A DNA stretch of 64,000 nt, from the NCBI GenBank assembly GCA_016415585.1, contig CP066552.1, positions 992,001 through 1,056,000 of the forward strand. The letters run 5' to 3'. Made by a program: the position numbers and the translations under genes. The stretch is from Pectobacterium carotovorum. GTDB taxonomy: Bacteria; Pseudomonadota; Gammaproteobacteria; Enterobacterales; Enterobacteriaceae. Each line of letters begins with the position of its first letter. Position 1 is the first letter of the stretch. Shown piece after piece: positions 1-64,000 of this stretch. The notes below the pieces were generated by a model. The model had not been told where the DNA came from. It was given only the letters and a program-made list of their open reading frames with translations, and ran no database searches.

Positions 1-28
1 AAGTGTATTTCACGCGCAGATATAAACT

Positions 29-568
29 ATGCAACAGACTACAGCGATCCAGCGTTTAAGTGAGCTAGACCAGCAAGGACGTTATGTATTTGGTCAGCGC
101 GATCTGGAGAAAATCTTTTCTGAAGATAGCAAACGCACCTTGCATGCCGGGCTTGAACGTTTGGTACGACAGAACATTCTGGAAAGGGCTGCCCGTGGCG
201 TCTACCTCTTTGCTTTGTCACATCATAAAAAAGGCCCAGACACTCTGGAACTGATTGCCAAAACCCTGCGGCGTGGTGAATACAATTACGTCAGCCTGGA
301 ATCAGCGCTCTCCAGTTATGGTGTGATTTCGCAAATCCCGATGGACAGGCTGACCGTGATGACCACAGGGCGCAAAGGTGAATACAAAACTAACTATGGA
401 ACCATTGAATTCACACATACCAAGCGGCCGGTCAGTGAAATTATTCAGAGTTTCATCTCCATCAACCGGCCACTGCGGATGGCTACAAAGCAAGCGGCAT
501 GGCGCGACCAAAAACGGGTTGGCCGCAATACTCACCTGGTCCAGAAGGAAATGCTGAATGAAGATTGA
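29..568 (+). CDS. AbiEi-type antitoxin of a type IV toxin-antitoxin pair
   Basis: This 179-residue protein has the size and order of AbiEi antitoxins. These have an N-terminal winged helix that binds DNA and a C-terminal domain that counteracts the nucleotidyltransferase toxin without lasting contact. A helix-turn-helix-like stretch lies at about residues 20-60, followed by the typical segment containing YNYVSLESALSSYG near residue 90. The stop codon overlaps the start of the toxin gene by 11 bases, as expected for translational coupling. AbiE loci act in phage abortive infection and plasmid or ICE maintenance, and usually autorepress. Identity rests on motif recognition and the partner gene, not on a search. 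Confidence 0.85.
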   Translation: MQQTTAIQRLSELDQQGRYVFGQRDLEKIFSEDSKRTLHAGLERLVRQNILERAARGVYLFALSHHKKGPDTLELIAKTLRRGEYNYVSLESALSSYGVISQIPMDRLTVMTTGRKGEYKTNYGTIEFTHTKRPVSEIIQSFISINRPLRMATKQAAWRDQKRVGRNTHLVQKEMLNED

Positions 569-1481
569 TCCGGCTGATTTTAATGCCTTAGTGGCTAAGG
601 CAATGCAACAGGCTGAAGTTGCCGCCATGCGGCCCGTGATTGAAAAAGAGTTACTGCACTACGATATTTTGTACTGTCTTGACCAGGCAGGTTTGCTCAA
701 TGAGTTGGTGTTTCAAGGCGGAACCTCATTAAGACTTTGTCATGGCGGCAACCGCTTCAGCGAAGATCTGGATTTTGCCGGTGGTGTCGATTTTTCATCG
801 GCCAGGCTGGCAGAGATGAAAACCTGTATTGAAGACTATATTGGTAAACGTTATGGCCTGGAAGTCACGGTGAAAGAGCCTGCGTCGCTGAAACAAGAAA
901 AAGAGTACGCCGAACTGCGGATTGATAAATGGCAAATTAACATCACCACAGCCCCAGGCCAGAAGGATATGCCAAAGCAAAAAATTAAGCTTGAAGTGGC
1001 GAATGTGCCAGCTTACACCAAAGAAGCTTTGCCTCTTCGCAACAACTATGACTTCTTACCTGATGGTTACGAAGACACCCTGGTGTTTACCGAAACACTG
1101 GACGAAGTGATGGCGGATAAGCTGATTTCTCTACCTGCCACTCAACGCTACATTCGGCATCGCGATTTATGGGATTTGGTCTGGCTGCAGCAGCAGAACG
1201 CCCGGCTTAATCCTGAGCTCATCCGCTTAAAGCTGGCTGACTACAAAATTCCTGACTACCAGTTTATGCTGGAAAGCCGGATTGCTTCGCTGGATGAGAT
1301 TGTCGCAGGTGCAGCATTTCATAATGAGATGAAACGTTTTTTACCAACCAACGTCTATGACCGGACTTTGGGGCAGGACAAATTTAAGTCCTTTATGCTG
1401 GGGGCTTTGAAAAAAATGCTGACGGAGGTACATACCAAGCTGTTCGGCAGTTCAACTCCAGAACATGAATTCAAACTTTAA
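558..1481 (+). CDS. AbiEii nucleotidyltransferase toxin
   Basis: This 307-residue protein belongs to the AbiEii/AbiGii (DUF1814) nucleotidyltransferase toxins, which transfer nucleotides onto RNA such as tRNA and stop growth. The two defining motifs are visible: GGTSLRL at residues 54-60 and SEDLDF at residues 68-73, supplying the metal-binding aspartates. A later conserved region with DEVMADKLISL and the RHRDLWDL segment is also present. The length is normal and the frame is intact, so the toxin is probably active. It overlaps the upstream antitoxin gene by 11 bases and has no separate promoter space. Confidence 0.88.
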   Translation: MKIDPADFNALVAKAMQQAEVAAMRPVIEKELLHYDILYCLDQAGLLNELVFQGGTSLRLCHGGNRFSEDLDFAGGVDFSSARLAEMKTCIEDYIGKRYGLEVTVKEPASLKQEKEYAELRIDKWQINITTAPGQKDMPKQKIKLEVANVPAYTKEALPLRNNYDFLPDGYEDTLVFTETLDEVMADKLISLPATQRYIRHRDLWDLVWLQQQNARLNPELIRLKLADYKIPDYQFMLESRIASLDEIVAGAAFHNEMKRFLPTNVYDRTLGQDKFKSFMLGALKKMLTEVHTKLFGSSTPEHEFKL

Positions 1482-1571
1482 GCAGCAGTAAATAGATAAA
1501 AGCAGCACAAAAAACGGGCAAAAACGACAAAAATTTAAGATACCTGCCCCATATCTGCCCCATGACAAGTT

Positions 1572-1594
1572 CAGCCCTTGCCAGATAAGGGCTG
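1572..1594 (+). terminator. hairpin after the AbiE operon, possible terminator
   Basis: An 8-base inverted repeat CAGCCCTT / AAGGGCTG with a 7-base loop lies 90 bases after the AbiEii stop. There is no clear T-run, so termination is uncertain. The rest of 1482-1672 shows no gene that I can support. Confidence 0.35.
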
Positions 1595-1672
1595 CAGCCA
1601 AAATCTCACCAATCTAGCATCGGCGCGATGGAAAAGCGGTTAAGACGAGAAGCTTGAGGGGCGGTTGATACT

Positions 1673-1954
1673 GTGTTGCGTGTACCTGATTTTACGTCGG
1701 TCATGATTTGTCAGTTATCGTTTCGTGTGTGTCTGGCGGTGTTGTTTGGTTTGCTCGTTTTCAGTATCTCTGTCGCCTTTCTTGTTTCAGATCCTAACAG
1801 AGACGGAGACGGGACAATGCACTATAACATAGAGAAGCGATCTCGCAGTCGCTATCGGATAGACGAGAAGGGCTTGCTGATTTCGTTACAGCATTGTAAC
1901 GGTGTGGCTCCTGCCAGCCTGAAAGCAGCAGAAGCCAGTCAGTTAACGCGTTGA
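1673..1954 (+). CDS. possible small membrane protein, unknown
   Basis: A 93-codon open frame begins with TTG, with an in-frame ATG further in. It contains one hydrophobic segment (about residues 18-38) followed by a basic, soluble tail. Its end overlaps the 3' end of the convergent LysE-type gene by 12 bases. No ribosome-binding site is convincing and I recognise no family. It may be a real single-pass membrane peptide or a chance frame. Confidence 0.22.
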   Translation: MLRVPDFTSVMICQLSFRVCLAVLFGLLVFSISVAFLVSDPNRDGDGTMHYNIEKRSRSRYRIDEKGLLISLQHCNGVAPASLKAAEASQLTR

Positions 1955-2569
1955 CGCAGCCAACGTCGTGCCTGCCAGAATGAAGATCCCGCCCGTCGAG
2001 CGATTAAACAGCTTGATGCGACGTGGGTTGGAGAAAAGGCCCGATAAACGGCGGCCTGTGCAGGCATAGATAAACATGATACTGAAATCGAAGACAGCCC
2101 AAGTTACCGCCAAAATGATGAGCTGCAAAGCGTGCGGAGCGCTGGTATCGATAAAATTAGGGAAGAGCGCGGCGAAAAACAGCAGATCTTTCGGATTACT
2201 TATCCCAACCAGAAAGCCTTTGCGGAATAAGGGAAACCAGCCCGGAGCTGAGGCTTCCTGCATGTCATGCTCCGTGGTACTCATATCCTTGGAACGCCAT
2301 GATGCGATGCCTAACCAGATGAGATAAACCGCACCAATAATTTTTAATACCATGAAGGCAGTGGTTGACGCAGCGAGGATGGCACCTAGCCCCAATGCTG
2401 AACAGGACATCAAAATCATTGCCGCGCTGACGCCGCCTAATACAGTTGCGGTTGCACGTGAAGCGCCGTAGCGTAAACCGTGCGACATGCTGATTAAGGC
2501 GGATGGGCCCGGAATGGCAATCAGGGCGATGATAATGCCTGTATAAGCCAGCCAGAGGTGAAGGCTCAT
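1943..2569 (-). CDS. LysE/RhtB-family amino-acid exporter
   Basis: A 208-residue inner-membrane protein of the LysE/RhtB translocator family, which exports amino acids such as lysine, threonine or homoserine lactones. The family N-terminus is present, with the conserved IPGPSALISMSHGLRYG segment near residues 18-34, and about six hydrophobic segments follow. The frame is open further upstream, but the chosen ATG at 2569 has a good AGGAGAAATC ribosome-binding site, so I reject the ten-residue extension. The substrate cannot be read from the sequence. It is cargo unrelated to conjugation. Confidence 0.85.
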   Translation of the reverse strand: MSLHLWLAYTGIIIALIAIPGPSALISMSHGLRYGASRATATVLGGVSAAMILMSCSALGLGAILAASTTAFMVLKIIGAVYLIWLGIASWRSKDMSTTEHDMQEASAPGWFPLFRKGFLVGISNPKDLLFFAALFPNFIDTSAPHALQLIILAVTWAVFDFSIMFIYACTGRRLSGLFSNPRRIKLFNRSTGGIFILAGTTLAASTR

Positions 2570-2791
2570 GATTTCTCCTGCGCATAGTTCGTAGTTCACT
2601 GTGAAAGCGTGATTGAAAGCGGTGATATAAATCGATATATATTCACATATATATTGCTAGTTTTTCAACGCGTGATGGTAACAGAAAAGGGGTTGATGCC
2701 GCTCGCCCTCTTTATCAAAATTCTGTTGCTGGCGCTGGTGGGGTACACAGTGATAAGCCTGACATTTTTTAAACAACGCCCCTCTTGCCGC

Positions 2792-2881
2792 ATTATTCGG
2801 CCTTATGGCCTCACCCCTTCGGGGTCAGCGCAAGCGCTGTTCAAAAACGCCTTGCCGTTTTTGTCCTGCAAATCGAATAAT
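2792..2881. repeat. short element of nested hairpins bounded by inverted repeats
   Basis: An 8-base inverted pair ATTATTCG (2792-2799) and CGAATAAT (2874-2881) bounds a series of small hairpins: GGCC-ttat-GGCC, ACCCC-ttc-GGGGT, GCGC-aa-GCGC and CAAAAACG-ccttgc-CGTTTTTG. The arrangement resembles a REP or MITE-like intergenic repeat. It adjoins a decayed acetyltransferase gene. Family membership is unknown without a genome-wide search. Confidence 0.45.
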
Positions 2882-2907
2882 TTAAGGTATATATTAGAAC
2901 AATTTAT

Positions 2908-3054
2908 AAAAAAGATTGTGCCATCTAGTGTACCTGCAGAGCTGCGAGCAAACTGTGGAATGTTGCCTGCTTCTTGGTAGCCCAATTTATGGTACCAAAT
3001 AGATGCGGCGTCAGCCGTGTGAGTGTCAAGGGTCAACAAGGTACGCAGATTGGT
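2908..3054 (-). pseudogene. remnant of a GNAT N-acetyltransferase (C-terminal part)
   Basis: On the minus strand about 45 residues read like the C-terminal half of a GNAT acetyltransferase: TLDTHTADAASIWYHKLGYQ, then a segment ending LDGTIFF. These correspond to the acetyl-CoA loop and the last strands of the fold. There is no intact start or N-terminal domain upstream, and homology stops just before the hairpin element at 2792-2881. I read it as a decayed fragment. Confidence 0.55.
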
Positions 3055-3215
3055 TTGTGTGTGACGCCCGCTTCAGCCCAATCGAGATGACTGTTCCATT
3101 CGGAGCATCATCTATTTGATGGTAAGTGCGGTTCTACGCTGGTATTTATTGATTTTTTTATACAAGAGAAATTTGATAGCACAGCGATTTTTTTAAATAA
3201 TTTTATAGGTGAATA

Positions 3216-3968
3216 ATGAGTAAGAAAATAGTTTTTATTAGTCATATAACTGAAGAGAAAGAGCTTGCTCAAATTCTTTCTGATGAAATAAAAAAATCAT
3301 ATTTGGGTATGCTGGATACTTTCGTTTCATCCGATGGTTAAAGCCTTCCAGCAGGTGGGAGATGGTTAGATATGATAGATGCAGCTTTGAATCAAAGTGC
3401 CATCCAGATATCTTTATGCAGCCCAAAATCAATTAAACGGCCATGGATTAATTTTGAAGCTGGGGCGTCTTGGATAAGAAAAATTCCTGTCGTACCTGTT
3501 TGTCACTCGGGTCTTCGTAAACATGAGCTACCTATACCATTGGCTATGCTGCAATCAGCAGATATTGACAACAAAAAAGACTTAAGTGGTATGTTTAATG
3601 AATTAACTAAAGTATTAGGTGCTACTATTAATCCTGATATTGATTATGATTCAATTATTGAACGTTCTAATGAGTTTCAGAATAAATACATGTACGTATA
3701 TGTTATAAAAGATGCGATATGTAATATAATTAATATATGCCCTGAAATGGATGAGCTTTTCTTTTCTGGATTAATTCAAACTAAGGTTATAACAATAAAA
3801 GAGTATCAGTATATCGACATGGTACGACATCTTGAGTTTCTTTCTAGAGAAAATTTAGTTGGGTATGGATTCAATAAAACGATAATGGATAAATCCGGAA
3901 CATATAAAGGAGGGGCGATCGCAGTTACGCCTAAGTATTTAAATGAAGTGATGGATATCATTCGCTAA
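3216..3968 (+). pseudogene. TIR-domain protein interrupted by an in-frame stop
   Basis: From ATG 3216 the frame reads a TIR domain (KIVFISHITEEKELAQIL), then a TAA at codon 42 (3339-3341) and then continues in the same frame to 3968. The text around the stop is FVSSDG-stop-SLPAGGRWLD, where this family normally has a glutamate, so a single GAA to TAA change explains it. Downstream the core is intact, including SPKSIKRPWINFEAG with the glutamate expected to be catalytic in NAD-cleaving TIRs. The C-terminal part (about 130 residues) is unknown. TIR proteins of this type usually act in antiphage NAD depletion. Restart at ATG 3372 would lack the first TIR strands. No partner gene is adjacent. Confidence 0.75.
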
Positions 3969-3983
3969 TTTTTCTGTTAATAG

Positions 3984-4010
3984 CCCTATCTATCAAGTGT
4001 TTAGATGGGG
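3984..4010 (+). terminator. weak hairpin after the TIR gene
   Basis: CCCTATCTA can pair with TAGATGGGG, with one bulge, 15 bases after the TIR stop. There is no strong T-run. The remaining bases up to 4270 are AT-rich and I see no gene there. Confidence 0.3.
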
Positions 4011-4270
4011 TTGTTATGTATTAAATAAAAATCATCATGTAAAATTAATATTTATTTCATGAATATAAATTCCAACGATTACCAAAAACAAAATAGATGG
4101 AAATCTATGGATAACTTAGATGTTTCCGACTCGTTGATAGTATTGATGTTCATATTCCGTTGGTGAAGTTTTATCACTTACGCTATGCCGATATTTACTG
4201 TTAAAAAAATTTTTTATGTAATCTAAAATATCGCTGCGGGTTTTTTCCTGTGTTCTGCAGATCTTTTTCT

Positions 4271-4768
4271 TTAGCGTACCCGTCCGGCGACGTCATGCAC
4301 GCCTTTGTCGTCAATCGCCTTAACCAACTGCGCCAGATGGCGGGTTTCAACCTGCGCGATATCCATCGCACCAATGGAGGGGAAAACGTAGCGTTTCAGG
4401 CTGGTGAGAATTTTATCGGCGTGCGCGTCTGACCAGAGCTTGAGGCTGCTGGTGTGCCACGCCTGAGCGACATACTGAAAGGTGCGGGATTCATCAACGG
4501 TGGGGTTGTTCGCTTTGCGAAGCTGAGGGGGACTGATTCCGGACGCCAGCAGCTTACGCGCTGCATCGCGCTTTTCGCGGGCTTCTGCCAGTGTAGTTTG
4601 AGGGTAGGGGCCAAAGGCCAGACGGTTTTCTTTACCGCCGAGGCGATAGCGGAAATACCATAGCTCAGCGCCGCTGGGCGATACCGTGAGGTACAGGCCT
4701 TGCGAATCGGTGAGTTTGTAAGATTTTGCGAGAGGTTTCGCGGATCGGACTTTGCTGTCAGTTAACAT
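4271..4768 (-). pseudogene. truncated P4-type tyrosine integrase
   Basis: The 165 residues from MLTDSKVRSAKPLAKSYKL match the N-terminal DUF4102 arm-binding domain and core-binding domain of P4-like island integrases. The frame ends at a TAA just after ...VAGRVR, where the catalytic domain should begin, so all the catalytic residues (R, H, R, Y) are missing. The start ATG 4768 is preferred to one seven codons upstream because it matches the family start. It marks a former island end. I find no tRNA gene beside it. Confidence 0.8.
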
Positions 4769-5186
4769 ATGAGGGTCACTCCCGTTCATCGAACTGAATG
4801 ACCCGCAACCTGACCCACAAATTCCCCGATACGAAGGGATAAATCAAAACGCATCGGAAAAGATTTTTACGCCAACTTATTGAATTACATACACATAGGG
4901 ATTGATAAGGAAGCATAAAAAAGGAAAGGTGGCGCCGGACTCGGGATCATACTCACGGTTAACTTGCTGTTTATTATTGTTTTGTTGGAAACACGATCAA
5001 GCTGCGCCCCCATGAAAGCCCCCATAAAAAATCGTTTTGTTTTTGTGATGGTTGTCACGATGAATCGGTGTTTTAGCGGTTAATGGCACTAAAAACGTGG
5101 TTTCATCTCCTATGCAGGCAACAGCCGATACCTCTCTGTGTTGAATATCTTTTAAACGTAGACTTGATATGTAGGATTCGTAACTT

Positions 5187-5284
5187 TTGAGATAATTATA
5201 AATGATGTGATCTATAATATATGGATTATATTGGTATTTTTGCTATTATTTTGAGATGTTCTCATACTCTATTTGAGATAATTA
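5187..5284. promoter_or_regulatory. direct repeats and palindrome upstream of the Fic gene
   Basis: Two identical 12-mers TTGAGATAATTA lie at 5187-5198 and 5273-5284, with a palindromic TGAGATGTTCTCA at 5252-5264 between them. The last copy ends six bases before the Fic ATG, so a bound protein could block initiation. The Fic protein carries a C-terminal winged-helix-like domain, which makes autoregulation plausible. The rest of 4790-5186 shows no gene. Confidence 0.4.
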
Positions 5285-5290
5285 CATATC

Positions 5291-6433
5291 ATGGCTCAAT
5301 TTAATCACTTTGAACTTTCGCTTCTGAACCCCAGTTTTGACTCCCCTTTAGTCGACGCTCTGACAGAGCTGGAGTTACTCCGGCATCTGAGACTGGAAAC
5401 GGATGTTCACCCTATCCTGTTTGCGCAATTGAAAGCCGTTTTCCACATGCTCGAGAGTCTGGGTTCTGCGAGGATTGAGGGAAACCACACGACACTTGCC
5501 GACTATGTGGAAAGCAAAGTCGAAGGAACACAGAGTTCGACGGATCAGCTCAAAGAAATCAACAATATTGAAGCCGCGATGGAATTCATCGACGAGCATC
5601 TAAATAATGGTGATGAGATAACGGAATATTTTATCCGCGAGCTACATAGTCTGGCGGTTGTCGGGTTGCAACAGGAAGGCGACAGAACGCCCGGTGCCTA
5701 TCGACAACATAACGTCAGCATCGCTCAGTCTGACCATTTACCGCCGGACCATATCCACGTTCCTAACTATATGTCAGAACTGACCGGCTTTATTAACCGT
5801 GCTGATAAACCAAAATATGATCTGATGAAAATTGCACTGGTGCATCACCGTTTTGGCTGGATACACCCATTCGGTAACGGTAATGGCAGAACGGTCAGAT
5901 TGCTAACCTATGCGTTATTGATCAAGTATGGTTTTAATGTTCAGGCAGGTGGCCGGGTTCTTAATCCGACAGCGGTATTCTGTAATGATCGTGAGCGTTA
6001 TTACGCCATGCTTTCGTTAGCGGATAAGGGAACAGAGCGGGGCTTAGAAGAATGGTGTTTATATGTACTTTCGGGAATTTCATCTGAGTTGAAGAAAGTC
6101 GATCAACTGACAAACCATGCTTTTTTGAGTACGAAAATACTGTATCCGGCGATCGACTTTTCATCTGAAAGAGGGCTAATAAACCCGTTGGAATCCAAAG
6201 TTCTGAAACGCGCTGTAGAGCTAGGGACGATAAAAGCGGGTGATCTCCGTACCGCTTTACCTGATCTAAAACCAGCGCAGGTGACTTATCAGCTCGGTAA
6301 ATTGATTGACCGGGGACTGCTCCAACCAGTGGAAGAGGGAGCTCGTTCCTATACGGCGAAGTTTTCGAACTCATATCTTATTCGCGGGGTGATTAAGGTT
6401 CTGCGTGAAGAAGGGTTTATTCCTGATTTGTGA
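5291..6433 (+). CDS. Fic-family adenylyltransferase with built-in inhibitory motif
   Basis: This 380-residue protein has the complete Fic catalytic motif HPFGNGNGR at residues 192-200, with the catalytic histidine and the ATP-phosphate-binding loop. It therefore probably transfers AMP to hydroxyl groups of target proteins. An inhibitory helix motif S-x-x-x-E-G is at residues 59-64 (SARIEG), placing it in the class with an N-terminal self-inhibiting helix. Residues from about 290 resemble a winged-helix domain. No separate antitoxin is adjacent, as expected for a self-inhibited Fic. The ribosome-binding site is weak. Confidence 0.88.
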
Positions 6434-6516
6434 GGCCAGTAGATCGTTGGCTGACATTTCTGTGTAGGCGCTGACTGATATATTGGTTAGCTACTTAAAA
6501 AAGGAATTGGGAAGGT

Positions 6517-6544
6517 ATAAAACCGGCTTGTTAGCCGGTTTTAT
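6517..6544. terminator. bidirectional terminator
   Basis: A perfect 12-base stem ATAAAACCGGCT / AGCCGGTTTTAT with loop TGTT lies between the convergent Fic gene and the minus-strand gene at 6550-6984. The A- and T-rich stem base serves both strands. Confidence 0.8.
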
Positions 6545-6549
6545 AAAAT

Positions 6550-6984
6550 TTATCTTGTGGAACCAACTGATTTTTCAAGGCATTTTTTTCTGAGTTCAAC
6601 CGGAAGGGTAGACATCAGAGCATTAATAAAATCAAGCGTATAATCACGAGATAATTTAAATGAAAGCTCATTAATAAGGTGAGATAAATTTTCAGTTCTA
6701 TCCCATTGAATTTTGAAATTACCGTTATTAACTTTTTGTTCTACGCGCTGCAATATTTTTTTTGAATTATATGTATACAACATCGTATGGTTAGTTCTTC
6801 GTCCATCTTCATCCTCGAAGAAGGAGACATAGACCTTTAGACCACTTCGAGTTTTCTTAATGACAATTTCGTCGTAGTTTGGGCTAAATGCAGCTTCTGC
6901 AAGTTCATGAGGCTGCACACCTTTTGAGAGGTGTACAGAAACTATTTTATCTATGAGCTGGTTCACACTTTTGATGCTTAGCAT
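6550..6984 (-). CDS. unknown protein, partner of a truncated helicase
   Basis: A 144-residue charged, soluble protein I do not recognise. Its start overlaps the end of the upstream helicase fragment by seven bases, so the two were one operon, and its role was probably linked to that helicase, perhaps in a defence module. No signal peptide or membrane segment is visible. Since the helicase has lost its motor domains, this gene is likely an orphan. Confidence 0.55.
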   Translation of the reverse strand: MLSIKSVNQLIDKIVSVHLSKGVQPHELAEAAFSPNYDEIVIKKTRSGLKVYVSFFEDEDGRRTNHTMLYTYNSKKILQRVEQKVNNGNFKIQWDRTENLSHLINELSFKLSRDYTLDFINALMSTLPVELRKKCLEKSVGSTR

Positions 6985-7799
6985 GACAACATGCTCCTTA
7001 ACTCTTTGAATATACTAGGGAGATAATTAACAGACATCGTTAAAGCATCATTATCCCTTTCATTTACAGGGCCAAATCGGTGATGCAATTTGGCATTTAT
7101 ATAGATTACAAGTGTACCATCGTTGGTTGTATCTGTCCTTAAGGTTCTTATGTGCCTTGACATGTGCCTTGACAGAATTTTTGTCAACTCGGTTCCCTTT
7201 GGATCTAATTTTAAGTCACTTAAAATATTTGTAGCTTCATCACGAGAGCGCTTTGTTAATGTTTCACGCATTCTTTTACGATATAGCTCTGGTCTCTTAG
7301 ATATGAGATTAGGATCAATATCGTCATTTGAAACTTTGCGAGTTTCTTTTGCGATCATTTGCGCCTTAATTAATGCAAGGTCGTCTTCATCGAGTTCGCC
7401 ATCAGTAACATTATCTCTTAACTTATCAATTTTTTGGTTTGCTCTGGCTTCAATTTCGGCCCTTTTTTGTTCAAACAGTTCATTAAAGTCAATATCTTTT
7501 AGATAAGAGTCTTGATCACTTATAAAGCTGTTATCAATGAATACGCCTGCTAAAGATCTGTCTTTTTCTTCATACTCGTAATCAGAAAAATTATAGTCTT
7601 TAATTCGTTGCTGAGTGCCCCGATCAACTTCTTTTTGGAAAGATGACCACATAGCATCAAGGCCAATATCTTGATGATAAATAATGAGAGCGTTATTATC
7701 TACTTCAAAGGCTTCTATTTCCTCTTCGGGAATAGCACGTAAAACACGTCCAACTATTTGTGCGAAAGCATTTATACTTCTGTATGGTCTAAACAAGGC
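6978..7799 (-). pseudogene. C-terminal fragment of a DEAD/DEAH helicase cut by an IS
   Basis: The frame is open right up to the IS edge and begins inside the helicase core: RPYRSINAFAQIVGRVLRAIP contains motif VI (Q-x-x-G-R-x-x-R). The remaining 250 residues are a charged C-terminal domain. Walker A and B motifs would lie upstream, but on the far side of the IS the sequence is an unrelated gene, so the N-terminal part was deleted, not merely displaced. A TTG at 7796 is only an apparent start. Confidence 0.8.
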
Positions 7800-7800
7800 T

Positions 7801-9020
7801 CAGGGTGGGATCCCACTTTACTTATTGAAATAGAGAACTTATTTCGATTTCATTGATCTGAGTTTTATCTCCCCCCAACACTCAGTGAAAGACAATGACC
7901 ATCTTTAATTATATCAATGAAATACCCGACCCTCGCTGCGAGACGAATAAAAAGCATGAATTGATGGACGTCATTTTCCTCACCTTTGCTGCCGTGCTCA
8001 GCGGCGCATCGGGTTGGAAAGCCATACAGCAATTCGGTGAGTGCCAACTCCCGTGGCTGAGACAGCATTCTCCTTTTGCTAATGGTATTCCAAAACGTCA
8101 TTGTATCGCCAATATTATCAAGGCATTAGATAGCCAGTCCCTGATGTCGGCACTGTTAAGCTGGATTAATGAACGTCGCAGTGGTAATGGCAGAAAACAG
8201 ATAGCAATTGACGGTAAAACACTTCGCGGAACGGGCAACGGCTTTTTAGCGCAAGCCCTGCATGTCGTCAGCGCTTACGACATTGGCAATGGTATTGCGT
8301 TGTATCAACAACTTACTGAAAGAAAAGGTAAAGAAGGACCAGTGGCCCGCCAGCTTATTGAATGTCTGTCGCTGGAAAATGCCACCGTCACGCTGGATGC
8401 TCTTCATTGTCAGGTGGAGACATTGCAGCTTATCTGTCAGCGTAAAGGCGAGTTTATCGTCGGCATTAAAGGGAACCAAAAAAAGCTGTATGAATTTGTT
8501 AAACAGCGTTTTTCTTCATGTTATGACGATGAAGGGCTGGCGACGCACAGTGAAAATAATCAGGCGCATGGGCGGACGGAATATCGTCAGGTGATGCAGA
8601 TAGATGCGGACCTTCCCGAGGAGTTAAAACAACGCTGGCCGACAATTCGTACGTTAATAGAAGTGGTGAGTGAACGTGGTGAGCGGGGAAAGGTGGTACA
8701 CAGAGAGTCGCGTTGGTATGTCAGTTCGTTGGCGGTAGACGCACGGGTAGCGTCACAAATGATACGCGAGCATTGGTGTATAGAAAATCAACTGCATTGG
8801 GTATTGGATGTGGTTTTCAGAGAGGATGAGATGAACCTGAAAGACCCGGAAGGAGCGGCGCATATGGCGCTGTTCAATCGAGTCGCGTTGAGTGTTCTGA
8901 AACAGCATGAAGGTAAAAAAGATAGCATAGCGGGCAAACGACAATGTGCCGGATGGTCAGGAGATTTTCGTAGCGAGGTTATCTTTGGTTAATTCATCGA
9001 CAAAGTGGAATCCCGCCCTG
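7801..9020 (+). mobile_element. ISAs1-family insertion sequence
   Basis: Terminal inverted repeats are CAGGGTGGGATCCCACTTTA at 7801-7820 and, inverted, CAGGGCGGGATTCCACTTTG ending at 9020. They enclose one transposase gene. The 8-10 bases flanking the two ends differ (AACAAGGCT against TCTCTGACAT), so no target duplication is seen. This fits an adjacent deletion or recombination after insertion. Confidence 0.88.
7895..8992 (+). CDS. ISAs1-family DDE transposase
   Basis: A 365-residue transposase of the ISAs1 family, related to the H-repeat proteins of Rhs elements. Typical N-terminal motifs are present (IPDPRCETNKKHELMDVIFL), followed by the DDE core: AIDGKTLRG, the VTLDALHCQ segment, and the late glutamate region with HWVLDVVFREDE. 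The length is close to the family norm, so it is probably functional. It occupies nearly the whole IS. Confidence 0.9.
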   Translation: MTIFNYINEIPDPRCETNKKHELMDVIFLTFAAVLSGASGWKAIQQFGECQLPWLRQHSPFANGIPKRHCIANIIKALDSQSLMSALLSWINERRSGNGRKQIAIDGKTLRGTGNGFLAQALHVVSAYDIGNGIALYQQLTERKGKEGPVARQLIECLSLENATVTLDALHCQVETLQLICQRKGEFIVGIKGNQKKLYEFVKQRFSSCYDDEGLATHSENNQAHGRTEYRQVMQIDADLPEELKQRWPTIRTLIEVVSERGERGKVVHRESRWYVSSLAVDARVASQMIREHWCIENQLHWVLDVVFREDEMNLKDPEGAAHMALFNRVALSVLKQHEGKKDSIAGKRQCAGWSGDFRSEVIFG

Positions 9021-9295
9021 TCTCTGACATAAACATAATCTATTTGAAAATTTAAGATTATCTCTGTGGGAGTTGATGAACTTATCCAATATAAAAAGGA
9101 GCAATAGGCGATAGGTTTATTTTCTTCATCAGCTACAACAACTAGACTTACAGTCATTTCCTTAGATTTTTTGCAAAAATCTAAGGCTAATGCATATCGT
9201 GAATCGCATGTACTATCAATATCCTCAAAGTCGTCTGCGGTTGGTGTGAATGAGTGATGAGTATTACCTTTTGTATCTATACAGTATAAAGACAT
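9021..9295 (-). pseudogene. unknown gene truncated by the ISAs1 element
   Basis: The 91 native N-terminal residues start at MSLYCIDTKG and run into the IS at 9020. The frame continues for about 20 more codons inside the IS before stopping. The end (ILNFQIDYVYVRDRA) resembles the central strands of a GNAT-like fold, but the match is too short to name. The rest of the gene is lost. Confidence 0.5.
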
Positions 9296-9309
9296 ATTTT
9301 CCCTCTACT

Positions 9310-9330
9310 TTCCCCTATTAAGCAGGGGAA
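9310..9330. terminator. short hairpin ahead of the conjugation operon
   Basis: TTCCCCT / AGGGGAA with a 7-base loop sits between the truncated minus-strand gene and the RAQPRD gene. It could be a terminator or leader hairpin; it has no strong T-run. Confidence 0.3.
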
Positions 9331-9429
9331 GCTTGGTTAAATTTTCAATTCAGTATAAAGGGTTTATCGCTGACTAACCTTCCTTGACTCCGCATCCTAT
9401 GCACACCGTCAACTTACTGTGAGGTGTGC

Positions 9430-9750
9430 ATGTTTTCTCCCTCAGTCCGGCTTGCTTGTTTGCTCTGTGCTTCACTGCTGTTTACCCATGCAGCAAATGC
9501 ATCAGAAAAAGACGAGCTAGCCAGCACGCAGCGCTTACTCGATCAGGTTCAAGCCTCGCTGGAACGAGCTCGCGTTGTCGCTGCGCAATCTGACCCTGCC
9601 GATCGTGCCCGATACCACTTTGACTATCAACGCATTACTGCTGATTTGAATGCCATCAGAGCGGGCATCGATACCTATTTGGCTCCATCCCGGGCGCAGC
9701 CTCGGGAAGCCAGTTCTATTGCGGGGAACTACCGTCGGGAGAGCCCCTGA
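9430..9750 (+). CDS. RAQPRD-family ICE protein
   Basis: A small exported protein of the RAQPRD family found in GI-type conjugative systems. A signal peptide (residues 1-25, cleaving near HAANA) precedes a helical region, and the namesake motif appears near the C-terminus as SRAQPREA. The ATG at 9430 fits the GAGG five bases upstream better than the GTG at 9424. It is the first gene of the mating-pair-formation operon seen here; the membrane gene normally preceding it is not in the window, so cargo has probably been inserted at this point. Confidence 0.85.
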   Translation: MFSPSVRLACLLCASLLFTHAANASEKDELASTQRLLDQVQASLERARVVAAQSDPADRARYHFDYQRITADLNAIRAGIDTYLAPSRAQPREASSIAGNYRRESP

Positions 9751-9751
9751 T

Positions 9752-9991
9752 ATGTCTATGACCGCCGCACAGTCTTCTGCCTTTAAATCGGCATCTGGTT
9801 TCGATCCCCAAATACTCAGCCTCATCTGTATCGGCTTTCTGCTAGCCGCGTTGTTTCTGTGGGCTGCCTGGGCGTTGGGCGATATCTGGAACGGCTGGGC
9901 TAATGAGAAAGTCAGAGATGCTGCGATGGGTAGATTTGCAGTAAGAACCGCGATCTTGTTGGTTATCAGTATTTGGATGTTTGCCAGTTAA
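9752..9991 (+). CDS. ICE small membrane protein (TIGR03758-type)
   Basis: A 79-residue protein with two hydrophobic segments (about residues 23-42 and 60-78) in the position of the TIGR03758/PFL_4701 family of ICE conjugation genes. It starts one base after the RAQPRD stop. Its probable role is an inner-membrane part of the secretion channel or a pilin-like component; this is inferred from position. Confidence 0.78.
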   Translation: MSMTAAQSSAFKSASGFDPQILSLICIGFLLAALFLWAAWALGDIWNGWANEKVRDAAMGRFAVRTAILLVISIWMFAS

Positions 9992-10017
9992 TTTTTTCTA
10001 TACAGAGGAGTTTCTCC

Positions 10018-10359
10018 ATGTCTATGTCCCGTCGTTTTATCTCATTTCTGTTTTATATTGGATTGGTATGCCAGTCTGCTTTTGCTGCGTTGCCTACTGT
10101 TGAAGCGCCCCAATCCAGTGGCGGATCTGGAATTATGGGGCAAGCGAAGGGCTATTTACAAGATGGTCTTGTCCTAGGGGGATTAATACTTGCTGCCGTT
10201 ATGTTCCTCAATGTTGGGACTGCCGCTGGTAAAACCTTCTCTGAAGTTCGCGATGGACGTGCCGGTTGGGAAAAATTCGTTGCTATTGTCGTTGTGGGAA
10301 TCGTGTTGCTCGTCGTTATCATCTGGCTTGCAGGTAAATCTGCCAATATCCTTTTGTAA
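10018..10359 (+). CDS. ICE membrane protein, TIGR03745-type, pilin-like
   Basis: A 113-residue protein with a signal peptide ending near QSAFA and two further hydrophobic segments, matching TIGR03745-type ICE proteins in size, order and the glycine-rich first segment. This layout resembles VirB2/TraA-like pilin subunits. A GAGGAG ribosome-binding site lies eight bases upstream of ATG 10018. Family name and role are from memory and position. Confidence 0.78.
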   Translation: MSMSRRFISFLFYIGLVCQSAFAALPTVEAPQSSGGSGIMGQAKGYLQDGLVLGGLILAAVMFLNVGTAAGKTFSEVRDGRAGWEKFVAIVVVGIVLLVVIIWLAGKSANILL

Positions 10360-10368
10360 GGTGGCAGT

Positions 10369-10731
10369 ATGCAAACTATCCCTTTTTTGCCTGATCGTTT
10401 GAATACTGAAGCCATTGTATTTCGTGGCTTTACCACTCCAGAGTTGGGGCTTACGGCTTTACTTGGTTCTTTTGCTGGTCTTTTGTGGTCCATCATCCTT
10501 GTTCCTTTTGTGGGGTGGGTCATCATCCCAACGGGAATTTTACTGACTCCTTTACTAGTCATTGGTTTTGGAGGGAAGTGGGTTTCGAGTATTAAACGCG
10601 GTAAACCTGAGAACTATATCTGGCAGAAGTTGGAGGAAAAAAAACGACATATTGGTGTAGGGGATGAGACGTTGATTATCCACTCTCAGGGATGGTCATT
10701 ACGCCGTAGCCGCGCTAAGGGACGATCATGA
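10369..10731 (+). CDS. TIGR03750-type conjugal transfer protein
   Basis: A 120-residue inner-membrane protein with paired hydrophobic segments at about residues 25-65 and a basic C-terminal tail, the layout of the TIGR03750 family and of VirB3/TraL-like proteins. It starts nine bases after the pilin-like gene and overlaps the next gene by four bases (ATGA), as in other ICEs of this type. Confidence 0.82.
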   Translation: MQTIPFLPDRLNTEAIVFRGFTTPELGLTALLGSFAGLLWSIILVPFVGWVIIPTGILLTPLLVIGFGGKWVSSIKRGKPENYIWQKLEEKKRHIGVGDETLIIHSQGWSLRRSRAKGRS

Positions 10732-11384
10732 GCATCTACCGTAACGCGGTGAGAAATCGCGACCAGCATATTCTGACATTACGCATTGCCTGTGGTGTTC
10801 TGGTTGCCATGTTACTGGTCACGATACTCGGCTGGATGCGGGCGCCTAGCAATTTGACGGTTCACAATCCTCCCGATCTCCGGGCTGGTAGTACCAAGCC
10901 CTGGTGGGAAGTGCCAGCACCGACAGTCTATAGCTTTGCGTTTTACATTTTCCAGCAACTAAACGCATGGCCCAAAAATGGTGAACAGGACTATCCCAGC
11001 AAGATATTCAGCCTATCCCCGTACCTGACACCATCTTGTCTGGATTTTCTGAATGCAGACGCGAAAAAACGCTCATTGGGTAACGAGTTGCTTGACCGTG
11101 TTCGTGTGGTTTACGAGATCCCCGGGCGGGGATACAGCGCGGAGAGCGTGGATGTTATCAGCCGTGATAACTGGGTTGTCCGTTTAGATTTGGTGACCGA
11201 TGAGTATTACCACACCGAACCCGTTAAGCGGGTACTCGTGCGTTACCCACTGAAAGTCGTTCGTTGGGATGGGGATGCAGAACGTAACCCATTTGGTTTG
11301 GCTCTGGATTGTTATGACGCGATGCCACAGCGTCTGGAAATATCACATCAGCCACAGCCAGAGAAAAAGGGGATTATGCAGTGA
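10728..11384 (+). CDS. TIGR03746-type ICE protein, VirB8/TraE-like
   Basis: A 218-residue protein with one N-terminal membrane segment (about residues 18-38) and a periplasmic domain, the arrangement of VirB8/TraE scaffold proteins. The conserved PWWEVPAPTVYSFAFYIFQQLNAWP stretch of this ICE family is present in equivalent form (residues about 60-85). It overlaps its neighbours at both ends, indicating translational coupling. Confidence 0.83.
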   Translation: MSIYRNAVRNRDQHILTLRIACGVLVAMLLVTILGWMRAPSNLTVHNPPDLRAGSTKPWWEVPAPTVYSFAFYIFQQLNAWPKNGEQDYPSKIFSLSPYLTPSCLDFLNADAKKRSLGNELLDRVRVVYEIPGRGYSAESVDVISRDNWVVRLDLVTDEYYHTEPVKRVLVRYPLKVVRWDGDAERNPFGLALDCYDAMPQRLEISHQPQPEKKGIMQ

Positions 11385-12307
11385 GAATGAAACCTTTCAC
11401 AGCACGGAGATTTTGTCAGAGCGGTTTACTGGGATTGTTCATTACAGCGTCATTGCATGTTGCCGCTGATGAATTAATTAAATGGGAACGCATCCCCCTG
11501 CAGATCCCATTAAAGGTAGGGCAAGAACGCGTTATTTTTGCGGATAAAAACGTTCGTGTCGGTTTCCCTCCGGCACTGAATGACAAGTTACGCGTGCAAT
11601 CGACAGGTGGGGCGGTTTATCTCAAAGCGGACAGTGCATTTCCTCAAACGCGGTTGCAGTTACAGGATCTGGAAAGCGGCGAGATTATTCTGCTCGACGT
11701 GACTGCGTCACCGAATGGCCCGACAGAGCCCGTTCGTCTGGTGTACAGCGGTGACGTGACGACGGTTGATAATAGCGATCGCCCGGACAAATCATCCGGA
11801 CGTAGTAGCTCATCTTCGACTTCGGAAACGAAATCAGACGCAAAAGAGTCTAAGGCACCTCGCTATAACGCTCCGTTGCCTGTTGTTTTAACTCGTTTTG
11901 CCGCGCAAACACTTTATGGACCATTACGTGCAGTAGAGCCTGTGGGCGGTATTCATCCTGTTAATCCTCGGTTGTCAGGAAAGATCACAACGCTATATCC
12001 CTCTGAACCGCTTGATATCACCACTCTGTCAGCCTGGGGCGTCGGGGGGCGATCTGTTGTGGCGCTACGCGTTCGCAACACCTCAAGCCGAAAGATCGTT
12101 CTCGATCCTCGGGTTCTTCAGGGGCAGTTTGTTTCTGCCACATTCCAGCATCGTTGGGTTGGGCCAGTAGGTACACCAGAAGACACGACAACATTGTATC
12201 TGGTCACCGATAACCGCCCTGAACTCGCATTCGTCGCAGAGTCGGTCGTTAAAGTGAACCCGACATCAGCCAAAGCCAGCAAGAAGGAGCGCGGGCATGC
12301 AAATTAA
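11381..12307 (+). CDS. TIGR03749-type ICE protein, TraK/VirB9-like
   Basis: A 308-residue exported protein with a signal peptide (to about VAA at residue 28) and beta-rich segments, matching TIGR03749 ICE proteins that resemble TraK/VirB9 outer-membrane-core components. A serine- and lysine-rich linker (about residues 140-160) separates the two halves. The GTG at 11381 overlaps the previous stop and has AAGGGG at normal spacing; ATG 11387 is the alternative. Confidence 0.82.
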   Translation: MRMKPFTARRFCQSGLLGLFITASLHVAADELIKWERIPLQIPLKVGQERVIFADKNVRVGFPPALNDKLRVQSTGGAVYLKADSAFPQTRLQLQDLESGEIILLDVTASPNGPTEPVRLVYSGDVTTVDNSDRPDKSSGRSSSSSTSETKSDAKESKAPRYNAPLPVVLTRFAAQTLYGPLRAVEPVGGIHPVNPRLSGKITTLYPSEPLDITTLSAWGVGGRSVVALRVRNTSSRKIVLDPRVLQGQFVSATFQHRWVGPVGTPEDTTTLYLVTDNRPELAFVAESVVKVNPTSAKASKKERGHAN

Positions 12308-13835
12308 GTCCAATACGCTGGTAAAAGTAATAGTGCCATCGGTGCTGGCCATCGGCGCATTGATTGGCGTAAAAAGTTGCCAGGGACCCGCTCAAATACA
12401 GAATACTCCTGATACCTCAACGACAACATTGGGACTGTCTCAGGATGAAATGAAGGCGTTAGGTGTCGCCGGTGATACCCCTGAGGATACGCTACGCACG
12501 CTGGTCGGTTCGTTGAATCAGGTGCGCAGTGATTTAGGTAAACTCAGTCAGCAAAATGAGGATCTAAAAAAACAAAATGAGGCACTTACCCGCCGCAGTA
12601 CTGACGTATCCGGGCAAGTGAACGAAGCCGTTTCTGGCGTGCAGCAGTCTTACGATACGAAGCAAAAACGCTTACAAGATGAACAATTACGTCTACAGAA
12701 TAAAATCCAGGAACTTACCGATACACTGGCTAATTCGATGAGTAATCCCGGAGGCCATATTAGTGGAGGAAGTAGCTACCAGGAACCCTCCGGGCACGGC
12801 GATATCCCTCTCGGATTAGGGCTGGACGGTATGGGAAATGGTACCAGTGGCACGATGTCGCAAGGTGCAGATGGTCTGATATGGGTACAGCCAAAAGACC
12901 AGAAGCCAGCCGACCCGAATAAGACGTCCAGTTCGGGTATGCCTGCGCTCCCCCAATTTCCGACCTCTTTCCTGAACGATAATGAACTGACGCGCCAGAA
13001 GGCGGCGTATGAGCAGCAGGTGAAGGGGTACTCGAACGAAAAAAGTGAGGTTACAGCTGAGCCTGTTTACACCTTACCTGAGAATTCTACCCTGATCGGT
13101 AGTCGGGCAATGACGGCGCTACTGGGTCGTGTTCCTATTAACGGTACCGTAACTGACCCTTATCCCTTCAAGGTCTTAATTGGTAAAGACAACTTGACAG
13201 CAAATGGTATCGATTTACCGGATGTTGAAGGTGCGATCGTATCAGGCACAGCCAGTGGTGACTGGACGTTGTCGTGTGTCCGTGGTCAGGTCAACAATAT
13301 TACGTTTGTGTTTGCCGATGGCACGGTTCGCACGTTGCCGCGAGCTGACGCTAATGGCAACAGTAATAGTAATAATGGCAGCAGCAATCAGGGCGCGAGT
13401 GGTTCCAGCGGTGGTATTGGCTGGATTTCTGATGAAGCTGGGATCCCGTGCATCAGTGGTGAGCGAAAGTCTAACGCATCCACCTATCTACCCACTATTT
13501 TTGCCCTCTCAGCTGGCTCAGGGGCTGCCAGCGCGCTGAGCCAGAATCAGCAAACGACGCAAACAAATGGTTACGGTGGAATGACGTCCTCACTGACGGG
13601 TGATGCTGGGCAGGCGGTTCTCGGTAAGGCGCTGGCCGGTGGCCTGAATGAGACGACTGACTGGGTGAAACAACGCTATGGCCAGACATTCGATGCGATT
13701 TATGTCCCGCCAGGCATGCGACTAGCTGTGCATATTACCAGGCAGTTGGCGATTGATTACGAAGAAAAAGGGCGCAAGGTTCGGTACGACTTCTCGTTGC
13801 CGGCTGATGGTCGCAGTCAACGTGGTTTGGATTGA
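12297..13835 (+). CDS. TIGR03752-type ICE protein, TraB/VirB10-like
   Basis: A 512-residue protein with an N-terminal membrane anchor (residues 8-24), a coiled coil at about residues 70-145, a glycine- and serine-rich linker and a C-terminal domain ending with the membrane-spanning helix region typical of TraB/VirB10 channel proteins. Two cysteines (in SCVRG and GIPC) may form a disulfide. It starts inside the previous gene with a good AAGGAG site. Confidence 0.85.
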   Translation: MQIKSNTLVKVIVPSVLAIGALIGVKSCQGPAQIQNTPDTSTTTLGLSQDEMKALGVAGDTPEDTLRTLVGSLNQVRSDLGKLSQQNEDLKKQNEALTRRSTDVSGQVNEAVSGVQQSYDTKQKRLQDEQLRLQNKIQELTDTLANSMSNPGGHISGGSSYQEPSGHGDIPLGLGLDGMGNGTSGTMSQGADGLIWVQPKDQKPADPNKTSSSGMPALPQFPTSFLNDNELTRQKAAYEQQVKGYSNEKSEVTAEPVYTLPENSTLIGSRAMTALLGRVPINGTVTDPYPFKVLIGKDNLTANGIDLPDVEGAIVSGTASGDWTLSCVRGQVNNITFVFADGTVRTLPRADANGNSNSNNGSSNQGASGSSGGIGWISDEAGIPCISGERKSNASTYLPTIFALSAGSGAASALSQNQQTTQTNGYGGMTSSLTGDAGQAVLGKALAGGLNETTDWVKQRYGQTFDAIYVPPGMRLAVHITRQLAIDYEEKGRKVRYDFSLPADGRSQRGLD

Positions 13836-13844
13836 GGAGGCGAG

Positions 13845-14288
13845 ATGGAAGCTGTTCACGCCTGCTGGGAAAATATCTGGATCTTTAGCACAACATCCGC
13901 AATTGATCGGCTCCGTATAGATATTCACTATTGTCAGTCCGATTCTGAGCTGTTGGCCAAAAGTCTTGCTGAATCAGCACAAGCCTCCCTGTACTGGGCT
14001 AACGACGATCTGTTTCTTGACGTCGGCAGCCATTGTATTCCGGTGCAGGAGGGTTGTTTTTTTGTTAGACAACTACTGCCCACCTCACTCAAACGCTTTG
14101 AACTGGCCTGTTTTCTGGAGAAACAGGCCGATCCATTCCTGATGGCCATCGAACAGGGCCATCTTAATGACTGGCACTCCGTACGGATGACGGTTGCTGA
14201 ATTATCCCGCCACTCGATGTGTCGGTCATTTTCACTCATTGCCGGTCATTTTCATTTATTCCGACGTTCTGGAGAAAAACATGCCTAA
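13845..14288 (+). CDS. unknown ICE conjugation-operon protein
   Basis: A 147-residue protein placed between the TraB-like gene and the lipoprotein gene, inside the secretion operon. It has no signal peptide or membrane segment and I recognise no family. It has an AGGAGG site nine bases after the previous stop, and its end overlaps the next gene by eight bases, so it is probably expressed. Possibly a regulator or cytosolic accessory; no function can be read. Confidence 0.6.
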   Translation: MEAVHACWENIWIFSTTSAIDRLRIDIHYCQSDSELLAKSLAESAQASLYWANDDLFLDVGSHCIPVQEGCFFVRQLLPTSLKRFELACFLEKQADPFLMAIEQGHLNDWHSVRMTVAELSRHSMCRSFSLIAGHFHLFRRSGEKHA

Positions 14289-14691
14289 ATTCCAAGTTAT
14301 GACAACACTGTTCGTAATGGTGTTATTGAGCGGGTGTTCGACCTCAAAAGAAGAAATGCTGCCAGCTGGGGAGCACTCCATGCTGGAATTATGGAATGGC
14401 GCAGATGGCGAGGGAACGACTCGACGTTCTGCCCAGGCCAGAGATGCATTACGCCGCCCGCTGAGTACCGGGGAGCTTCAAGCGTCTTTACATGACGATC
14501 GTAGCTACAGTCGAACTCAGGAGAGTGAAATCAGCCAACAGTTTCCCCGTCTGCCGAATCCAGACATGGTGATATACATTTTCCCTCATCTGGCAGAGGG
14601 CAACACGCCGGTTCCTGGTTACAGCACAGTCTTTCCCTTCTATAGCCAGACCCAGTACGCGATGCCGGGTGAACGAGTGGAGGCGCTGTAA
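14281..14691 (+). CDS. TIGR03751-type conjugative lipoprotein
   Basis: A 136-residue lipoprotein. The signal peptide ends in a lipobox LLSGC with the lipidated cysteine at residue 17. The following residues match the TIGR03751 ICE lipoprotein family, with a conserved C-terminal half (PRLPNPDMVIYIFPHL). It probably belongs to the outer-membrane core as a VirB7/TraV equivalent. Its last base is the first base of the ATPase ATG. Confidence 0.85.
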   Translation: MPKFQVMTTLFVMVLLSGCSTSKEEMLPAGEHSMLELWNGADGEGTTRRSAQARDALRRPLSTGELQASLHDDRSYSRTQESEISQQFPRLPNPDMVIYIFPHLAEGNTPVPGYSTVFPFYSQTQYAMPGERVEAL

Positions 14692-17435
14692 TGTTCTCAC
14701 TGTTTGATAAAAAACGGATATCCCGCTCTCGTGAAACCAGGGGACCTGATGACACGATTGGCAGTTTGGCTGAAGGTATTCCACTCCAGGTCGCTGGGCG
14801 CCCGTCGCTGCCGCGGCCCGGGAAGATGACGGTGCAGGATGAGGTCAGGCTGAATCATGCTAATCCCTCAATCATCGATTACCTGCCGTGGGTTGAATTC
14901 TTAGATAACGATAAGTGTCTGCTGTTGGATGACGGCATTTCTGTCGGAGCGGTATATGAAGTCTCTCCCGTTGCGACAGAAGGACGTACGGAAGAGCGAC
15001 TGGAACAAATCCGCGATACGGTCGAGGATGCGATACAGGACAGCTTTGAAGAACTTGATGAAAACCCCTGGGTTGTGCAGTTCTTTTGTCAGGATGAGAA
15101 CAATGTCGATACTTATGTCGATCACCTGAGGGGCTATGTTAAACCCCATGCACAGGGCACGCCTTTTTCGGAGGCCTGGCTGAAGGAAACGGAGCGTCAT
15201 TTACGGGGGATTGCTCGTTCGGAAGGGTTGTTTACGGATACTAAAATTACTGGCCAACCCTGGCGTGGACAGCAGCGCCGTACGCGTATGGTGATCTATC
15301 GCTGGATTGGTAAAAACAACCGAGACCCAATGCCGCCAATCGCGATGCTCAATCAGGTCTGTGAACGTGTGACCAGCGCATTGTCCGGTGCCGGTGTAAT
15401 GTGTGTGCGGCAGAATGGCTATCAGGTGCATGGCTGGTTGCTGCGTCATTTTAATCCCTCACCGGAATGGGTGGATAAAGACACGTTATATCGCCAGGCT
15501 GCCTATTTTGACCGACGCGATACGCCTGATGGCACCATGCCAGTACTCAATGATTTTACGGAAACGCTGTGGTTCAATCCGCCACGTTCGGATCTCGAGA
15601 ACGGCGTGTGGTGGTTTGATAATCAGGCGCATTGTGCGTTGCCGGTCGAGAAACTACGGCGCCCGCCAAAGCCCGGAGCGATTACAGGGGAAATGCTCCG
15701 GGGAGAGAAGATCAATGCGTTGATGGATCTCTTTCCGGAAGGTACCACACTGTGTATGACTATAGTGGTACAGCCGCAAGATAAACTGGAAGCCGATTTT
15801 ACCCGGTTATCGAAGAACGCAGTAGGCGAGAACACCGAGTCAGGTCGCGTTCGCCAGGATGTTAAAACCGTCAAAGAGTATCTGGGAAATCGGCACAAGT
15901 TGTACCGTGCTGGACTGACCTTCTTGTTACGCGCCGATGATGTGGAAACGCTCAATCATAAACGAGTTGAACTGACGACCGTATTGCTGGGAGCCGGCTT
16001 GCAGCCGGTGCGGCCGGAGTATGATGTTGCGCCATTGAACACCTATTTACGTGCATTACCCATGTGTTTTAACCCGGAGACGGATAAGAAACACTGGTAT
16101 ACCCGGCTAACGTGGGTACAGCATCTGGCAGGATTGTTACCCGTGACAGGTCGTGAAATGGGGACGGGTAATCCTGGGATCAGCTTTTTCAATCGAGGTG
16201 GTGACGTATTGTCATTCGACCCGCTAAATAAAGGCGATCGCAGCCAAAATGCCCATAAGCTGATATTCGGACCGACCGGTGCCGGGAAGTCGGCAACGAT
16301 GTGCGCGATGTTATCGCAGGTGATGGCCATACACCGCCCCCGGTTGTTCATTGCTGAAGCCGGCAACTCATTTGGGCTGCTGGCCGATTATTTTGAAAGC
16401 CTTGGTCTGACGGTGAATAAGGTCAGTATCAAACCGGGTAATGGATTGAGTCTTCCGTTGTTTGGTGATGCGTATCAGTTGTTGAATAGTGATGTGCCTT
16501 TGGCGATTGACGCTGATGCCTTGCCTGAGCTGGACGCAGATAGCGAAGAGCAAGATGACAGTCAACAGGACAAGAAAGAAAAACGAGACATCCTGGGGGA
16601 AATGGAGATTTCAGCCCGCATGATGATCACCGGTGGTGATGCGAAGGAAGAAGCCGAGCTTAAACGAGCCGATCGCGCAATGATCCGTGAAGCGCTGGTG
16701 ATGGCCGCGAAAGCCTCTTATACCGCTTCTAAACAGATGCTGCCGTCCGATCTGCAACGCGCACTACTTGATATTTCCATGGATAGTGAGCGCAATGAGC
16801 AGCGTCGTACTAAAGCCGCTGAGATGGCTGAATCGCTAAGTATCTTCACACAGGAAGGGAGTTTTGAAGCAGAACTGTTTAACCGTGAAGGGCAGCTCTG
16901 GCCAGAAGCTGACGTCACGCTGATTGATCTGGGGTATTTTGCGCGTGAAGGGTATGAAGCGCAGATGGCACTGACCATGGTGTCACTGACGAACACTATC
17001 AACAATATTGCCGAGCGTGATCAGTACAAGAAACGGGATATCGTTTTCGCTGTTGATGAGGCGCACATTGCAACGGTTAACCCGCTGTTGGCGCCATATA
17101 TGACCAAGATCGTCAAAATGTGGAGGAAGTTGGGGGCCTGGCTCTGGCTGGCGACGCAAAACCTGGAGGATTTCCCTGACGCGGCCGGAAAAATGTTGAA
17201 TATGGCGGAGTGGTGGCTATGCCTGGTGATGCCGAAAAAAGAAGTCGATGATATCAGCCGTTTCAAATCCCTGACGGATGAACAGAAATCGGTGCTGATG
17301 TCGGCCAGCAAACTGGATAAATGCTACACCGAGGGGGTCGTATTATCGAAGAACGTCCAGGCGTTGTTCCGTCCCTCAGTGTCAGCATAGTTGTCACCCC
17401 CTCTGAAAATAAACGCGAGGGTGATGGAGTGACAA

Positions 17436-17918
17436 ATGAAACGTATTTCCCCTGAACGAAAATCCGGAATACTGGCAAAACTGCTGCCGCCCTACAATAT
17501 GACCGTGGCTGCTGTTGCACAGATGGAAGGAATATCCGAAGCTACCCTCTATAACTGGCGAAATCAGGCTAGATCAGAGGGAAAACCCGTGCCCAGAGCA
17601 GAGAAAACAACAGACCAGTGGTCAGCAGATGCGCGCTTTGCCGTGATAGTCGAAACCGCCACACTCAGTGAGGCAGAAATCGCGGAATACTGCCGTAAGA
17701 AAGGACTCTACCCGGAGCAACTTGTTCATTGGAAACAAGGTTTTATGCAGACTGAAAATCCCGATGATAAAGCAGCCCTCAAGCAGAGTCAGAAAGAAAA
17801 CAAACAGCTAAAGAGAGAACTTCTCCGTAAAGAAAAAGCCCTTGCGGAGGCGGCAGCCATACTGGTATTGCGAAAAAAGCTCACAGACTACTACGGGGAA
17901 ACCGACGGGGACGACTGA
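17436..17918 (+). CDS. IS3-family orfA (helix-turn-helix, leucine-zipper protein)
   Basis: A 160-residue protein with an N-terminal helix-turn-helix (MTVAAVAQMEGISEATLYNW at about residues 22-41) for IS-end binding and a C-terminal coiled coil (about residues 105-150). It is the first half of the frameshifted transposase. The codons CGA AAA AAG near its end are the slippage site. Confidence 0.88.
   Translation: MKRISPERKSGILAKLLPPYNMTVAAVAQMEGISEATLYNWRNQARSEGKPVPRAEKTTDQWSADARFAVIVETATLSEAEIAEYCRKKGLYPEQLVHWKQGFMQTENPDDKAALKQSQKENKQLKRELLRKEKALAEAAAILVLRKKLTDYYGETDGDD
17873..17879 (+). promoter_or_regulatory. -1 frameshift slippery site A AAA AAG
   Basis: The heptamer lies in the orfA frame as cgA AAA AAG. 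The -1 frame from here stays open through to the orfB stop at 18949, so slippage yields the OrfAB transposase. Confidence 0.82.
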
Positions 17919-18079
17919 CACCTGAAGGTGAGCGACAGCAGTTTATTCTCTGGATAAATGAAGCGGTAACCTCGGGAGCGCGACTGGCCATTGCCTGCCG
18001 TGAAGTCAACATCAGCCTGCGTACCTGGCGACGCTGGCAGTACTTTCCCCGTGACCGGCGAGCTGAGGCGGTAAGACCC

Positions 18080-18949
18080 GTGCCGTTTAATCGGCTGAGT
18101 CCGGAGGAAGAAAACCGGATACGGGGTGTCTGTCATGAACCGGAATATGCCAGCCTTCCCCCCTCACAAATCGTGCCGCGTCTGGCCGACAGGGGTATTT
18201 ACCTGGCCAGTGAGTCAACATTCTATCGGGTGTTGCGTCGCTCAGGTGAAGTCCATCGCAGAGGACGTCAGGCACGGCAGCAGAAGGTATCAGCACCGAC
18301 AACCTTTATAGCGTCTGGGCCTTGTCAGGTGTGGTCGTGGGACATCACCTGGCTACCCTCTGTAGTGCGTGGTCGCTGGTTTTATCTGTATATGATACTC
18401 GACCTGTACAGCCGAAAAATCACCGGTTATGAGGTGTATGAGACGGAAAGTGGTGAACAGGCAGCGGCACTGATGCAACGTAGCGTGATACGGGAAGGCT
18501 GCTGGCGTCAGCCCCTGGTGTTACATGCTGATAATGGTGCGGCGATGAAATCGCAGACGCTGCGGATGAAACTACATGAACTGAATATCACAGCGTCTCA
18601 CAGCAGACCGCGAGTCAGTAATGATAATGCGTATGCAGAGTCGCTGTTCCGGACGCTGAAATATGTCCCACAGTGGCCGTCATCAGGGTTCCGAAGGCTG
18701 GAGGATGCCCGTCACTGGGTGAATCAATTTATCCGCTGGTATAACGAAGAGCATCGTCACAGTGGAATACGCTATGTGACGCCGGCAGAACGACATCGTG
18801 GTGAAGACAGAGCTCTGCTGACCCAGCGGGATGAACTGTATAGTCAGGCACAGAAAGCGCATCCTGAGCGCTGGTCAGGGAAGACAAGAAACTGGCAGCC
18901 GGAAGGCCCGGTAACGTTGAATCCGGAACGGGAAAAACAGGCGGCTTAA
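18080..18949 (+). CDS. IS3-family orfB, integrase-core (DDE) domain
   Basis: A 289-residue rve-type catalytic domain. The DDE residues lie in WSWDITWLP, LHADNGAAM and the NEEHRHSGIRYVTP region, all typical of IS3 transposases. The frame is open upstream of ATG 18080 to the slippery site at 17873-17879, so the natural product is an OrfAB fusion. Full length, so the IS is probably still active or was recently. Confidence 0.9.
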   Translation: MPFNRLSPEEENRIRGVCHEPEYASLPPSQIVPRLADRGIYLASESTFYRVLRRSGEVHRRGRQARQQKVSAPTTFIASGPCQVWSWDITWLPSVVRGRWFYLYMILDLYSRKITGYEVYETESGEQAAALMQRSVIREGCWRQPLVLHADNGAAMKSQTLRMKLHELNITASHSRPRVSNDNAYAESLFRTLKYVPQWPSSGFRRLEDARHWVNQFIRWYNEEHRHSGIRYVTPAERHRGEDRALLTQRDELYSQAQKAHPERWSGKTRNWQPEGPVTLNPEREKQAA

Positions 18950-19159
18950 ATTAACCAAGGGTGCCAACTACCTTGACACTTACCGCCGTGCCGTTCCCCC
19001 CAGTTTGTACCTGGCACTCGGTATGACAGAAAAAGAAGAAAAAGTGGAACGACGTCGTTTGATGAATGAATTCCATTGTTCGGAGCTGGAAGCGGCAATG
19101 CGGGTCGCCACAGCATTAGATAAAGCCCGTGGCTTGGTTGAGCAGGAGAAAGTTGTAGC

Positions 19160-19576
19160 ATGATGACATTGAAATACCCTACGCCGACGATCCAAACGGA
19201 GAGTGGCCATTTTCCCATGCTTTTTAGTCTGAAACCGCAAGGTGAGGCGGGGATTTCCCTGAAAAATGACAGCGAACTGCAACAGCTACGTGATGCTATT
19301 CGTCAGCGTTTGCCTATGCAGTGCAATGTAACGTGCCATCCTCACCGAGTCGGTACTCGAGGTGCGGTAGCGCTGCATTTTGATGGTGGACACGGTATCG
19401 GCCCTTGTGTGGATATCCTGATTTCTGTTGCCGGCACAACGAGCTGGCCAGATCCAGATGATTACGATCATCCACGGTGGTACATTTCTGTTCCAGATGC
19501 AGTGGATGCAGTTTACCTGGTGTTGTACCTCAAAGAGGTTGCAACTAGCAGTATCAATAAAGTTGGTAATAAATGA
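19160..19576 (+). CDS. unknown ICE protein following the conjugative ATPase
   Basis: A 138-residue protein whose ATG overlaps the original ATPase stop (ATGA). It has no signal peptide or membrane segment, and I cannot assign a family. Translational coupling to the ATPase has been lost in this element because the IS stops translation far upstream. Confidence 0.6.
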   Translation: MMTLKYPTPTIQTESGHFPMLFSLKPQGEAGISLKNDSELQQLRDAIRQRLPMQCNVTCHPHRVGTRGAVALHFDGGHGIGPCVDILISVAGTTSWPDPDDYDHPRWYISVPDAVDAVYLVLYLKEVATSSINKVGNK

Positions 19577-19578
19577 AT

Positions 19579-19604
19579 ACAACCCCAGGTAAAACTGGGG
19601 TTGT
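19579..19604. terminator. hairpin between convergent genes
   Basis: A perfect 10-base stem ACAACCCCAG / CTGGGGTTGT with loop GTAAAA lies between the 19160 gene and the convergent ADP-ribosyltransferase-like gene. T-runs are weak on both strands. Confidence 0.6.
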
Positions 19605-19608
19605 GGAA

Positions 19609-20352
19609 CTACGAAATTTCAACTTCAACAATATACGCAGGAACCATTTTTGTTTGCGTATGAAATGAACCTGGTAGACATTTTCCCACTGTTATGTCTT
19701 CGATGTACTGTTCTCGTATATATTTCAATGTTGCCCCTGACGCAAATAAAATCTCCATTTCGTGACCAAGGTTCGTGCCTTTGTGTTTGAACGCAAAGAT
19801 TTTTGTGCAAGGGTTTTTAACCTTTAATACCAATATATCAATTCTTCCTGCGTCGTAAGCTTTCCCCCCATGTAGGGTTTCAGCAAATGCGACGTTAGGT
19901 GAAAGAGTTGTTGATAAGGGGCGTGTAGTAACGAACTGTGCATTTTTTCCATGTGCTGTAGGCCAAAAACCACCATGGAAAAGGTATTGTCCCTCACTAA
20001 GAACAGAACCTACTTCTTTTATGGTATTTGATACGCTTGCCAGATCGCAATTAGGGTAGTGTGATTGATAACGAGCAATGTCCTTAGGGGTAACTGGCGG
20101 CATTGAACGTGCCCATGAGCCATGTTTTTTAACCATGTTTTCTATATGTATTGTTAGCCCGTTATCTGTTCCCGCTTCATTAATTGCATATATTGCTGCA
20201 CTAACGGGGTCTGTTATGTTGCATTTTAATCCCTCTCTGACGTTAGGGCCTGGACCATCTGGTATAATGACCCCTATCTCATCTGGTCTCATAAGTCTCA
20301 TATTCCATCGAACGTAAGGCTCTTTGAGTATATTAATTATTGGTAAACTCAT
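19609..20352 (-). CDS. probable mono-ADP-ribosyltransferase domain protein
   Basis: A 247-residue protein. Residues 120-212 follow the order of R-S-E-type ADP-ribosyltransferases: YLFHGG at 123-128 where arginine is usual, STTLSP at 147-152 for the S-T-S motif, and HEMEILF at 197-203 giving the E-x-E pair (E198, E200) before the ILF-x-x-G strand. Histidine in place of the first arginine is atypical. No signal peptide or antitoxin is visible. It sits alone on the opposite strand within the secretion operon, in more AT-rich DNA, as an insertion. The start 20352 has an AGGA site; the longer frame to 20466 is less likely. A toxin or injected effector is inferred. Confidence 0.6.
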   Translation of the reverse strand: MSLPIINILKEPYVRWNMRLMRPDEIGVIIPDGPGPNVREGLKCNITDPVSAAIYAINEAGTDNGLTIHIENMVKKHGSWARSMPPVTPKDIARYQSHYPNCDLASVSNTIKEVGSVLSEGQYLFHGGFWPTAHGKNAQFVTTRPLSTTLSPNVAFAETLHGGKAYDAGRIDILVLKVKNPCTKIFAFKHKGTNLGHEMEILFASGATLKYIREQYIEDITVGKCLPGSFHTQTKMVPAYIVEVEIS

Positions 20353-20618
20353 GACTCTGTATCCTGATTTTTTCGTATGTGATTGGACTTTCTTATTTAA
20401 TATAATTTTTTGAATAAAAATATAAAAGGCATGTCTGATATAGTAACGGTTTGGTATTAAATGCAATATGCCTTACGTTGCCTTTAGCCGATTAATAAAA
20501 GAAAAAATGCTCCAGCTTAGGCTAAAAATTTTTATCTATCTAAAAAGAGTTTATCGCTGCTTATCTTCTCCGCTTGCTGCAACCTGATGGGTATTTATTA
20601 ACCTAAAGGAGTGTGGTG

Positions 20619-21020
20619 ATGAATGGCAAAATCAGTGCTTTTCTTCTCCTGTTTTTACCTGTGCCATTATTGGCTAACCCCGTTGTCTATACCGACCAGC
20701 AACATCCTCCTACCAATCTTACACCCGAGACTCAGATAGTCTGGCTGGATGCGCCGGAACGGTTGCAACGTTCCGTGTTTGGCGAGTTTTCAGCATCGAT
20801 GGAACAAGCGACAGCGCAAGCTCAGGTTGTCATGCGTTCTCCGCAGTGGCAACAGCATGAGAATGATCTGCAAACGGCCTATCGTGGCGTTGTGCATGCA
20901 TGGGAAATCGGTGTGCGCAAATATCCTGCTGTTGTTTTTGACGATCGCGACGTGGTGTACGGCACGGCTGATGTTGCCAAAGCGCTTGCGTATAAAATGC
21001 AGGAAAGGGGACGACCATGA
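20619..21020 (+). CDS. TIGR03757-type ICE protein, TrbC-like
   Basis: A 133-residue periplasmic protein with a signal peptide ending near LLAN. The C-terminal half (YPAVVFDDRDVVYGTADVA) is characteristic of TIGR03757 ICE proteins and resembles F-type TrbC/TraW pilus-assembly proteins. ATG 20619 has AAAGGAG eight bases upstream, preferred over the GTG at 20613. It overlaps the next gene by four bases. Confidence 0.83.
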   Translation: MNGKISAFLLLFLPVPLLANPVVYTDQQHPPTNLTPETQIVWLDAPERLQRSVFGEFSASMEQATAQAQVVMRSPQWQQHENDLQTAYRGVVHAWEIGVRKYPAVVFDDRDVVYGTADVAKALAYKMQERGRP

Positions 21021-21991
21021 GTCGATGGCGAACCCGGTTACGACCGATTGCAGTTGGCATTATGCTCACGACAGCATGTGAGCCTGCTGCTATTGCTGCC
21101 GTTAACACAGCGCAAATTGTTGCCAGTGCTATTTCTCCTGGGTGTATCAGCTGGCGTGTCAGTGGTATTTGTTACTGGCTATTTTGCACTAAATTCGGCT
21201 GTACTATTCGCACGTCCGTCAAAGTCACTCACTTTATTCCTGATGCTGTGGTTTCTACCTATATGGTTCCAGGGGGGAATCCCTGGACTGAAATGTCCCC
21301 GGTCAGCCAGGGGGCGGGAGGGTTGGAGAGTACCATTACCAGTGGATTAAGCGGGGTCGCAGCAGGCGGTGGGAACGCAGCAGACATTAAAGATCCTGGC
21401 CGAAGAAAATCCAACATCAAATTTAAGTATGCGGATGCGATCGGCCATCCCGCTTCAACCCTCATCGGCGGACAAATTCCCGGCTATTCCTGCGACAGCG
21501 TCGCGACGCCGTTCATGCCGTATTTTCTGAGCACGCTGGATTCTCTCGCCTGGCGAACGGGAATTCCTGAATCGCTGTATCCGGAGGCGCTAATTCCTGG
21601 CCAGCGTGAAGTCGGTAGCATGACATCAGGGATTATGTGGGGGAATGTTTATCCCCGCTCTGGATTTATCCAGCATACCGATGACGATAAAGCGTCAGCT
21701 GTGGTCGCCCAGCGCGTGGCGGACATTATTACGCGTTCTGGCCAACTGCACGTCTATCAGCCCCTGACAGGCTCCCGGCGTGATGGGTACTGGCCTCCCG
21801 AACCTGTCGTGGAAAACACCAACAATCACAAGTGGCAGCGCTTGTCGCCACAGCTCACGTCTTCATGTGCCGTATTTCCTGATGGTGACCACATGTCAGC
21901 TGAAAATGGCAGTGCCGCCTATACCCTCTGGCAACCCTACAGTTGCTGCCAACGCCGCGGTCAGCGGTTGTTATCTGTTACGAATTTTTAA
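21017..21991 (+). CDS. TIGR03756-type ICE protein, TraU-like
   Basis: A 324-residue exported protein with a signal peptide (residues 1-30) and many cysteines. The segment with SPGCISWRVSGICYWLFCT near residue 45 is typical of TraU, which acts in pilus assembly and DNA transfer. The family is TIGR03756/PFL_4710. The cysteines imply disulfide bonding in the periplasm. It is coupled to the upstream gene through ATGA. Confidence 0.85.
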   Translation: MSRWRTRLRPIAVGIMLTTACEPAAIAAVNTAQIVASAISPGCISWRVSGICYWLFCTKFGCTIRTSVKVTHFIPDAVVSTYMVPGGNPWTEMSPVSQGAGGLESTITSGLSGVAAGGGNAADIKDPGRRKSNIKFKYADAIGHPASTLIGGQIPGYSCDSVATPFMPYFLSTLDSLAWRTGIPESLYPEALIPGQREVGSMTSGIMWGNVYPRSGFIQHTDDDKASAVVAQRVADIITRSGQLHVYQPLTGSRRDGYWPPEPVVENTNNHKWQRLSPQLTSSCAVFPDGDHMSAENGSAAYTLWQPYSCCQRRGQRLLSVTNF

Positions 21992-22000
21992 GGAATAACG

Positions 22001-23425
22001 ATGAGAATGAAGTTTTGCGTTCTGGCTATAGGCCTGCAATTGATTGCGCCGTGCGTTCTCGCCGATCAGTTCAACGTCAATTTGCCTCAGGCAAACAGCG
22101 GTTCACCGGGGTATGGGGCTGATGTCAGTGGTGCAGTATCAGACAAACTCTTTTATACGCTTGGAGGAGGCTCTGTGATTTCACAGCCGGCGACGCGTAT
22201 CAGTATGGAGAAGCTGGGTGTCGATCTCGGTTGGAGCTCTGATCTGCAGTGCGGCAATTTTGACCTGAAAACCACGGTTGGCAATCAGTTGAATGGGGTG
22301 ACATCAGGATTCAAAAACCTGATGGGGGAAGTCATTCAGGGGGCGACCGGTGCAGTGTCCAGTTTACCTGGCGCCATTATTCAACGAGCGAGCCCGGGGC
22401 TCTATGACATGCTGACTAATGGCGTTCTCCAGGCAAATGTCGCGTTTGATAAGGCCATGTTTAACTGCCAAAACATGACCAAACGGATGATGGATTTTTC
22501 GGATTCCAGTAAATGGACCCAATCAGCACAGGCCGATGAATACAAGCAATTGGTCAACAGCGGAAAAGCGGATGCCATCCAAACGGATAACGATTCCCAG
22601 AAACTCACCGGCAATAATGGCCAAAACTGGATTGGTGGCCAACGACGTGGGGGGAAAGGGCAACCTGCTATTCGTCCAACGCATGATTTGGCGGCCGCGG
22701 GTTATAACATGATGAACAGCCAGCCGGTGTTGAGTACATCTTCCGTCAGTACCAGCAATTGCACGGGCTCCGTTTGTCAAAAATTCCCCAATGCGGAGGA
22801 AGCCGCAAAGGCTGTTGTCCAGGTACTTGGCGATCGCTCAATGCGGACGTGTAAGGTAGCCTCTGAATGCACCAGTGGGGATGAGGCTCAGCAACCCGGC
22901 ACGACCCAGGCGGGAACGGGATTTGCCCCCATGTTGGAGGATGCGACGAAAGCCAATCTTGAACAATTGGTGAAAATGGTTAATGGGGTAGAGAAACCAA
23001 CGGCTGCGAATCTGGCCAAATTGAAAGCCGGTAGCCTGACTATCACCAGTGGCGTTATCCGAGCATTACAACGCGACCCGGATAACGCTGCGTTAACGGG
23101 TCGGCTGGCCAGCGAACTGGCGATGGCGGATACGGTCGAGACAGCATTACTGATGCGCCGTATGCTGATGACCGGAATGTCTGAGCCCAATGCCGCGGCT
23201 CAGGAAGCCGCAGTTGATGAGGGGACCCGGCGTATTGAATCACTCGATCGGGAAATTAATGCCCTGAAGAACGAGATGGAGCTTAAGCGCGAGCTGGCAC
23301 GTAACTCGGTGCTGACGATCATCGAACGGGAAAATAGTCGTGTAGAAACCAACCCGCAGAAGCAAATCCAGGACAATACGGATGCACGCTTCAATCAGAT
23401 GACTACTCCTGCTCAGAGTAACTAA
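22001..23425 (+). CDS. TIGR03755-type ICE protein, TraH-like
   Basis: A 474-residue exported protein with a signal peptide ending at VLA (residue 21) and an SDKLFYTLGGGSVISQPA-like region near residues 45-62 that is conserved in TIGR03755/PFL_4711 proteins. A C-terminal coiled coil is at about residues 405-445. By position it corresponds to TraH in F-type systems, which act in pilus extension. AAGGAA lies before the ATG. Confidence 0.83.
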   Translation: MRMKFCVLAIGLQLIAPCVLADQFNVNLPQANSGSPGYGADVSGAVSDKLFYTLGGGSVISQPATRISMEKLGVDLGWSSDLQCGNFDLKTTVGNQLNGVTSGFKNLMGEVIQGATGAVSSLPGAIIQRASPGLYDMLTNGVLQANVAFDKAMFNCQNMTKRMMDFSDSSKWTQSAQADEYKQLVNSGKADAIQTDNDSQKLTGNNGQNWIGGQRRGGKGQPAIRPTHDLAAAGYNMMNSQPVLSTSSVSTSNCTGSVCQKFPNAEEAAKAVVQVLGDRSMRTCKVASECTSGDEAQQPGTTQAGTGFAPMLEDATKANLEQLVKMVNGVEKPTAANLAKLKAGSLTITSGVIRALQRDPDNAALTGRLASELAMADTVETALLMRRMLMTGMSEPNAAAQEAAVDEGTRRIESLDREINALKNEMELKRELARNSVLTIIERENSRVETNPQKQIQDNTDARFNQMTTPAQSN

Positions 23426-23427
23426 CT

Positions 23428-23799
23428 ATGTCTGAATCTAAAGAGACACGACCTCATCCCCCCCTGAAACGACTACGCCAGGGAACCAAAGTGTTGCTGC
23501 TCGTGCTGGCATTCGGCTCTGGCGTTATGTTTATTGCATTTCTGATTGCGAGTATTGGCGTGTCCTATCCGGATGAATTCTTAGCGCTACGCCACTGGAT
23601 GCAGCGAACGAGCATTGGCTGGTTGGTCTGGCGGTTGACGCTGTATAGCGTGCTGGGATGGGGATTCTGGAAAATCTGGCATGCCCCAGGATGCAAGCCG
23701 GAGTATAGAGCATCGCTAAAGCGAATGGGCATCGTGAGCGTGATGTTTTTGTTCGCGTGTGAGTATGCCATGTATCTCGATACAGGAACGATGCGATGA
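23428..23799 (+). CDS. unknown inner-membrane ICE protein
   Basis: A 123-residue protein with three hydrophobic segments (about residues 20-45, 65-82 and 100-116). It is located between the TraH-like and TraG-N genes, overlaps the next gene by four bases, and occupies a conserved slot in this ICE type. The role is inferred only as a membrane component of the transfer apparatus. Confidence 0.65.
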   Translation: MSESKETRPHPPLKRLRQGTKVLLLVLAFGSGVMFIAFLIASIGVSYPDEFLALRHWMQRTSIGWLVWRLTLYSVLGWGFWKIWHAPGCKPEYRASLKRMGIVSVMFLFACEYAMYLDTGTMR

Positions 23800-25319
23800 C
23801 CACGAACAGCTATCTCGAGTACTTTCTGACGCTGTTAGGTTGGGTCATTAATAATGGCCTGTGGAACATCCTGATTGGTACCGGGCTTTTTGCTGCGCCG
23901 CTGGCATTCAAGGTCGTTGGCATCTGGATGAAAGTTCGGGAAGAAGGTGAGGATGAAGGCAATAAAGGGATGCTGTCACTGCCACGTATCGAGAACGCGT
24001 TGTACGGTGCGTTCTTTGTGATGCTGGCCTGCTGCGTTCCGTTGATTAATCTGAGCCTGAGTACCATGCAGTACGATACATCCCGGGCAAAAATGTGTGG
24101 GACTTGGACAACACAGTCTCCGGATGACAGTGGATATTCCAGCGTGGTGTCTAGCCTCGGCGATCAGACAGCCGCGGTACCCTTTTGGTGGGCTGTCGTA
24201 CACCGCCTGTCAAAAGGCGTAACGCAGGCTGCGGTCGCAACCATTCCGTGTCGGCCGGATTTGCGCCAGGTTCGTTTTGAGGTGCAGAGGACCAACATCA
24301 GCAATCCGGCTCTGGCTGAAGAGTTGCAGGACTTTACCAACGACTGCTATGCGCTCGCGCTATACACGTGGAAACAACAGGATCAGGGGGCCACAACGGA
24401 TAAGGATGTGCTGAAGGACATCGAATGGCTAGGCAGCTCAACATTTCGTTCCCGCTATTATGGTGAACTGAACTCAAAAATGCCGCGGTCAAATTTTCCC
24501 TGGAGCGATGCCAGGGACAGTGGTCGGCCGAATACGGGGCGCGGTGGTTATCCTACCTGTAATGAATGGTGGTCCACAGCGGATACCGGCTTGCAGGATA
24601 GAGTAGTCAATCAAGCTGATCCGGGCATGTGGCTGCGTCTTTCTGCCGCACTGAAAATGATGGGGAAAAGCACTGCTGACTATAAAGAAGCGGTGATCAG
24701 GCGTTTGGTGAGTCCTCAGAGCCTAAATATCTCTCAGGGAGGGCAGGTTTACGCTGGTTACGGGGGTAATGCGGACTTCACTACGATGAATACCGTCAAT
24801 CGGTTTGGTGCCATTGCCGGCGGCGCGTTGGGAAGCCTGGGGGCATTTCCGGCATTTGATGCCATGCGTCAGGCTCTACCAATGGTTCAAGCTATTCTGC
24901 TGATGGCCACGTATGTCATGTTACCGTTGATTCTCGCTTTTGGTGTTTATGACTTCAAGGTCGTAGTTACTTTGACATTCGTTATATTCGCACTGAATTT
25001 CCTGACGTTCTGGTGGGAATTAGCGCGCTGGCTCGACAGTTGGTTACTTGAAGCACTGTACAGTTCTGATACCCATAGTCGGTTTAATTTGGCAGGTTTT
25101 CAGAACACTTCTGACGATATGGTCATGAGCTTTGTGATGGGAACAATGTTTATTGTTCTTCCCACCGTATGGGTTGGCGCGTTGTCGTGGGCTGGCGTAC
25201 GTATCGGTGATTTAGCGAGTGCGATGCGCAGTGGTACCCAGGATGCACAAAAAGCAGGGGGAAGTGCAGGGGATGCGGCAAGTAATGCCGTGAAACAGAA
25301 GGCTGCTGGTAGGGTATAA
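23796..25319 (+). CDS. TraG N-terminal-domain conjugation protein
   Basis: A 507-residue polytopic membrane protein resembling the N-terminal domain of F TraG, which acts in mating-pair stabilisation and pilus assembly. Hydrophobic segments lie near residues 15-40, 65-90, 360-420 and 445-475, with a large soluble part between. It is the last plus-strand gene of the operon and is followed by a bidirectional terminator. Confidence 0.82.
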   Translation: MTTNSYLEYFLTLLGWVINNGLWNILIGTGLFAAPLAFKVVGIWMKVREEGEDEGNKGMLSLPRIENALYGAFFVMLACCVPLINLSLSTMQYDTSRAKMCGTWTTQSPDDSGYSSVVSSLGDQTAAVPFWWAVVHRLSKGVTQAAVATIPCRPDLRQVRFEVQRTNISNPALAEELQDFTNDCYALALYTWKQQDQGATTDKDVLKDIEWLGSSTFRSRYYGELNSKMPRSNFPWSDARDSGRPNTGRGGYPTCNEWWSTADTGLQDRVVNQADPGMWLRLSAALKMMGKSTADYKEAVIRRLVSPQSLNISQGGQVYAGYGGNADFTTMNTVNRFGAIAGGALGSLGAFPAFDAMRQALPMVQAILLMATYVMLPLILAFGVYDFKVVVTLTFVIFALNFLTFWWELARWLDSWLLEALYSSDTHSRFNLAGFQNTSDDMVMSFVMGTMFIVLPTVWVGALSWAGVRIGDLASAMRSGTQDAQKAGGSAGDAASNAVKQKAAGRV

Positions 25320-25327
25320 ATAGGGAT

Positions 25328-25357
25328 ATAGCCGAGGAGAGAACAGCTCTCGGCTAT
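25328..25357. terminator. bidirectional terminator after the conjugation operon
   Basis: A perfect 9-base stem ATAGCCGAG / CTCGGCTAT with a 12-base loop lies between the convergent TraG-N and DUF3742 genes. T/A-rich flanks support use on both strands. Confidence 0.7.
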
Positions 25358-25677
25358 TTACTTTTCCACCACCACCAGTAGTTGCTATCGTCGAGCGCTT
25401 TTTCACCGATTATTCCTTTTTGGGGACTCAAAAGGATGAAAGCCCAGAGAAAGAGCGCAACCCCTGCAATAATAAATCCACCAAAAAGGATCGCGGTAGC
25501 GGACAAAACACAAAGCCCAGCGACAGGGATATGCCCGGCCCAGGTAGGTAAATGAAAACGTGTTGCCAATGCAATACACGCAGCATCCCAGTGTTTTAAC
25601 GTGTTTTTGAAGTGTAGCCAGATCCCAGCAGCTTTCAGTCCACGCTGATAGGCTCGATTTTTTGCTGTGCTAGGCAT
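25354..25677 (-). CDS. DUF3742-type ICE membrane protein
   Basis: A 107-residue protein with two hydrophobic segments near residues 47-85 and a basic N-terminus, matching DUF3742 proteins usually found next to ICE conjugation genes. The start at 25677 has a GAAGGAC site seven bases upstream; ten further in-frame codons upstream lack one. Function unknown. Confidence 0.7.
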   Translation of the reverse strand: MPSTAKNRAYQRGLKAAGIWLHFKNTLKHWDAACIALATRFHLPTWAGHIPVAGLCVLSATAILFGGFIIAGVALFLWAFILLSPQKGIIGEKALDDSNYWWWWKSK

Positions 25678-25747
25678 ACGGATGTCCTTCTCTATGGAAT
25701 ACTTCATGGTTACATTTTAGTCTAATGAAGAGCGCAAATCCATCAAA

Positions 25748-26563
25748 TTAAAAGGAATTGAGTTGCCTTTTGTTAATGTCAGCGTTGGTGTTTTTCAGTA
25801 ACGTGACAGCATCACTGCCCGACATCTGAAACTGCACCCGATGACGCGCCGCTACATCAAGCGCAAACACCTTCGTATACACCTCCGTCGAGCTAATGCT
25901 CTTATGCCCCATCAGACTCTGCAGTACTTTCAGCGGTATGCCGGCGTACAACATGTGCATCGCGTAGGAGTGGCGGAACGTATGGGGCGTCACCGGTACG
26001 GAGAACGTTACCCCGTCGGCCGCCGCGGCCTCCACCGCTTCGGTCAGCCAGGTGCGGACGGTACGGTCGGTGATCTCCCAGATACGCGCCTTCTCCGTTC
26101 TGCCGCTTCGTTTATTGCGCCGCTCCAGCGGAATTTTCAGTGTCGCAATCATCATCTCCAACTGCGACACGTACTGCGGATCGGACAGCGGCACCACGCG
26201 GTTCGTGGTAATTCCGGCAGGCAGACGTCCGGCACCTCTGGACGCCTTTTCGCTGCGTTGCTTGAGTGTGGCCAACTGCACGAACGGGTATGGCGGCGCC
26301 AGCACAAAATCCCCCCGCGTCAGCGCCAGTATTTCATTGATGCGGGCACCGGTGTTCCACAGCGTGGCGAACAGGGTTTTGCGGTACAGATCGGGAATAT
26401 AGTGAAGCAGGGCGCTGATTTCCGGCGCCAGCAGGTATTTTGGGGCGCTGTCGTGGATAGCCGCAACCTGGCGCAGTGCCAGGGCGGACGGGTAATCGAT
26501 AGCAACCGGCAGTTGGGGCGTAGCCCCCATCGGGTAGGGGGCGGGCAGCAAAGAACCGGTCAT
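25748..26563 (-). CDS. resD: ResD-like tyrosine recombinase (F-plasmid D protein type)
   Basis: A 271-residue tyrosine recombinase very similar, from memory, to ResD of the F plasmid, which resolves plasmid multimers. Motifs are complete: NTGARINEILALTR with the first arginine, HTFRHSYAMHM, and LMGHKSISSTEVYTKVF with the catalytic tyrosine. The start overlaps the upstream stop (ATGA), and the in-frame extension to 26605 lies inside that gene. In an ICE it may resolve dimers of the circular form. No ccdAB is present beside it, unlike in F. Confidence 0.85.
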   Translation of the reverse strand: MTGSLLPAPYPMGATPQLPVAIDYPSALALRQVAAIHDSAPKYLLAPEISALLHYIPDLYRKTLFATLWNTGARINEILALTRGDFVLAPPYPFVQLATLKQRSEKASRGAGRLPAGITTNRVVPLSDPQYVSQLEMMIATLKIPLERRNKRSGRTEKARIWEITDRTVRTWLTEAVEAAAADGVTFSVPVTPHTFRHSYAMHMLYAGIPLKVLQSLMGHKSISSTEVYTKVFALDVAARHRVQFQMSGSDAVTLLKNTNADINKRQLNSF

Positions 26564-26931
26564 GATGTTTGAGCAGCCGCGGTAGCACACTGCTGCGTAA
26601 ACCACGCGATGGCCGTATCGGCGTAGCTATCCCCTGCCGACACAGTGAGTTTCCCTGCCTGCTCCAACTGGCGACCGAGATCGGCAAGCTGGCGCTGCAT
26701 AACCAGCAGGTTATCCAGCTGTGACAGTGAAACACAGACGTTTTGGATCTGGCGCGCAAAATCATCCAGCACCTCATCAGCCTGAACGCCAACCTTATGG
26801 GGCAAGGGGCGTTTGATACCATCTTTCTCAGACTGTAGTTGCTGGCAGAGTATCAGTAGGCTGATCCCCTGCTGTGATAAAGACTGTTGTTCTGACATGC
26901 TGTTCAGCACCTCGTTTGTTTGTTGACTCAT
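26560..26931 (-). CDS. unknown coiled-coil protein coupled to ResD
   Basis: A 123-residue helical protein with a predicted coiled coil (about residues 30-95, with heptad-like leucines). It lies nine bases downstream of the HEPN-like gene and overlaps resD by four bases, so the three form an operon. ATG 26898 with a GAGGTG site is an alternative start. No family recognised. Confidence 0.6.
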   Translation of the reverse strand: MSQQTNEVLNSMSEQQSLSQQGISLLILCQQLQSEKDGIKRPLPHKVGVQADEVLDDFARQIQNVCVSLSQLDNLLVMQRQLADLGRQLEQAGKLTVSAGDSYADTAIAWFTQQCATAAAQTS

Positions 26932-26940
26932 CAGCCGAAT

Positions 26941-27741
26941 TTAGAATGTATTTTTAGGGTGAACAACGGGCAAGACGCTATCAGCTCCGGTTTCCTGACG
27001 CAGCGTAAGCGCCACCGCATCAATAAATAAACGAACCGCTTCAATCGCTTGTGCCAGATGCCAACTGTTGATAGATACCGGCTCATCATCGTTACTGACA
27101 CCATTTCGATGCACTAGATGCTGTCTGGTAGCAACAATGTTCACCAGAGGATCAATGGGCCACTCAGGGGGAGTTTTAAGTACCAATCGGAAGTACGTGT
27201 TCATCTGCGCCAGATTATGGAACGTCTGACGACTGACAAATAACTGAGCGGTTCGGCATTCCAGATTTGTTCCATCCGAAGGCGTTCCGTCCGCTTGCTT
27301 CTGCGTATTACGCAACACCTCGGTCTTATACTGCGCAAGTGACTTCCTGAAGCGAGGAGCCACACGGGAATCAAAGCGCTCCAAATGAGCAGGATCACTC
27401 AGCAGTGCCCGCGCAGAGTACATCAGAAAGGCCTCCATCACTGTTACGGTATGAGCATAAGCCAGGCGCAACGCGATGTTACTTTGTGCTGAAATCATCA
27501 GCGCATTCAGCTCATTCAGTTCACCGACGGCATGGCGATAGCGGTCGTCAAGATCGTTAAGGGAATCCTGGAACCACTGCCTCTCTGCATCTTCGACCAG
27601 GGCATCGAGCATCCAATCATGCGCCAGACCGGCAGCATCAAATGCCTCAGTGCCTTCCTCTGCCTCTGGATAGTGTTCCGCAATCCATTCGTCACGCTGC
27701 GCTTCCTGTGCTTCAAAGAGAAGTTCTTTAACACTACCCAT
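26941..27741 (-). CDS. HEPN-like protein, first gene of the resD operon
   Basis: A 266-residue helical protein. The middle contains a segment resembling HEPN domains (VTVMEAFLMYSARALL near residues 120-135), and towards the end RQHLVHRNGVS matches the histidine-arginine signature of RiboL-PSP-HEPN proteins. HEPN proteins often are RNases or their inactive relatives in toxin-antitoxin and defence loci. The start 27741 has a GAAGGAA site; the longer frame to 27837 does not. Assignment is tentative. Confidence 0.6.
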   Translation of the reverse strand: MGSVKELLFEAQEAQRDEWIAEHYPEAEEGTEAFDAAGLAHDWMLDALVEDAERQWFQDSLNDLDDRYRHAVGELNELNALMISAQSNIALRLAYAHTVTVMEAFLMYSARALLSDPAHLERFDSRVAPRFRKSLAQYKTEVLRNTQKQADGTPSDGTNLECRTAQLFVSRQTFHNLAQMNTYFRLVLKTPPEWPIDPLVNIVATRQHLVHRNGVSNDDEPVSINSWHLAQAIEAVRLFIDAVALTLRQETGADSVLPVVHPKNTF

Positions 27742-27902
27742 CCACGTTTTCCTTCTGATTATAAAGAAAGGTAAACCGAAATCTATCTCGCCCAAGAAGT
27801 GCAGGGCAAGCCCCGCAGCCGCCGTATTGGGGGGCAATCATCGAATGCCTCGCGTGGAATGCTGCCTGTTGTCGGTTGAGCGAGATAAATCCTGCCCTGG
27901 TG

Positions 27903-28190
27903 TTAACTAAAGAGAAAAAGTTGCGTTTTTGCTTTGTCTCTTGCCAAGAGATCCAACGCCCAGACTTCATGAAAAGCCGTAAGGTGTGATGTGGCAGGCG
28001 GCCAGAGCACTAACGACCAGCGGTAGCAGCCAGGCATACACAGCTTTTTGGCAACCACATCACCGCGCTCGTCAAGAAGGAAAAACTGCCGAACGGGGCG
28101 GTCGTCATCGGTAGCCAGCCAACCGGTGTACAGCGTAACGGTTTGGTGGCCATCAGCAATGAGCGCGTCGATAACGTCCTCACTCCCCAT
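27903..28190 (-). CDS. unknown small protein
   Basis: A 95-residue soluble protein. ATG 28190 is chosen because AAGGGG lies seven bases upstream; the frame is open a further 22 codons to a GTG at 28256. It has beta-rich character (TVTLYTGWLA, RQFFLLDERGDVVAKK). I recognise no family. It precedes the 26941-27741 gene on the same strand by about 160 bases. Confidence 0.5.
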   Translation of the reverse strand: MGSEDVIDALIADGHQTVTLYTGWLATDDDRPVRQFFLLDERGDVVAKKLCMPGCYRWSLVLWPPATSHLTAFHEVWALDLLARDKAKTQLFLFS

Positions 28191-28763
28191 ACCTAACCCC
28201 TTAGGGTAATAATCACCCCGCGTTATTATGTTGTGTCGCCCTTGACGGCGCACCACCCTGCGTCCGTTACCGGCCTGAATATTCCCCGGCTTATTATTGC
28301 TGCCGTGAATGTCCCTTATCTGATAGTCACCTATGACGCAATCACCCAGCTTAATTACCGGACCGCCCGTTTCAACGGATCCGACTTATTTCAGTATACG
28401 CGGTTTTCGGAAGCAGGACACGCCCGCAGCGGCAGAGGGGGACGCCCGTCCGCCCTGCCGCGCTGAGTAGCGCGGGTGCCCGACTGACGCCTAATATCTG
28501 CCGTATTTCAAGTGGTTGGACGGGATGACGGCGCTAGGCGGACGCCTCCGACGGCGGTCGGATTGCGCAGATCCGGGTCTAGCAGAAACCGGATCCGTAG
28601 CGGAAACATGAACAAAAAATCGCCACGGCATCACCAAGCAGGGGAACGCCTCATCGTTATGACGATGACATGATGTCTGACCGGAAATGGAAAATAACAG
28701 GGAGGAAGGGCAGTAACAGGTTGCATAAATGACAATATACCAATAGCATCATCAATACATCAT

Positions 28764-28847
28764 AGCGTCATCAATCATTAAGACTTGTGACGCTAAGGTG
28801 AAATTGCTGGCTGGCCATAAGCCTGGAAAGTTGATGGTCCAGCCAGC
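28764..28847 (+). promoter_or_regulatory. two inverted repeats in the leader of the 28881 gene
   Basis: AGCGTCA / TGACGCT pairs at 28764-28770 and 28788-28794, and GCTGGCTGG / CCAGCCAGC pairs at 28806-28814 and 28839-28847, ending 33 bases before the ATG. They could be transcript hairpins or operators. The GC-rich stretch 28257-28740 has many short palindromes but no gene that I can support; a ResD recombination site could lie here. Confidence 0.4.
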
Positions 28848-28880
28848 GCCCGTCAATTCTGACAAAATTAGGAGTACCAC

Positions 28881-29861
28881 ATGGTACACGAGAAAGAAAC
28901 TATCGATTACACCGTGCGTGGCTTTAGCCGAGAATTTGATATCACGCTCACCCATTTGTCTATTCTGTGGAGCAAACCCAAGTCGGTTATTCTGCGCGAA
29001 CTCGCCGAGCAGTACCTCACCGATCGCATCAAGATGTTCGGGATGATGAGCAAGCATGTGGCCGCGCTGGATGAGATGATGGCCAGAAACCTCGGCGCCG
29101 AACTCATCGAACTGCCGTACGAATCGCACATCACGACCGGTCACAGCCTGGAGATGGCCAAGCTGCTTACTATCAGCTCCGACGAGCAGCTGGAAGATAT
29201 TCTGGTACGCAATACGCCCTATATCATGGTTCGCGCCAATCAGGTGATCAAAGGCACTCCGCGTACGGTAAAGGGCATGACGCTGTGGTTTGCGCTGTTT
29301 GCCGAAGTGGCGTCGTCTTCCCCCGATGTCGTGAAGGCCGCCTGGGAGCAGATCTTCAACTCCTTCAACGCCTTCGACGACGAATCCTACTACCGGTATT
29401 ATAAAAATATAAATGAAATCAGGGCATTAATGAATAAAGTCACGATTACTGCGGATCTGCACGACGTCCGGCATGAAGGGAAATTTTGTACCGTCGCCAT
29501 CACCAAACCGGCTGATTACGCGTACGGGGCCTGGCTTGCCGTCATCACGCTGACGCCGGCTGGCGCACAGATTGCCGCAAAGGCTGCTGCCCAGGAGGCG
29601 CTGAGCGGCCTGTGTTACCCCACGCTGGAGAAACGGCAAATTGTGGCCAAAAAAGACACGGGGTATCACGCGATGGCCTTTCCTGAAGACGGCGGGGAGA
29701 TGCAACGGGGCTTTACGTTCATTGACGACCGCTGCGAGCTGAATGTCTACTCCAAGGGCTACGCAGGAAGCTCCGAATTCAATCACCCGACCCCGCTGAA
29801 ACACGTGGCTGAGGTACTGGCGTCGCTGACGGATGCACACCTGAAACCGTTCCTCGCCTAA
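28881..29861 (+). CDS. unknown ICE cargo protein
   Basis: A 326-residue soluble protein without recognised domains. The N-terminal 50 residues look helical and may bind DNA (VILRELAEQYLTDRIKMF). The remainder is mixed alpha/beta. It has a strong AGGAG site, a structured leader and its own terminator, so it is a single-gene unit. Base composition matches the neighbouring ICE genes. Confidence 0.6.
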   Translation: MVHEKETIDYTVRGFSREFDITLTHLSILWSKPKSVILRELAEQYLTDRIKMFGMMSKHVAALDEMMARNLGAELIELPYESHITTGHSLEMAKLLTISSDEQLEDILVRNTPYIMVRANQVIKGTPRTVKGMTLWFALFAEVASSSPDVVKAAWEQIFNSFNAFDDESYYRYYKNINEIRALMNKVTITADLHDVRHEGKFCTVAITKPADYAYGAWLAVITLTPAGAQIAAKAAAQEALSGLCYPTLEKRQIVAKKDTGYHAMAFPEDGGEMQRGFTFIDDRCELNVYSKGYAGSSEFNHPTPLKHVAEVLASLTDAHLKPFLA

Positions 29862-29880
29862 CCCTTCCACTCCACTCACA

Positions 29881-29911
29881 GGTCGCTTCGGCGGCCTTTT
29901 TTTGGGCCGCC
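29881..29911. terminator. terminator between convergent genes
   Basis: GGTCGC-ttcg-GCGGCC (one G-U) is followed by seven T, and GGCGGCC / GGCCGCC flanks the same T-run. It serves the 28881 gene and possibly the convergent small gene. Confidence 0.7.
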
Positions 29912-29928
29912 GCCCAGCTCCCCCGTGA

Positions 29929-30108
29929 TTATGCCCGGATATCCCGGCGCACCAGATCCATCACCAACTGGTAATGCGTGTGCTGATGGCGGGACAAACG
30001 CAGTCCCTGTGCCCAGGCGTCGTCAGCCAGACGGATGGCCTCCTCGCCGGTTCGCTGCTGCGCTTCTCTGGTCTGCCAGAGTTTGCGGATTTCATGTTGC
30101 GTATTCAT
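29929..30108 (-). CDS. small unknown protein, 59 residues
   Basis: The minus strand from ATG 30108 to TAA at 29929 encodes a 59-residue, charged, helical protein (MNTQHEIRKLWQTREAQQR...). AAGG lies eight bases before the ATG. It is downstream of the RES gene on the same strand and ends just before the terminator at 29881-29911. No family recognised. Confidence 0.5.
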   Translation of the reverse strand: MNTQHEIRKLWQTREAQQRTGEEAIRLADDAWAQGLRLSRHQHTHYQLVMDLVRRDIRA

Positions 30109-30239
30109 ATGTATGGCCTTGTGTGGTGATAAGAGCCTCTACCATGCCGTCACGACGCCCGCCGTACACTACCTATCTGCAGATATTCACGCCTGATCGC
30201 GCAGCAATAACTGGGCCGGGAAAGCGAGGAATTTCAGAG

Positions 30240-31742
30240 TTAGAACGGAAAATCGTCCTGACCAGAGGCGAAGTCCCATGGCGGAACGACGGAACCGGCT
30301 GGTTCAGAACGCGGGGTATAGCTGTATGTGCTCCGCCTGACGGAGTCTGTGGAATATTCAAACCGGGCAGCCCGTATACCGTGAACGCTGACAGAGTGGA
30401 GATCTATCTCCAGAGCAGGCTCCCGGCGATCGTCCTGAAGTGAAAGGTCGGAAATTTCACGCCCGTCGGCATCCGGCGCACCGGTATCCTGAGAAGATAT
30501 AATCTCTGTAACACAGATATCTGGCTCCCATTCATCTTCGTCATACTGATGGCCATATCTGATCATGCAGTCCTCCTTTGCCGGCAGTGTCATCAGGCGG
30601 ACACGGGAGGCCTTATGGAACAATACAACGTTGTATCGCTCCTCCAGCCCAGCCCCCGGCAGCTGTACGGAGGGATAGAGGATGCCGTCAAGGTCAAATC
30701 GGGAAGAGTCCGCCAGGTATTCTGCTATAACCTGAGTCGGGATATAACGGAAGTCTTCTTCACCAGGCAGTACAGGATCGACAATCCTTCTGGTCAGCGT
30801 AGAGAGGAACGCAGCCTGTTCACGTCTTTTTATATACTCCGGATCGAGCAGGCTTCCGTTATCCAGAACACTTTCAAGCGCTGGCAGGTTCAGCAGCCTG
30901 AGCGAGCGGATAAGACTGAACTTGGCGCAAACCGCATTGCAGCCCACCGGAGGGCGAATTTCAGAAATGGCCGTATCGACTGAACTGGCACCATAAAAGA
31001 CCGAAATACCTCTGGCGCTCATACGGTTTTCACCACTGAGATGAGGCGGCGGCGGGCCTAACTCCCTGTCCGGAGACACAAGCATTTGCTCTAGCTCAGT
31101 ATGATTACGACTCCAGCGGGCGCGGTACAGTGACGGGATCGCAGTACCTGGACCGGCCTCAATGGTCACCGGTACTTCACCGTGGGCACGCATTGTCTCC
31201 ACACCACGAAATATGCTGTCGAGGGTGGTGTTGACGGCATGGTTGATGAAACGTGACTCTGAATTTAACGAGGTAACAAATTGTCTCCACATGGAATCGA
31301 GACGGCCGGTACTTATCTTGCGATGTTCAGCATAACAGGCACCCCGTGCAAACTCGGTCTCCAGTCCGATGATGTCGGAATCAAAATCAGAATGTCTATA
31401 TTCGAGGAGTTGTTGAATATCGTCTGCAATCTTACGGCGTGTCTGGAGCAAATCTCCAATAAGCTGCACGATATCTTCCCCGTCGCGGAACCAGTCATAA
31501 TCATCAGTATGACGAAGTCGGGCATACTCCATCTCGTTCGGTTCAGTGGGCGTCCGGTAAAAATGTGCTTTAATCGCCTTTTCTGTCAGGTTGCTTACTG
31601 CCTCCAAAGAGAAACAGGCGTAGATCTGCGCGCAGTAATGACAAGTCTGCTGGATTCCCTCCTTCTCAATACTGTTTCGTAAAAATTCTTCTGTAATACA
31701 AACAGCACAAACCCAGCACTCATCTGGCTCTTCGGCACTCAT
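30240..31742 (-). CDS. RES-domain protein with N-terminal zinc-ribbon/HEPN-like domain
   Basis: A 500-residue protein. The N-terminus has two cysteine pairs (CWVCAVC and CHYC), followed by a helical domain like the HEPN/RES N-terminal family. The RES domain follows: LYRARWSRN with the arginine, the YGASSVDTAISEIRP segment with the glutamate, and ERYNVVLFHKAS near the end. RES toxins degrade NAD. A C-terminal region of about 150 residues is variable. The start is uncertain: the frame is open to 31892, but the cysteine-rich domain begins here. The ParB-like gene upstream is the likely operon partner. Confidence 0.75.
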   Translation of the reverse strand: MSAEEPDECWVCAVCITEEFLRNSIEKEGIQQTCHYCAQIYACFSLEAVSNLTEKAIKAHFYRTPTEPNEMEYARLRHTDDYDWFRDGEDIVQLIGDLLQTRRKIADDIQQLLEYRHSDFDSDIIGLETEFARGACYAEHRKISTGRLDSMWRQFVTSLNSESRFINHAVNTTLDSIFRGVETMRAHGEVPVTIEAGPGTAIPSLYRARWSRNHTELEQMLVSPDRELGPPPPHLSGENRMSARGISVFYGASSVDTAISEIRPPVGCNAVCAKFSLIRSLRLLNLPALESVLDNGSLLDPEYIKRREQAAFLSTLTRRIVDPVLPGEEDFRYIPTQVIAEYLADSSRFDLDGILYPSVQLPGAGLEERYNVVLFHKASRVRLMTLPAKEDCMIRYGHQYDEDEWEPDICVTEIISSQDTGAPDADGREISDLSLQDDRREPALEIDLHSVSVHGIRAARFEYSTDSVRRSTYSYTPRSEPAGSVVPPWDFASGQDDFPF

Positions 31743-31931
31743 AAATAAAGGTATCTCCGTGTGAATACTCTGCTCAGGAAGTTTATCAGACGTAGCCTGC
31801 CTGAGATTTCCTGCTTTATCAGTTTTCGGATTCCGATGAAAAATGAGGTCCAAAGCAGTGAAATTTAAAGTGACATGCTTCATGCAGGACATCTGGCATT
31901 AACAGGCCTGGCGTTCGCCCGAAGTCCTGGC

Positions 31932-32381
31932 TTAAGGCTTCCAGACTAATGACGGGATCAGCGCCTCCAGGCTCGCCGAATCCACAGGCGATGCAAGAAA
32001 AGTTATCTTTATTTCACCGGTGAGGTGCGCCACATTAAATCGGTGATTACCGTCTGCAATATCGATTTTTTTAACACCATTTATTTCAACGATCCGTAAC
32101 ACGGGCGGAGTCAGCGCGTCTCCGTCTTTCCAGTGATTGATGACGTCTTCAATCTTATCATCAATGGCCCCCTCCCTGAGTTCCTCGACACAGTCGATTT
32201 TTCTGGCATAGATCAGATGCGCATGTATTTCAGCGGTTAATGCGCTCCCCAGGCGTAGCTTCCCGACCGGAGCTGCCCACTCAGGGGGATCACCGTCAAA
32301 TGCCCAGTCCCTTCCATCCGGGTCTTTACTCCACGTAACCCGGAGTGGAGGCCATTTACTGACCGGTTCGTCAAGATACAT
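31932..32381 (-). CDS. ParB/sulfiredoxin-like fold protein, probable RES partner
   Basis: A 149-residue protein whose second half resembles the ParB N-terminal/sulfiredoxin fold: PPVLRIVEIN, then DIADGNHRFNVAHLTG, where D-G-N-H-R matches the D-G-x-H-R motif of ParB-like nucleotide-binding domains. AGGAA lies nine bases before the ATG. It is the upstream gene of the RES pair and may act as antitoxin or modifier, although known RES partners are usually Xre-type proteins. Confidence 0.6.
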   Translation of the reverse strand: MYLDEPVSKWPPLRVTWSKDPDGRDWAFDGDPPEWAAPVGKLRLGSALTAEIHAHLIYARKIDCVEELREGAIDDKIEDVINHWKDGDALTPPVLRIVEINGVKKIDIADGNHRFNVAHLTGEIKITFLASPVDSASLEALIPSLVWKP

Positions 32382-32692
32382 CCCGCACGTTCCTGTTCAC
32401 TGTTGTTTTATTGCCAGCGAGCATAGCCGCAAGCACTGTCATTCTTCAATGACTTCCGGGACTGCCAGAATCCGGATCTGTTACCTGAAAATGATGATGC
32501 GATGGTATTCTTCGTATTACACATTTTATATGCATGTATCATACGATATGTATTCATTGTGAGCGGCGCGAATACGTTTCCGGCCTACGAGAAGGGAAGT
32601 TAGAACAAAGCATGATGAGAAGTGAAGTATCAATACGAAAAGTTATTTAGTAATGAATAGGCTGAGATGGTTTTTATTAAACGGCGGAGGTG
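32382..32692. other. AT-rich intergenic region
   Basis: This stretch separates the divergent ParB-like and HEPN-like genes and must hold promoters for both. It is AT-rich, but I cannot point to a specific promoter or operator with confidence. Confidence 0.4.
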
Positions 32693-33652
32693 ATGGTGAG
32701 TGATGTTTTTTATCGTTCAACACTGAAAGTTAGTTGTGTATTTCTGGGGTATTATCGATATAAAGATGTTTTTCAAATATTGGAGAGTGATAAATCAGGC
32801 CCTACCCCTGATCATAAATATGTTGATATTGAATTCAATGATAAATATATGATGAATAAAGAATGGGAGTTTAAAAACGTATTCGGACAGGCTTATGGTC
32901 ACCTTGATTTACTTCAGGAGTTAATTGCACTTCTACATATTTGCACTAATCAATCTTGTGAATTGGATACTGACGGTATGGGGGCGAAGCCTTTGCCACA
33001 GAAAATAATCCAGGGTTTTACACCGGTTGAAAAAGAACCACACTCTTCCCCTATGGAAAAAAGTGATACTCGAATCCTTGAAAGAATGAATCCAGGCTTA
33101 GCGTTTATCGAAATTCAGAGTCAATCAGAACTGTTGCTTGATAATTACTTTAGATTAGATGATTTATCGCGGTCAAGAATAAACTCTTCGTTATTTCTTC
33201 AAAATAAAATGAGACAGATTATCTTAATTTCGGCTAGCATGGGGGTTGTTGGTTACATATCTTCAATTGAGAATTTGGTAGACTTTGAAGGTGAAAGAAA
33301 TGGGTTTGAATCTAAGAAGTGTGAGTCATGCAAACAACCTGTTTATTCAATAACTCGTCGTTTTAATGATTTTATGAATAAATACTCTGAAGAAAATTTT
33401 AAGGTTCAGAATGATGTAAAGGGTGTTTATCGTACCCAACAGGAATTTGATGGGCTTTCATTCAAAAAACTCATCGGAGAATTCTATAAAAAACGGAGTA
33501 GCATTACTCATGCTGGAGATATTCTTCGGATAGACAAAATGCTGTCCTCATTTTCAATGAAGGATGTCAGGTTTTTTAATGAAGTCGAAACTCATGCTCG
33601 CATTGCATTATTTAGTTATATTCTAAATTTTGATTTCAAGATAGATGGTTAG
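32693..33652 (+). CDS. HEPN-like (ApeA-like) protein, possible defence RNase
   Basis: A 319-residue protein. Towards the C-terminus LIGEFYKKRSSITHAG contains R-x4-H (RSSITH), the catalytic signature of HEPN ribonucleases, in a context like the ApeA-type HEPN proteins. The cysteine pair CESCKQP may bind metal. GGAGG directly upstream leaves ATG 32693 or GTG 32696 as starts. The gene is AT-rich relative to the conjugation genes, suggesting transfer from elsewhere. Function in antiphage defence is inferred. Confidence 0.55.
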   Translation: MVSDVFYRSTLKVSCVFLGYYRYKDVFQILESDKSGPTPDHKYVDIEFNDKYMMNKEWEFKNVFGQAYGHLDLLQELIALLHICTNQSCELDTDGMGAKPLPQKIIQGFTPVEKEPHSSPMEKSDTRILERMNPGLAFIEIQSQSELLLDNYFRLDDLSRSRINSSLFLQNKMRQIILISASMGVVGYISSIENLVDFEGERNGFESKKCESCKQPVYSITRRFNDFMNKYSEENFKVQNDVKGVYRTQQEFDGLSFKKLIGEFYKKRSSITHAGDILRIDKMLSSFSMKDVRFFNEVETHARIALFSYILNFDFKIDG

Positions 33653-33720
33653 AATAATCCCATAGTTTTCTTTACTCTGAAGTTTCTATTTGATTGTTTT
33701 GTTTGTTATCCATATATCCA

Positions 33721-34720
33721 CGGACAAATAAGCCAGTGAGTCTGCGCCCACCAAAGGCGCGGACGAACGGAAGCGGTCGGCGAGTGTCGAGCCGACTTTG
33801 TCGGTGGGTATGTGGGTAACTATTTGACGATCCCGAATCGCATTGTTAATATCCTTTTCGCTGTACCATCGTCCACTCGGACGATCACCAATGATCCGTC
33901 AGCCTGTGAGGATCGCCTTAGGGTGGCTGTGAACACTTCTGTAGCCTGCAAGGAAGAACACGCTCAGTTGCGTGTGGTAAATCTGCCAGCCTTTGGAAGC
34001 AGATATCACCAGGTAGTTTAAACGCCGTTGCGAGCGTGGTGATGAAGGTCCGTTTATCCACTCAAATACTGACTCGTCTTAGCGAGCTCAGCCCGATAGC
34101 TTCAGCAACAATTTGATGTTGTTCGAAGTTTTCTGTTTTACGCACGATTCAAGATACGAATACGTCTAGAGCACCGTCCGACCTTTGCACGCACGTATAA
34201 GGCCATTTGGTACATTTGGCCGCTTACGGGAGTCGCAATGGAAGGTCAAAGCTGCGCGGCGTCACTTGTGCATGAGCAACGCGAATACCAAGTGACGCGC
34301 GAGCGCGTAATACGGTCAGAGCTTACGCACTGCCCGATAGACGATTCTTCTACCATCTGACCAACACGTAGTAACGGTTTTTAGTACGTATAAAGACGTT
34401 TTACTAACCGTTTAATGGTCGTTCATTTAACAAACAGTCCGAATGTATGAAAAACATCATCATGAAGACATTTCTATTAGATAGAGGAGGTAATCAGCAC
34501 GACATCGATGGCGACGCCAGCAACAACTGGCGTGTGGAGGTAGACTGACGAAAGTCAGCCCGGCGTAAGCCGCGAATGGGTAACACCCAGGGTGCCTTGC
34601 AACAATTCAACATTTCGCCCCCGATGCACAGATGTCTGCTGAGACGCAGGATGCGCAAAATCAAACCGTGTCGTCGGGGATGAAGTACCTATTTTTGCTC
34701 TCTTTTAGAAGGGTGCCGGT
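33721..34720 (+). ncRNA. highly structured non-coding region ahead of the integrase-domain gene
   Basis: About 1 kb with no convincing gene but many perfect helices: GTCGGC/GCCGAC (33776-33796), ATCGTCC/GGACGAT (33868-33885), ACACGC/GCGTGT (33958-33975), ATCACCA/TGGTGAT (34004-34043), GCGTCACTTG/CAAGTGACGC (34259-34298), GGTCAGA/TCTGACC (34314-34362), ACGCCAG/CTGGCGT (34514-34533), CTGAC-GAAA-GTCAG (34545-34558), CGGC-GTAA-GCCG (34561-34572), TGGGT/ACCCA (34577-34589) and CCCCGA/TCGGGG (34619-34679). Two helices carry GNRA tetraloops. Read on the plus strand, this looks like one or more large structured RNAs. The family is unknown to me. Confidence 0.55.
33868..34052 (+). ncRNA. structured RNA repeat, copy A
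   Basis: The last 122 bases (33931-34052) are identical to 36196-36317. The part before them is similar in layout but differs by compensating changes: hairpin ATCGTCC-actc-GGACGAT here against GTCGT-ctctg-ACGAC in copy B, and helix CAGCC/GGCTG around GTGAGGATCGCCTT against GTGACT/AGTCAC. This indicates selection on RNA structure. Copy A starts the structured region. Confidence 0.65.
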
Positions 34721-34762
34721 GAGTTACGTATTCCGTTCACACTGACGGAATACGTAACTCAC
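34719..34762. promoter_or_regulatory. 18-base perfect inverted repeat before the integrase-domain gene
   Basis: GTGAGTTACGTATTCCGT (34719-34736) and its complement (34745-34762) are separated by 8 bases, ending 22 bases before the ATG. It could be a transcript hairpin, a dimeric operator or a recombinase-binding site. Confidence 0.6.
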
Positions 34763-34784
34763 TTCATTAGAACTGGAGGGCTAT

Positions 34785-35675
34785 ATGGCTAAGTTAAACA
34801 AGAATCTTGTGACGTTAGCGCGGGACGGTGGCGGTAGTTTTAAAACACTTAATGACCGTATGAAAATAGCCGATCGTTTTGCGGAAAGGTTAAAGCGCTT
34901 GAATGTGCAGATTAGGGATGCAAAGAATATTAAGCCTCGTCATATTGAAATGTATATCAGAAGTCGTCAGGAAGAGAAAATTTCAATCAGGACGTTGCAA
35001 AATGAAATGTCAGCAATACGATCCATTCTGCGTGCAGCCGGTAAGACCATTATGGCTAACCCAGAAAACGAAAAACTGAGTAATCAGGCATTGGGTATTT
35101 CTGGCGTGAGTCGTGACGGTTCAAAAGTCGCTATTCCAGATAATGTATATCAAGGGATTTTAGAAAAGGTGAGTGCTGCAGATAAAGGTGCAGCAGCTGC
35201 AATGGAATTATCCCGCCTTCTTGGTTTACGGACTGAAGAAACTATTCAATCAGTTAAGTCTCTTAAAACATGGCAAAAGGCATTACAAAATGGTAATGAG
35301 AAAGTCCGGATCGTTTACGGCACGAAAGGGGGGAGGCCAAGAGATACGACAATTATTGAAAGGGACACGTTAATCAATGCAGTGAATAATGCAATACATA
35401 TTACGAGCGAAAATAACGGGCGGTTGATTAATCGTCCTGCGTTGCATTTGGCAATTGAACAGTATCGTAATATCGTTAGGGAAGCGGGGCTTGTCGGAAA
35501 ATATGCACCTCATAGCCTTAGATATGCTTATACCCAAGATGCAACAAAGCTACATCTTAAAAATGGATTTAGTAAAGAAGAGGCTGATGCATTAGTTTCC
35601 ATGGATTTGGGGCACGGGGATGGTCGTGGTCGTTATGTTGCCCGCGTTTATAATAAAGTTGATCCCTCTCAGTGA
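34785..35675 (+). CDS. integrase-domain protein (ICE-associated tyrosine recombinase-like)
   Basis: A 296-residue protein with an N-terminal SAM-like core-binding region and a C-terminal recombinase-like domain: LLGLRTEE with the first arginine, PHSLRYAYTQ in place of the H-x-x-R motif, and LGHGDGRGRYVARVY ending in a candidate tyrosine. Such proteins are common ICE accessory genes and are distinct from the integrase at the tRNA. It has a GGAGGG site and the long inverted repeat just upstream. The substrate site is unknown. Confidence 0.75.
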   Translation: MAKLNKNLVTLARDGGGSFKTLNDRMKIADRFAERLKRLNVQIRDAKNIKPRHIEMYIRSRQEEKISIRTLQNEMSAIRSILRAAGKTIMANPENEKLSNQALGISGVSRDGSKVAIPDNVYQGILEKVSAADKGAAAAMELSRLLGLRTEETIQSVKSLKTWQKALQNGNEKVRIVYGTKGGRPRDTTIIERDTLINAVNNAIHITSENNGRLINRPALHLAIEQYRNIVREAGLVGKYAPHSLRYAYTQDATKLHLKNGFSKEEADALVSMDLGHGDGRGRYVARVYNKVDPSQ

Positions 35676-35682
35676 GAGAATT

Positions 35683-35973
35683 TCAAGAAGGATTTTTGGC
35701 AGTTTCATTGTAAATCGTCAAGGCTGCCAATCTTCCTTGTTCTGTTAACGCATAGGACAATTTTAATTGTTCGTCTCTATACTGTTCAACAAAACCATTT
35801 TTATGTAGAGTATGACAGGACGTTCTTAAATGATTTTGATATAATGTCACGCTACGGTTTCTACTTATCATAGAGAATAAGGCTGTAGCTGTTACAAAGT
35901 GTTGATGGCCTTTTTTCTGCTCAATTGCATACAGCAGAAACAAGACATCACGTTGATTTCTTGAAATACGCAT
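35683..35973 (-). CDS. small winged-helix-like regulator
   Basis: A 96-residue basic protein with a predicted winged-helix layout: a helix-turn-helix-like stretch (SVTLYQNHLRTSCHTLHKNGFVEQ) followed by a two-stranded wing (YRDEQLKLSYALTEQG). It starts 14 bases from the first of two palindromes ATTCGTATC-A-GATACGA(A)T, so it is probably autoregulated. It ends eight bases from the convergent integrase-domain gene and may regulate the RNA/leader operon on its other side. Confidence 0.6.
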   Translation of the reverse strand: MRISRNQRDVLFLLYAIEQKKGHQHFVTATALFSMISRNRSVTLYQNHLRTSCHTLHKNGFVEQYRDEQLKLSYALTEQGRLAALTIYNETAKNPS

Positions 35974-35986
35974 ACTCCCTCCTCTT

Positions 35987-36056
35987 ATTCGTATCAGATA
36001 CGATTAAATATTCTTCCTGCAAACAGTTCAATGCTTTATTCGTATCAGATACGAAT
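35987..36056. promoter_or_regulatory. pair of palindromic operators
   Basis: ATTCGTATCAGATACGAT at 35987-36004 and the longer perfect palindrome TATTCGTATC-A-GATACGAATA at 36037-36057 have centres 51 bases apart, about five helical turns. They lie just upstream of the winged-helix gene and between it and structured RNA copy B. Confidence 0.72.
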
Positions 36057-36131
36057 AATTTAATGACTCAGGAATAGTTGAGAATATATTGAATTCAATT
36101 CCATCTTTGAGTATGTTGAACGGGCTAACCT

Positions 36132-36317
36132 GTCGTCTCTGACGACCACTAATGATCCGGTGACTCGTGAGGATCGCCTTCGGGTAGTCACAAAAGAACA
36201 CTTCTGTAGCCTGCAAGGAAGAACACGCTCAGTTGCGTGTGGTAAATCTGCCAGCCTTTGGAAGCAGATATCACCAGGTAGTTTAAACGCCGTTGCGAGC
36301 GTGGTGATGAAGGTCCG
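36132..36317 (+). ncRNA. structured RNA repeat, copy B
   Basis: This is the second copy of the element at 33868-34052: 122 identical bases (36196-36317) preceded by a covarying two-hairpin part, GTCGT/ACGAC at 36132-36146 and GTGACT/AGTCAC at 36160-36165 and 36186-36191. It lies immediately upstream of the first leader and gene of the 36.4-46 kb operon. Confidence 0.65.
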
Positions 36318-36338
36318 ATTTTACTAACCATCAATCAA

Positions 36339-36407
36339 TCCCTCCGGGAAGCTACTTCCCGATAGCAGGGGGTGGTTTTCCAAATATTTTATTTTGGAGC
36401 AACCACA
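36339..36407 (+). promoter_or_regulatory. leader 1 (hairpin plus RBS-sequestering hairpin)
   Basis: GGGAAG-cta-CTTCCC (36346-36360) is followed by GTGGTTTTCCAAA (36372-36384), which can pair with TTTGG-AGC-AACCAC (36393-36406), covering the GGAG before ATG 36408. It follows structured RNA copy B directly. Confidence 0.6.
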
Positions 36408-36683
36408 ATGAACTCTTCTACTGCATATCGTGATGGATACTGGGCAGGTCAGTTGTTGCTTTCACTGAAGAAAAAAGTGAAAACGCGACAACATATTTAT
36501 AAGACCTACAGTTTCCTTCAGCTGTTACTCATTTGTGGAAGTGCTGTCATCGTCTTCTGTTTTTTTTATTTGAGCAGACTCGGCGGTTTTCAGCATAAGC
36601 CTCAACAAGATGAACCGATGGATACTTCTGTTGAACCTGTTACGGTTTCGACAGAACAGGCATATCCGGAAGACTCTTTCTAA
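36408..36683 (+). CDS. small single-pass membrane protein
   Basis: A 91-residue protein with a cytosolic basic N-terminus, one membrane segment (about residues 40-60, LLLICGSAVIVFCFFYL) and an acidic tail. The ATG 36408 follows GGAG inside leader 1; the in-frame ATG at 36372 lies within the leader hairpin and is rejected. First gene of the leader-bearing operon; function unknown. Confidence 0.6.
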   Translation: MNSSTAYRDGYWAGQLLLSLKKKVKTRQHIYKTYSFLQLLLICGSAVIVFCFFYLSRLGGFQHKPQQDEPMDTSVEPVTVSTEQAYPEDSF

Positions 36684-36689
36684 CACCGA

Positions 36690-36765
36690 CTTTAAGCCAG
36701 CAATCCAACGGGAAAAACATCTTCCCGTCTGGGTCGATGTTCTCCCGTTTCATCAGGAGAACATC
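36690..36765 (+). promoter_or_regulatory. leader 2, three-segment switch
   Basis: Segment 2 GATGTTCTCC (36736-36745) pairs perfectly with segment 3 GGAGAACATC (36756-36765), which contains the SD and abuts ATG 36766. The same segment 2 can pair with AACATC (36716-36721), in the loop of the upstream hairpin ACGGGAA/TTCCCGT. Confidence 0.72.
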
Positions 36766-37089
36766 ATGCAAATGGTCTTACGTCGTACGAGTAATTTTAC
36801 TGAGCGTCTGTCTGCGTTGCTGAAGAAAAACACACAGCGTAACGATGCATTTATTGGTGAGTGGATACCTAATCGCTCTGGACATATGAGATTCCGTGCG
36901 CTGGTTTTTCGAAGCGGTTCGGAATGGAGCTACCAGATAGAAAGCTCTACCGGTTGGTTAGGCTCAAAATCTTACCAGTTCGACTCTCATGCCTGCGCCG
37001 ATAATACGTTTCCACAGCGTCACGAGGCAATCAAGGTTGCGCAATTGCTAGCAAAACAGTTAGCAACGCTGCGTTATCGGTATCAGTGA
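36766..37089 (+). CDS. unknown ICE protein
   Basis: A 107-residue basic soluble protein (MQMVLRRTSNFTERL...). The start is fixed by the leader, whose SD segment ends exactly at this ATG; the open frame upstream to 36610 crosses the leader. I recognise no family. There is mixed beta character in the middle (MRFRALVFRSGSEWSYQIES). Confidence 0.6.
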   Translation: MQMVLRRTSNFTERLSALLKKNTQRNDAFIGEWIPNRSGHMRFRALVFRSGSEWSYQIESSTGWLGSKSYQFDSHACADNTFPQRHEAIKVAQLLAKQLATLRYRYQ

Positions 37090-37109
37090 CACTGGAGGAT
37101 GATACTCAT

Positions 37110-37177
37110 ACCCACATGGGGATTTACCCCCAGAGGGGATAAATCCATTTCAACTTAATTCAGAAGCGGATTTATCA
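37110..37177 (+). promoter_or_regulatory. leader 3, three-segment switch
   Basis: Segment 1 GGATTTA (37120-37126), segment 2 GATAAATCC (37138-37146), segment 3 GGATTTATC (37168-37176). Segment 2 pairs with either; the 2:3 pairing is 9 of 9 and ends one base before ATG 37178. Confidence 0.72.
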
Positions 37178-37483
37178 ATGAACAGAGATGATATGGGAAT
37201 AGACCTTGTTCCACGTGACAGCATTGAATGGCATGCCATGTGGGCTACTCTTGGGCAGCATTCAGCAAATCGAAACCTGCCAAAACCAACAATTGCAGAA
37301 AATTTCGGTGAAGTGTGGCAGTACATGCACACCTGTGAAGTCAGATATTGTTTCTTCTGGAAACGGTATTACCACTTTTTCAGACATCGCATGCATCCTA
37401 CGGAAGGTACTGGCTACAGCATCAAAGTTCCCGCTAGTCGGGATTTTGACATAACAATGTTGGTAAGAAGTTTTACGCCTTAA
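37178..37483 (+). CDS. unknown ICE protein
   Basis: A 101-residue protein rich in aromatic residues (RYCFFWKRYYHFFRHRM). No membrane segment or known domain. Read from the ATG next to leader 3 segment 3. Expression depends on the leader if the switch model holds. Confidence 0.55.
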   Translation: MNRDDMGIDLVPRDSIEWHAMWATLGQHSANRNLPKPTIAENFGEVWQYMHTCEVRYCFFWKRYYHFFRHRMHPTEGTGYSIKVPASRDFDITMLVRSFTP

Positions 37484-37485
37484 TT

Positions 37486-37556
37486 AACCCACATGGGGAT
37501 TTATCCCCAGTGGAGATAAATCCCTTTTCGTTTTGAACCGAAAAAAGGATTTATCG
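37486..37556 (+). promoter_or_regulatory. leader 4, three-segment switch
   Basis: Segment 1 GGGATTTATC (37496-37505) and segment 2 GATAAATCCC (37515-37524) form a perfect 10-base stem. Segment 3 GGATTTATC (37547-37555) pairs with segment 2, and the pairing extends through CTTTTCG/CGAAAA. ATG is at 37557. Confidence 0.75.
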
Positions 37557-38072
37557 ATGCACGATTTCAACACGAAACCTTTCGTCTCGCGCCTGGCGAT
37601 CCTGCGACGTGATGATGAATTTTTACAACGTTCCACAACAGACCTCATCAGGATTGTCTCTGATATTGAGTCTGTATTGATGGAAGCGACAGCGCTGATA
37701 CGTCTTGAGTCCGAACTGATGACAGCTGCTTCGTTCATGCGTATCAGAATTGATGACATGATCGAGTGGGACGATTTAGCTTGTATGACTCCTGATGAAA
37801 AAAGCATAGCGTGGGTTGCACGGCAGGCCGGTGAAATTATCAATCTGGAACTGCTACCGCGCACGTTTTTTGACAAATACTTCACAGATATTCTTGAGCT
37901 CGGCATTTCTATTAATGCTGCCCTGTGGCAGCACTATTTTAATAAAGGCCTGAAGGATGCTGCCCGTGTTCATGAGAGCCCTGATGCGAGCATTTGGCTC
38001 ATTGACTACTACCTTTACGTGCTCAGTGTAGATGTCGAGCGCAATTGGTATGAAGGCCGGACGTTCTACTGA
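37557..38072 (+). CDS. unknown ICE protein, member of a three-copy family
   Basis: A 171-residue helical protein distantly related to the products at 38898 and 39400: all share a segment like LIRIVSDIESVLMEA followed later by a region like FDKYFTDILELGISINAALWQHYFNKGLKDA. The start ATG 37557 follows leader 4. No known domain; tandem copies suggest diversification within the operon. Confidence 0.58.
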   Translation: MHDFNTKPFVSRLAILRRDDEFLQRSTTDLIRIVSDIESVLMEATALIRLESELMTAASFMRIRIDDMIEWDDLACMTPDEKSIAWVARQAGEIINLELLPRTFFDKYFTDILELGISINAALWQHYFNKGLKDAARVHESPDASIWLIDYYLYVLSVDVERNWYEGRTFY

Positions 38073-38095
38073 CCGACTGCCATATCGTGACTTAA

Positions 38096-38161
38096 CCCAT
38101 GCGGGATCTATCCCGTTGGGGATAGATCCCTTTCACATTGAATTTAGAAGAGGATTTATCC
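38096..38161 (+). promoter_or_regulatory. leader 5, three-segment switch with compensatory change
   Basis: Segment 1 GGGATCTATCCC (38103-38114) and segment 2 GGGATAGATCCC (38119-38130) form a 12-base stem in which a T-A pair of other leaders is replaced by C-G. Segment 3 GGATTTATCC (38152-38161) pairs with segment 2 through a G-U at that position. ATG is at 38162. Confidence 0.75.
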
Positions 38162-38803
38162 ATGACTCAGACTAACAAAGCGTCAGCCTTTGAAACTTTC
38201 TACTCCTTCATGTCGAAAGAGACTTACGACGTATTCGTTCAGTACATTATTGAGGTCTGGCAGTCTAAGCTCCATGTTAGCAGTGGTAGCTGGAATGACT
38301 GGCACCCTCAGGTGACCGACGATCTGGAAACCCCGGTATATGCCGTTCCTGACGGTGATAAACTTTATAATGTTTACGCATCCCGGTTCCGAGTCCAAGT
38401 AACAACGGATGCATTCGGGTTAATGGTGACGTTATGCGCCCTTCATGGGGTGCTACTCGATTTCAAAGATAACCGATTGCCAATGATATCGGACACAGAA
38501 GGCAAGCAAATCCAGGACGCATTCGACGATTTGCTGCGTTACGCTCGCACTCATGCGGAAGCGAATGCAATAACGCCGGAGTTCGGTTCAGACAACAGCA
38601 GTTATCGTGATTTGGCTACCGAATCTGTTGATGATCTTCTTCATCAGCGTGCTCTTTTCGCCAATGCAATTGGCGAAGGCGCAGTGAAGCTCGGGATTAT
38701 CGCGGAAGGTACACCTTTGACCATGCCGCAATTGCTTATGGTATTGGGTGACATCATCGAATGTGCATCTCGTAACCTGAATAAGAACAGCCATGCTGGC
38801 TGA
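38162..38803 (+). CDS. unknown ICE protein
   Basis: A 213-residue soluble protein (MTQTNKASAFETFYSFMSKETYDVF...). No recognised domain. It is read from the ATG directly after leader 5 segment 3. The order with flanking paralogous genes suggests it belongs to the same ICE-maintenance or cargo operon. Confidence 0.58.
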   Translation: MTQTNKASAFETFYSFMSKETYDVFVQYIIEVWQSKLHVSSGSWNDWHPQVTDDLETPVYAVPDGDKLYNVYASRFRVQVTTDAFGLMVTLCALHGVLLDFKDNRLPMISDTEGKQIQDAFDDLLRYARTHAEANAITPEFGSDNSSYRDLATESVDDLLHQRALFANAIGEGAVKLGIIAEGTPLTMPQLLMVLGDIIECASRNLNKNSHAG

Positions 38804-38823
38804 GGTTTGCCTGACGCTGTTTA

Positions 38824-38897
38824 ACTTAACCCACACGGGGATTTATCCCCACGTGGAGATAAATCCCTTTTCAAATTGAAAAAAGGATTTATCCATT
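38824..38897 (+). promoter_or_regulatory. leader 6, three-segment switch
   Basis: Segment 1 GGGATTTATC (38838-38847), segment 2 GATAAATCCC (38858-38867), segment 3 GGATTTATC (38885-38893) with A-run/CTTTT extension. ATG is at 38898. Confidence 0.75.
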
Positions 38898-39302
38898 ATG
38901 AATACTTTACTTAACCGTCTTGCTCGTAATCGTCATTCTGTCGTTGACCTGCTGTGTGTGATTTCTGACATAGAAGGAAAATTGATGGAGGTTGGTGCAT
39001 TCGAGGCACTTCGGATCAACTGTTCCCCTGATGAGGATGGTTTTACAGACAATGACTATCAGATTTTCGAAATCGCAGAATGTCTTGGCGAAACCGTTGG
39101 GCTGAATTTTATCCCTGATAATTACAGTCATTACTTGAATGATGTGATTTCACTGGGAAACAAAGTTGCCCATGAGTTTTGGGACAAAGCCTTTCAGAAT
39201 GGCGTCCAGGAAGGTAAGCATACTCGCTGGGAATTCTCTTCCGGCCTGGATGGCAACAGCGATTTTGATGGTTATATCACGTACCTCAGTCGGGCCCACT
39301 GA
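38898..39302 (+). CDS. unknown ICE protein, paralogue of the next gene
   Basis: A 134-residue protein strongly similar over its first 110 residues to the product at 39400 (MNTLL..., RNRHSVV-LLCVIS-IEGKLME, then FEIAECLGET). The C-termini differ. More distantly related to the product at 37557. No known domain; the pair arose by tandem duplication together with its leader. Confidence 0.62.
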   Translation: MNTLLNRLARNRHSVVDLLCVISDIEGKLMEVGAFEALRINCSPDEDGFTDNDYQIFEIAECLGETVGLNFIPDNYSHYLNDVISLGNKVAHEFWDKAFQNGVQEGKHTRWEFSSGLDGNSDFDGYITYLSRAH

Positions 39303-39328
39303 ATACAGTTTTTGATGTATTTTTTGTT

Positions 39329-39399
39329 ACCTAACCCATATGGGGATTTTTCTCCTATGGGGGATAAATCCCTTTTCAAATTGAAGAGAGGATTTATCT
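39329..39399 (+). promoter_or_regulatory. leader 7, three-segment switch
   Basis: Segment 1 GGGATTT (39343-39349), segment 2 GATAAATCCC (39363-39372), segment 3 GGATTTATC (39390-39398). The 1:2 pairing is shorter here than in leader 6, the 2:3 pairing is unchanged. ATG is at 39400. Confidence 0.72.
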
Positions 39400-39870
39400 A
39401 TGAATACTTTACTTAATCATCTTTATCGTAATCGTCATTCTGTCGTTGAGCTGCTTTGTGTGATTTCTGCAATAGAAGGCAAATTGATGGAGATGAGTAC
39501 ATTCAAGCAGTCTGATATCAACTGTGTTCCTGATCATAGTGGCACTACAGGCCATGATTATCTGATTTTCGAAATCGCAGAGTGTCTAGGCGAAACCTTT
39601 GAGTTGGGCTTTATTCCCGAGAATTACAGACATTATTTTGATGATGTTATTTCACAGGGAAAGAAAGCTGGCAAGGGGGTCTGGGACACCTATTTTCACT
39701 ATGGTGTCACCGACGTTAAGTATACTCGTTCGGGTTTTTCTGATGAGGCTGCGCACATTAAGTACCTTAGCGAGTCAAAAGTTATAAGACTCGTTTTGAG
39801 TGACCAGTGTGTACGGCTCGTTCCCAACACTGAGTGTAAGCCTTTGCTTGAAGGTTGTTTGATGCACTGA
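39400..39870 (+). CDS. unknown ICE protein, paralogue of the preceding gene
   Basis: A 156-residue protein, similar to the product at 38898 up to about residue 115, with a longer, unrelated C-terminus (SKVIRLVLSDQCVRLVP). It has an upstream leader of the same class, so gene and leader were duplicated as a unit. Function unknown. Confidence 0.6.
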   Translation: MNTLLNHLYRNRHSVVELLCVISAIEGKLMEMSTFKQSDINCVPDHSGTTGHDYLIFEIAECLGETFELGFIPENYRHYFDDVISQGKKAGKGVWDTYFHYGVTDVKYTRSGFSDEAAHIKYLSESKVIRLVLSDQCVRLVPNTECKPLLEGCLMH

Positions 39871-39907
39871 CAGTCTGTTTTACGTTAATTATCGACTTAC
39901 GATAATT

Positions 39908-39976
39908 TTACCTTTCCCCCCAGTGGCAATGTTTTCCGCCACTAGGGGGAAAGCATTCGCCCGTAAAAGGTCTTTT
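39908..39976 (+). promoter_or_regulatory. leader 8, variant upstream of radC
   Basis: Hairpin AGTGGC/GCCACT (39922-39927, 39938-39943); AATGTTTTCC (39928-39937) can instead pair with GGAAAGCATT (39948-39957) with one G-U. The SD region is in AAAAG-gt-CTTTT just before ATG 39977. It keeps the architecture but lacks the clear 2:3 pairing. Confidence 0.5.
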
Positions 39977-40453
39977 ATGCGCGAATTAACACCCCCCAGT
40001 ACTACGGCTTATACCGAGCGTGAGGCACGTGTCATCAATATGGCATTGGCACTGCTTGAACGGAGAGTCAGGAAACGGGAAGTCATGACGTCCCCTGAAG
40101 ATATTAAAGCTTACTTGCGTCTCAAATTGGAGCACATGGAACGAGAAGTTTTTGTTGTTATGTTCCTAGATCGTAAGGAGCGTTTAATTGCCTGTGAGTC
40201 CCTTTTTGCCGGCTCGATTGCAAACGTTGAAGTCCATCCACGTGAAATTGTTCGTCGTGCCATTTCTCTGAATGCGGCCGCGGTCATTTGTGCGCATAAC
40301 CATCCGTCTGGTAATGCTGAACCCAGTAATGCCGATCGACAAATCACCGAGGATCTGGTTAACGCACTAGATCTGATTGAAACACGCCTACTAGATCACA
40401 TAGTGGTTGGCCACGGTGAAATGGTGTCGTTTGCTGAACGCGGCTGGTTATAA
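39977..40453 (+). CDS. radC: RadC/JAB-domain protein
   Basis: A 158-residue RadC-family protein with the JAMM-like metal motif HNHPSGNAEPSNAD and the conserved ETRLLDHIVVG segment. It lacks the helix-hairpin-helix N-terminus of the chromosomal RadC, as usual for mobile-element copies. Role unproven; family members on ICEs are associated with DNA processing or anti-defence islands. The open frame from 39923 overlaps the leader and is rejected. Confidence 0.85.
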   Translation: MRELTPPSTTAYTEREARVINMALALLERRVRKREVMTSPEDIKAYLRLKLEHMEREVFVVMFLDRKERLIACESLFAGSIANVEVHPREIVRRAISLNAAAVICAHNHPSGNAEPSNADRQITEDLVNALDLIETRLLDHIVVGHGEMVSFAERGWL

Positions 40454-40486
40454 CCACATAAATTAAATACTTTCGTCTAATCAGAC

Positions 40487-40559
40487 GTTACCCCACGGGG
40501 AGAGCCTTCTCCCGCTACGGGATGACTCTCCCTTTTTTTATCACCAAAAAGGAGAGTTC
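40487..40559 (+). promoter_or_regulatory. leader 9, three-segment switch with changed sequence
   Basis: Segment 1 GGGAGAG (40498-40504), segment 2 ACTCTCCC (40525-40532), segment 3 GGAGAGT (40551-40557). The sequence differs from leaders 3-7 but both pairings are kept. ATG is at 40560. Confidence 0.72.
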
Positions 40560-40769
40560 ATGTCTCATATCACTCAAGAAGCTCCCACTCAGGATGCTTC
40601 GTTTACACCAGAGCAGGAAGACGCATTGTGTCAGCTCATACGTCGTGAATGTTTTCGGCGCGATCGCAATGCACTGCTGAAGCTGCTTGGTTATCTCACG
40701 TTGCTGAAAGTCGCCGGTTCTCTGGTGCTTTTAGCTGTTGTCCTCGCACTTCGCGGATTAACGCATTGA
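40560..40769 (+). CDS. small membrane protein
   Basis: A 69-residue protein with an acidic N-terminal half and one membrane segment (about residues 44-64, LLGYLTLLKVAGSLVLLAVVLAL). Start fixed by leader 9. The next gene begins 12 bases after its stop without its own leader, so the two are probably translated together. Confidence 0.6.
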   Translation: MSHITQEAPTQDASFTPEQEDALCQLIRRECFRRDRNALLKLLGYLTLLKVAGSLVLLAVVLALRGLTH

Positions 40770-40780
40770 AAGGAGGGGTT

Positions 40781-41221
40781 ATGCCAATGCCTTTACACAT
40801 ACTGATTGTTCTGTTTACAGGGCTGTGGTTCATCGTGCGCTGGACGAGCAAATTGTCTGCGCGAGCGCTTGTCTGGCTTTATCAGACCTGGCGACAGCGT
40901 TCAGAGCCGATGGAATCGTCAGCTCATCGAATAATTTATACAGGGAAGTGGCTGCTTGCTGACGATCACCAGTGCTGTGGCCGAGCAATCGTACTGCAAC
41001 ACCGGCACAGCTATAAGCCTGGTGTCGAACTGCTGTATTTCGGCGAGGAGGCAGCTGAACCGTTTTACGGTGAACGTTATATGGATAGCGAGGATGAAGC
41101 GGTTGATACCGCATTGGCCATGCACAAGAAGTTATTACGTAATGTTCGCCAACGTAAACCTGAAAGGATGCCCGCTGTCGTGACGATTTCGTCAACTGCT
41201 CAGAATGATGAAGCAGCATGA
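40781..41221 (+). CDS. unknown protein with N-terminal membrane segment
   Basis: A 146-residue protein with an N-terminal hydrophobic segment (about residues 4-20) and a soluble basic remainder. AGGAGG lies six bases before ATG 40781; the open frame upstream overlaps the previous gene and is rejected. It overlaps the next gene by four bases (ATGA). No family recognised. Confidence 0.6.
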   Translation: MPMPLHILIVLFTGLWFIVRWTSKLSARALVWLYQTWRQRSEPMESSAHRIIYTGKWLLADDHQCCGRAIVLQHRHSYKPGVELLYFGEEAAEPFYGERYMDSEDEAVDTALAMHKKLLRNVRQRKPERMPAVVTISSTAQNDEAA

Positions 41222-41496
41222 TGGACAGGTCGCATTCTTCTCCGGCCGTTGCCATTGATGACAGCGCTTGGGAAAGACTCGTCGCGTTTACGCCCGAGCC
41301 GGCATGCGAGACTGAACGGCTACATCGTCTGATTCGTCATGCATTAAAAGCACTGGCTGCGAGCACTCGCTCAGAAATAACGACCGGCTATTTTTGTTTA
41401 ACCGGTGACGGCAATGAATCGACATCGTTGTGGCAGCAGTTTTATCTGCGCTATGAGAATGATGTTATTCATATCAGCCTGACCGTGACCGGCTAA
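41218..41496 (+). CDS. unknown ICE protein
   Basis: A 92-residue soluble protein coupled to the upstream gene by ATGA overlap. No domain recognised. The absence of a leader here, where genes overlap, contrasts with the leader before every non-overlapping gene in this run. Confidence 0.55.
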   Translation: MMDRSHSSPAVAIDDSAWERLVAFTPEPACETERLHRLIRHALKALAASTRSEITTGYFCLTGDGNESTSLWQQFYLRYENDVIHISLTVTG

Positions 41497-41509
41497 CACA
41501 GCACCTTAC

Positions 41510-41567
41510 TAACCCTGACGGGGACACCCGCAGGGGTGGACCCGTCTTTTTTTTCGGAGTCCATACC
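41510..41567 (+). promoter_or_regulatory. leader 10, three-segment switch with changed sequence
   Basis: ACGGG-GA-CACCC (41518-41529) pairs with GGGTGGACCCGT (41534-41545); TGGAC within it (41537-41541) pairs with GTCCA (41559-41563), and CCG with CGG (41555-41557) of the SD. ATG is at 41568. Confidence 0.7.
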
Positions 41568-42053
41568 ATGAGTTTACTGACCACTAATGAACACCAAGAA
41601 TCGGCCCTGGCAACGCAAGGCGCAATGAAGTCGCTAACGCGAGAGTCAGGAGCTATTGAGCGCACGCGCAGTCATTTTTATAGCTGGTTGCAGGCTGAGT
41701 TTGACCGTCATTACAAAACGATACGCGATGGTGGTTATCGCCGATTTCTTGAGGATCAGCACCCGATAGAGCTGGAACGTTTTGATGCGGCCTGTGATGC
41801 GCTAAGACGTGAGGAGTTTAGCCGTTTCGCGGAACTGCAAACGCTAGGGCTGTTTTTACATACGCAAGTCGCAGAGAAAGAAGCACTGTTTCGCCGCCGG
41901 CGTAACCAGTTTCTGATCGCTATGTCGGCGACAGGGATAATTACATCCTCTGTTGTCTGGGCCTATCTGCATCATGAGCAGTTTGTGCAGTTGTGCCAGC
42001 AAGCCGTTATTGCGGGCCACGCAATTCTGCAACTGTTCACCACTGTACTCTGA
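41568..42053 (+). CDS. unknown ICE protein with C-terminal membrane segment
   Basis: A 161-residue protein, helical and charged for the first 105 residues, with a hydrophobic segment near residues 118-136 (FLIAMSATGIITSSVVWAYL). No family recognised. Possibly a tail-anchored membrane protein. The start follows leader 10. Confidence 0.58.
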   Translation: MSLLTTNEHQESALATQGAMKSLTRESGAIERTRSHFYSWLQAEFDRHYKTIRDGGYRRFLEDQHPIELERFDAACDALRREEFSRFAELQTLGLFLHTQVAEKEALFRRRRNQFLIAMSATGIITSSVVWAYLHHEQFVQLCQQAVIAGHAILQLFTTVL

Positions 42054-42108
42054 TTTTTCCCTGAGGGAGCCATCCCTCAGGGGATGGTCCCGTTTGATGG
42101 AGACCATG
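42054..42108 (+). promoter_or_regulatory. leader 11, three-segment switch with changed sequence
   Basis: GGGA-g-CCATCCC (42065-42076) pairs with GGGATGGTCCC (42081-42091). ATGGTC within it (42084-42089) pairs with GACCAT (42102-42107), which follows the GGAG SD. ATG is at 42109 (42106 possible). Confidence 0.72.
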
Positions 42109-44064
42109 ATGAAAACTTTCACATTGAGGGATGCCGGTGATATTTGCCGGCTGTTAACAGAACGTCTGATGCAGAGTGTCAACGCGGGTAAAACGCCGTG
42201 GAGACAGAGTGTTATTCGCCAGGGGATACCGGAGCACGCATTAAGCGGACAACGTTTCACCGGCATTAACGCGTTATTGCTCTGGCAATCGGCGTTGCAA
42301 AACGGCCTGGTATCAAATCGTTGGCTGACGGGTGATGATTTACGCTCTCTGGGCGGAAGAATCACTCCGGGGCAGCGACCGACCACCATCGTCCGCTACA
42401 AACCGTCACTTTCACTGTTTCGGGTTATCAACGTTGAACAGTGCGAGGGATTATCCGACATGCTGCAACTCGGCTGGCCGTGGCCACCGTCTCCCGTACC
42501 AGGAATGGATCGGGTAGGGCAGTGGCAGTCTGCGTCCGGGGTTCCTGTTCTGTTCAATGCACAACGTCCGGCGGTTTATCTGCCCGACAGTGATCGCATT
42601 GAATTACCTGAGTCAGACGGAGAGAGTCTGGCCGCACTGCTGGTTCGTGCAACAGGCCATCCAAGCCGGCTTGGCCGCTTTACGTTACCGAATGGTTTAC
42701 CTGACATAAACTCACATCTGCAAGAAGCACTCATCGCTGATATCGGGCGTGCGTTGCTTGCGGCTCGGGCAGGTATACTTCTTGCCGGCGACCCGATGTG
42801 GACAGGGGAACGGGGCTCAGATCCGTGGATACTGTTTAAATCGGCATCTGAGGCGGGGAAGGCTGTCGACTGGTTGGAAACTCAGCGTCAGCGGTTGGTC
42901 ACCTTGCCTCTTGATGAGGTTCAATACTGGCAGAGAGAGGCTGCTCATCTGTTAACGACGCATTATGGCCAGCAACTGGATGATACGACGTTAGTGTGTG
43001 ACAGCGTGGTGAATCAGCACTTGCGCTACAACATTTCACCGAGTAATGCGGTAAATGCGTTGGCACGGATTTATGACTGGCCTCGGTGTGATATGCCGAC
43101 GGCATTGTTCACGCCAGAGTTGAATAGCGTTGCTGATGCATTGGCGCGTTTCTCTCTGAATCCCGGAAGCCTGGCTGTTCATCGTGTCGCCAGCGACATC
43201 GATGATAGCGACGTAGTTCTGGAGGCTCCGGAGCTTGGCACGTTGTTGCTACCGCCACCGTCTGCCGAATCGGTCGATGAGGTTGCAGCTAACGATGAGG
43301 AAGAAGGAGGTGACCCAGATGATCCGGGAAATCTCGCCGCGCTCCCCTGGGTCAGAAACCAGGGACGTCCCAATCCGCATCGGGCAACGTTTATCCGCCA
43401 GTTTCAGGAAATTGCACCGTATGAGAACCGTTGGACGGTCTTCAGCGATTTTATTCACATGTCGGCAGCGGCGTTACATAACAGGTGCCATTTTGTGCAG
43501 GAAATCGAAGATGACTACATGCGGCGGATCAAACGTTACAAGAAAGCCGATCAGAACCGTTTCCCGTTACTGTTCAGCACGCTAGTTGAGGGAATGGAGT
43601 TCAGTGCGTCAGATTTTCTCGGCTCGGTTTTTATGGAGCTTGAGCTAGGCGATCAGCGCCGGGGACAGTATTTCACCCCTTACTCTATTGGTTACATGAT
43701 GGCGAAAATGCAACTGGCTGATGGTTTGCCTGCACTGACCAGCGGGGAACGGGATTTCATTACTGTCTCAGACCCTGCATGCGGAGCCGGTGGGCTGATT
43801 GTCGCGATGGCGCAAGCCATGCTTGAAGCGGGCTTCAATCCACAGAAACAGATGGCTGCTGTCTGCGTCGATATCGATCCTGTCGCGGCGATGATGGCGT
43901 ATGTACAACTGGCTTTATGTGGCATACCTGCGATTGTGATTGTCGGGAACAGCCTGAGTATGGAGCTCCGCCAGACCTGGCGTACGCCTTTCTGGATGAT
44001 GTTTGGCTGGGAACGTAAGTGGGCTCATGAGCAGGAGCGGCAAACGCAACAGAACGTCGCTTGA
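42109..44064 (+). CDS. ArdC-like N-terminal domain fused to a DNA-methylase-like SAM domain
   Basis: A 651-residue protein. Residues about 5-110 match the ArdC-type ssDNA-binding antirestriction domain (GKTPWRQSV, FTGINALLLWQSALQ, WLTGDDLRSLGGRITPGQRPTTIV). The C-terminal region resembles N6-adenine methylases: RRGQYFTPYSIGYMM, then DPACGAGG (motif I) and VDIDPVAAMMA. The catalytic N-P-P-F/Y motif is absent and the protein ends soon after, so methylation is doubtful. A linker of about 80 acidic residues lies between. It may protect transferring DNA from host restriction. Start chosen by SD spacing in leader 11; the frame upstream to 41953 overlaps the previous gene. Confidence 0.75.
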   Translation: MKTFTLRDAGDICRLLTERLMQSVNAGKTPWRQSVIRQGIPEHALSGQRFTGINALLLWQSALQNGLVSNRWLTGDDLRSLGGRITPGQRPTTIVRYKPSLSLFRVINVEQCEGLSDMLQLGWPWPPSPVPGMDRVGQWQSASGVPVLFNAQRPAVYLPDSDRIELPESDGESLAALLVRATGHPSRLGRFTLPNGLPDINSHLQEALIADIGRALLAARAGILLAGDPMWTGERGSDPWILFKSASEAGKAVDWLETQRQRLVTLPLDEVQYWQREAAHLLTTHYGQQLDDTTLVCDSVVNQHLRYNISPSNAVNALARIYDWPRCDMPTALFTPELNSVADALARFSLNPGSLAVHRVASDIDDSDVVLEAPELGTLLLPPPSAESVDEVAANDEEEGGDPDDPGNLAALPWVRNQGRPNPHRATFIRQFQEIAPYENRWTVFSDFIHMSAAALHNRCHFVQEIEDDYMRRIKRYKKADQNRFPLLFSTLVEGMEFSASDFLGSVFMELELGDQRRGQYFTPYSIGYMMAKMQLADGLPALTSGERDFITVSDPACGAGGLIVAMAQAMLEAGFNPQKQMAAVCVDIDPVAAMMAYVQLALCGIPAIVIVGNSLSMELRQTWRTPFWMMFGWERKWAHEQERQTQQNVA

Positions 44065-44074
44065 TATAACAATT

Positions 44075-44137
44075 TAACCCCAACCGGGCGTTTCTCCCGG
44101 AAGGGGAAGCGCCCTTACTTTATTTGTAAGGAGCATC
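44075..44137 (+). promoter_or_regulatory. leader 12, three-segment switch with changed sequence
   Basis: GGGCGTTTCTCCC (44086-44098) pairs with GGGGAAGCGCCC (44103-44114). CCTTAC (44113-44118) pairs with GTAAGG (44126-44131), part of the SD. ATG is at 44138. Confidence 0.7.
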
Positions 44138-45031
44138 ATGCTAACAGAGCAGTTTATTCAACAGGTATACCTGAAGGAGATGAACCTCTTTCTCCATCCG
44201 GATGAGTGGCAGATTGATATCAGTAACGATCTGCAGGACTACATGAATACGGATATCGTGTTTCACAGCAATCGGCTGTTACCGATCATGCAGTTTATGC
44301 TCGATCAGATCCCCGGAAATCGTCAGCTGCGGGCTCGTTGTCAACTGAGTGAACGCATTCTGACCCTGTGGATTTTGGGACTGGATGCGCTGGCCACAGC
44401 CAGTGGCAATATACGATTGTTGCCGCGGACGTCTCCGGAGAGCAGTGGTCGGGTTGATTGCCTGTTACCTGGTGAGCCGTCTGCCTTGCTGGATTTGTCT
44501 GACGACGACTTTATCCGACTGACGGCTCAAAGCGATCGACATACTGATGATGTCATCCTCCGTTCGCAGCTGGCGCAAACGATACAGCACTGGTCTCGGT
44601 TTGAGTCTTGGTTAAGTCGTGCGTTAGCGCAGACGGGAGAACATTGTGTGGCACAGTTGGCGACATTGAAGCGGCGTTGTGACGTTGATGAGTGTGTTGT
44701 TCGACGGTTTGATACGGATCTCGGGTTTATTACGGTGAACCTGAGGGCGATAGACCCTGAGTGCATGAGCACGACAGACCCCGTTGAGTATGTCAAACGG
44801 GTTTGCCGCTGTGAGATACACCCTGTTGCGCTGGAGAGCCGGATTCATTATCACAATGGTGCCATCATCGGTCGTTTTTCCGTTCAGAAAGAGGTCGGGA
44901 ATGTGGGCCGGCTGACCGCAGCAGACTACGGTGACGTTGTGCAGCAGGCGATAGCCTGGCTGCGCGACGAACGTCGACGTCTGCAACGTGATGACCACTC
45001 ATCGGCGCCAGCATTACGTCTGGTTGCCTGA
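44138..45031 (+). CDS. unknown ICE protein, paralogue of the next gene
   Basis: A 297-residue protein related to the 308-residue product at 45104: both share EQFIQQVY/HEYIQQAY N-termini, a LTLWI segment near residue 75, SGR-D-LL near 105 and a similar C-terminal region (YHNGAIIGRF / YRNGAVMKSF). No known domain. Gene and leader appear to be duplicated together. Confidence 0.6.
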   Translation: MLTEQFIQQVYLKEMNLFLHPDEWQIDISNDLQDYMNTDIVFHSNRLLPIMQFMLDQIPGNRQLRARCQLSERILTLWILGLDALATASGNIRLLPRTSPESSGRVDCLLPGEPSALLDLSDDDFIRLTAQSDRHTDDVILRSQLAQTIQHWSRFESWLSRALAQTGEHCVAQLATLKRRCDVDECVVRRFDTDLGFITVNLRAIDPECMSTTDPVEYVKRVCRCEIHPVALESRIHYHNGAIIGRFSVQKEVGNVGRLTAADYGDVVQQAIAWLRDERRRLQRDDHSSAPALRLVA

Positions 45032-45039
45032 CTGATTAC

Positions 45040-45103
45040 TTTACCCGGCAGGGGGAACGCCCTGCCGGGCCTCCTGCCATCACTATTTTGACAGGAGTAC
45101 ACG
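45040..45103 (+). promoter_or_regulatory. leader 13, three-segment switch with changed sequence
   Basis: GGCAGGGGG (45047-45055) can pair with CCTCCTGCC (45070-45078), competing with CCCGGCAGGG/CCCTGCCGGG. CTCCTG (45071-45076) pairs with the SD CAGGAG (45092-45097). ATG is at 45104. Confidence 0.68.
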
Positions 45104-46030
45104 ATGTGCATTATTCATGAATATATTCAGCAGGCGTATCAGCGGACATTAGGCTATGCGCCGGATTATGACGACATATGCTGGCAGTTGGATGATGACG
45201 CCGGTATTACTTACGTTAATACGCAAACGTTGTTTGAAAACGAGCAGCTGACGGCCGTGATGGAAACCATGCTGGAACGCCTTGATACAGACGATGCTAA
45301 GCGTGAGCGCAGCCGGAAAGTCCTGACGTTGTGGATAAACGCCACGAACTGGCTGGCTAACGGTAACGGAGTAGAGCATGGGTATTTGTATCTTCCTCGG
45401 ATTCACCCGCAAATCAGTGGTCGTACCGACCAACTGCTGCGTGCTGACATCATGCCACTCTACGAACTGGATGAGGTGATGTTTCGTGAAGCTTCTGGGC
45501 AACGTGACAATGCATCCGAGGAATACATCACGTTGGCTCAGTTTCGACAGAGTGAACGCTACTGGTTTCGATTTATGGATCACCTGGAGCGATCGTTGCG
45601 TGATGTTTCTCATCAGTGTGCAGAAACGCTGACGCAGTTTGTCAGCAACTGCACACTTGAGGAAAAACAGATACGGCGTTGGCGTGGCAGCGCTGGTGAA
45701 ATACGTTTGTACATGTCTCAACAGTCCATTGATGACATCGATATCATGGAGTTTGAAGATGACTTTCTGACCCAGCATGTCGATGCGATAGCCGCGGGAA
45801 TTTATGTACCAGTGACTTTCCGCTCAGATGTTCATTATCGAAATGGTGCTGTAATGAAGAGTTTTACGGGGGATACGGAGGTCAATGATCCTGAACGGCC
45901 GAATGCATCGGATTACTGTGATGTGATGAATGATGCAATTGAGTGGATACGAGAGGAATCAGAGTATGTGGTATCGCTATTAAACAACATTAGCCAGCCA
46001 ATGGGGGAAGTTCATCAACTGGCAGCTTAA
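45104..46030 (+). CDS. unknown ICE protein, paralogue of the preceding gene
   Basis: A 308-residue soluble protein, acidic in its C-terminal half, related to the product at 44138 as described there. It is the last gene of the leader-bearing operon and is followed within four bases by a strong terminator. Function unknown. Confidence 0.6.
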   Translation: MCIIHEYIQQAYQRTLGYAPDYDDICWQLDDDAGITYVNTQTLFENEQLTAVMETMLERLDTDDAKRERSRKVLTLWINATNWLANGNGVEHGYLYLPRIHPQISGRTDQLLRADIMPLYELDEVMFREASGQRDNASEEYITLAQFRQSERYWFRFMDHLERSLRDVSHQCAETLTQFVSNCTLEEKQIRRWRGSAGEIRLYMSQQSIDDIDIMEFEDDFLTQHVDAIAAGIYVPVTFRSDVHYRNGAVMKSFTGDTEVNDPERPNASDYCDVMNDAIEWIREESEYVVSLLNNISQPMGEVHQLAA

Positions 46031-46033
46031 AAA

Positions 46034-46062
46034 CAGAAAGCACCCCGGAGGGGTGCTTTCTG
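46034..46062 (+). terminator. terminator of the leader-bearing operon
   Basis: A perfect 13-base stem CAGAAAGCACCCC / GGGGTGCTTTCTG with loop GGA, directly after the 45104 gene. Confidence 0.82.
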
Positions 46063-46135
46063 CTATGGACACGATTTAGAAGCATTTCTGTAGAAGTACT
46101 TCTGAGCTAATACATCTATATAGCTATTGGTGACG

Positions 46136-46948
46136 TTATTTAAAAGGTAGTAGGCTATGGCCAACCAATGATGCTTCTTCAAAGTATACTCTAGGCACTA
46201 GTATGCCTTCCGCATATAAACTAAATATAGATGGTGCATTGGAAGGGTATATTTTTCCCTTGAATTTAAGGTTGTTTTTTAGAAGCTCTTCACGAATTTT
46301 TTCATTGTTTTCTTTGTGGGTTTTTTGGTCTAATTCAGGGTTTTGGATGTAGAGTCTATGTATCCATGCTCGAATGCTCATTTTTACATCATCAGGAAGT
46401 GGTAGTAAAATACCCTCAAGCTTGGGCAATTCAGGCAAATTCTCAAATGTTACTTTTCGACCTGCAGCCAAAAGAAATTCAAAAAGACAAATTGCGCTTT
46501 TATAAAAGCTGGCTGGATCGTCGTTTGTAAATAAGTTACTACCGCGAGCATCGTCATAAAGAGGCATTTCGGGATTTTTGTACATCAATGTCAGATTACC
46601 TGACGGATGGTATGCTACTTTCAGGTTGACCTTTTCGGATGTTAAAGCCCGAAAAGCCAACGCGTGTCTATGTCCATAGCGCTGTACAACTTCATCTTCA
46701 ATTTGTTTAGCTAGAGAAATGAGTTGCGCAGGGAGATGACTAAGGTCTTTCTGCTGTGCAAATTTCAAATACTCGTAGAAGTGAGCTCCGCCTTTATAAC
46801 CGGCAGACTCACTGATAATGTCGATTAACGATGTTTTTGCAGCATCGGCGCTAAGTATTTCTCCGTCAGGGCGAGAAAAGTCCCTACCGGAAAGATCAAG
46901 TATAGTGTTTGCTAAACAAGCAGCTGGGTTGAACAATGATTTTTTCAT
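46136..46948 (-). CDS. unknown cargo protein
   Basis: A 270-residue soluble protein (MKKSLFNPAACLANTILDL...). GGAG lies 12 bases before the ATG at 46948; a longer frame to 46996 lacks a site. No domain recognised. More AT-rich than the conjugation genes. With the 47262 and 47962 genes it forms a small cargo group of unknown role; the shared phrase AAKTS-I-A in this product and the 47962 product may be chance. Confidence 0.55.
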   Translation of the reverse strand: MKKSLFNPAACLANTILDLSGRDFSRPDGEILSADAAKTSLIDIISESAGYKGGAHFYEYLKFAQQKDLSHLPAQLISLAKQIEDEVVQRYGHRHALAFRALTSEKVNLKVAYHPSGNLTLMYKNPEMPLYDDARGSNLFTNDDPASFYKSAICLFEFLLAAGRKVTFENLPELPKLEGILLPLPDDVKMSIRAWIHRLYIQNPELDQKTHKENNEKIREELLKNNLKFKGKIYPSNAPSIFSLYAEGILVPRVYFEEASLVGHSLLPFK

Positions 46949-47261
46949 AGCATTTTCTCCAATATGCGCAATCAACTCGGTAAAACCGACGAACAATGTT
47001 TAGCCTCACGTCCGTTTGCGCATATGAAAAAAATGGCAACGGTATAAGGGACCATGGCTAATAGTCGACCTTTTTTCATGCTTTCATTTTTTTTTGGAAA
47101 AGTCAAGATTGAAAAATCGTTTGTTTATGTGGGCTACTTAGGGGGACTGCATAGGCATTAAGTCTATGGTAATTAAAAATAATTAGTGCTTGCTCAGAGA
47201 CCCTCTAGCGCGACTTCATCTAAAATGGATACTGACTGTGTAAGATGATATCAATGGAAGG

Positions 47262-47927
47262 ATGCGAAATGTGAGCGTGAAATTTAATTTTAATCAATTG
47301 CATGCGATTTACTCATCGGCGTGGGTGAGGCACGAACCTACAATCGCTTTTGAGCTGATCATTGGGCGTGGACACTTTGTTTTTATGGTGTTCTTCTCTC
47401 CAGAAGATAAAAAATCATCTGGAGAGCATCTATTTGTCTTTTTGAGAAACATTAATACGTTGTTAACGTTAAAATTATACGGTAGCCGAAGGCAAGGGGA
47501 CTTTACGGTTTATCTTAATGCCGAACAAGAAAAGGCGATGACGGATGAACTCCAATTGACGCCAGGGAAAGGCAACTTCAGTTTTCAGCATCTTTTAGAT
47601 GAATTAAATAAAGGCATCCCTCAGCAACTGGCTGAGCAAAAGAAAATTGAAACACTCAGGACCGTTTGGCCACAAGTACATAACAAGATCAGCGATATTG
47701 TTGATGATGCTAAAAAAACGATTCTGATTGGTGTGAAAAAACTGCCTGAGGATCATCATCCGCGAGAAAAAACATTGCGAAAGCTATATCTACATACAAA
47801 TGGGAGTGCTAAGGATATACAGACGTTTATTCAGAAACTAAAGGAAAGTAATTATACGTTGATGTGGACGGATGATCCGGAAAAAGTCTCAAAATCGTTT
47901 GTTGACTTGATGTTGAAGATCAAGTGA
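47262..47927 (+). CDS. unknown cargo protein
   Basis: A 221-residue soluble, lysine-rich protein without recognised domains. Starts ATG 47262 or GTG 47271 are both compatible with the AAGG upstream. It has its own terminator immediately downstream. The 300 bases upstream hold no other gene and presumably its promoter. Confidence 0.55.
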   Translation: MRNVSVKFNFNQLHAIYSSAWVRHEPTIAFELIIGRGHFVFMVFFSPEDKKSSGEHLFVFLRNINTLLTLKLYGSRRQGDFTVYLNAEQEKAMTDELQLTPGKGNFSFQHLLDELNKGIPQQLAEQKKIETLRTVWPQVHNKISDIVDDAKKTILIGVKKLPEDHHPREKTLRKLYLHTNGSAKDIQTFIQKLKESNYTLMWTDDPEKVSKSFVDLMLKIK

Positions 47928-47935
47928 ATTTTATG

Positions 47936-47961
47936 AAAGGCCGTGATTTCACGGCCTTTTT
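47936..47961. terminator. terminator between convergent genes
   Basis: Stem AAAGGCCGTG / CACGGCCTTT with loop ATTT, followed by TT, after the 47262 gene; the minus-strand gene also ends here. Confidence 0.8.
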
Positions 47962-48357
47962 CTATTTTAATGGTATGAATGCAGTGATGTAATCTGCCTG
48001 ATTCTGTACCGCATTATCTATTATTTTTTTCAAAGTGATAATTTCTTTCACGGCTAAATTGTTCTCTTTTGTTGATATGACTTCGATTATTTTTGGTGAT
48101 TCACCTATGTTAATGCTAAGCAATGCGGTTTCATTCAAAGTTTTATCGTTACTATACCCATCAAGATGTAGTGCGTTAGGAATAGTATTTATTAACTGAA
48201 GGAATTTGATTGCCTGGGCTGATATAACGGAGGTCTTCGCCGCATCAGTGATGATTTCTAACGCCATTTTATCATCATCGCTGTAGCGATATGGAATGAA
48301 TGTGGTTGATGAAGGAATTGCTGCATTTGCCAATACACTGGCTATTTCTTCTGTCAT
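47962..48357 (-). CDS. unknown cargo protein
   Basis: A 131-residue soluble protein starting MTEEIASVLANAAIP. ATG 48357 is chosen over an upstream in-frame start at 48426 because AAGGTAAGAAAG precedes it. No domain recognised. AT-rich composition suggests acquisition. Confidence 0.55.
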   Translation of the reverse strand: MTEEIASVLANAAIPSSTTFIPYRYSDDDKMALEIITDAAKTSVISAQAIKFLQLINTIPNALHLDGYSNDKTLNETALLSINIGESPKIIEVISTKENNLAVKEIITLKKIIDNAVQNQADYITAFIPLK

Positions 48358-48543
48358 CTTTCTTACCTTATGCCCTTTATAAAAAAATAGAGAAATTTTT
48401 ATATAGCGCATAGCGGTAAAAAACATGAAAAAACCCTTTTCCCATAGCTAAAAATTTCCAGAGTGGATAATTGGTTTTTAATGGTGATAGGGCTACCTTT
48501 CCCGCACTGTACGAGCATGATTTTTCACCATGGGGTTACAGAC

Positions 48544-50070
48544 ATGGCTTACTCGGATACGCCAGAGCAATCAGCTGTTATCAACTGGAAAGGGCGACAT
48601 CTGGTCGTTAATGCTTTTGCTGGCACGGGTAAAACGACAACGCTGGTTCGCTACGCTCAAGCCAATCCTGACCGTAGAATGCTTTATCTCGCCTATAACA
48701 GAGCCGTCCGTGATGAAGCTGAACGTAAATTTCCCTTCAACGTCGAATGTAAGACCTCTCATCAACTGGCATGGATGAAATTTGGCAAGCATCTAAAGCC
48801 GAGATTAACACCCAACTTGCGCATTACCGACGTCGGCCGGAAACTGAATACCCGCCACTGGCCGCTGGTCAGAATGGCGTTGGCTACGTTGAACCATTTC
48901 CTGTGTAGCGCTTCCCCGATACTCAGTTATGAGCATCTTCCGGATGAGAATGATCGCGATGGACTGGATGCTGACAAGATATTGGGGGCGGCTCAGTTTC
49001 TGTGGCATGAGATGAGTCGCATCGATTCGACGTTTCCTGTCACGCATGATACCTATCTGAAATTGTTCCAGTTATCAGCACCCGATTTGTCAAAACGTTG
49101 GGACACGATCCTGTTTGATGAGGCGCAGGATGCCAATCCTGTCATCAGTTCGCTGGTACTTACTCAAAATTGTAATGTCGTCCTGGTTGGCGATCGCCAT
49201 CAGCAAATTTATCGTTTTCGTGGGGCCGATAACGCGCTGAATTCGCCAGCACTTGAAGGTGCCGACCGTTTGTGGCTGACGCAGAGTTTTCGATTTGGCC
49301 CCGCGGTTGCCGAAATGGCGAATGTACTGTTGGCGCGCCAGGAGGAAACACACCCAGTGATTGGCAATGGCGGTAATGACGATGTGGTTGATCGGCTGCC
49401 TGCGGACGTTTCGCGTTACACGGTGCTCAGTCGTACGGTTGCCGGCGTCATTGGTGCTGCGCTTTACGAGAGCATGAAAGAGAAGCGCGTGTACTGGGTC
49501 GGGGGGATTGAAGGCTATAAAACAGAAGAACTGGAAGATTTGTACTGGTTTTCAGTCGATATGCCAGAACGGATGCGTACACCACGTCTTAGCCGTGAAT
49601 ACAGGGATTTCGAAGAGTATAAATCGATCGCCAAGGCAACCAGCGACGTCGAAATGAATCAGGCGATCGGTTTACTGGATAAATATTTCCCGCTCCCGCA
49701 AAAATTACAGGTTTTACGCCGTCAGGCGACGACGAATGAAAAAGATGCCGATGTGGTGGTATCAACAGCGCATCGTAGCAAAGGGCTTGAATGGGATACG
49801 GTAATCCTGAACGACGATTTCGCGGATATTACCGACCCGTTGCTGTCTGAAGCCGCCAGAACGGATGAAACCAATTTGCTGTATGTGGCCACAACCCGCG
49901 CCAGGAAGCTTTTAGTTCGAAATGAACTATTGAAGCTGCTCTGTGAACAGGAAGATCCTGACGAGATTGCAGAGGAGCAACTCACTTGCAAGGGGGAATC
50001 AGGGATTGCTGATGATATGCCAATTATCGACAACACTGTTTTTCCTGAAGAACAAGGCCATGCTGAATAA
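48544..50070 (+). CDS. UvrD/Rep-like superfamily 1 helicase
   Basis: A 508-residue SF1 helicase. Walker A AFAGTGKT is at residues 24-31, Walker B is LFDEAQDANP, motif III VGDRHQQIYRFRGA follows, and the late motifs include STAHRSKGLEWD and YVATTRARKLL. It is shorter than UvrD (about 720) and lacks large 1B/2B domains. It is typically found in this ICE type near the relaxase and integrase end and may assist DNA processing during transfer. The in-frame extension to 48463 has no better start. Confidence 0.85.
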   Translation: MAYSDTPEQSAVINWKGRHLVVNAFAGTGKTTTLVRYAQANPDRRMLYLAYNRAVRDEAERKFPFNVECKTSHQLAWMKFGKHLKPRLTPNLRITDVGRKLNTRHWPLVRMALATLNHFLCSASPILSYEHLPDENDRDGLDADKILGAAQFLWHEMSRIDSTFPVTHDTYLKLFQLSAPDLSKRWDTILFDEAQDANPVISSLVLTQNCNVVLVGDRHQQIYRFRGADNALNSPALEGADRLWLTQSFRFGPAVAEMANVLLARQEETHPVIGNGGNDDVVDRLPADVSRYTVLSRTVAGVIGAALYESMKEKRVYWVGGIEGYKTEELEDLYWFSVDMPERMRTPRLSREYRDFEEYKSIAKATSDVEMNQAIGLLDKYFPLPQKLQVLRRQATTNEKDADVVVSTAHRSKGLEWDTVILNDDFADITDPLLSEAARTDETNLLYVATTRARKLLVRNELLKLLCEQEDPDEIAEEQLTCKGESGIADDMPIIDNTVFPEEQGHAE

Positions 50071-50224
50071 ATTTTACTGACTCGAACTTAATTTGATGCG
50101 GATGTTAGTTGCGAACCAACTAGATCTGGTTGCCAAGTCAGTGCCAAAAACGGACTTTCTTAACTAAAAGTAGGTGTCTAATCTTAAGATGGTCAATTGT
50201 ATTCTCTGCATCATGGCATAGTAT

Positions 50225-50400
50225 TAGGGCGTGTCCCGTAACTATTTTTTGTACAGTTCAGCATCATTATAACGATGCAAAAAATGCTTTTAAGAGATAA
50301 CGAACGTCCATTTTCACTCAATTTTTAACTGCAAACCGCCTTTTGAAAATGATTTTTGCAGCGCTTTTTAGCGAGTAGATAGGTTAAGGGACACGCCCTA
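50225..50400. mobile_element. MITE-like element with 13-base inverted ends
   Basis: TAGGGCGTGTCCC (50225-50237) and GGGACACGCCCTA (50388-50400) are perfect complements bounding 176 bp without coding capacity. The ends extend imperfectly (GTAAC / GTTAA). Counting the terminal TA as a target duplication fits IS630- or IS5-type transposition. Confidence 0.75.
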
Positions 50401-50577
50401 GTGGCATATGCTATGGCATACAAGATGGGCTGCTGTACCTTGAGTAACATTATGCACTCGTAACAAGGTATGAAAATCTAATCTTTTCCGAGTATGGTTG
50501 ATTAAATTACAGTTTTTTGTATGAAAATGATATGAAACATGGCTGCGAAGACAGAAAGTGACAAGGAAACCAGTTAA

Positions 50578-53037
50578 ATGGCAAATATGATCCCTTCATT
50601 TGGTCCTCAGGTAACTGAAAGCTATGGAGAGGTGGTACTTTATAAGTTAATTGAGGCTCAGCTTTCTGATGACTTTACTGTGATACATAGCTTGCCTTGG
50701 CTATGTTCAGCCGTAAAAGAAATAGATCCCAGTTTTGCACCTACTGGTGAAATCGATTTTTTAATAATCCACAAGGAATTAGGAGTACTTGCTCTTGAAG
50801 TCAAGAGTGGTAGGTATAGGATCGATGGAATTGAATTTGTGCATTTAGTAACTGGTAAGAAAACCTCGCCTATTCATCAGACTCGTCATAATGTCCATGG
50901 ACTGGCAAGGTGGTTAGGGAGTAATGAAGAACTACGGATAAAAATTGGATATGGTTTGGTCTACCCCGACAGTGACTTTGATAATCAGATTGTTAGTGCT
51001 GCATTAGTTGATATTAGTATGACTCCAAGACAATCGATAGCAATTGACAAGGGGCAGATTCCGTCACTTGGTCAGAGAGTTGTCGAGATTATGAGTTATT
51101 GGAAGAATACTCTCAATATACGAAGGATGTCAGATGTAAAAGAAAAACAGTTAATAAATACTCTTTGTCCGCAATATGATGGTACTCCTAAGTGGGGGAC
51201 TAGAGTGTTTTTTGATAATAAAATTTGGCTACCGTTAACAAATGAGCAGAATGAAGTTGTTGTTACAGCCTGTAAGCACTCACGAATGCTTATAACAGGG
51301 TGGCCAGGTACGGGGAAAACATTGATTGGTATTACGATTACCCGAGAAATGGTAAGCCGTGGGATGCGAGTACTTGTTCTGACCTTTAACAGTTTATTAG
51401 CTGAGTACTTAACAAAACAGTTAAATTTTAACCACGCTGAATGTACTGTTTTAACATGGCATAGCTTATGTGCAATAGCACGCCGTCAATTAGGTATCAC
51501 AAATGAAAATCGGAATGAGGATTGGTATAAAACAGGATGTTTAGATGATATAAAAACGGCTTTCGAACGAGGTATGAGTGAAAACTATGATGTACTTGTT
51601 ATAGATGAATGCCAAGCTCTACGTCCAGAATGGTGTAAATATCTTGTTGACTGGTTTTCAGGAAAAAAGATCATCGCCTTTTGTGATGAAACGCAATTGT
51701 TTCCATTTGAATCTGGTATTGATTTACGCCAGCTATGTGATTTATTGGAGGTGGAGTCTCCATTTTTACTAACTATAGCTCTTCGAACACCTAAGGTAAT
51801 AACTGAAAGGTTGTTATCAGTGAGGCCTGTGTCTTATCAGTTACACTCTCTTAGGGAAAATGAGCCTGAAGCGTTAGAGGAAATTGTTCTTAGCGAAGAC
51901 TGGTCATTGAGCGAGTTGATAAATAAGCTTATTCTTGAAGGTGTAAAGAAAGATGATATTGTTGCTTTATATAGATTTAATTTACCTTTGTCATATGAAA
52001 TTATTTTTTCAGAATATGAAATTAAGTCTGAATTAATATCTCGCTATCGTGGCCTAGAGTCCCCTGTTATTATTATATTAGATGCGGGGAAAATGGTGGA
52101 TACTGAACTTTTTTGTGCATATTCACGAGCTACAACATTAGCTATTGCAGTTTATGACCCAAGCTCTATGGGAGGGAAGTCAGCAGGAATGTTTCAAACT
52201 CAAGTATTATCCATAGAAGGTAATAGGGAAAAACTGAAAGAATACTATTTTACTTCACTGGTAAGTAATATCATGCGCAACCAAATTGGTTTCAGCCCAT
52301 TGGACATAGAAAGCATTAATTTGAGTTGGCACGAAATTTGGAACGTATGGCTTGTTGAACTTAATGATTTAGATGGGTATGAATCGCTATGGCTGGATTA
52401 TCTTGCTTCTAATTTTAAATATCCGGTTTTTTTCTGGGGTAAAAATTCTCAGTTTACTTTTTACTCTTGTAATTTGAGTGGTGGCTTGTCAGTGGAGTCC
52501 GGAGAGAGCGCCATTCTCGAATTAAAGAAATGTGATAAATGTGATGCATTTGTCCCATACACTTTGAATCCATGTAGGGAATGTATATTCTGTAAAGGAT
52601 ATATAAGGGTAAGCCACAAGAAATTCGACATGGATAGAATAAAAAACATTAAAAAGTATGATGAAACTATTTTGAGGAAAAAAAACTCCGAACCGGTGAA
52701 TAGCCTCCCGATTTCCTTAGCCGCCTATGGTGCTCGGCGATATGCTGAAATAAATAAGAATGAAGTTAAAGTGGGTTTTGAATTGCACCATGGTAAGGTT
52801 TTATATCGCGCAGCATTGGCATTTGTTCAATCAAGAATTATTTTTTACCCCCCAAATACTGATATTGTTACTGTCGCATTAGCCACTGAGTTATATGATA
52901 GATATGATAATATCAAACAGTTGGTTTCATTAGTGGAATGGAAATCGATTGTTGCGAATGCTTTGAGCACCTGTTTACGAAAAAAACTTATCGCAAAAAA
53001 AAGTAAAGGTATTTATGTCATTATTTATAATAATTAG
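50578..53037 (+). CDS. NERD nuclease-helicase fusion, candidate defence protein
   Basis: An 819-residue protein. An N-terminal NERD domain carries a PD-(D/E)xK-like signature (GEIDFLII with D60, LALEVKSG with E74 and K76). An SF1 helicase core follows, with GWPGTGKT at residues 241-248 and VIDECQ at 341-346. Later motifs are degenerate: the region SRATTLAIAVYD replaces the usual motif VI. Near residue 650 a zinc ribbon (CDKC and CRECIFC) is present. It is AT-rich and stands alone between a MITE and the relaxase-like gene. Single-protein nuclease-helicases are known antiphage systems; this role is inferred. Confidence 0.7.
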   Translation: MANMIPSFGPQVTESYGEVVLYKLIEAQLSDDFTVIHSLPWLCSAVKEIDPSFAPTGEIDFLIIHKELGVLALEVKSGRYRIDGIEFVHLVTGKKTSPIHQTRHNVHGLARWLGSNEELRIKIGYGLVYPDSDFDNQIVSAALVDISMTPRQSIAIDKGQIPSLGQRVVEIMSYWKNTLNIRRMSDVKEKQLINTLCPQYDGTPKWGTRVFFDNKIWLPLTNEQNEVVVTACKHSRMLITGWPGTGKTLIGITITREMVSRGMRVLVLTFNSLLAEYLTKQLNFNHAECTVLTWHSLCAIARRQLGITNENRNEDWYKTGCLDDIKTAFERGMSENYDVLVIDECQALRPEWCKYLVDWFSGKKIIAFCDETQLFPFESGIDLRQLCDLLEVESPFLLTIALRTPKVITERLLSVRPVSYQLHSLRENEPEALEEIVLSEDWSLSELINKLILEGVKKDDIVALYRFNLPLSYEIIFSEYEIKSELISRYRGLESPVIIILDAGKMVDTELFCAYSRATTLAIAVYDPSSMGGKSAGMFQTQVLSIEGNREKLKEYYFTSLVSNIMRNQIGFSPLDIESINLSWHEIWNVWLVELNDLDGYESLWLDYLASNFKYPVFFWGKNSQFTFYSCNLSGGLSVESGESAILELKKCDKCDAFVPYTLNPCRECIFCKGYIRVSHKKFDMDRIKNIKKYDETILRKKNSEPVNSLPISLAAYGARRYAEINKNEVKVGFELHHGKVLYRAALAFVQSRIIFYPPNTDIVTVALATELYDRYDNIKQLVSLVEWKSIVANALSTCLRKKLIAKKSKGIYVIIYNN

Positions 53038-53185
53038 ACGACCTGGCATTAGTAGAGTTTCTATCTGACACTGTTATGTCGAGCAACGGTTAATCCAAAT
53101 AATTTTTAAAATGCAAAAAGAGTTTCTTCTTGCCTCTGATCTGTGAGCCGCTCAAGACTGTGCCGCTTACTGGTCGGAGGCAATC

Positions 53186-54778
53186 ATGTTCAATCGAATA
53201 AAACGTTTTATTGTTGGGACGGATAATGTTCCCCGAAGTGAAGCCATTTCGCCTGAATCAGCCTGCCCACCTAGATATCATATCCCTCTTCCCATTGATG
53301 CGTTAATTGCGTCTCCAAAGCGGCAAAATTTTCTCCAGCAGCTCAACGACAATCATGCGTTGCCGGCGGCATTCTATCGCCAATGTTATCTGACCCCCTT
53401 ATTTTCATTACTCAGTCGTGTTCAGAACCTGCCGGCGTCGAAAGAGGGGGGCTGGGCGTATGCTGGCGCGTTTGGTGATTTGACTGTGCAGTTCGCTGCG
53501 TATGCTGTCAGGTTAGCCAAGGGGAGAACCTTGCCGCCGGGTATCCCGCCAGAGGAACAAGCGGCGCAGGGATTGCTCTGGAATGCGGTGGTCTTCTGGT
53601 CGGCCTTGTTTTATCACTTACCCTTGCTTTGTGAGTGGGAAGGGGAGCTGGATGGTGGGGAATGCTGGATGCCAGGATTTACTATTCCGGGGAGGCCATT
53701 TCGCTTTCGACATTGTATCGATAAATTGCCTCCATCCTATGCGCAGGGGAGAGTATCGTTGCTGGCCGGTCAGTTACTGCCATTATCTGTACTTCCCTGG
53801 TTATCGGGCATTCCTGATGCGTTCGATTGCCTTGCTCAACGTATGCAGGGGAGACCCGCAACGATCGCGCTGATTGATGAACTGTTACAGTCGGCCGCTG
53901 AAAAATGTGGTGCGCCGCCGCTAACCGGTATGCTGCCACCGGCACCGCTGGCGAGCGCTGAGACAGCGATTTTGCCACCGGAGCCTTTAGTCGCTTCAGC
54001 TCTGACATCAGCACTGCCTGGTAGTAGTTCAGCCGTTGCTGTGAACGGTCATGTGTCACCTTCGCTTCCAGCCCCTGAAGCCACACTGCAGAAAGATGAT
54101 CCATTACTCCAGCCTGAGCTGGTTTCGGTGCTGGATTCAGAGGTACCAGAGGGTTCAGCCTCAGTTGCTGAAAAACAACCCATGACAGGTCAGGCTCCGG
54201 AACCGACTCAGAATGATACTCAGGCGCTTCTGAGTCTTTTTTCTGGCATAGGGGAGTCGCCAGTGCCGGGAGTTGAAGAGGCTCCCGCTATAGATATCCC
54301 TGTCCCGAGTGAAATAAATAGCCAAAAGGAGAATGAAATTGCTCCGCTGACTGGGACTGAAACATCCGCTATTTCTCCGTCAGAAAATAACGAAAACACT
54401 CGAGAAGATAATAATAAAGGCGCGATATTCCTGGAGTGGTTATCAGCAGGTCTAATTGACGGGAAAATAAGAATAAATGAAGAAGGCGCACGTGCTCACA
54501 TTGTTGCCGGGTTCGTCTTCGTGTGTGTGCCTGAGATATTCTATCAGTTTCAGAAGGAGTGTGGAAATAAAGGGAAGCGTAATGCATTACAGTCATCGTT
54601 TGAGCGCCTGGGTGTCCACCGTGTTGCTGATGGCAAGCGCTTCCTGCAGGCCAGAATATACAGCACTCCATCCGGAACTGGTTCGTATCAAAACATTAAC
54701 GGTTATCTGGTTAAAGCGTCATCACTTTACCGAGGGAATCGTATTCCTGACGAGAGCACATTATTGATTCTGCCTTGA
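53186..54778 (+). CDS. TraI_2/MobH-like relaxase homologue lacking the expected histidines
   Basis: A 530-residue protein with an N-terminal TraI_2-like domain (residues about 25-240), a long proline- and serine-rich linker (about 245-410) and a C-terminal domain with a winged-helix-like end (FLEWLSAGLIDGKIRINEEGARAHIV). MobH relaxases have histidine clusters after LPAS and an L-H-D motif. Here the text reads LPASKEGGWAYAGAFGDL and SALFYHLPLL, so these are replaced. Its position beside the integrase is that of MobH genes in GI-type ICEs. It may be an inactive or diverged relaxase. Confidence 0.7.
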   Translation: MFNRIKRFIVGTDNVPRSEAISPESACPPRYHIPLPIDALIASPKRQNFLQQLNDNHALPAAFYRQCYLTPLFSLLSRVQNLPASKEGGWAYAGAFGDLTVQFAAYAVRLAKGRTLPPGIPPEEQAAQGLLWNAVVFWSALFYHLPLLCEWEGELDGGECWMPGFTIPGRPFRFRHCIDKLPPSYAQGRVSLLAGQLLPLSVLPWLSGIPDAFDCLAQRMQGRPATIALIDELLQSAAEKCGAPPLTGMLPPAPLASAETAILPPEPLVASALTSALPGSSSAVAVNGHVSPSLPAPEATLQKDDPLLQPELVSVLDSEVPEGSASVAEKQPMTGQAPEPTQNDTQALLSLFSGIGESPVPGVEEAPAIDIPVPSEINSQKENEIAPLTGTETSAISPSENNENTREDNNKGAIFLEWLSAGLIDGKIRINEEGARAHIVAGFVFVCVPEIFYQFQKECGNKGKRNALQSSFERLGVHRVADGKRFLQARIYSTPSGTGSYQNINGYLVKASSLYRGNRIPDESTLLILP

Positions 54779-54864
54779 TGTATGGGCAATCTCATTAGCG
54801 GGCTAATGTTTAGCCTGCACACAGCAACGGTGCATTTTGTGCTCTTTATTAGAAAGGAATTTAT

Positions 54865-55887
54865 ATGTCAGATAAGTCAATGACCTGGGACGAAATCGTT
54901 GATGAGTATTTTTTTTCACATAATTTACGTGGGGCGACAGAAATTAGTTATCGGAAGGTAGTGAATGCCTTTAGTCGATTTATTGGTGAGTCAGTTTTAC
55001 CTACCCAAATAACACACCGGGATGTGTTGAAATGGCGTAGAAATCTATTAAAAGAACGAAACTTATCGACGCATACATGGAATAACAAAGTGGCACATAT
55101 GCGGGCAATATTTAATTTCTCGATAGAGCGAAATTTAATAGAGCAGGACAAAAACCCCTTTAACGATACGGTTGTTCAAAAAGAAAAAAAGAAGAAGAAG
55201 ACGCTGACGCGTGAACAACTCACCGCTATTTATCTACTCATGCAGCGAATAGACGCGGAAGAGCCTCATGCAACCTGGGGGCAGCGATGCGCACTTTATC
55301 CAGCCTGGTACTGGCTCACGGTACTCGATACGCTCCGCTACACAGGGATGAGGCAGAATCAATTGCTGCATATTCGGCTGCAGGATATCAATCTTGATGA
55401 GGGATACATTGAGCTGCGTCTGGAGGGCAGCAAAACGCATCGAGAATGGCGTGTTCCTGCTGTTCGCCAGCTGCGTGCGAGGTTGGCATCACTACTGGCG
55501 CGAGCAAAACTGGCTGGGGCTGAACCCTCCGATATTTTGTTTGATGTCACCCGCTTTATGAAATCTCGCCGGCATAAAGATGAATATCAGTACGATGAAA
55601 AGAGAGCACAGCAAACCATCCGATCTTTTTTCAACAGATTATCCCGGGATTGTGGGTTTCTGGTGTCAGCACATCGTTTCCGTCATACGTTAGCGACGGA
55701 GTTGATGAAAGCGCCGGAGCGTAATCTGCTGCTGGTCAAGGATCTACTGGGACATCGGAATGTGAGCACAACAATGGAATATGTCGAACTGAATATGGAG
55801 ATCGTGGGGCGGACGCTGGAAAAAGAGCTGGCGTTACATACGGATATTTATGCACAACCCGTTTTACATGACTTGACAGTAATGTAA
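54865..55887 (+). CDS. int: ICE tyrosine integrase
   Basis: A 340-residue tyrosine recombinase with core-binding domain (residues about 10-90) and complete catalytic motifs: TLRYTGMRQNQLL with the first arginine, AHRFRHTLATEL, and LLGHRNVSTTMEYVEL with the catalytic tyrosine. It lies 190 bases from the 3' end of tRNA-Phe and points towards it, the usual position for an island integrase. It should catalyse integration and excision at that site. Confidence 0.9.
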   Translation: MSDKSMTWDEIVDEYFFSHNLRGATEISYRKVVNAFSRFIGESVLPTQITHRDVLKWRRNLLKERNLSTHTWNNKVAHMRAIFNFSIERNLIEQDKNPFNDTVVQKEKKKKKTLTREQLTAIYLLMQRIDAEEPHATWGQRCALYPAWYWLTVLDTLRYTGMRQNQLLHIRLQDINLDEGYIELRLEGSKTHREWRVPAVRQLRARLASLLARAKLAGAEPSDILFDVTRFMKSRRHKDEYQYDEKRAQQTIRSFFNRLSRDCGFLVSAHRFRHTLATELMKAPERNLLLVKDLLGHRNVSTTMEYVELNMEIVGRTLEKELALHTDIYAQPVLHDLTVM

Positions 55888-55915
55888 TTCACTGTAACCA
55901 TACGCGAACGAGAAA

Positions 55916-55941
55916 AGGGAATCTGCGCCAACAGATTCCCT
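55916..55941 (+). terminator. terminator after the integrase gene
   Basis: A perfect 10-base stem AGGGAATCTG / CAGATTCCCT with loop CGCCAA, 28 bases after the int stop. The rest of 55942-56073 should hold the ICE end; no copy of the tRNA 3' sequence is visible elsewhere in the window. Confidence 0.7.
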
Positions 55942-56073
55942 ATCTTGAGGATTTCAGTTCTTATTCACAGTGCAGCCTTTCGACTATCTCTGCACAGGAA
56001 CGATTTTATGACCGAACCCTGTATTAACCGCCCGTTAAGCTTCTCATTCTTAACCAGCGTGCTTTGATGCAAG

Positions 56074-56149
56074 TGGTGCCCGGACTCGGAATCGAACCAA
56101 GGACACGAGGATTTTCAATCCTCTGCTCTACCGACTGAGCTATCCGGGC
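56074..56149 (-). tRNA. pheV: tRNA-Phe (GAA), ICE attachment site
   Basis: The minus strand gives a 76-base tRNA with encoded CCA: acceptor GCCCGGA / TCCGGGC, D-arm TAGCTCAGTCGGTAGAGC, anticodon arm with GAA (ATTGAAAAT), and T-arm GGTTCGATTCC. Its 3' end faces the ICE, so integration used the 3' end of the gene. The symbol pheV is by analogy with enterobacterial tRNA-Phe genes. Confidence 0.95.
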
Positions 56150-56225
56150 AACGGGGCGCATTAAACCGTATTGACCGCACGGCGTCAACGGGTTTCTGTC
56201 ACAAAGCGGAGCGCCTGCGCTATTT

Positions 56226-56381
56226 TCAGGCAATTGTATTATTTGCTAGCCAGTTTCTGGCGATCCTTTCAGCATGCTTAGCGTGGTAATGTTTCTTCCT
56301 GATGCGTGTGGCATGTTTCGTTGCACTTTTACCACCTTGAGGGCGGGCTGGATTGTTGAATTTGATGAAGAATAATGCCAC
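56226..56381 (-). CDS. possible small basic protein
   Basis: The minus strand from a GTG at 56381 encodes 51 residues with a strongly basic middle (KHATRIRKKHYHAKHAERIARNW); the frame is open upstream as well. Composition looks protein-like but there is no good ribosome-binding site. It could be a remnant or a small gene beside the tRNA. The following stretch 56382-56824 holds the speC promoter region and nothing else that I can support. Confidence 0.3.
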   Translation of the reverse strand: MALFFIKFNNPARPQGGKSATKHATRIRKKHYHAKHAERIARNWLANNTIA

Positions 56382-56824
56382 TATTGCGCGTTTTTTAACG
56401 TCTCGTTCACCTGAACGCCCCTTTAAGCGTAGTTAGCGTATAGCTAAAAGAGGATCGCCGATATGTCAGATTCATTGCTCATGGTGCAGCACGCTTGCGC
56501 CAGCTCGTTGATGACGTCACTGCGTGTTCCTTCTTACCACCACTATACCGTTTGCTCCTCATCCCGTCGATTACTCCCCTTCACCATGCGGTGAGGCATT
56601 CGTTCGCTCACTGTTAGGCATGAGTAAAAATAGAGTCAGCTCTGCTTTTACTGATGTCTATCGGATGGTGCTGGCTCCAGTTTTTCCATTCTTAGCCTAC
56701 AGTTTACCTGTAGGGATCATACGCTTGTCGTTATTGATTGGCATTGTGATTGGTCGGGATTGTTATCCCTGAACGGTGTCTTTCAGGCACGTACACTTAC
56801 CTTTAACCGTTTGGGTTTGGTTAC

Positions 56825-58978
56825 ATGAAACAGTTAAAAATTGCGGCGAATGCAGCGGTTGCCACCCGTTTAATCACGACGCGCGAGATTGTCGCGTTGA
56901 GTCAGACTGACTTCACTGATGTGGCGGCGGTCGTGGTTTCTATTGAGGAAGCCCGTAGCGGCATTCTGTCGATATTGCAGCACACCGGTTTTAATATTCC
57001 GGCGTTTGTCGAAGAGCCTGATGAAGATAAAGAGTTAGATGTTCTGCCTGCGGGAAGCGAATGGCTGGTTCTCGATGACGAAGGCGAGCACGCGAACGTG
57101 CTGGAACGTGCAGCGAAAGCCTATCAGGATGCGCTACTGCCGCCGTTTTTCGATACGCTGACCAAGTACGTCAACATGAAAAACACGACGTTTGCCTGTC
57201 CGGGGCATCAGGGCGGCCAGTTCTTCCGCAAGCATCCGGCGGGGCGTCAGTTTTTTGAGTTTTACGGTGAGAACGTGTTTCGTTCGGACATCTGTAACGC
57301 GGACGTTAAACTGGGTGATTTGCTGATCCATGAAGGCGCGGCGAAGAAGGCGCAGAAGCATGCTGCGCGCGTGTTTAATGCCGATAAAACCTATTTCGTG
57401 TTGAACGGCACCTCCTCGGCGAACAAAGTGGTGACGAACGCGCTGCTGGCGCGTGGCGATCTGGTGCTATTTGACCGTAACAACCATAAATCCAACCATC
57501 ACGGTGCGCTGATTCAGGCGGGGGCGACGCCGGTCTATCTGGAAACCGTGCGCAATCCGTTCGGTTTTATCGGCGGCGTGGATGCGCACTGTTTTGATGA
57601 GGCCTACCTGCGCAAGCTGATTGCGGAAGTTGCGCCGGAACGCGCCAACGAGGCGCGCCCATTCCGTTTGGCCGTCATCCAGCTCGGCACCTATGACGGC
57701 ACGATTTATAACGCGCGTCAGGTGGTCGATAGCATCGGGCACCTGTGTGACTACATTCTGTTTGACTCCGCCTGGGTCGGCTACGAGCAATTTATCCCGA
57801 TGATGGAGCAGTGCTCGCCGCTGTTGTTGGATCTGAATGAAAACGATCCGGGCATTTTCGTGACTCAGTCGGTGCATAAGCAGCAGGCTGGCTTCTCCCA
57901 GACCTCGCAGATCCACAAAAAAGACACACACATCAAAGGCCAGCGTCGTTTCTGCAACCATAAGCAGCTGAATAATGCCTTTATGCTGCATGCTTCGACC
58001 AGCCCGTTTTACCCGCTGTTCGCTGCGCTAGACGTCAATGCCAAAATGCACGAAGGGGCAAGTGGGCGTCGGATGTGGATGGACTGCGTCAAACTGGGCA
58101 TTGAGGCGCGTAAACAGCTGCTAACGCGCTGTTCGCTTATCAAACCGTTCGTGCCTGTGACGGTGGGCGGTGTGCTCTGGCAGGATCACGATACGGAGAC
58201 GATCGCACAGGACGTGCGTTTCTTCAACTTTGAACCGGGCGAGAAATGGCACGCGTTTGAAGGGTACGCGGAGGATCAATATTTTATCGATCCTTGTAAG
58301 TTACTGCTGACGACGCCGGGAATTGATGCGATTAGCGGCGATTATACTGAATTTGGTATTCCGGCGACGATTCTCGCCAACTATCTGCGCGAGCACGGCA
58401 TCATCCCTGAAAAATGCGACATGAACTCAATCCTGTTCCTGTTAACGCCAGCGGAAGACTCAGCAAAAATGCAGGAGCTGGTGAATGCGCTGGTGCATTT
58501 CGAAACGCTGATCGCCCGCGATGCACCGCTGAGCGAAGTGCTGCCCAGCCTGTATCAGAAATACAAAGAGCGTTATCGTGGTTACCGACTGCGTCGGCTG
58601 TGTCAGGAAATGCATGATTTTTACGCTCAGCACAACGTGAAAGATCTGCAAAAGGCGATGTTCCGTAAAACCGAGTTTCCGTCAGTGGTGATGCTGCCAC
58701 AAGATGCTAATAGAGAATTTGTGCGCGGAAATATCGAACTGATTCCTATCGACGAAGCGGAAGGGCGTATCGCGGCAGAAGGCGCATTGCCGTATCCACC
58801 GGGCGTACTGTGTGTCGTGCCGGGTGAAACCTGGGGCGGGGCGGTACAGCGCTATTTTCTGGCGCTGGAAGCGGGAATTAACCTGCTGCCCGGCTTCTCC
58901 CCAGAATTGCAGGGTGTCTATAGCGTCGCGGAAGAAGATGGCAGCAAGCGTCTGTATGGTTACGTAGTAGAACAGTAA
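56825..58978 (+). CDS. speC: ornithine decarboxylase
   Basis: A 717-residue PLP-dependent decarboxylase that converts ornithine to putrescine, in the cytosol. Length and text match E. coli SpeC closely. The PLP lysine is K352 in SVHKQQAGF; the conserved FACPGHQGG, NGTSSANK and HKSNHHGAL segments are intact, and an N-terminal wing domain (residues 1-105) is present. Similarity favours the constitutive SpeC over the inducible SpeF, but the two are close. A clear terminator follows. Confidence 0.92.
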   Translation: MKQLKIAANAAVATRLITTREIVALSQTDFTDVAAVVVSIEEARSGILSILQHTGFNIPAFVEEPDEDKELDVLPAGSEWLVLDDEGEHANVLERAAKAYQDALLPPFFDTLTKYVNMKNTTFACPGHQGGQFFRKHPAGRQFFEFYGENVFRSDICNADVKLGDLLIHEGAAKKAQKHAARVFNADKTYFVLNGTSSANKVVTNALLARGDLVLFDRNNHKSNHHGALIQAGATPVYLETVRNPFGFIGGVDAHCFDEAYLRKLIAEVAPERANEARPFRLAVIQLGTYDGTIYNARQVVDSIGHLCDYILFDSAWVGYEQFIPMMEQCSPLLLDLNENDPGIFVTQSVHKQQAGFSQTSQIHKKDTHIKGQRRFCNHKQLNNAFMLHASTSPFYPLFAALDVNAKMHEGASGRRMWMDCVKLGIEARKQLLTRCSLIKPFVPVTVGGVLWQDHDTETIAQDVRFFNFEPGEKWHAFEGYAEDQYFIDPCKLLLTTPGIDAISGDYTEFGIPATILANYLREHGIIPEKCDMNSILFLLTPAEDSAKMQELVNALVHFETLIARDAPLSEVLPSLYQKYKERYRGYRLRRLCQEMHDFYAQHNVKDLQKAMFRKTEFPSVVMLPQDANREFVRGNIELIPIDEAEGRIAAEGALPYPPGVLCVVPGETWGGAVQRYFLALEAGINLLPGFSPELQGVYSVAEEDGSKRLYGYVVEQ

Positions 58979-59000
58979 TTACGGATGTGGGTAGGCTAAG

Positions 59001-59033
59001 AAACGCAGGCTCGGAAACGAGCCTGCGTTTTTT
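59001..59033 (+). terminator. speC terminator
   Basis: A perfect 13-base stem AAACGCAGGCTCG / CGAGCCTGCGTTT with loop GAAA and a T-run (59028-59033). Confidence 0.92.
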
Positions 59034-59054
59034 CTGCCCTAAGATATTGGTCTC

Positions 59055-60506
59055 TTAACGCAAATCAGATTCCTGCTGGTTGGCGAGTTTCACCGCTTCA
59101 CGCTGCTTTTTCAGCCCGCGCCAGCCGATAATCAACATGATTGCCAGCACTGGAACCGTTGCAATCGTCCAGGTGCCGTTCGGGTAATCAAACGCCATCA
59201 ATCCCAATACGCTCACCAGAAAAGCCAGCGTCAGCCAGGATGTCACGGGCGCACCGGGCATTCTGAACGCTACCGGTTTGGCTTTCCCCTGACGAATCGC
59301 TTTACGCAGCTGCATCTGACACAGAATGATGAACGCCCAGGAGCAGATAATGCCGAGCGAGGCGATATTCAGGACGATCTCAAACACCTGCGATGGCACC
59401 ACGTAGTTCAGTACCACGCCGATAATGTGGATGCCGACCGTGACCAAAATGCCGGTATAGGGCACGGACTGGCCGCTCATTTTCGACAGGAAAGCGGGCG
59501 CCGAACCACCCAGCGACAGCGAGCGCAGAATGCGTCCCGTCGAGTACAGACCGGAGTTCAGGCTGGACAGCGCGGCGGACAGCACCACGATATTCATGAT
59601 CGTGCCGATATAAGGAACGCCCAGCTTGCTGAAGAAGGTCACGAACGGGCTTTGTCCGGCCTGATAGGCGTTCCACGGCAGCAGGCAGACCAACAGCGCA
59701 ACGGAGCCGACGTAGAACAGGCCAATACGCCAGATGACGCTGTTGACCGCTTTCGGCAGCACCTGCTCTGGGTTTTTACATTCACCTGCCGTCGTCCCGA
59801 TGATCTCGATACCGGCAAAGGCAAATATCACCCCCTGAACCAGCACCAGCGCAGGCAGAATGCCGTGTGGGAACAGGCCGCCGTTATCGGTAATCAGGTG
59901 CAGGCCGGGCGTGTTGCCGTCCAGCGGGCTGCCTGTGCCGAGATAGACCGTGCCGACTACCAGAAAAATGGCGATAGCCGCGACCTTAATCAGCGCAAAC
60001 CAGAACTCCATTTCAGCAAACCACTTCACGCCGATCAGGTTCATCAGCGTGACGATGGATAGCGCACTCAGTGCAAACAGCCACTGTGGTACATCGGCAA
60101 AGGTGCCCCAGTAGTGCATGTAGAGCGCGACGGCGGTGATGTCGACAATCCCGGTCATCGCCCAGTTGAGGAAGTACATCCAGCCTGCGACGTAGGAGGC
60201 TTTTTCACCAAGAAACTCACGCGAGTACGACACGAAGCTACCGCTGGTGGGGCGATGAACGATCAGCTCGCCCAGCGCGCGCAGAATGAAAAAAGAGAAA
60301 ATGCCGCAAACCAGATAGACCAGCGCCAGAGCTGGCCCTGCCATTTGCAGACGAGCCCCCGCACCAAGAAACAGTCCGGTGCCGATGGAACCGCCAATTG
60401 CGATCATCTGTACGTGGCGGTTGCCGAGACTTTGGTGATAACCCTTTTCGTGGAGACGCTGCTGAGAAGCATGATGCTCGCTATTGGTTGAGGAATGTTG
60501 TGTCAT
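59055..60506 (-). CDS. ansP: L-asparagine permease
   Basis: A 483-residue APC-superfamily amino-acid permease with about 12 membrane segments. The N-terminal IGGSIGTGLFLGAGARLQMAG motif and long identical stretches recalled from E. coli AnsP support asparagine as substrate; the proton symport mechanism is family knowledge. The C-terminal tail is shorter than in E. coli. It is convergent with speC and has no operon partner. Confidence 0.88.
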   Translation of the reverse strand: MTQHSSTNSEHHASQQRLHEKGYHQSLGNRHVQMIAIGGSIGTGLFLGAGARLQMAGPALALVYLVCGIFSFFILRALGELIVHRPTSGSFVSYSREFLGEKASYVAGWMYFLNWAMTGIVDITAVALYMHYWGTFADVPQWLFALSALSIVTLMNLIGVKWFAEMEFWFALIKVAAIAIFLVVGTVYLGTGSPLDGNTPGLHLITDNGGLFPHGILPALVLVQGVIFAFAGIEIIGTTAGECKNPEQVLPKAVNSVIWRIGLFYVGSVALLVCLLPWNAYQAGQSPFVTFFSKLGVPYIGTIMNIVVLSAALSSLNSGLYSTGRILRSLSLGGSAPAFLSKMSGQSVPYTGILVTVGIHIIGVVLNYVVPSQVFEIVLNIASLGIICSWAFIILCQMQLRKAIRQGKAKPVAFRMPGAPVTSWLTLAFLVSVLGLMAFDYPNGTWTIATVPVLAIMLIIGWRGLKKQREAVKLANQQESDLR

Positions 60507-60761
60507 TTACTCGGTGTTTTCCTGTCTGTCACGCATCTCGTGGTGACGCGTTTTCTATTATTATTTAAAATTCAAATGATTACGTTTTTGTCTGCGACGT
60601 TTTTTTTATGATGCGTTGAGCGCGGTAAGCCGCATGGCAGAAAACAACGGCAGCGATGCTACCTTTTCCTGTGTGCTGTGGCAAAAAATGGATAGCAGGA
60701 AAGTGTGTCAGAGCGTGATGGCGTGGGGGATCGCGGTGTGTCAGGCGGGGAACACCCTTCA

Positions 60762-60793
60762 CCGCTCCGGTTATGTGATAAAGACCGGAGCGG
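60762..60793 (-). terminator. possible terminator of the SDR operon
   Basis: CCGCTCCGG / CCGGAGCGG with a 14-base loop lies 24 bases after the SDR stop on the minus strand. There is no T-run. The stretch 60507-60761 is presumably the ansP promoter region and shows no gene. Confidence 0.4.
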
Positions 60794-60816
60794 GATGAAG
60801 CGCAAAAGGTGATGGG

Positions 60817-61560
60817 TTACACGCCGATATCTGCGCGCGTCGGCCCCTGAAAATGGATGGCGTTGATATGGCAACTGCGCGGCTGGACGAGCACGAAACG
60901 CATGGTTTCCCATATCGAGCGGGCGTTCAGCAGATGCTCGCCCATTTTTTCCCCGCCAGCGGGGTTGTCATCCAAGCCGGTGACCTCAAAATCTGGCGGA
61001 TAAAACCCCGTCACGCGGATATTTTCCTGTGCGACATGATGCGCCAGATTCCGGCTAAAACCGCTCATGCCGTGCTTGGCAGCGAAGAACGCGGGGTGGG
61101 CGATAGAGTCGTGGAACTGCGGGAGGCCGCAGACGGAAACCATCGCCAGAATATCGGCACCTTGTGAACGACGTAAGCTCGGCAACAGTGCTTTGGTGAG
61201 CAGAATAGAACCGGTCAGGCCGGAGTTGACGGTGCTGACGATATCCGCATCGGTGTCTTCTTCTCCCAATCCACCTTCCAGCCATTGTGCCGCGCTGAGT
61301 ACCAGAATATCGACGGGCGTACTGTCTTCCAGCAACTGTGCGGAAAAGGCTTTAACCGAATCAGGACTGGCAATATCGCACTGATACGCACGCGCTGTAC
61401 CACCCTCCTGATGAATGATGTCGACGCTGGCCTGTGCATCGGCCAGTTTGCGGGCGCAAAGATCGACCTTCACCCCTTCGCGAGCCAGCCAGACGGATAC
61501 CGCTTGTCCAAAGTCGCGGCCACCGCCAGTGACAATCGCGCGCTTACTTTTCAGCATCAT
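60817..61560 (-). CDS. short-chain dehydrogenase/reductase
   Basis: A 247-residue SDR with a nucleotide-binding motif VTGGGRDFGQA, where the family glycine pattern T-G-x3-G-x-G is slightly altered, and SVCGLPQFHDSIAHPAFFAAKHG in place of the S...Y-x3-K triad. The usual tyrosine is apparently replaced by phenylalanine (FFAAKHG), so catalysis may be changed. AAGGG precedes ATG 61560; a long upstream frame is rejected. It is downstream of the TetR gene in one operon. Substrate unknown. Confidence 0.78.
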   Translation of the reverse strand: MMLKSKRAIVTGGGRDFGQAVSVWLAREGVKVDLCARKLADAQASVDIIHQEGGTARAYQCDIASPDSVKAFSAQLLEDSTPVDILVLSAAQWLEGGLGEEDTDADIVSTVNSGLTGSILLTKALLPSLRRSQGADILAMVSVCGLPQFHDSIAHPAFFAAKHGMSGFSRNLAHHVAQENIRVTGFYPPDFEVTGLDDNPAGGEKMGEHLLNARSIWETMRFVLVQPRSCHINAIHFQGPTRADIGV

Positions 61561-61636
61561 ATATTCCCTTGGCAAAGAATGTGCTTCCGTTGCTGCGTAT
61601 CCGGCGACAGAGCGGGACGCAGCATAAATGTGTTCG

Positions 61637-62266
61637 TTAGGTTTTCTGCGAATCGGCCTGTGCTGCGTCTTCTTCCGCCTGCCGTAGAATGGCTTTGGCG
61701 ACCCACTGCGTGACATCCTGAATGCCGTCCTCTTCCAAATGCCAGATATCTTTCAGCACCAGGAAAACCTCCGAGCCATAAATAAGCGATAAGGCATAAA
61801 TCACCCGCTGTTGTGCTTCCGGCGTGATTTTTCCTTCCAGCGGTTCGGTGGCAATTTTGAGCAGACGTTTGCGATTGCCGCGTGTCAGCGTATCCGTATG
61901 CAGGCGATTGGAGCGACGATCGGCCCATTGTTGCAGTGAAAGATGTAACGCTGCACGCAGCGCACCTTCATGCTCCAGCATTCTTGGGTAAGCAAAGTGC
62001 AGCAGTTCAGACACGCGTTCACTGGCGTCCGGCTGTGTCGGGTGCCACGCCAGAATCGGACCAAGGCTTTCGCCGACAACGGCGGAGACTAACGCACTTT
62101 GCGTCGGAAAATAGCGGTAAGCCGTCGCGCGTGAAAGCTGAGCCGCAGCAGCAACATCGGTAATGGAAGGGAATATGCCTTGATCGAACATATTCATGGC
62201 GGTATCAATTAGTAAACGACGGGTTTTCGCCCGTGTTGATGTCAGTTTTTCATCCCGTTCAATCAC
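61637..62266 (-). CDS. TetR-family regulator
   Basis: A 209-residue regulator with the N-terminal TetR helix-turn-helix (SITDVAAAAQLSRATAYRYFPTQSALV at about residues 34-60) and a ligand-binding C-terminal domain. It lies upstream of the SDR on the same strand and divergent from the Tm-1-like gene, so it probably controls both. The palindrome at 62400-62415 is a candidate operator. Confidence 0.88.
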   Translation of the reverse strand: MIERDEKLTSTRAKTRRLLIDTAMNMFDQGIFPSITDVAAAAQLSRATAYRYFPTQSALVSAVVGESLGPILAWHPTQPDASERVSELLHFAYPRMLEHEGALRAALHLSLQQWADRRSNRLHTDTLTRGNRKRLLKIATEPLEGKITPEAQQRVIYALSLIYGSEVFLVLKDIWHLEEDGIQDVTQWVAKAILRQAEEDAAQADSQKT

Positions 62267-62399
62267 ATAGACCTCATTGAATTTTCGGGCCGGACGCTAT
62301 CGGGCAGTACGGCGTTGTCGCCTGAACTATAGCAAATTGCGTGATTCTAGTGCCACGTCAAGCTTTCTTACTGTTAATGTAATGTCATTCATAACATTT

Positions 62400-62415
62400 T
62401 GAGACTTTTGTCTCA
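62400..62415. promoter_or_regulatory. candidate TetR operator
   Basis: Perfect inverted repeat TGAGAC-tttt-GTCTCA in the divergent region, with a further half-site GTCTCA at 62452-62457. Its location between the regulator and its divergent neighbour fits TetR-type autoregulation. Confidence 0.6.
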
Positions 62416-62553
62416 TTTGGGTATTTAATGGTTTGTCTTTCTGATACTCAAGTCTCAATATGGCGGCGAATTAATCTAGCCTGTTTTTAGTTTTTATAAT
62501 TTTCATTTATATCAATCTGTTAATTGTTTCGCTAACGGTGGGAGGGATACCAA

Positions 62554-63777
62554 GTGGGAAGTGAAGTTGGCAGCGTTTATATTGCAAGTACCGCTGATAC
62601 TAAAGGAAAAGAACAGATTTACGTCCGCGATCTGATTGCCGCTACAGGCTTAAAAACGGTCACGATCGATCTGTCAACGACACCGCCGTCAACGGATTCA
62701 CAGGTGTCAGATGCGACAGATATCAGCGCAGCAACGGTGGCATCGTACCATCCGCAGGGCGTATCGGCGGTGTTTTGCCATGACAGAGGGCTGGCTATTA
62801 GCGCCATGGCCGTTGCATTTGAGCACTTCATGCTGTCTCGCGATGATACTGCTGGGCTGCTCGGGCTTGGCGGTTCTGGTGGTACGGCACTGATTACGCC
62901 CGCGATGCAGGCTTTACCGATTGGTATGCCGAAGCTGATGGTCTCGACGATGGCCTCCGGCGATATTTCCGGCTACATCGGCGCCAGCGATATCAGCATG
63001 ATGTATTCCGTTACCGATGTGGCGGGCCTGAACCGTATTTCTCGTCAGGTTCTCGGCAACGCCGCGCACCAGATTGCCGGTGCCGTGAAGTTTCATATTC
63101 AGGAGCATCATGACGATAAACCCGCGATTGGCCTGACCATGTTTGGGGTTACGACGCCGTGCATTCAGGAAGCCAGCGCATTGCTGGAGGCAGAGTTTGA
63201 CTGTCTGGTCTTTCACGCGACGGGTAGCGGTGGGAAAGCGATGGAAAAGCTGGTGGACAGCCATTTGCTCACTGGCGTGCTCGACCTTACCACGACAGAG
63301 GTGTGCGATTTACTGTTTGATGGCGTGCTGGCCTGCGGGCCGGAACGGTTTGATGCGATAGCCAAGACGCAGGTGCCTTACGTGGCGTCTTGCGGCGCGC
63401 TGGATATGGTGAATTTTGGCGCGCCCGCCAGCGTGCCGGAGAAATACGCGCATCGCCTGTTCTACAACCACAACGCGCAGGTCACCCTGATGCGTACCAC
63501 GATAGATGAAAATATCGTGATGGCGCGCTGGATTGGGGAGAAACTCAACCGCTGTGAAGGCGACGTGCGCTTCCTGATCCCAGAAGGCGGCTTCTCCGCG
63601 CTGGATGCGCCGGATCAGGCATTCTGGCACCCGGAAGCACGTGACGCGTTTATCAGCACGTTGGAGAGCGTCGTTCAGCAAACGGCAAGACGACAGATTA
63701 TTCGTCTGCCTTTCCATATTAACGATCCTTTATTTGCCCATGCCGCAGTCGATGCGTTTCGGGCGTTAGTGAAATAA
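62554..63777 (+). CDS. Tm-1-like (UPF0261) ATP-binding protein
   Basis: A 407-residue protein of the Tm-1-like/UPF0261 family ([12 protein letters not shown] near the start, [23 protein letters not shown] loop near residue 110, [13 protein letters not shown] near residue 222). Plant Tm-1 gives tobamovirus resistance; bacterial members are uncharacterised enzymes often beside PEP-hydrolase-like genes, as here. GTG 62554 is chosen because of the GGAGGG upstream. Regulation by the divergent TetR is likely. Confidence 0.88.
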
Positions 63778-63792
63778 GAAGGGAGAAGCATG

Positions 63793-64000
63793 ATGTCAGG
63801 CATTAATCGTCAGGAACTGCTGGCAAAATTTCGCGACATGATCGCGCGTCGCGAGCCGATTATCGGCGGTGGTGCGGGAACGGGGCTTTCCGCGAAATGT
63901 GAAGAATCGGGCGGCATCGATCTGATCGTGATCTACAACTCTGGGCGCTATCGCATGGCGGGGAGAGGTTCGCTGGCTGGCCTGTTGGCTTACGGCAACG
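63793..64000 (+). CDS. phosphoenolpyruvate hydrolase-like TIM-barrel protein (partial)
   Basis: The first 69 residues (starting [17 protein letters not shown], then [16 protein letters not shown] and [20 protein letters not shown]) match the PEP hydrolase-like/TIM-barrel signal-transduction family that accompanies Tm-1-like genes. The gene runs off the window. GGGAG lies 4-9 bases upstream; the ATG at 63790 is also possible. Confidence 0.85.

Follow-up and report, generated by a model that had tools for sequence, protein, structure and literature searches.

Thirteen of the 15 genes of a presumed operon in an integrated conjugative element (ICE) of Pectobacterium carotovorum are each preceded by an RNA leader for which two alternative pairings were computed: a central segment (segment 2) pairs either with an upstream segment 1 or with a downstream segment 3 that carries the Shine–Dalgarno (SD) sequence. 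We propose, with a probability of about 0.7, that these leaders are serial, cis-acting bistable silencers, each of which would keep its own gene off by default. The operon lies in the window, the 64,000-nt stretch of DNA that was analyzed, and its features are listed in Table 1. Leaders stand in front of the first gene, 36408, which is located behind a STAXI RNA, and of 12 genes with upstream gaps of 52–106 nt. The sequences of the thirteen leaders were found where the original prediction had placed them, and the two genes that it had named as leaderless, 40781 (gap, 11 nt) and 41218 (overlap, 4 nt), are indeed so. Pfam assigned Antirestrict (PF03230) to gene 38162, RadC to gene 39977 and an ArdcN-CbtA-N6_Mtase fusion to gene 42106; ORFs 44138 and 45104 form a paralogous pair, and an accepted Pfam match was not found for the remaining operon ORFs. 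As a whole, the analysis confirmed that the leader family is real and larger than first noted, and partly supported its earlier interpretation as a translational switch with a shared trigger.

Table 1. Positions of the operon, its 5′ features and its leaders (window coordinates; seg, segment; leader E values are those of covariance model R2)
Feature	Coordinates	Strand	Details
Presumed operon, 15 ORFs	36408..46030	+	ORF list and Pfam
Promoter-like TTGAAT-17-TATGTT	36089..36117	+	ends 13 nt before second STAXI RNA; 8/12 consensus matches
STAXI RNA (RF01728), tandem pseudoknots	36131..36287	+	presumed 5′ end of operon transcript; 83.7 bits, E 4.1e-16
Leader 1	36339..36407	+	seg1 36346-36359, seg2 36372-36384, seg3 (SD) 36393-36406
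Leader 2	36702..36765	+	seg1 36716-36721, seg2 36736-36745, seg3 36756-36765; E 3.3e-9, in training of R1 and R2
Leader 3	37110..37177	+	seg1 37120-37130, seg2 37135-37146, seg3 37168-37176; E 0.0036
Leader 4	37487..37556	+	seg1 37496-37505, seg2 37515-37524, seg3 37547-37555; E 3e-4
Leader 5 (before Antirestrict PF03230 gene)	38095..38161	+	seg1 38103-38114, seg2 38119-38130, seg3 38152-38161; E 9.1e-7
Leader 6	38829..38897	+	seg1 38838-38847, seg2 38858-38867, seg3 38885-38893; E 0.0052
Leader 7	39334..39399	+	seg1 39342-39355, seg2 39359-39372, seg3 39390-39398; E 1.8e-5
Leader 8 (RadC gene; deviant)	39912..39986	+	very stable hp1, GGCAATG 39925-39931 vs GCATTCGCC 39953-39961; no R2 match
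Leader 9 (before 40560; then leaderless 40781, 41218)	40490..40559	+	seg1 40498-40504, seg2 40526-40532 then TTTTTTT, seg3 40551-40561
Leader 10 (gene 12 of operon list)	41512..41567	+	seg1 41517-41529, seg2 41534-41546 then TTTTTTTT, seg3 41555-41564; E 9.3e-6
Leader 11 (ArdcN/CbtA/N6_Mtase gene)	42058..42105	+	seg1 42065-42076, seg2 42081-42091, seg3 42099-42107; E 0.0015
Leader 12	44077..44137	+	seg1 44086-44098, seg2 44109-44118, seg3 44126-44134; E 0.0032; 12-pair terminator-like site
Leader 13	45043..45103	+	seg1 45047-45055, seg2 45070-45078, seg3 45090-45097; E 0.15

The leaders are built of a 5′ hairpin, hp1 (C1:G2 plus G1:C2), and a second hairpin (2:3) in which the SD is buried. The A-C-C-C...G-G-G-G box that had been described as opening most leaders is present, but as the 5′ side of hp1 and not as a separate box. 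The alternative 1:2 helix usually takes in G1 and a third C run (C3), and, where it forms in the window (ten leaders), contains 11–15 pairs. In a full-length leader, hp1 and hairpin 2 (segment 2 with C3, paired to the SD and spacer) would coexist and the SD would be hidden, which we infer to lower translation; in the competing fold, a single long hairpin between G1-segment 1 and segment 2-C3 would leave the SD free. Transcription completes the long hairpin before it reaches the SD, and a nascent leader should accordingly be SD-free at first and would then relax into the SD-buried form. The two folds would interconvert in the cell, with the buried form as the off state. When folded with the last 20 nt missing, 10 of the 13 window leaders adopted the 1:2 hairpin.

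The mean stability z-score of the leader folds, relative to dinucleotide shuffles, was −4.24 (n = 13), compared with −0.92 for 35 other same-strand gaps in the same genome (Mann–Whitney p = 2.8e-6). The claim that segment 2 has two partners was borne out by swap tests, in which foreign partners taken from among the 13 window leaders matched the own pairing in 0 of 50,000 trials for 2:3 and 0 of 50,000 for 1:2; with leaders 3–7 collapsed to one (n = 9), the counts were 0/50,000 and 1/50,000, respectively. The same test on other genes of the genome gave 1,341/20,000 for 2:3 (n = 27) and 3,037/20,000 for 1:2 (n = 13). Outside the window, 16 Citrobacter and Photorhabdus leaders yielded 761/50,000 (2:3) and 349/50,000 (1:2), the seven Photorhabdus leaders taken by themselves gave no significant result (6,377 and 8,115 of 50,000), and no foreign match was seen in 20,000 trials of either pairing for 50 leaders of several genera or for 64 leaders from genomes outside the training set. 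When whole regions were exchanged between orthologous leaders from different genera, the own partner was often not favored, and these swaps were uninformative. The set of 64 was derived from 113 matches in 18 fetched loci, of which 107 end at an ATG; dereplication left 69, and 64 of these had an ORF that was ≥40 aa long or ran off the end. It was selected with a model that scores 1:2, and not 2:3, as pairs, and whose sequence profile spans all three segments.

In the most stable computed fold, the SD was paired to segment 2 in 43 of the 50 leaders, a set chosen partly by motif, unlike the 13 window leaders, so that its fractions are biased upward, and in 61 of the 64. The SD was also paired upstream in 20 of 29 control genes, and SD pairing alone is therefore a weaker discriminator. 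A sharper one was obtained by forcing the SD to be unpaired: in 8 of the 13 window leaders and in 0 of the 29 control genes, 60% or more of the bases that had paired with the SD then found upstream partners (Fisher p = 1.1e-5). The other five were leader 3 (58%), leader 12 (50%) and leaders 8, 11 and 13, for which the folding model did not form 1:2 in the SD-free fold. Among leaders with a paired SD, such re-pairing was found in 28 of 43 (set of 50) and 40 of 61 (set of 64), compared with 0 of the 20 controls. The 2:3 pairing also reaches beyond the SD, with 34/49 to 48/50 standard pairs at offsets 3–8 in the best register; this register was picked to maximize pairing, and the own score was 15.0 against 10.2 for foreign partners (0/20,000). 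In favor of chance GC-rich hairpins in ordinary intergenic gaps, C-rich stretches can pair with an SD, control SDs are often paired, and a loose energy filter passed 76 of 669 background starts. That filter was replaced by a structured descriptor and covariance models. The descriptor accepted 2 of 2,050 background starts as opposed to 10 of 356 window starts, all 10 within the operon, and this result, the model searches and the swap tests leave chance a practically negligible explanation.

Covariation of both helices, which had been proposed from the window alone, exceeded that of 500 shuffles in each case when 20 leaders were aligned with MAFFT, an alignment (A6) not fitted to structure. For 1:2, 85.4% of the cells were paired (80.5% in shuffles) with a score of 0.373 (0.297), and for 2:3, 80.1% (72.9%) with a score of 0.339 (0.234); 0 of 500 shuffles reached either value. 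MAFFT alignments over all leader types (A4, A5) were too ragged for pair counts, and the counts from A9, which were fitted to structure, were left out of the evidence. In leaders of DUF3577 genes, the three segments change jointly: AAACA/TGTTT/AAACA (L254), AAATAC/GTATTT/AAATAC (L259) and AAAATC/GATTTT/AAAATC (L262 and L263), while L252, L256 and L258 carry TGTTT with imperfect partners. Pfam assigns six of the seven genes to DUF3577, and the open frame behind L258 has only 32 codons. The retention of both pairings in alignment A6 while the sequence changes argues against the view that the palindromes are gene-cassette recombination sites of the attC kind with incidental SD pairing, as does the fact that the repeats take in the SD and end at the ATG. 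Integron attC cores read RYYYAAC/GTTRRRY. The gene content upstream of gene 9 varies among related ICEs, and leaders 3–7 are near-copies of one another although their genes are not all related; these observations would suit cassettes, and we nevertheless regard that explanation as hardly credible.

Within the 1:2 helices, the non-Watson–Crick positions comprised 11 G-U, 1 A-C and 3 others in the 50 leaders, and 14 G-U, 1 A-C and 3 others in the 64. A preference of 25 to 2 for G-U over A-C is as expected of an RNA of the sense (coding) strand. The 2:3 helices showed no G-U preference (G-U 8, A-C 8, other 15 in the 50 leaders; 8, 13 and 18 in the 64). They are less finely tuned than 1:2, because C3 often faces an A of the SD, and some of the 2:3 pairing might arise simply from the C-richness of the 3′ arm; the pairing beyond the SD counts against this. 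The strand bias speaks against a function of the leaders as single-stranded DNA hairpins during transfer, i.e., promoters or priming sites of the Frpo/ssi kind, as do the SD pairing, the fixed position at start codons and the promoter scan, which placed no plus-strand site within a leader (near leader 8, a plus-strand site at 39879–39906 lies just upstream and a minus-strand site at 39929–39902 overlaps the leader). Antirestriction, DUF3577 and ArdC-like genes would fit a leading region, and in plasmids such genes are driven by single-stranded DNA promoters (PMC11541004). The genes and setting are of the same kind, but Frpo/ssi act as DNA and contain promoter elements, whereas the leaders look like RNA elements at the SD, and we consider a DNA function very improbable.

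Transcription may matter as much as translation, since many leaders carry a U-run. At least five T in the 8 nt directly 3′ of the 1:2 hairpin were present in 22 of the 50 leaders (positional control, 15.4%; p = 1.4e-6) and in 35 of the 64 (control, 19.4%); in the window alone, the U-run was found in 4 of 13 leaders, which is not significant (p = 0.13). The SD is buried in the most stable fold, as an on/off switch of translation would have it, but these U-runs do not support a purely translational one. A leader with a U-run may also terminate transcription, and the run behind the long hairpin may halt unmodified RNA polymerase. Taken further, the leaders would primarily be attenuators in which 1:2 and the U-run form an intrinsic terminator before each gene and hp1 acts as the antiterminator; the SD pairing would be of secondary importance, and each gene would be insulated from stray read-through. 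Besides the U-run excess, the better tuning of 1:2 agrees with this, and a precedent exists in conjugative elements: with canT of Tn916 (PMC11658703) and in Gram-positive conjugation operons (PMC8955417), internal terminators are passed by a polymerase antiterminated through an element of the transcript. Tn916 has four predicted terminators (PMC11658703), whereas the leaders form one element per gene and also hide the SD. The U-run is absent from 28 of 50, 29 of 64 and 9 of 13 window leaders, attenuation leaves the retained complementarity of the spacer 3′ of the SD to segment 2 unexplained, and a generic terminator scan, which accepts loops of 3–8 nt only and found 24 sites against 12.0 expected, placed plus-strand sites in just two leaders (36346, 36356; 44086, 44101). 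We therefore regard a primarily attenuating role as possible, though rather unlikely.

Neither of two candidates for the shared trigger suggested originally was supported. Complementarity of the leaders to the neighboring STAXI or EFASI RNAs was not above that of shuffles (mean z −0.24, −0.24 and 0.21), and these RNAs were rejected as triggers. Ribosome movement through the upstream gene was rejected as a general trigger, because the distance from the upstream stop codon to C1 spans 4–41 nt across 12 leaders and a ribosome at that stop should not reach most of them. Translational coupling, in which ribosomes finishing the upstream gene displace C1/hp1 and thereby set the fold, would agree with the leaderless genes being those that overlap or nearly touch their neighbor, and with C1 lying 4–13 nt past the stop in leaders 4, 11, 12 and 13. 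The variable distance and the leaders that stand directly behind STAXI, with no intervening gene, make it improbable.

The covariance-model search proposed with the original prediction was carried out. Model R2 recovered 12 of the 13 window leaders at E ≤ 0.15; the best match in the host background (400 kb) had E 4.4, and non-leader matches in the window had E 1.1, 1.3 and 3.7. Leaders 1 and 8 had been thought to fit less well. Leader 1 does fit, with E 2.8e-4 in R1, which was not trained on it, and 3.4e-10 in R2, which was; leader 8 is the sole window leader unmatched, and its segment 3 (39981–39986) lies within the first codons of the RadC gene and not on the SD. Leader 9 was found by R1 (E 9.4e-4) without being in its training. 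The pattern is not limited to this ICE: at E ≤ 0.01 per genome, a threshold at which about 4 of 394 genomes are expected by chance, leader-model matches occurred in 42 of the 394 sampled genomes of the order and 26 of 114 genera, with two or more matches in 32 of the 42, and predicted leader-like switches precede genes in several bacterial families. In agreement with the statement that no such family had been described, Rfam 15 at gathering score detected STAXI, EFASI, tRNA and C4 in the window and in sets of 9 and 18 loci, but none over a leader and no riboswitch or T-box; matches below the cut-off were weak, the best over a window leader being Flavo-1 (E 1.1). No Rfam family reached the cut-off in the DUF3577 leaders scanned, the STAXI model matched neighboring STAXI copies and not leaders, and a literature search did not find a published description of the family. 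A motif called 'DUF3577' is reportedly included in a 2017 survey of 224 candidate structured RNAs and might belong to this family. Megablast of the operon against plasmids and E. coli genomes gave no match; a remnant was found in 4 of 5,426 E. coli genomes, plasmids matched the ArdC fusion in part, none over 80% of it, and the Citrobacter query was covered to at most 6% among the nucleotide matches listed.

STAXI (RF01728) was described in 2010 as an array of tandem pseudoknots; the available part of that description assigns it no function and does not mention the leaders, which are a different RNA (PMC2864571). Across 20 STAXI copies, the −35/−10 score peaks where the −10 box ends 13 nt before STAXI (matched by none of 5,000 random placements), although several copies are near-identical and the effective number is therefore below 20. 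In 12 of the 20 copies, the score over the scanned range is highest at this spot, and in the other 8 it is not. The score before the second STAXI copy of the window is not significant singly, like that of most single copies, and another −35/−10 pair at 36063–36090 has 9/12 matches and ends 40 nt before this copy. A leader begins 26–91 nt downstream of 13 of 21 STAXI copies inspected, and ten of those 13 leaders were in model training. As STAXI occurs in 7 of the 394 genomes and leaders in 42, most leader clusters have no known 5′ element. Of six clusters in which Rfam detected no STAXI, five carry two H-type pseudoknots in tandem at the same place before a leader, and the sixth (L303) does not; a DUF3577 gene was confirmed in both tested clusters with such a look-alike. 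In some operons, a tandem-pseudoknot RNA of this kind, STAXI or a look-alike, thus stands at the start, close to the promoter. The pseudoknot-unit scan backs a STAXI-like element through position and alignment only, because its background is high (84 hits of score ≥11 in 400 kb on two strands) and just two of six true STAXI copies showed units of score ≥10.

A tentative extension of the silencer reading, which we hold to be unlikely, is a two-part control in which a 5′ tandem-pseudoknot RNA (STAXI in some groups and a similar RNA in elements of the Pasteurellaceae type) would reprogram RNA polymerase, and every downstream leader would be a double lock that only this polymerase opens. With ordinary polymerase, a leader would terminate through 1:2 and the U-run or, if read through with hp1 formed, hide the SD in 2:3; with the marked polymerase, 1:2 would form without termination and leave the SD free. 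The integrated element would then yield no protein from stray transcription, and would express the genes from its own promoter. The −10 box about 13 nt before STAXI (20 copies), the leaders behind 13 of 21 STAXI copies and the look-alikes in 5 of 6 clusters were counted for this model; STAXI in 7 of 394 genomes, about half of the leaders lacking a U-run and the weak unit scan were counted against it.

Among known systems, the repZ leader of IncI-alpha/IncB plasmids has an upstream hairpin with a loop complementary to the 5′ arm of a second hairpin, in which the SD is buried. As generally described, an alternative pairing frees the SD there as in the leaders, but repZ is one gene opened by leader-peptide translation through a loop-pseudoknot, whereas the leaders serve many genes in series with a long-hairpin geometry. 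Transcription attenuators and translational attenuation leaders likewise consist of three segments that can form either the 1:2 or the 2:3 helix, but not both at once; unlike these, the present leaders recur before most genes of an operon, and they match no known aptamer or T-box family.

Should this reading of the leaders hold, they would constitute a broad RNA family that has no Rfam entry and governs antirestriction, RadC, ArdC-like and DUF3577 genes singly; STAXI would be placed close to the 5′ end of a transcript and would gain a candidate role. A grammar of three segments is simple enough for prediction leader by leader, and the question of how integrated conjugative elements silence their establishment genes and yet express them on transfer would become testable.

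In the 4.74-Mb genome carrying the window, a plus-strand series of 15 ORFs, presumably one operon, lies between the other modules of the element and includes antirestriction, RadC and ArdC/CbtA/N6-methylase genes. Upstream of the series are two copies of STAXI (RF01728, a tandem-pseudoknot RNA), one copy of EFASI, another Rfam RNA, and a second integrase gene. The best identity of the ArdC-type protein to Pectobacterium proteins was 96%. Relatives of the three-domain fusion occur in Pectobacterium, Brenneria, Citrobacter, Salmonella and Photorhabdus.

Features of the window (plus strand or strand not given, unless marked -)
Position	Feature	Remark
29-1481	AbiEi/AbiEii-type pair	
5291-6433	Fic protein	
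30240-31892 (-)	RES-domain protein	weak N-terminal HEPN/RES match; possibly a toxin paired with 31932-32381
33867-36287	STAXI - EFASI - STAXI	order common to four genera (also loci L251, L017, L023)
34785-35675	second integrase, PF12835	between EFASI and second STAXI
36408-46030	series of 15 ORFs	plus strand
42106-44064	ArdC N-terminal domain, CbtA-toxin-like domain and N6 DNA methylase, fused	
44138-45031 and 45104-46030	paralogous proteins, 31% identity	one leader apiece; no Pfam match for either
53186-54778	TraI_2 relaxase	
54865-55887	integrase	
56077-56149	tRNA	
	type IV secretion set, genomic-island type	DUF2895, DUF3438, TraC, TraU, TraG_N

Leaders precede the first gene of the series and 12 genes with an upstream gap of 52-106 nt; as originally noted, both genes that touch or overlap the preceding gene lack one. 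From 5′ to 3′, C1 (ACCC) typically comes first, separated by a short spacer from G1 (GGGG), which segment 1 and C2 follow; after a second short spacer come G2, segment 2 and C3 (CCC), and a T-rich linker then leads to the Shine-Dalgarno sequence (SD), segment 3 and the ATG. Hairpin 1 is built from C1:G2 and G1:C2 pairs. In hairpin 2, the SD and spacer are paired to segment 2 and C3, the two elements that an alternative long hairpin pairs instead to G1 and segment 1. When the SD was forced open in folding, at a cost ranging from 2.2 to 17.8 kcal/mol across the 13 leaders, the long hairpin formed in 10 of them, and in the same 10 it was the best fold once the last 20 nt were removed to mimic a nascent transcript.

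These leaders are not chance structures. Folding stability and swap tests, which compare own with foreign pairing partners, both set them apart from the genome's other gaps, and 8/13 passed a re-pairing test versus 0/29 controls from that genome (p 1.1e-5). A paired SD alone discriminated less, being present in 20 of the 29 control genes. A structured descriptor selected 10 of 356 candidate starts in the window, all 10 inside the operon, and 2 of 2,050 in a 400-kb background.

Leaders are retained, with altered sequences, in the orthologous operons of Pectobacterium, Brenneria, Citrobacter and Photorhabdus; for gene 12, the window has GTGGACCCG/CGGAGTCCAT as segments 2/3, C. braakii has GGGGAACTCC/GGAGTTCT and Photorhabdus has AGGGTTAACTCC/GGAGTTAACCCT. 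The proposed covariation of the two alternative pairings was borne out in a MAFFT alignment of 20 leaders, where both helices (1:2 and 2:3, named by segment) exceeded 500/500 shuffles, by percentage of pairing as well as by covariation score. The shuffles ignore the relatedness of the sequences; slid controls, which retain it, gave 49.6-64.7% paired versus 85.4% for helix 1:2, and 41.5-70.8% versus 80.1% for helix 2:3. Sixteen Citrobacter and Photorhabdus leaders passed the swap test (761/50,000 for 2:3, 349/50,000 for 1:2); the seven Photorhabdus leaders on their own did not. Behind many STAXI copies elsewhere, operons carry leaders ahead of DUF3577, antirestriction, DUF1281 and ArdC genes. 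All three segments co-vary in DUF3577 leaders, with AAACA/TGTTT/AAACA at L254, AAATAC/GTATTT/AAATAC at L259 and AAAATC/GATTTT/AAAATC at L262 and L263; segment partners are imperfect in L252, L256 and L258.

A covariance model (R1) trained on 20 leaders, one of them window leader 2, gave 117 matches across 1.01 Mb of loci at a cut-off of E<=1 and none in the 400-kb background; it matched window leaders 2 (trained), 1 (E 2.8e-4), 9 (9.4e-4), 5 (0.088) and 7 (0.53). A second model, R2, whose training set was 77 R1 matches including window leaders 1, 2 and 9, matched 12 of the 13 window leaders; 11 of these had E<=0.0052 and the other 0.15, and leader 8 had no match in this search. E-values ranged from 1.1 to 3.7 for three further window matches, and no background match was better than 4.4. 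Among 394 genomes of the order, R2 matched 42 with E<=0.01, representing 26 of the 114 genera, in a search run without a control set in which about 4 genomes would be expected by chance; 32 of the 42 had at least two matches. In 18 loci fetched around R2 matches, 107 of 113 matches ended at ATG, and an Rfam scan found no match over leaders at gathering score. This set yielded 64 non-redundant leaders from genomes absent from training: the SD was paired to segment 2 in 61, 40 of which flip, and swap tests gave 0/20,000 for each helix. Six genomes (G174, G304, G284, G236, G136 and G074) had two clusters of leader matches per contig, roughly 21-31 kb apart, which suggests two leader-bearing operons in each element.

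The leaders are best read as bistable silencers. The default state would be OFF, with the SD buried, and the nascent leader would adopt the SD-free form. Non-Watson-Crick positions of the 1:2 helices favoured G-U over A-C by 11:1 (p 0.006) and, in a second set, 14:1, which counts against single-stranded DNA or an opposite-strand RNA as the folding molecule, since such structures should not favour G-U. The 2:3 helices had no such bias (8:8 and 8:13), partly because C3 opposes an A of the SD. The shared trigger originally proposed found no backing in either form considered: neighbouring RNAs showed no pairing with the leaders, and a ribosome at the upstream stop would be wrongly spaced for most of them. 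At locus L009, a long near-perfect hairpin, possibly a further SD-region control element, ends just upstream of the SD of a gene at 855 (296 aa), a presumed integrase.

STAXI was present in 7 of the 394 genomes, and a leader begins 26-91 nt downstream of it in 13 of 21 copies (one leader at E 0.095). Across 20 copies, several of them near-identical, the -35/-10 score was maximal with the -10 box ending 13 nt upstream of STAXI (on average 6.75 of 12 matches, against 4.31 for all offsets, sd 0.49), and the summed score was equalled in 0/5,000 random placements; 8 of the 20 had a better promoter-like site elsewhere. The copies behind this peak are those at 33838-36131 of the window, L017, L023 and L251-L263; the four at L260-L263 scored only 6 at the 13-nt offset and so do not fit. 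With this sigma-70-like -10 box ahead of it, STAXI probably lies close to the 5′ end of a transcript. Of six Pasteurellaceae-type clusters examined, five (L298, L299, L301, L302 and L309, three of them close relatives) have an unnamed element ahead of the first leader. It has two tandem H-type pseudoknots about a TGAAA loop, with co-changing stems, and resembles the published STAXI description in topology. None of these elements had an Rfam match at gathering score, nor did that of L302 match STAXI in a loose-threshold scan; the scan used to find such pseudoknot units fails on 4 of 6 genuine STAXI copies.

At least five T within 8 nt directly 3′ of the alternative hairpin occurred in 22/50 and 35/64 leaders, versus 15.4% and 19.4%, respectively, for other placements within the same linkers; by this count, about half of the leaders could terminate transcription. 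For the window leaders alone, the excess was not significant (4/13, p 0.13). On the boldest reading, the U-runs would combine with the pseudoknot RNA at the 5′ end as an antitermination-gated double lock, analogous to Tn916 canT (PMC11658703) and to Gram-positive conjugation operons (PMC8955417).

SD-hiding by mutually exclusive pairings is of a known kind. No published description of the leader family was found in the literature searched, which lay mostly outside subscription papers; an earlier ‘DUF3577’ motif, reportedly described, might be one member of the family. As far as searched, what is new is the serial deployment of such leaders ahead of most genes of an operon, a wide family without an Rfam entry, and its link to a STAXI-type RNA.
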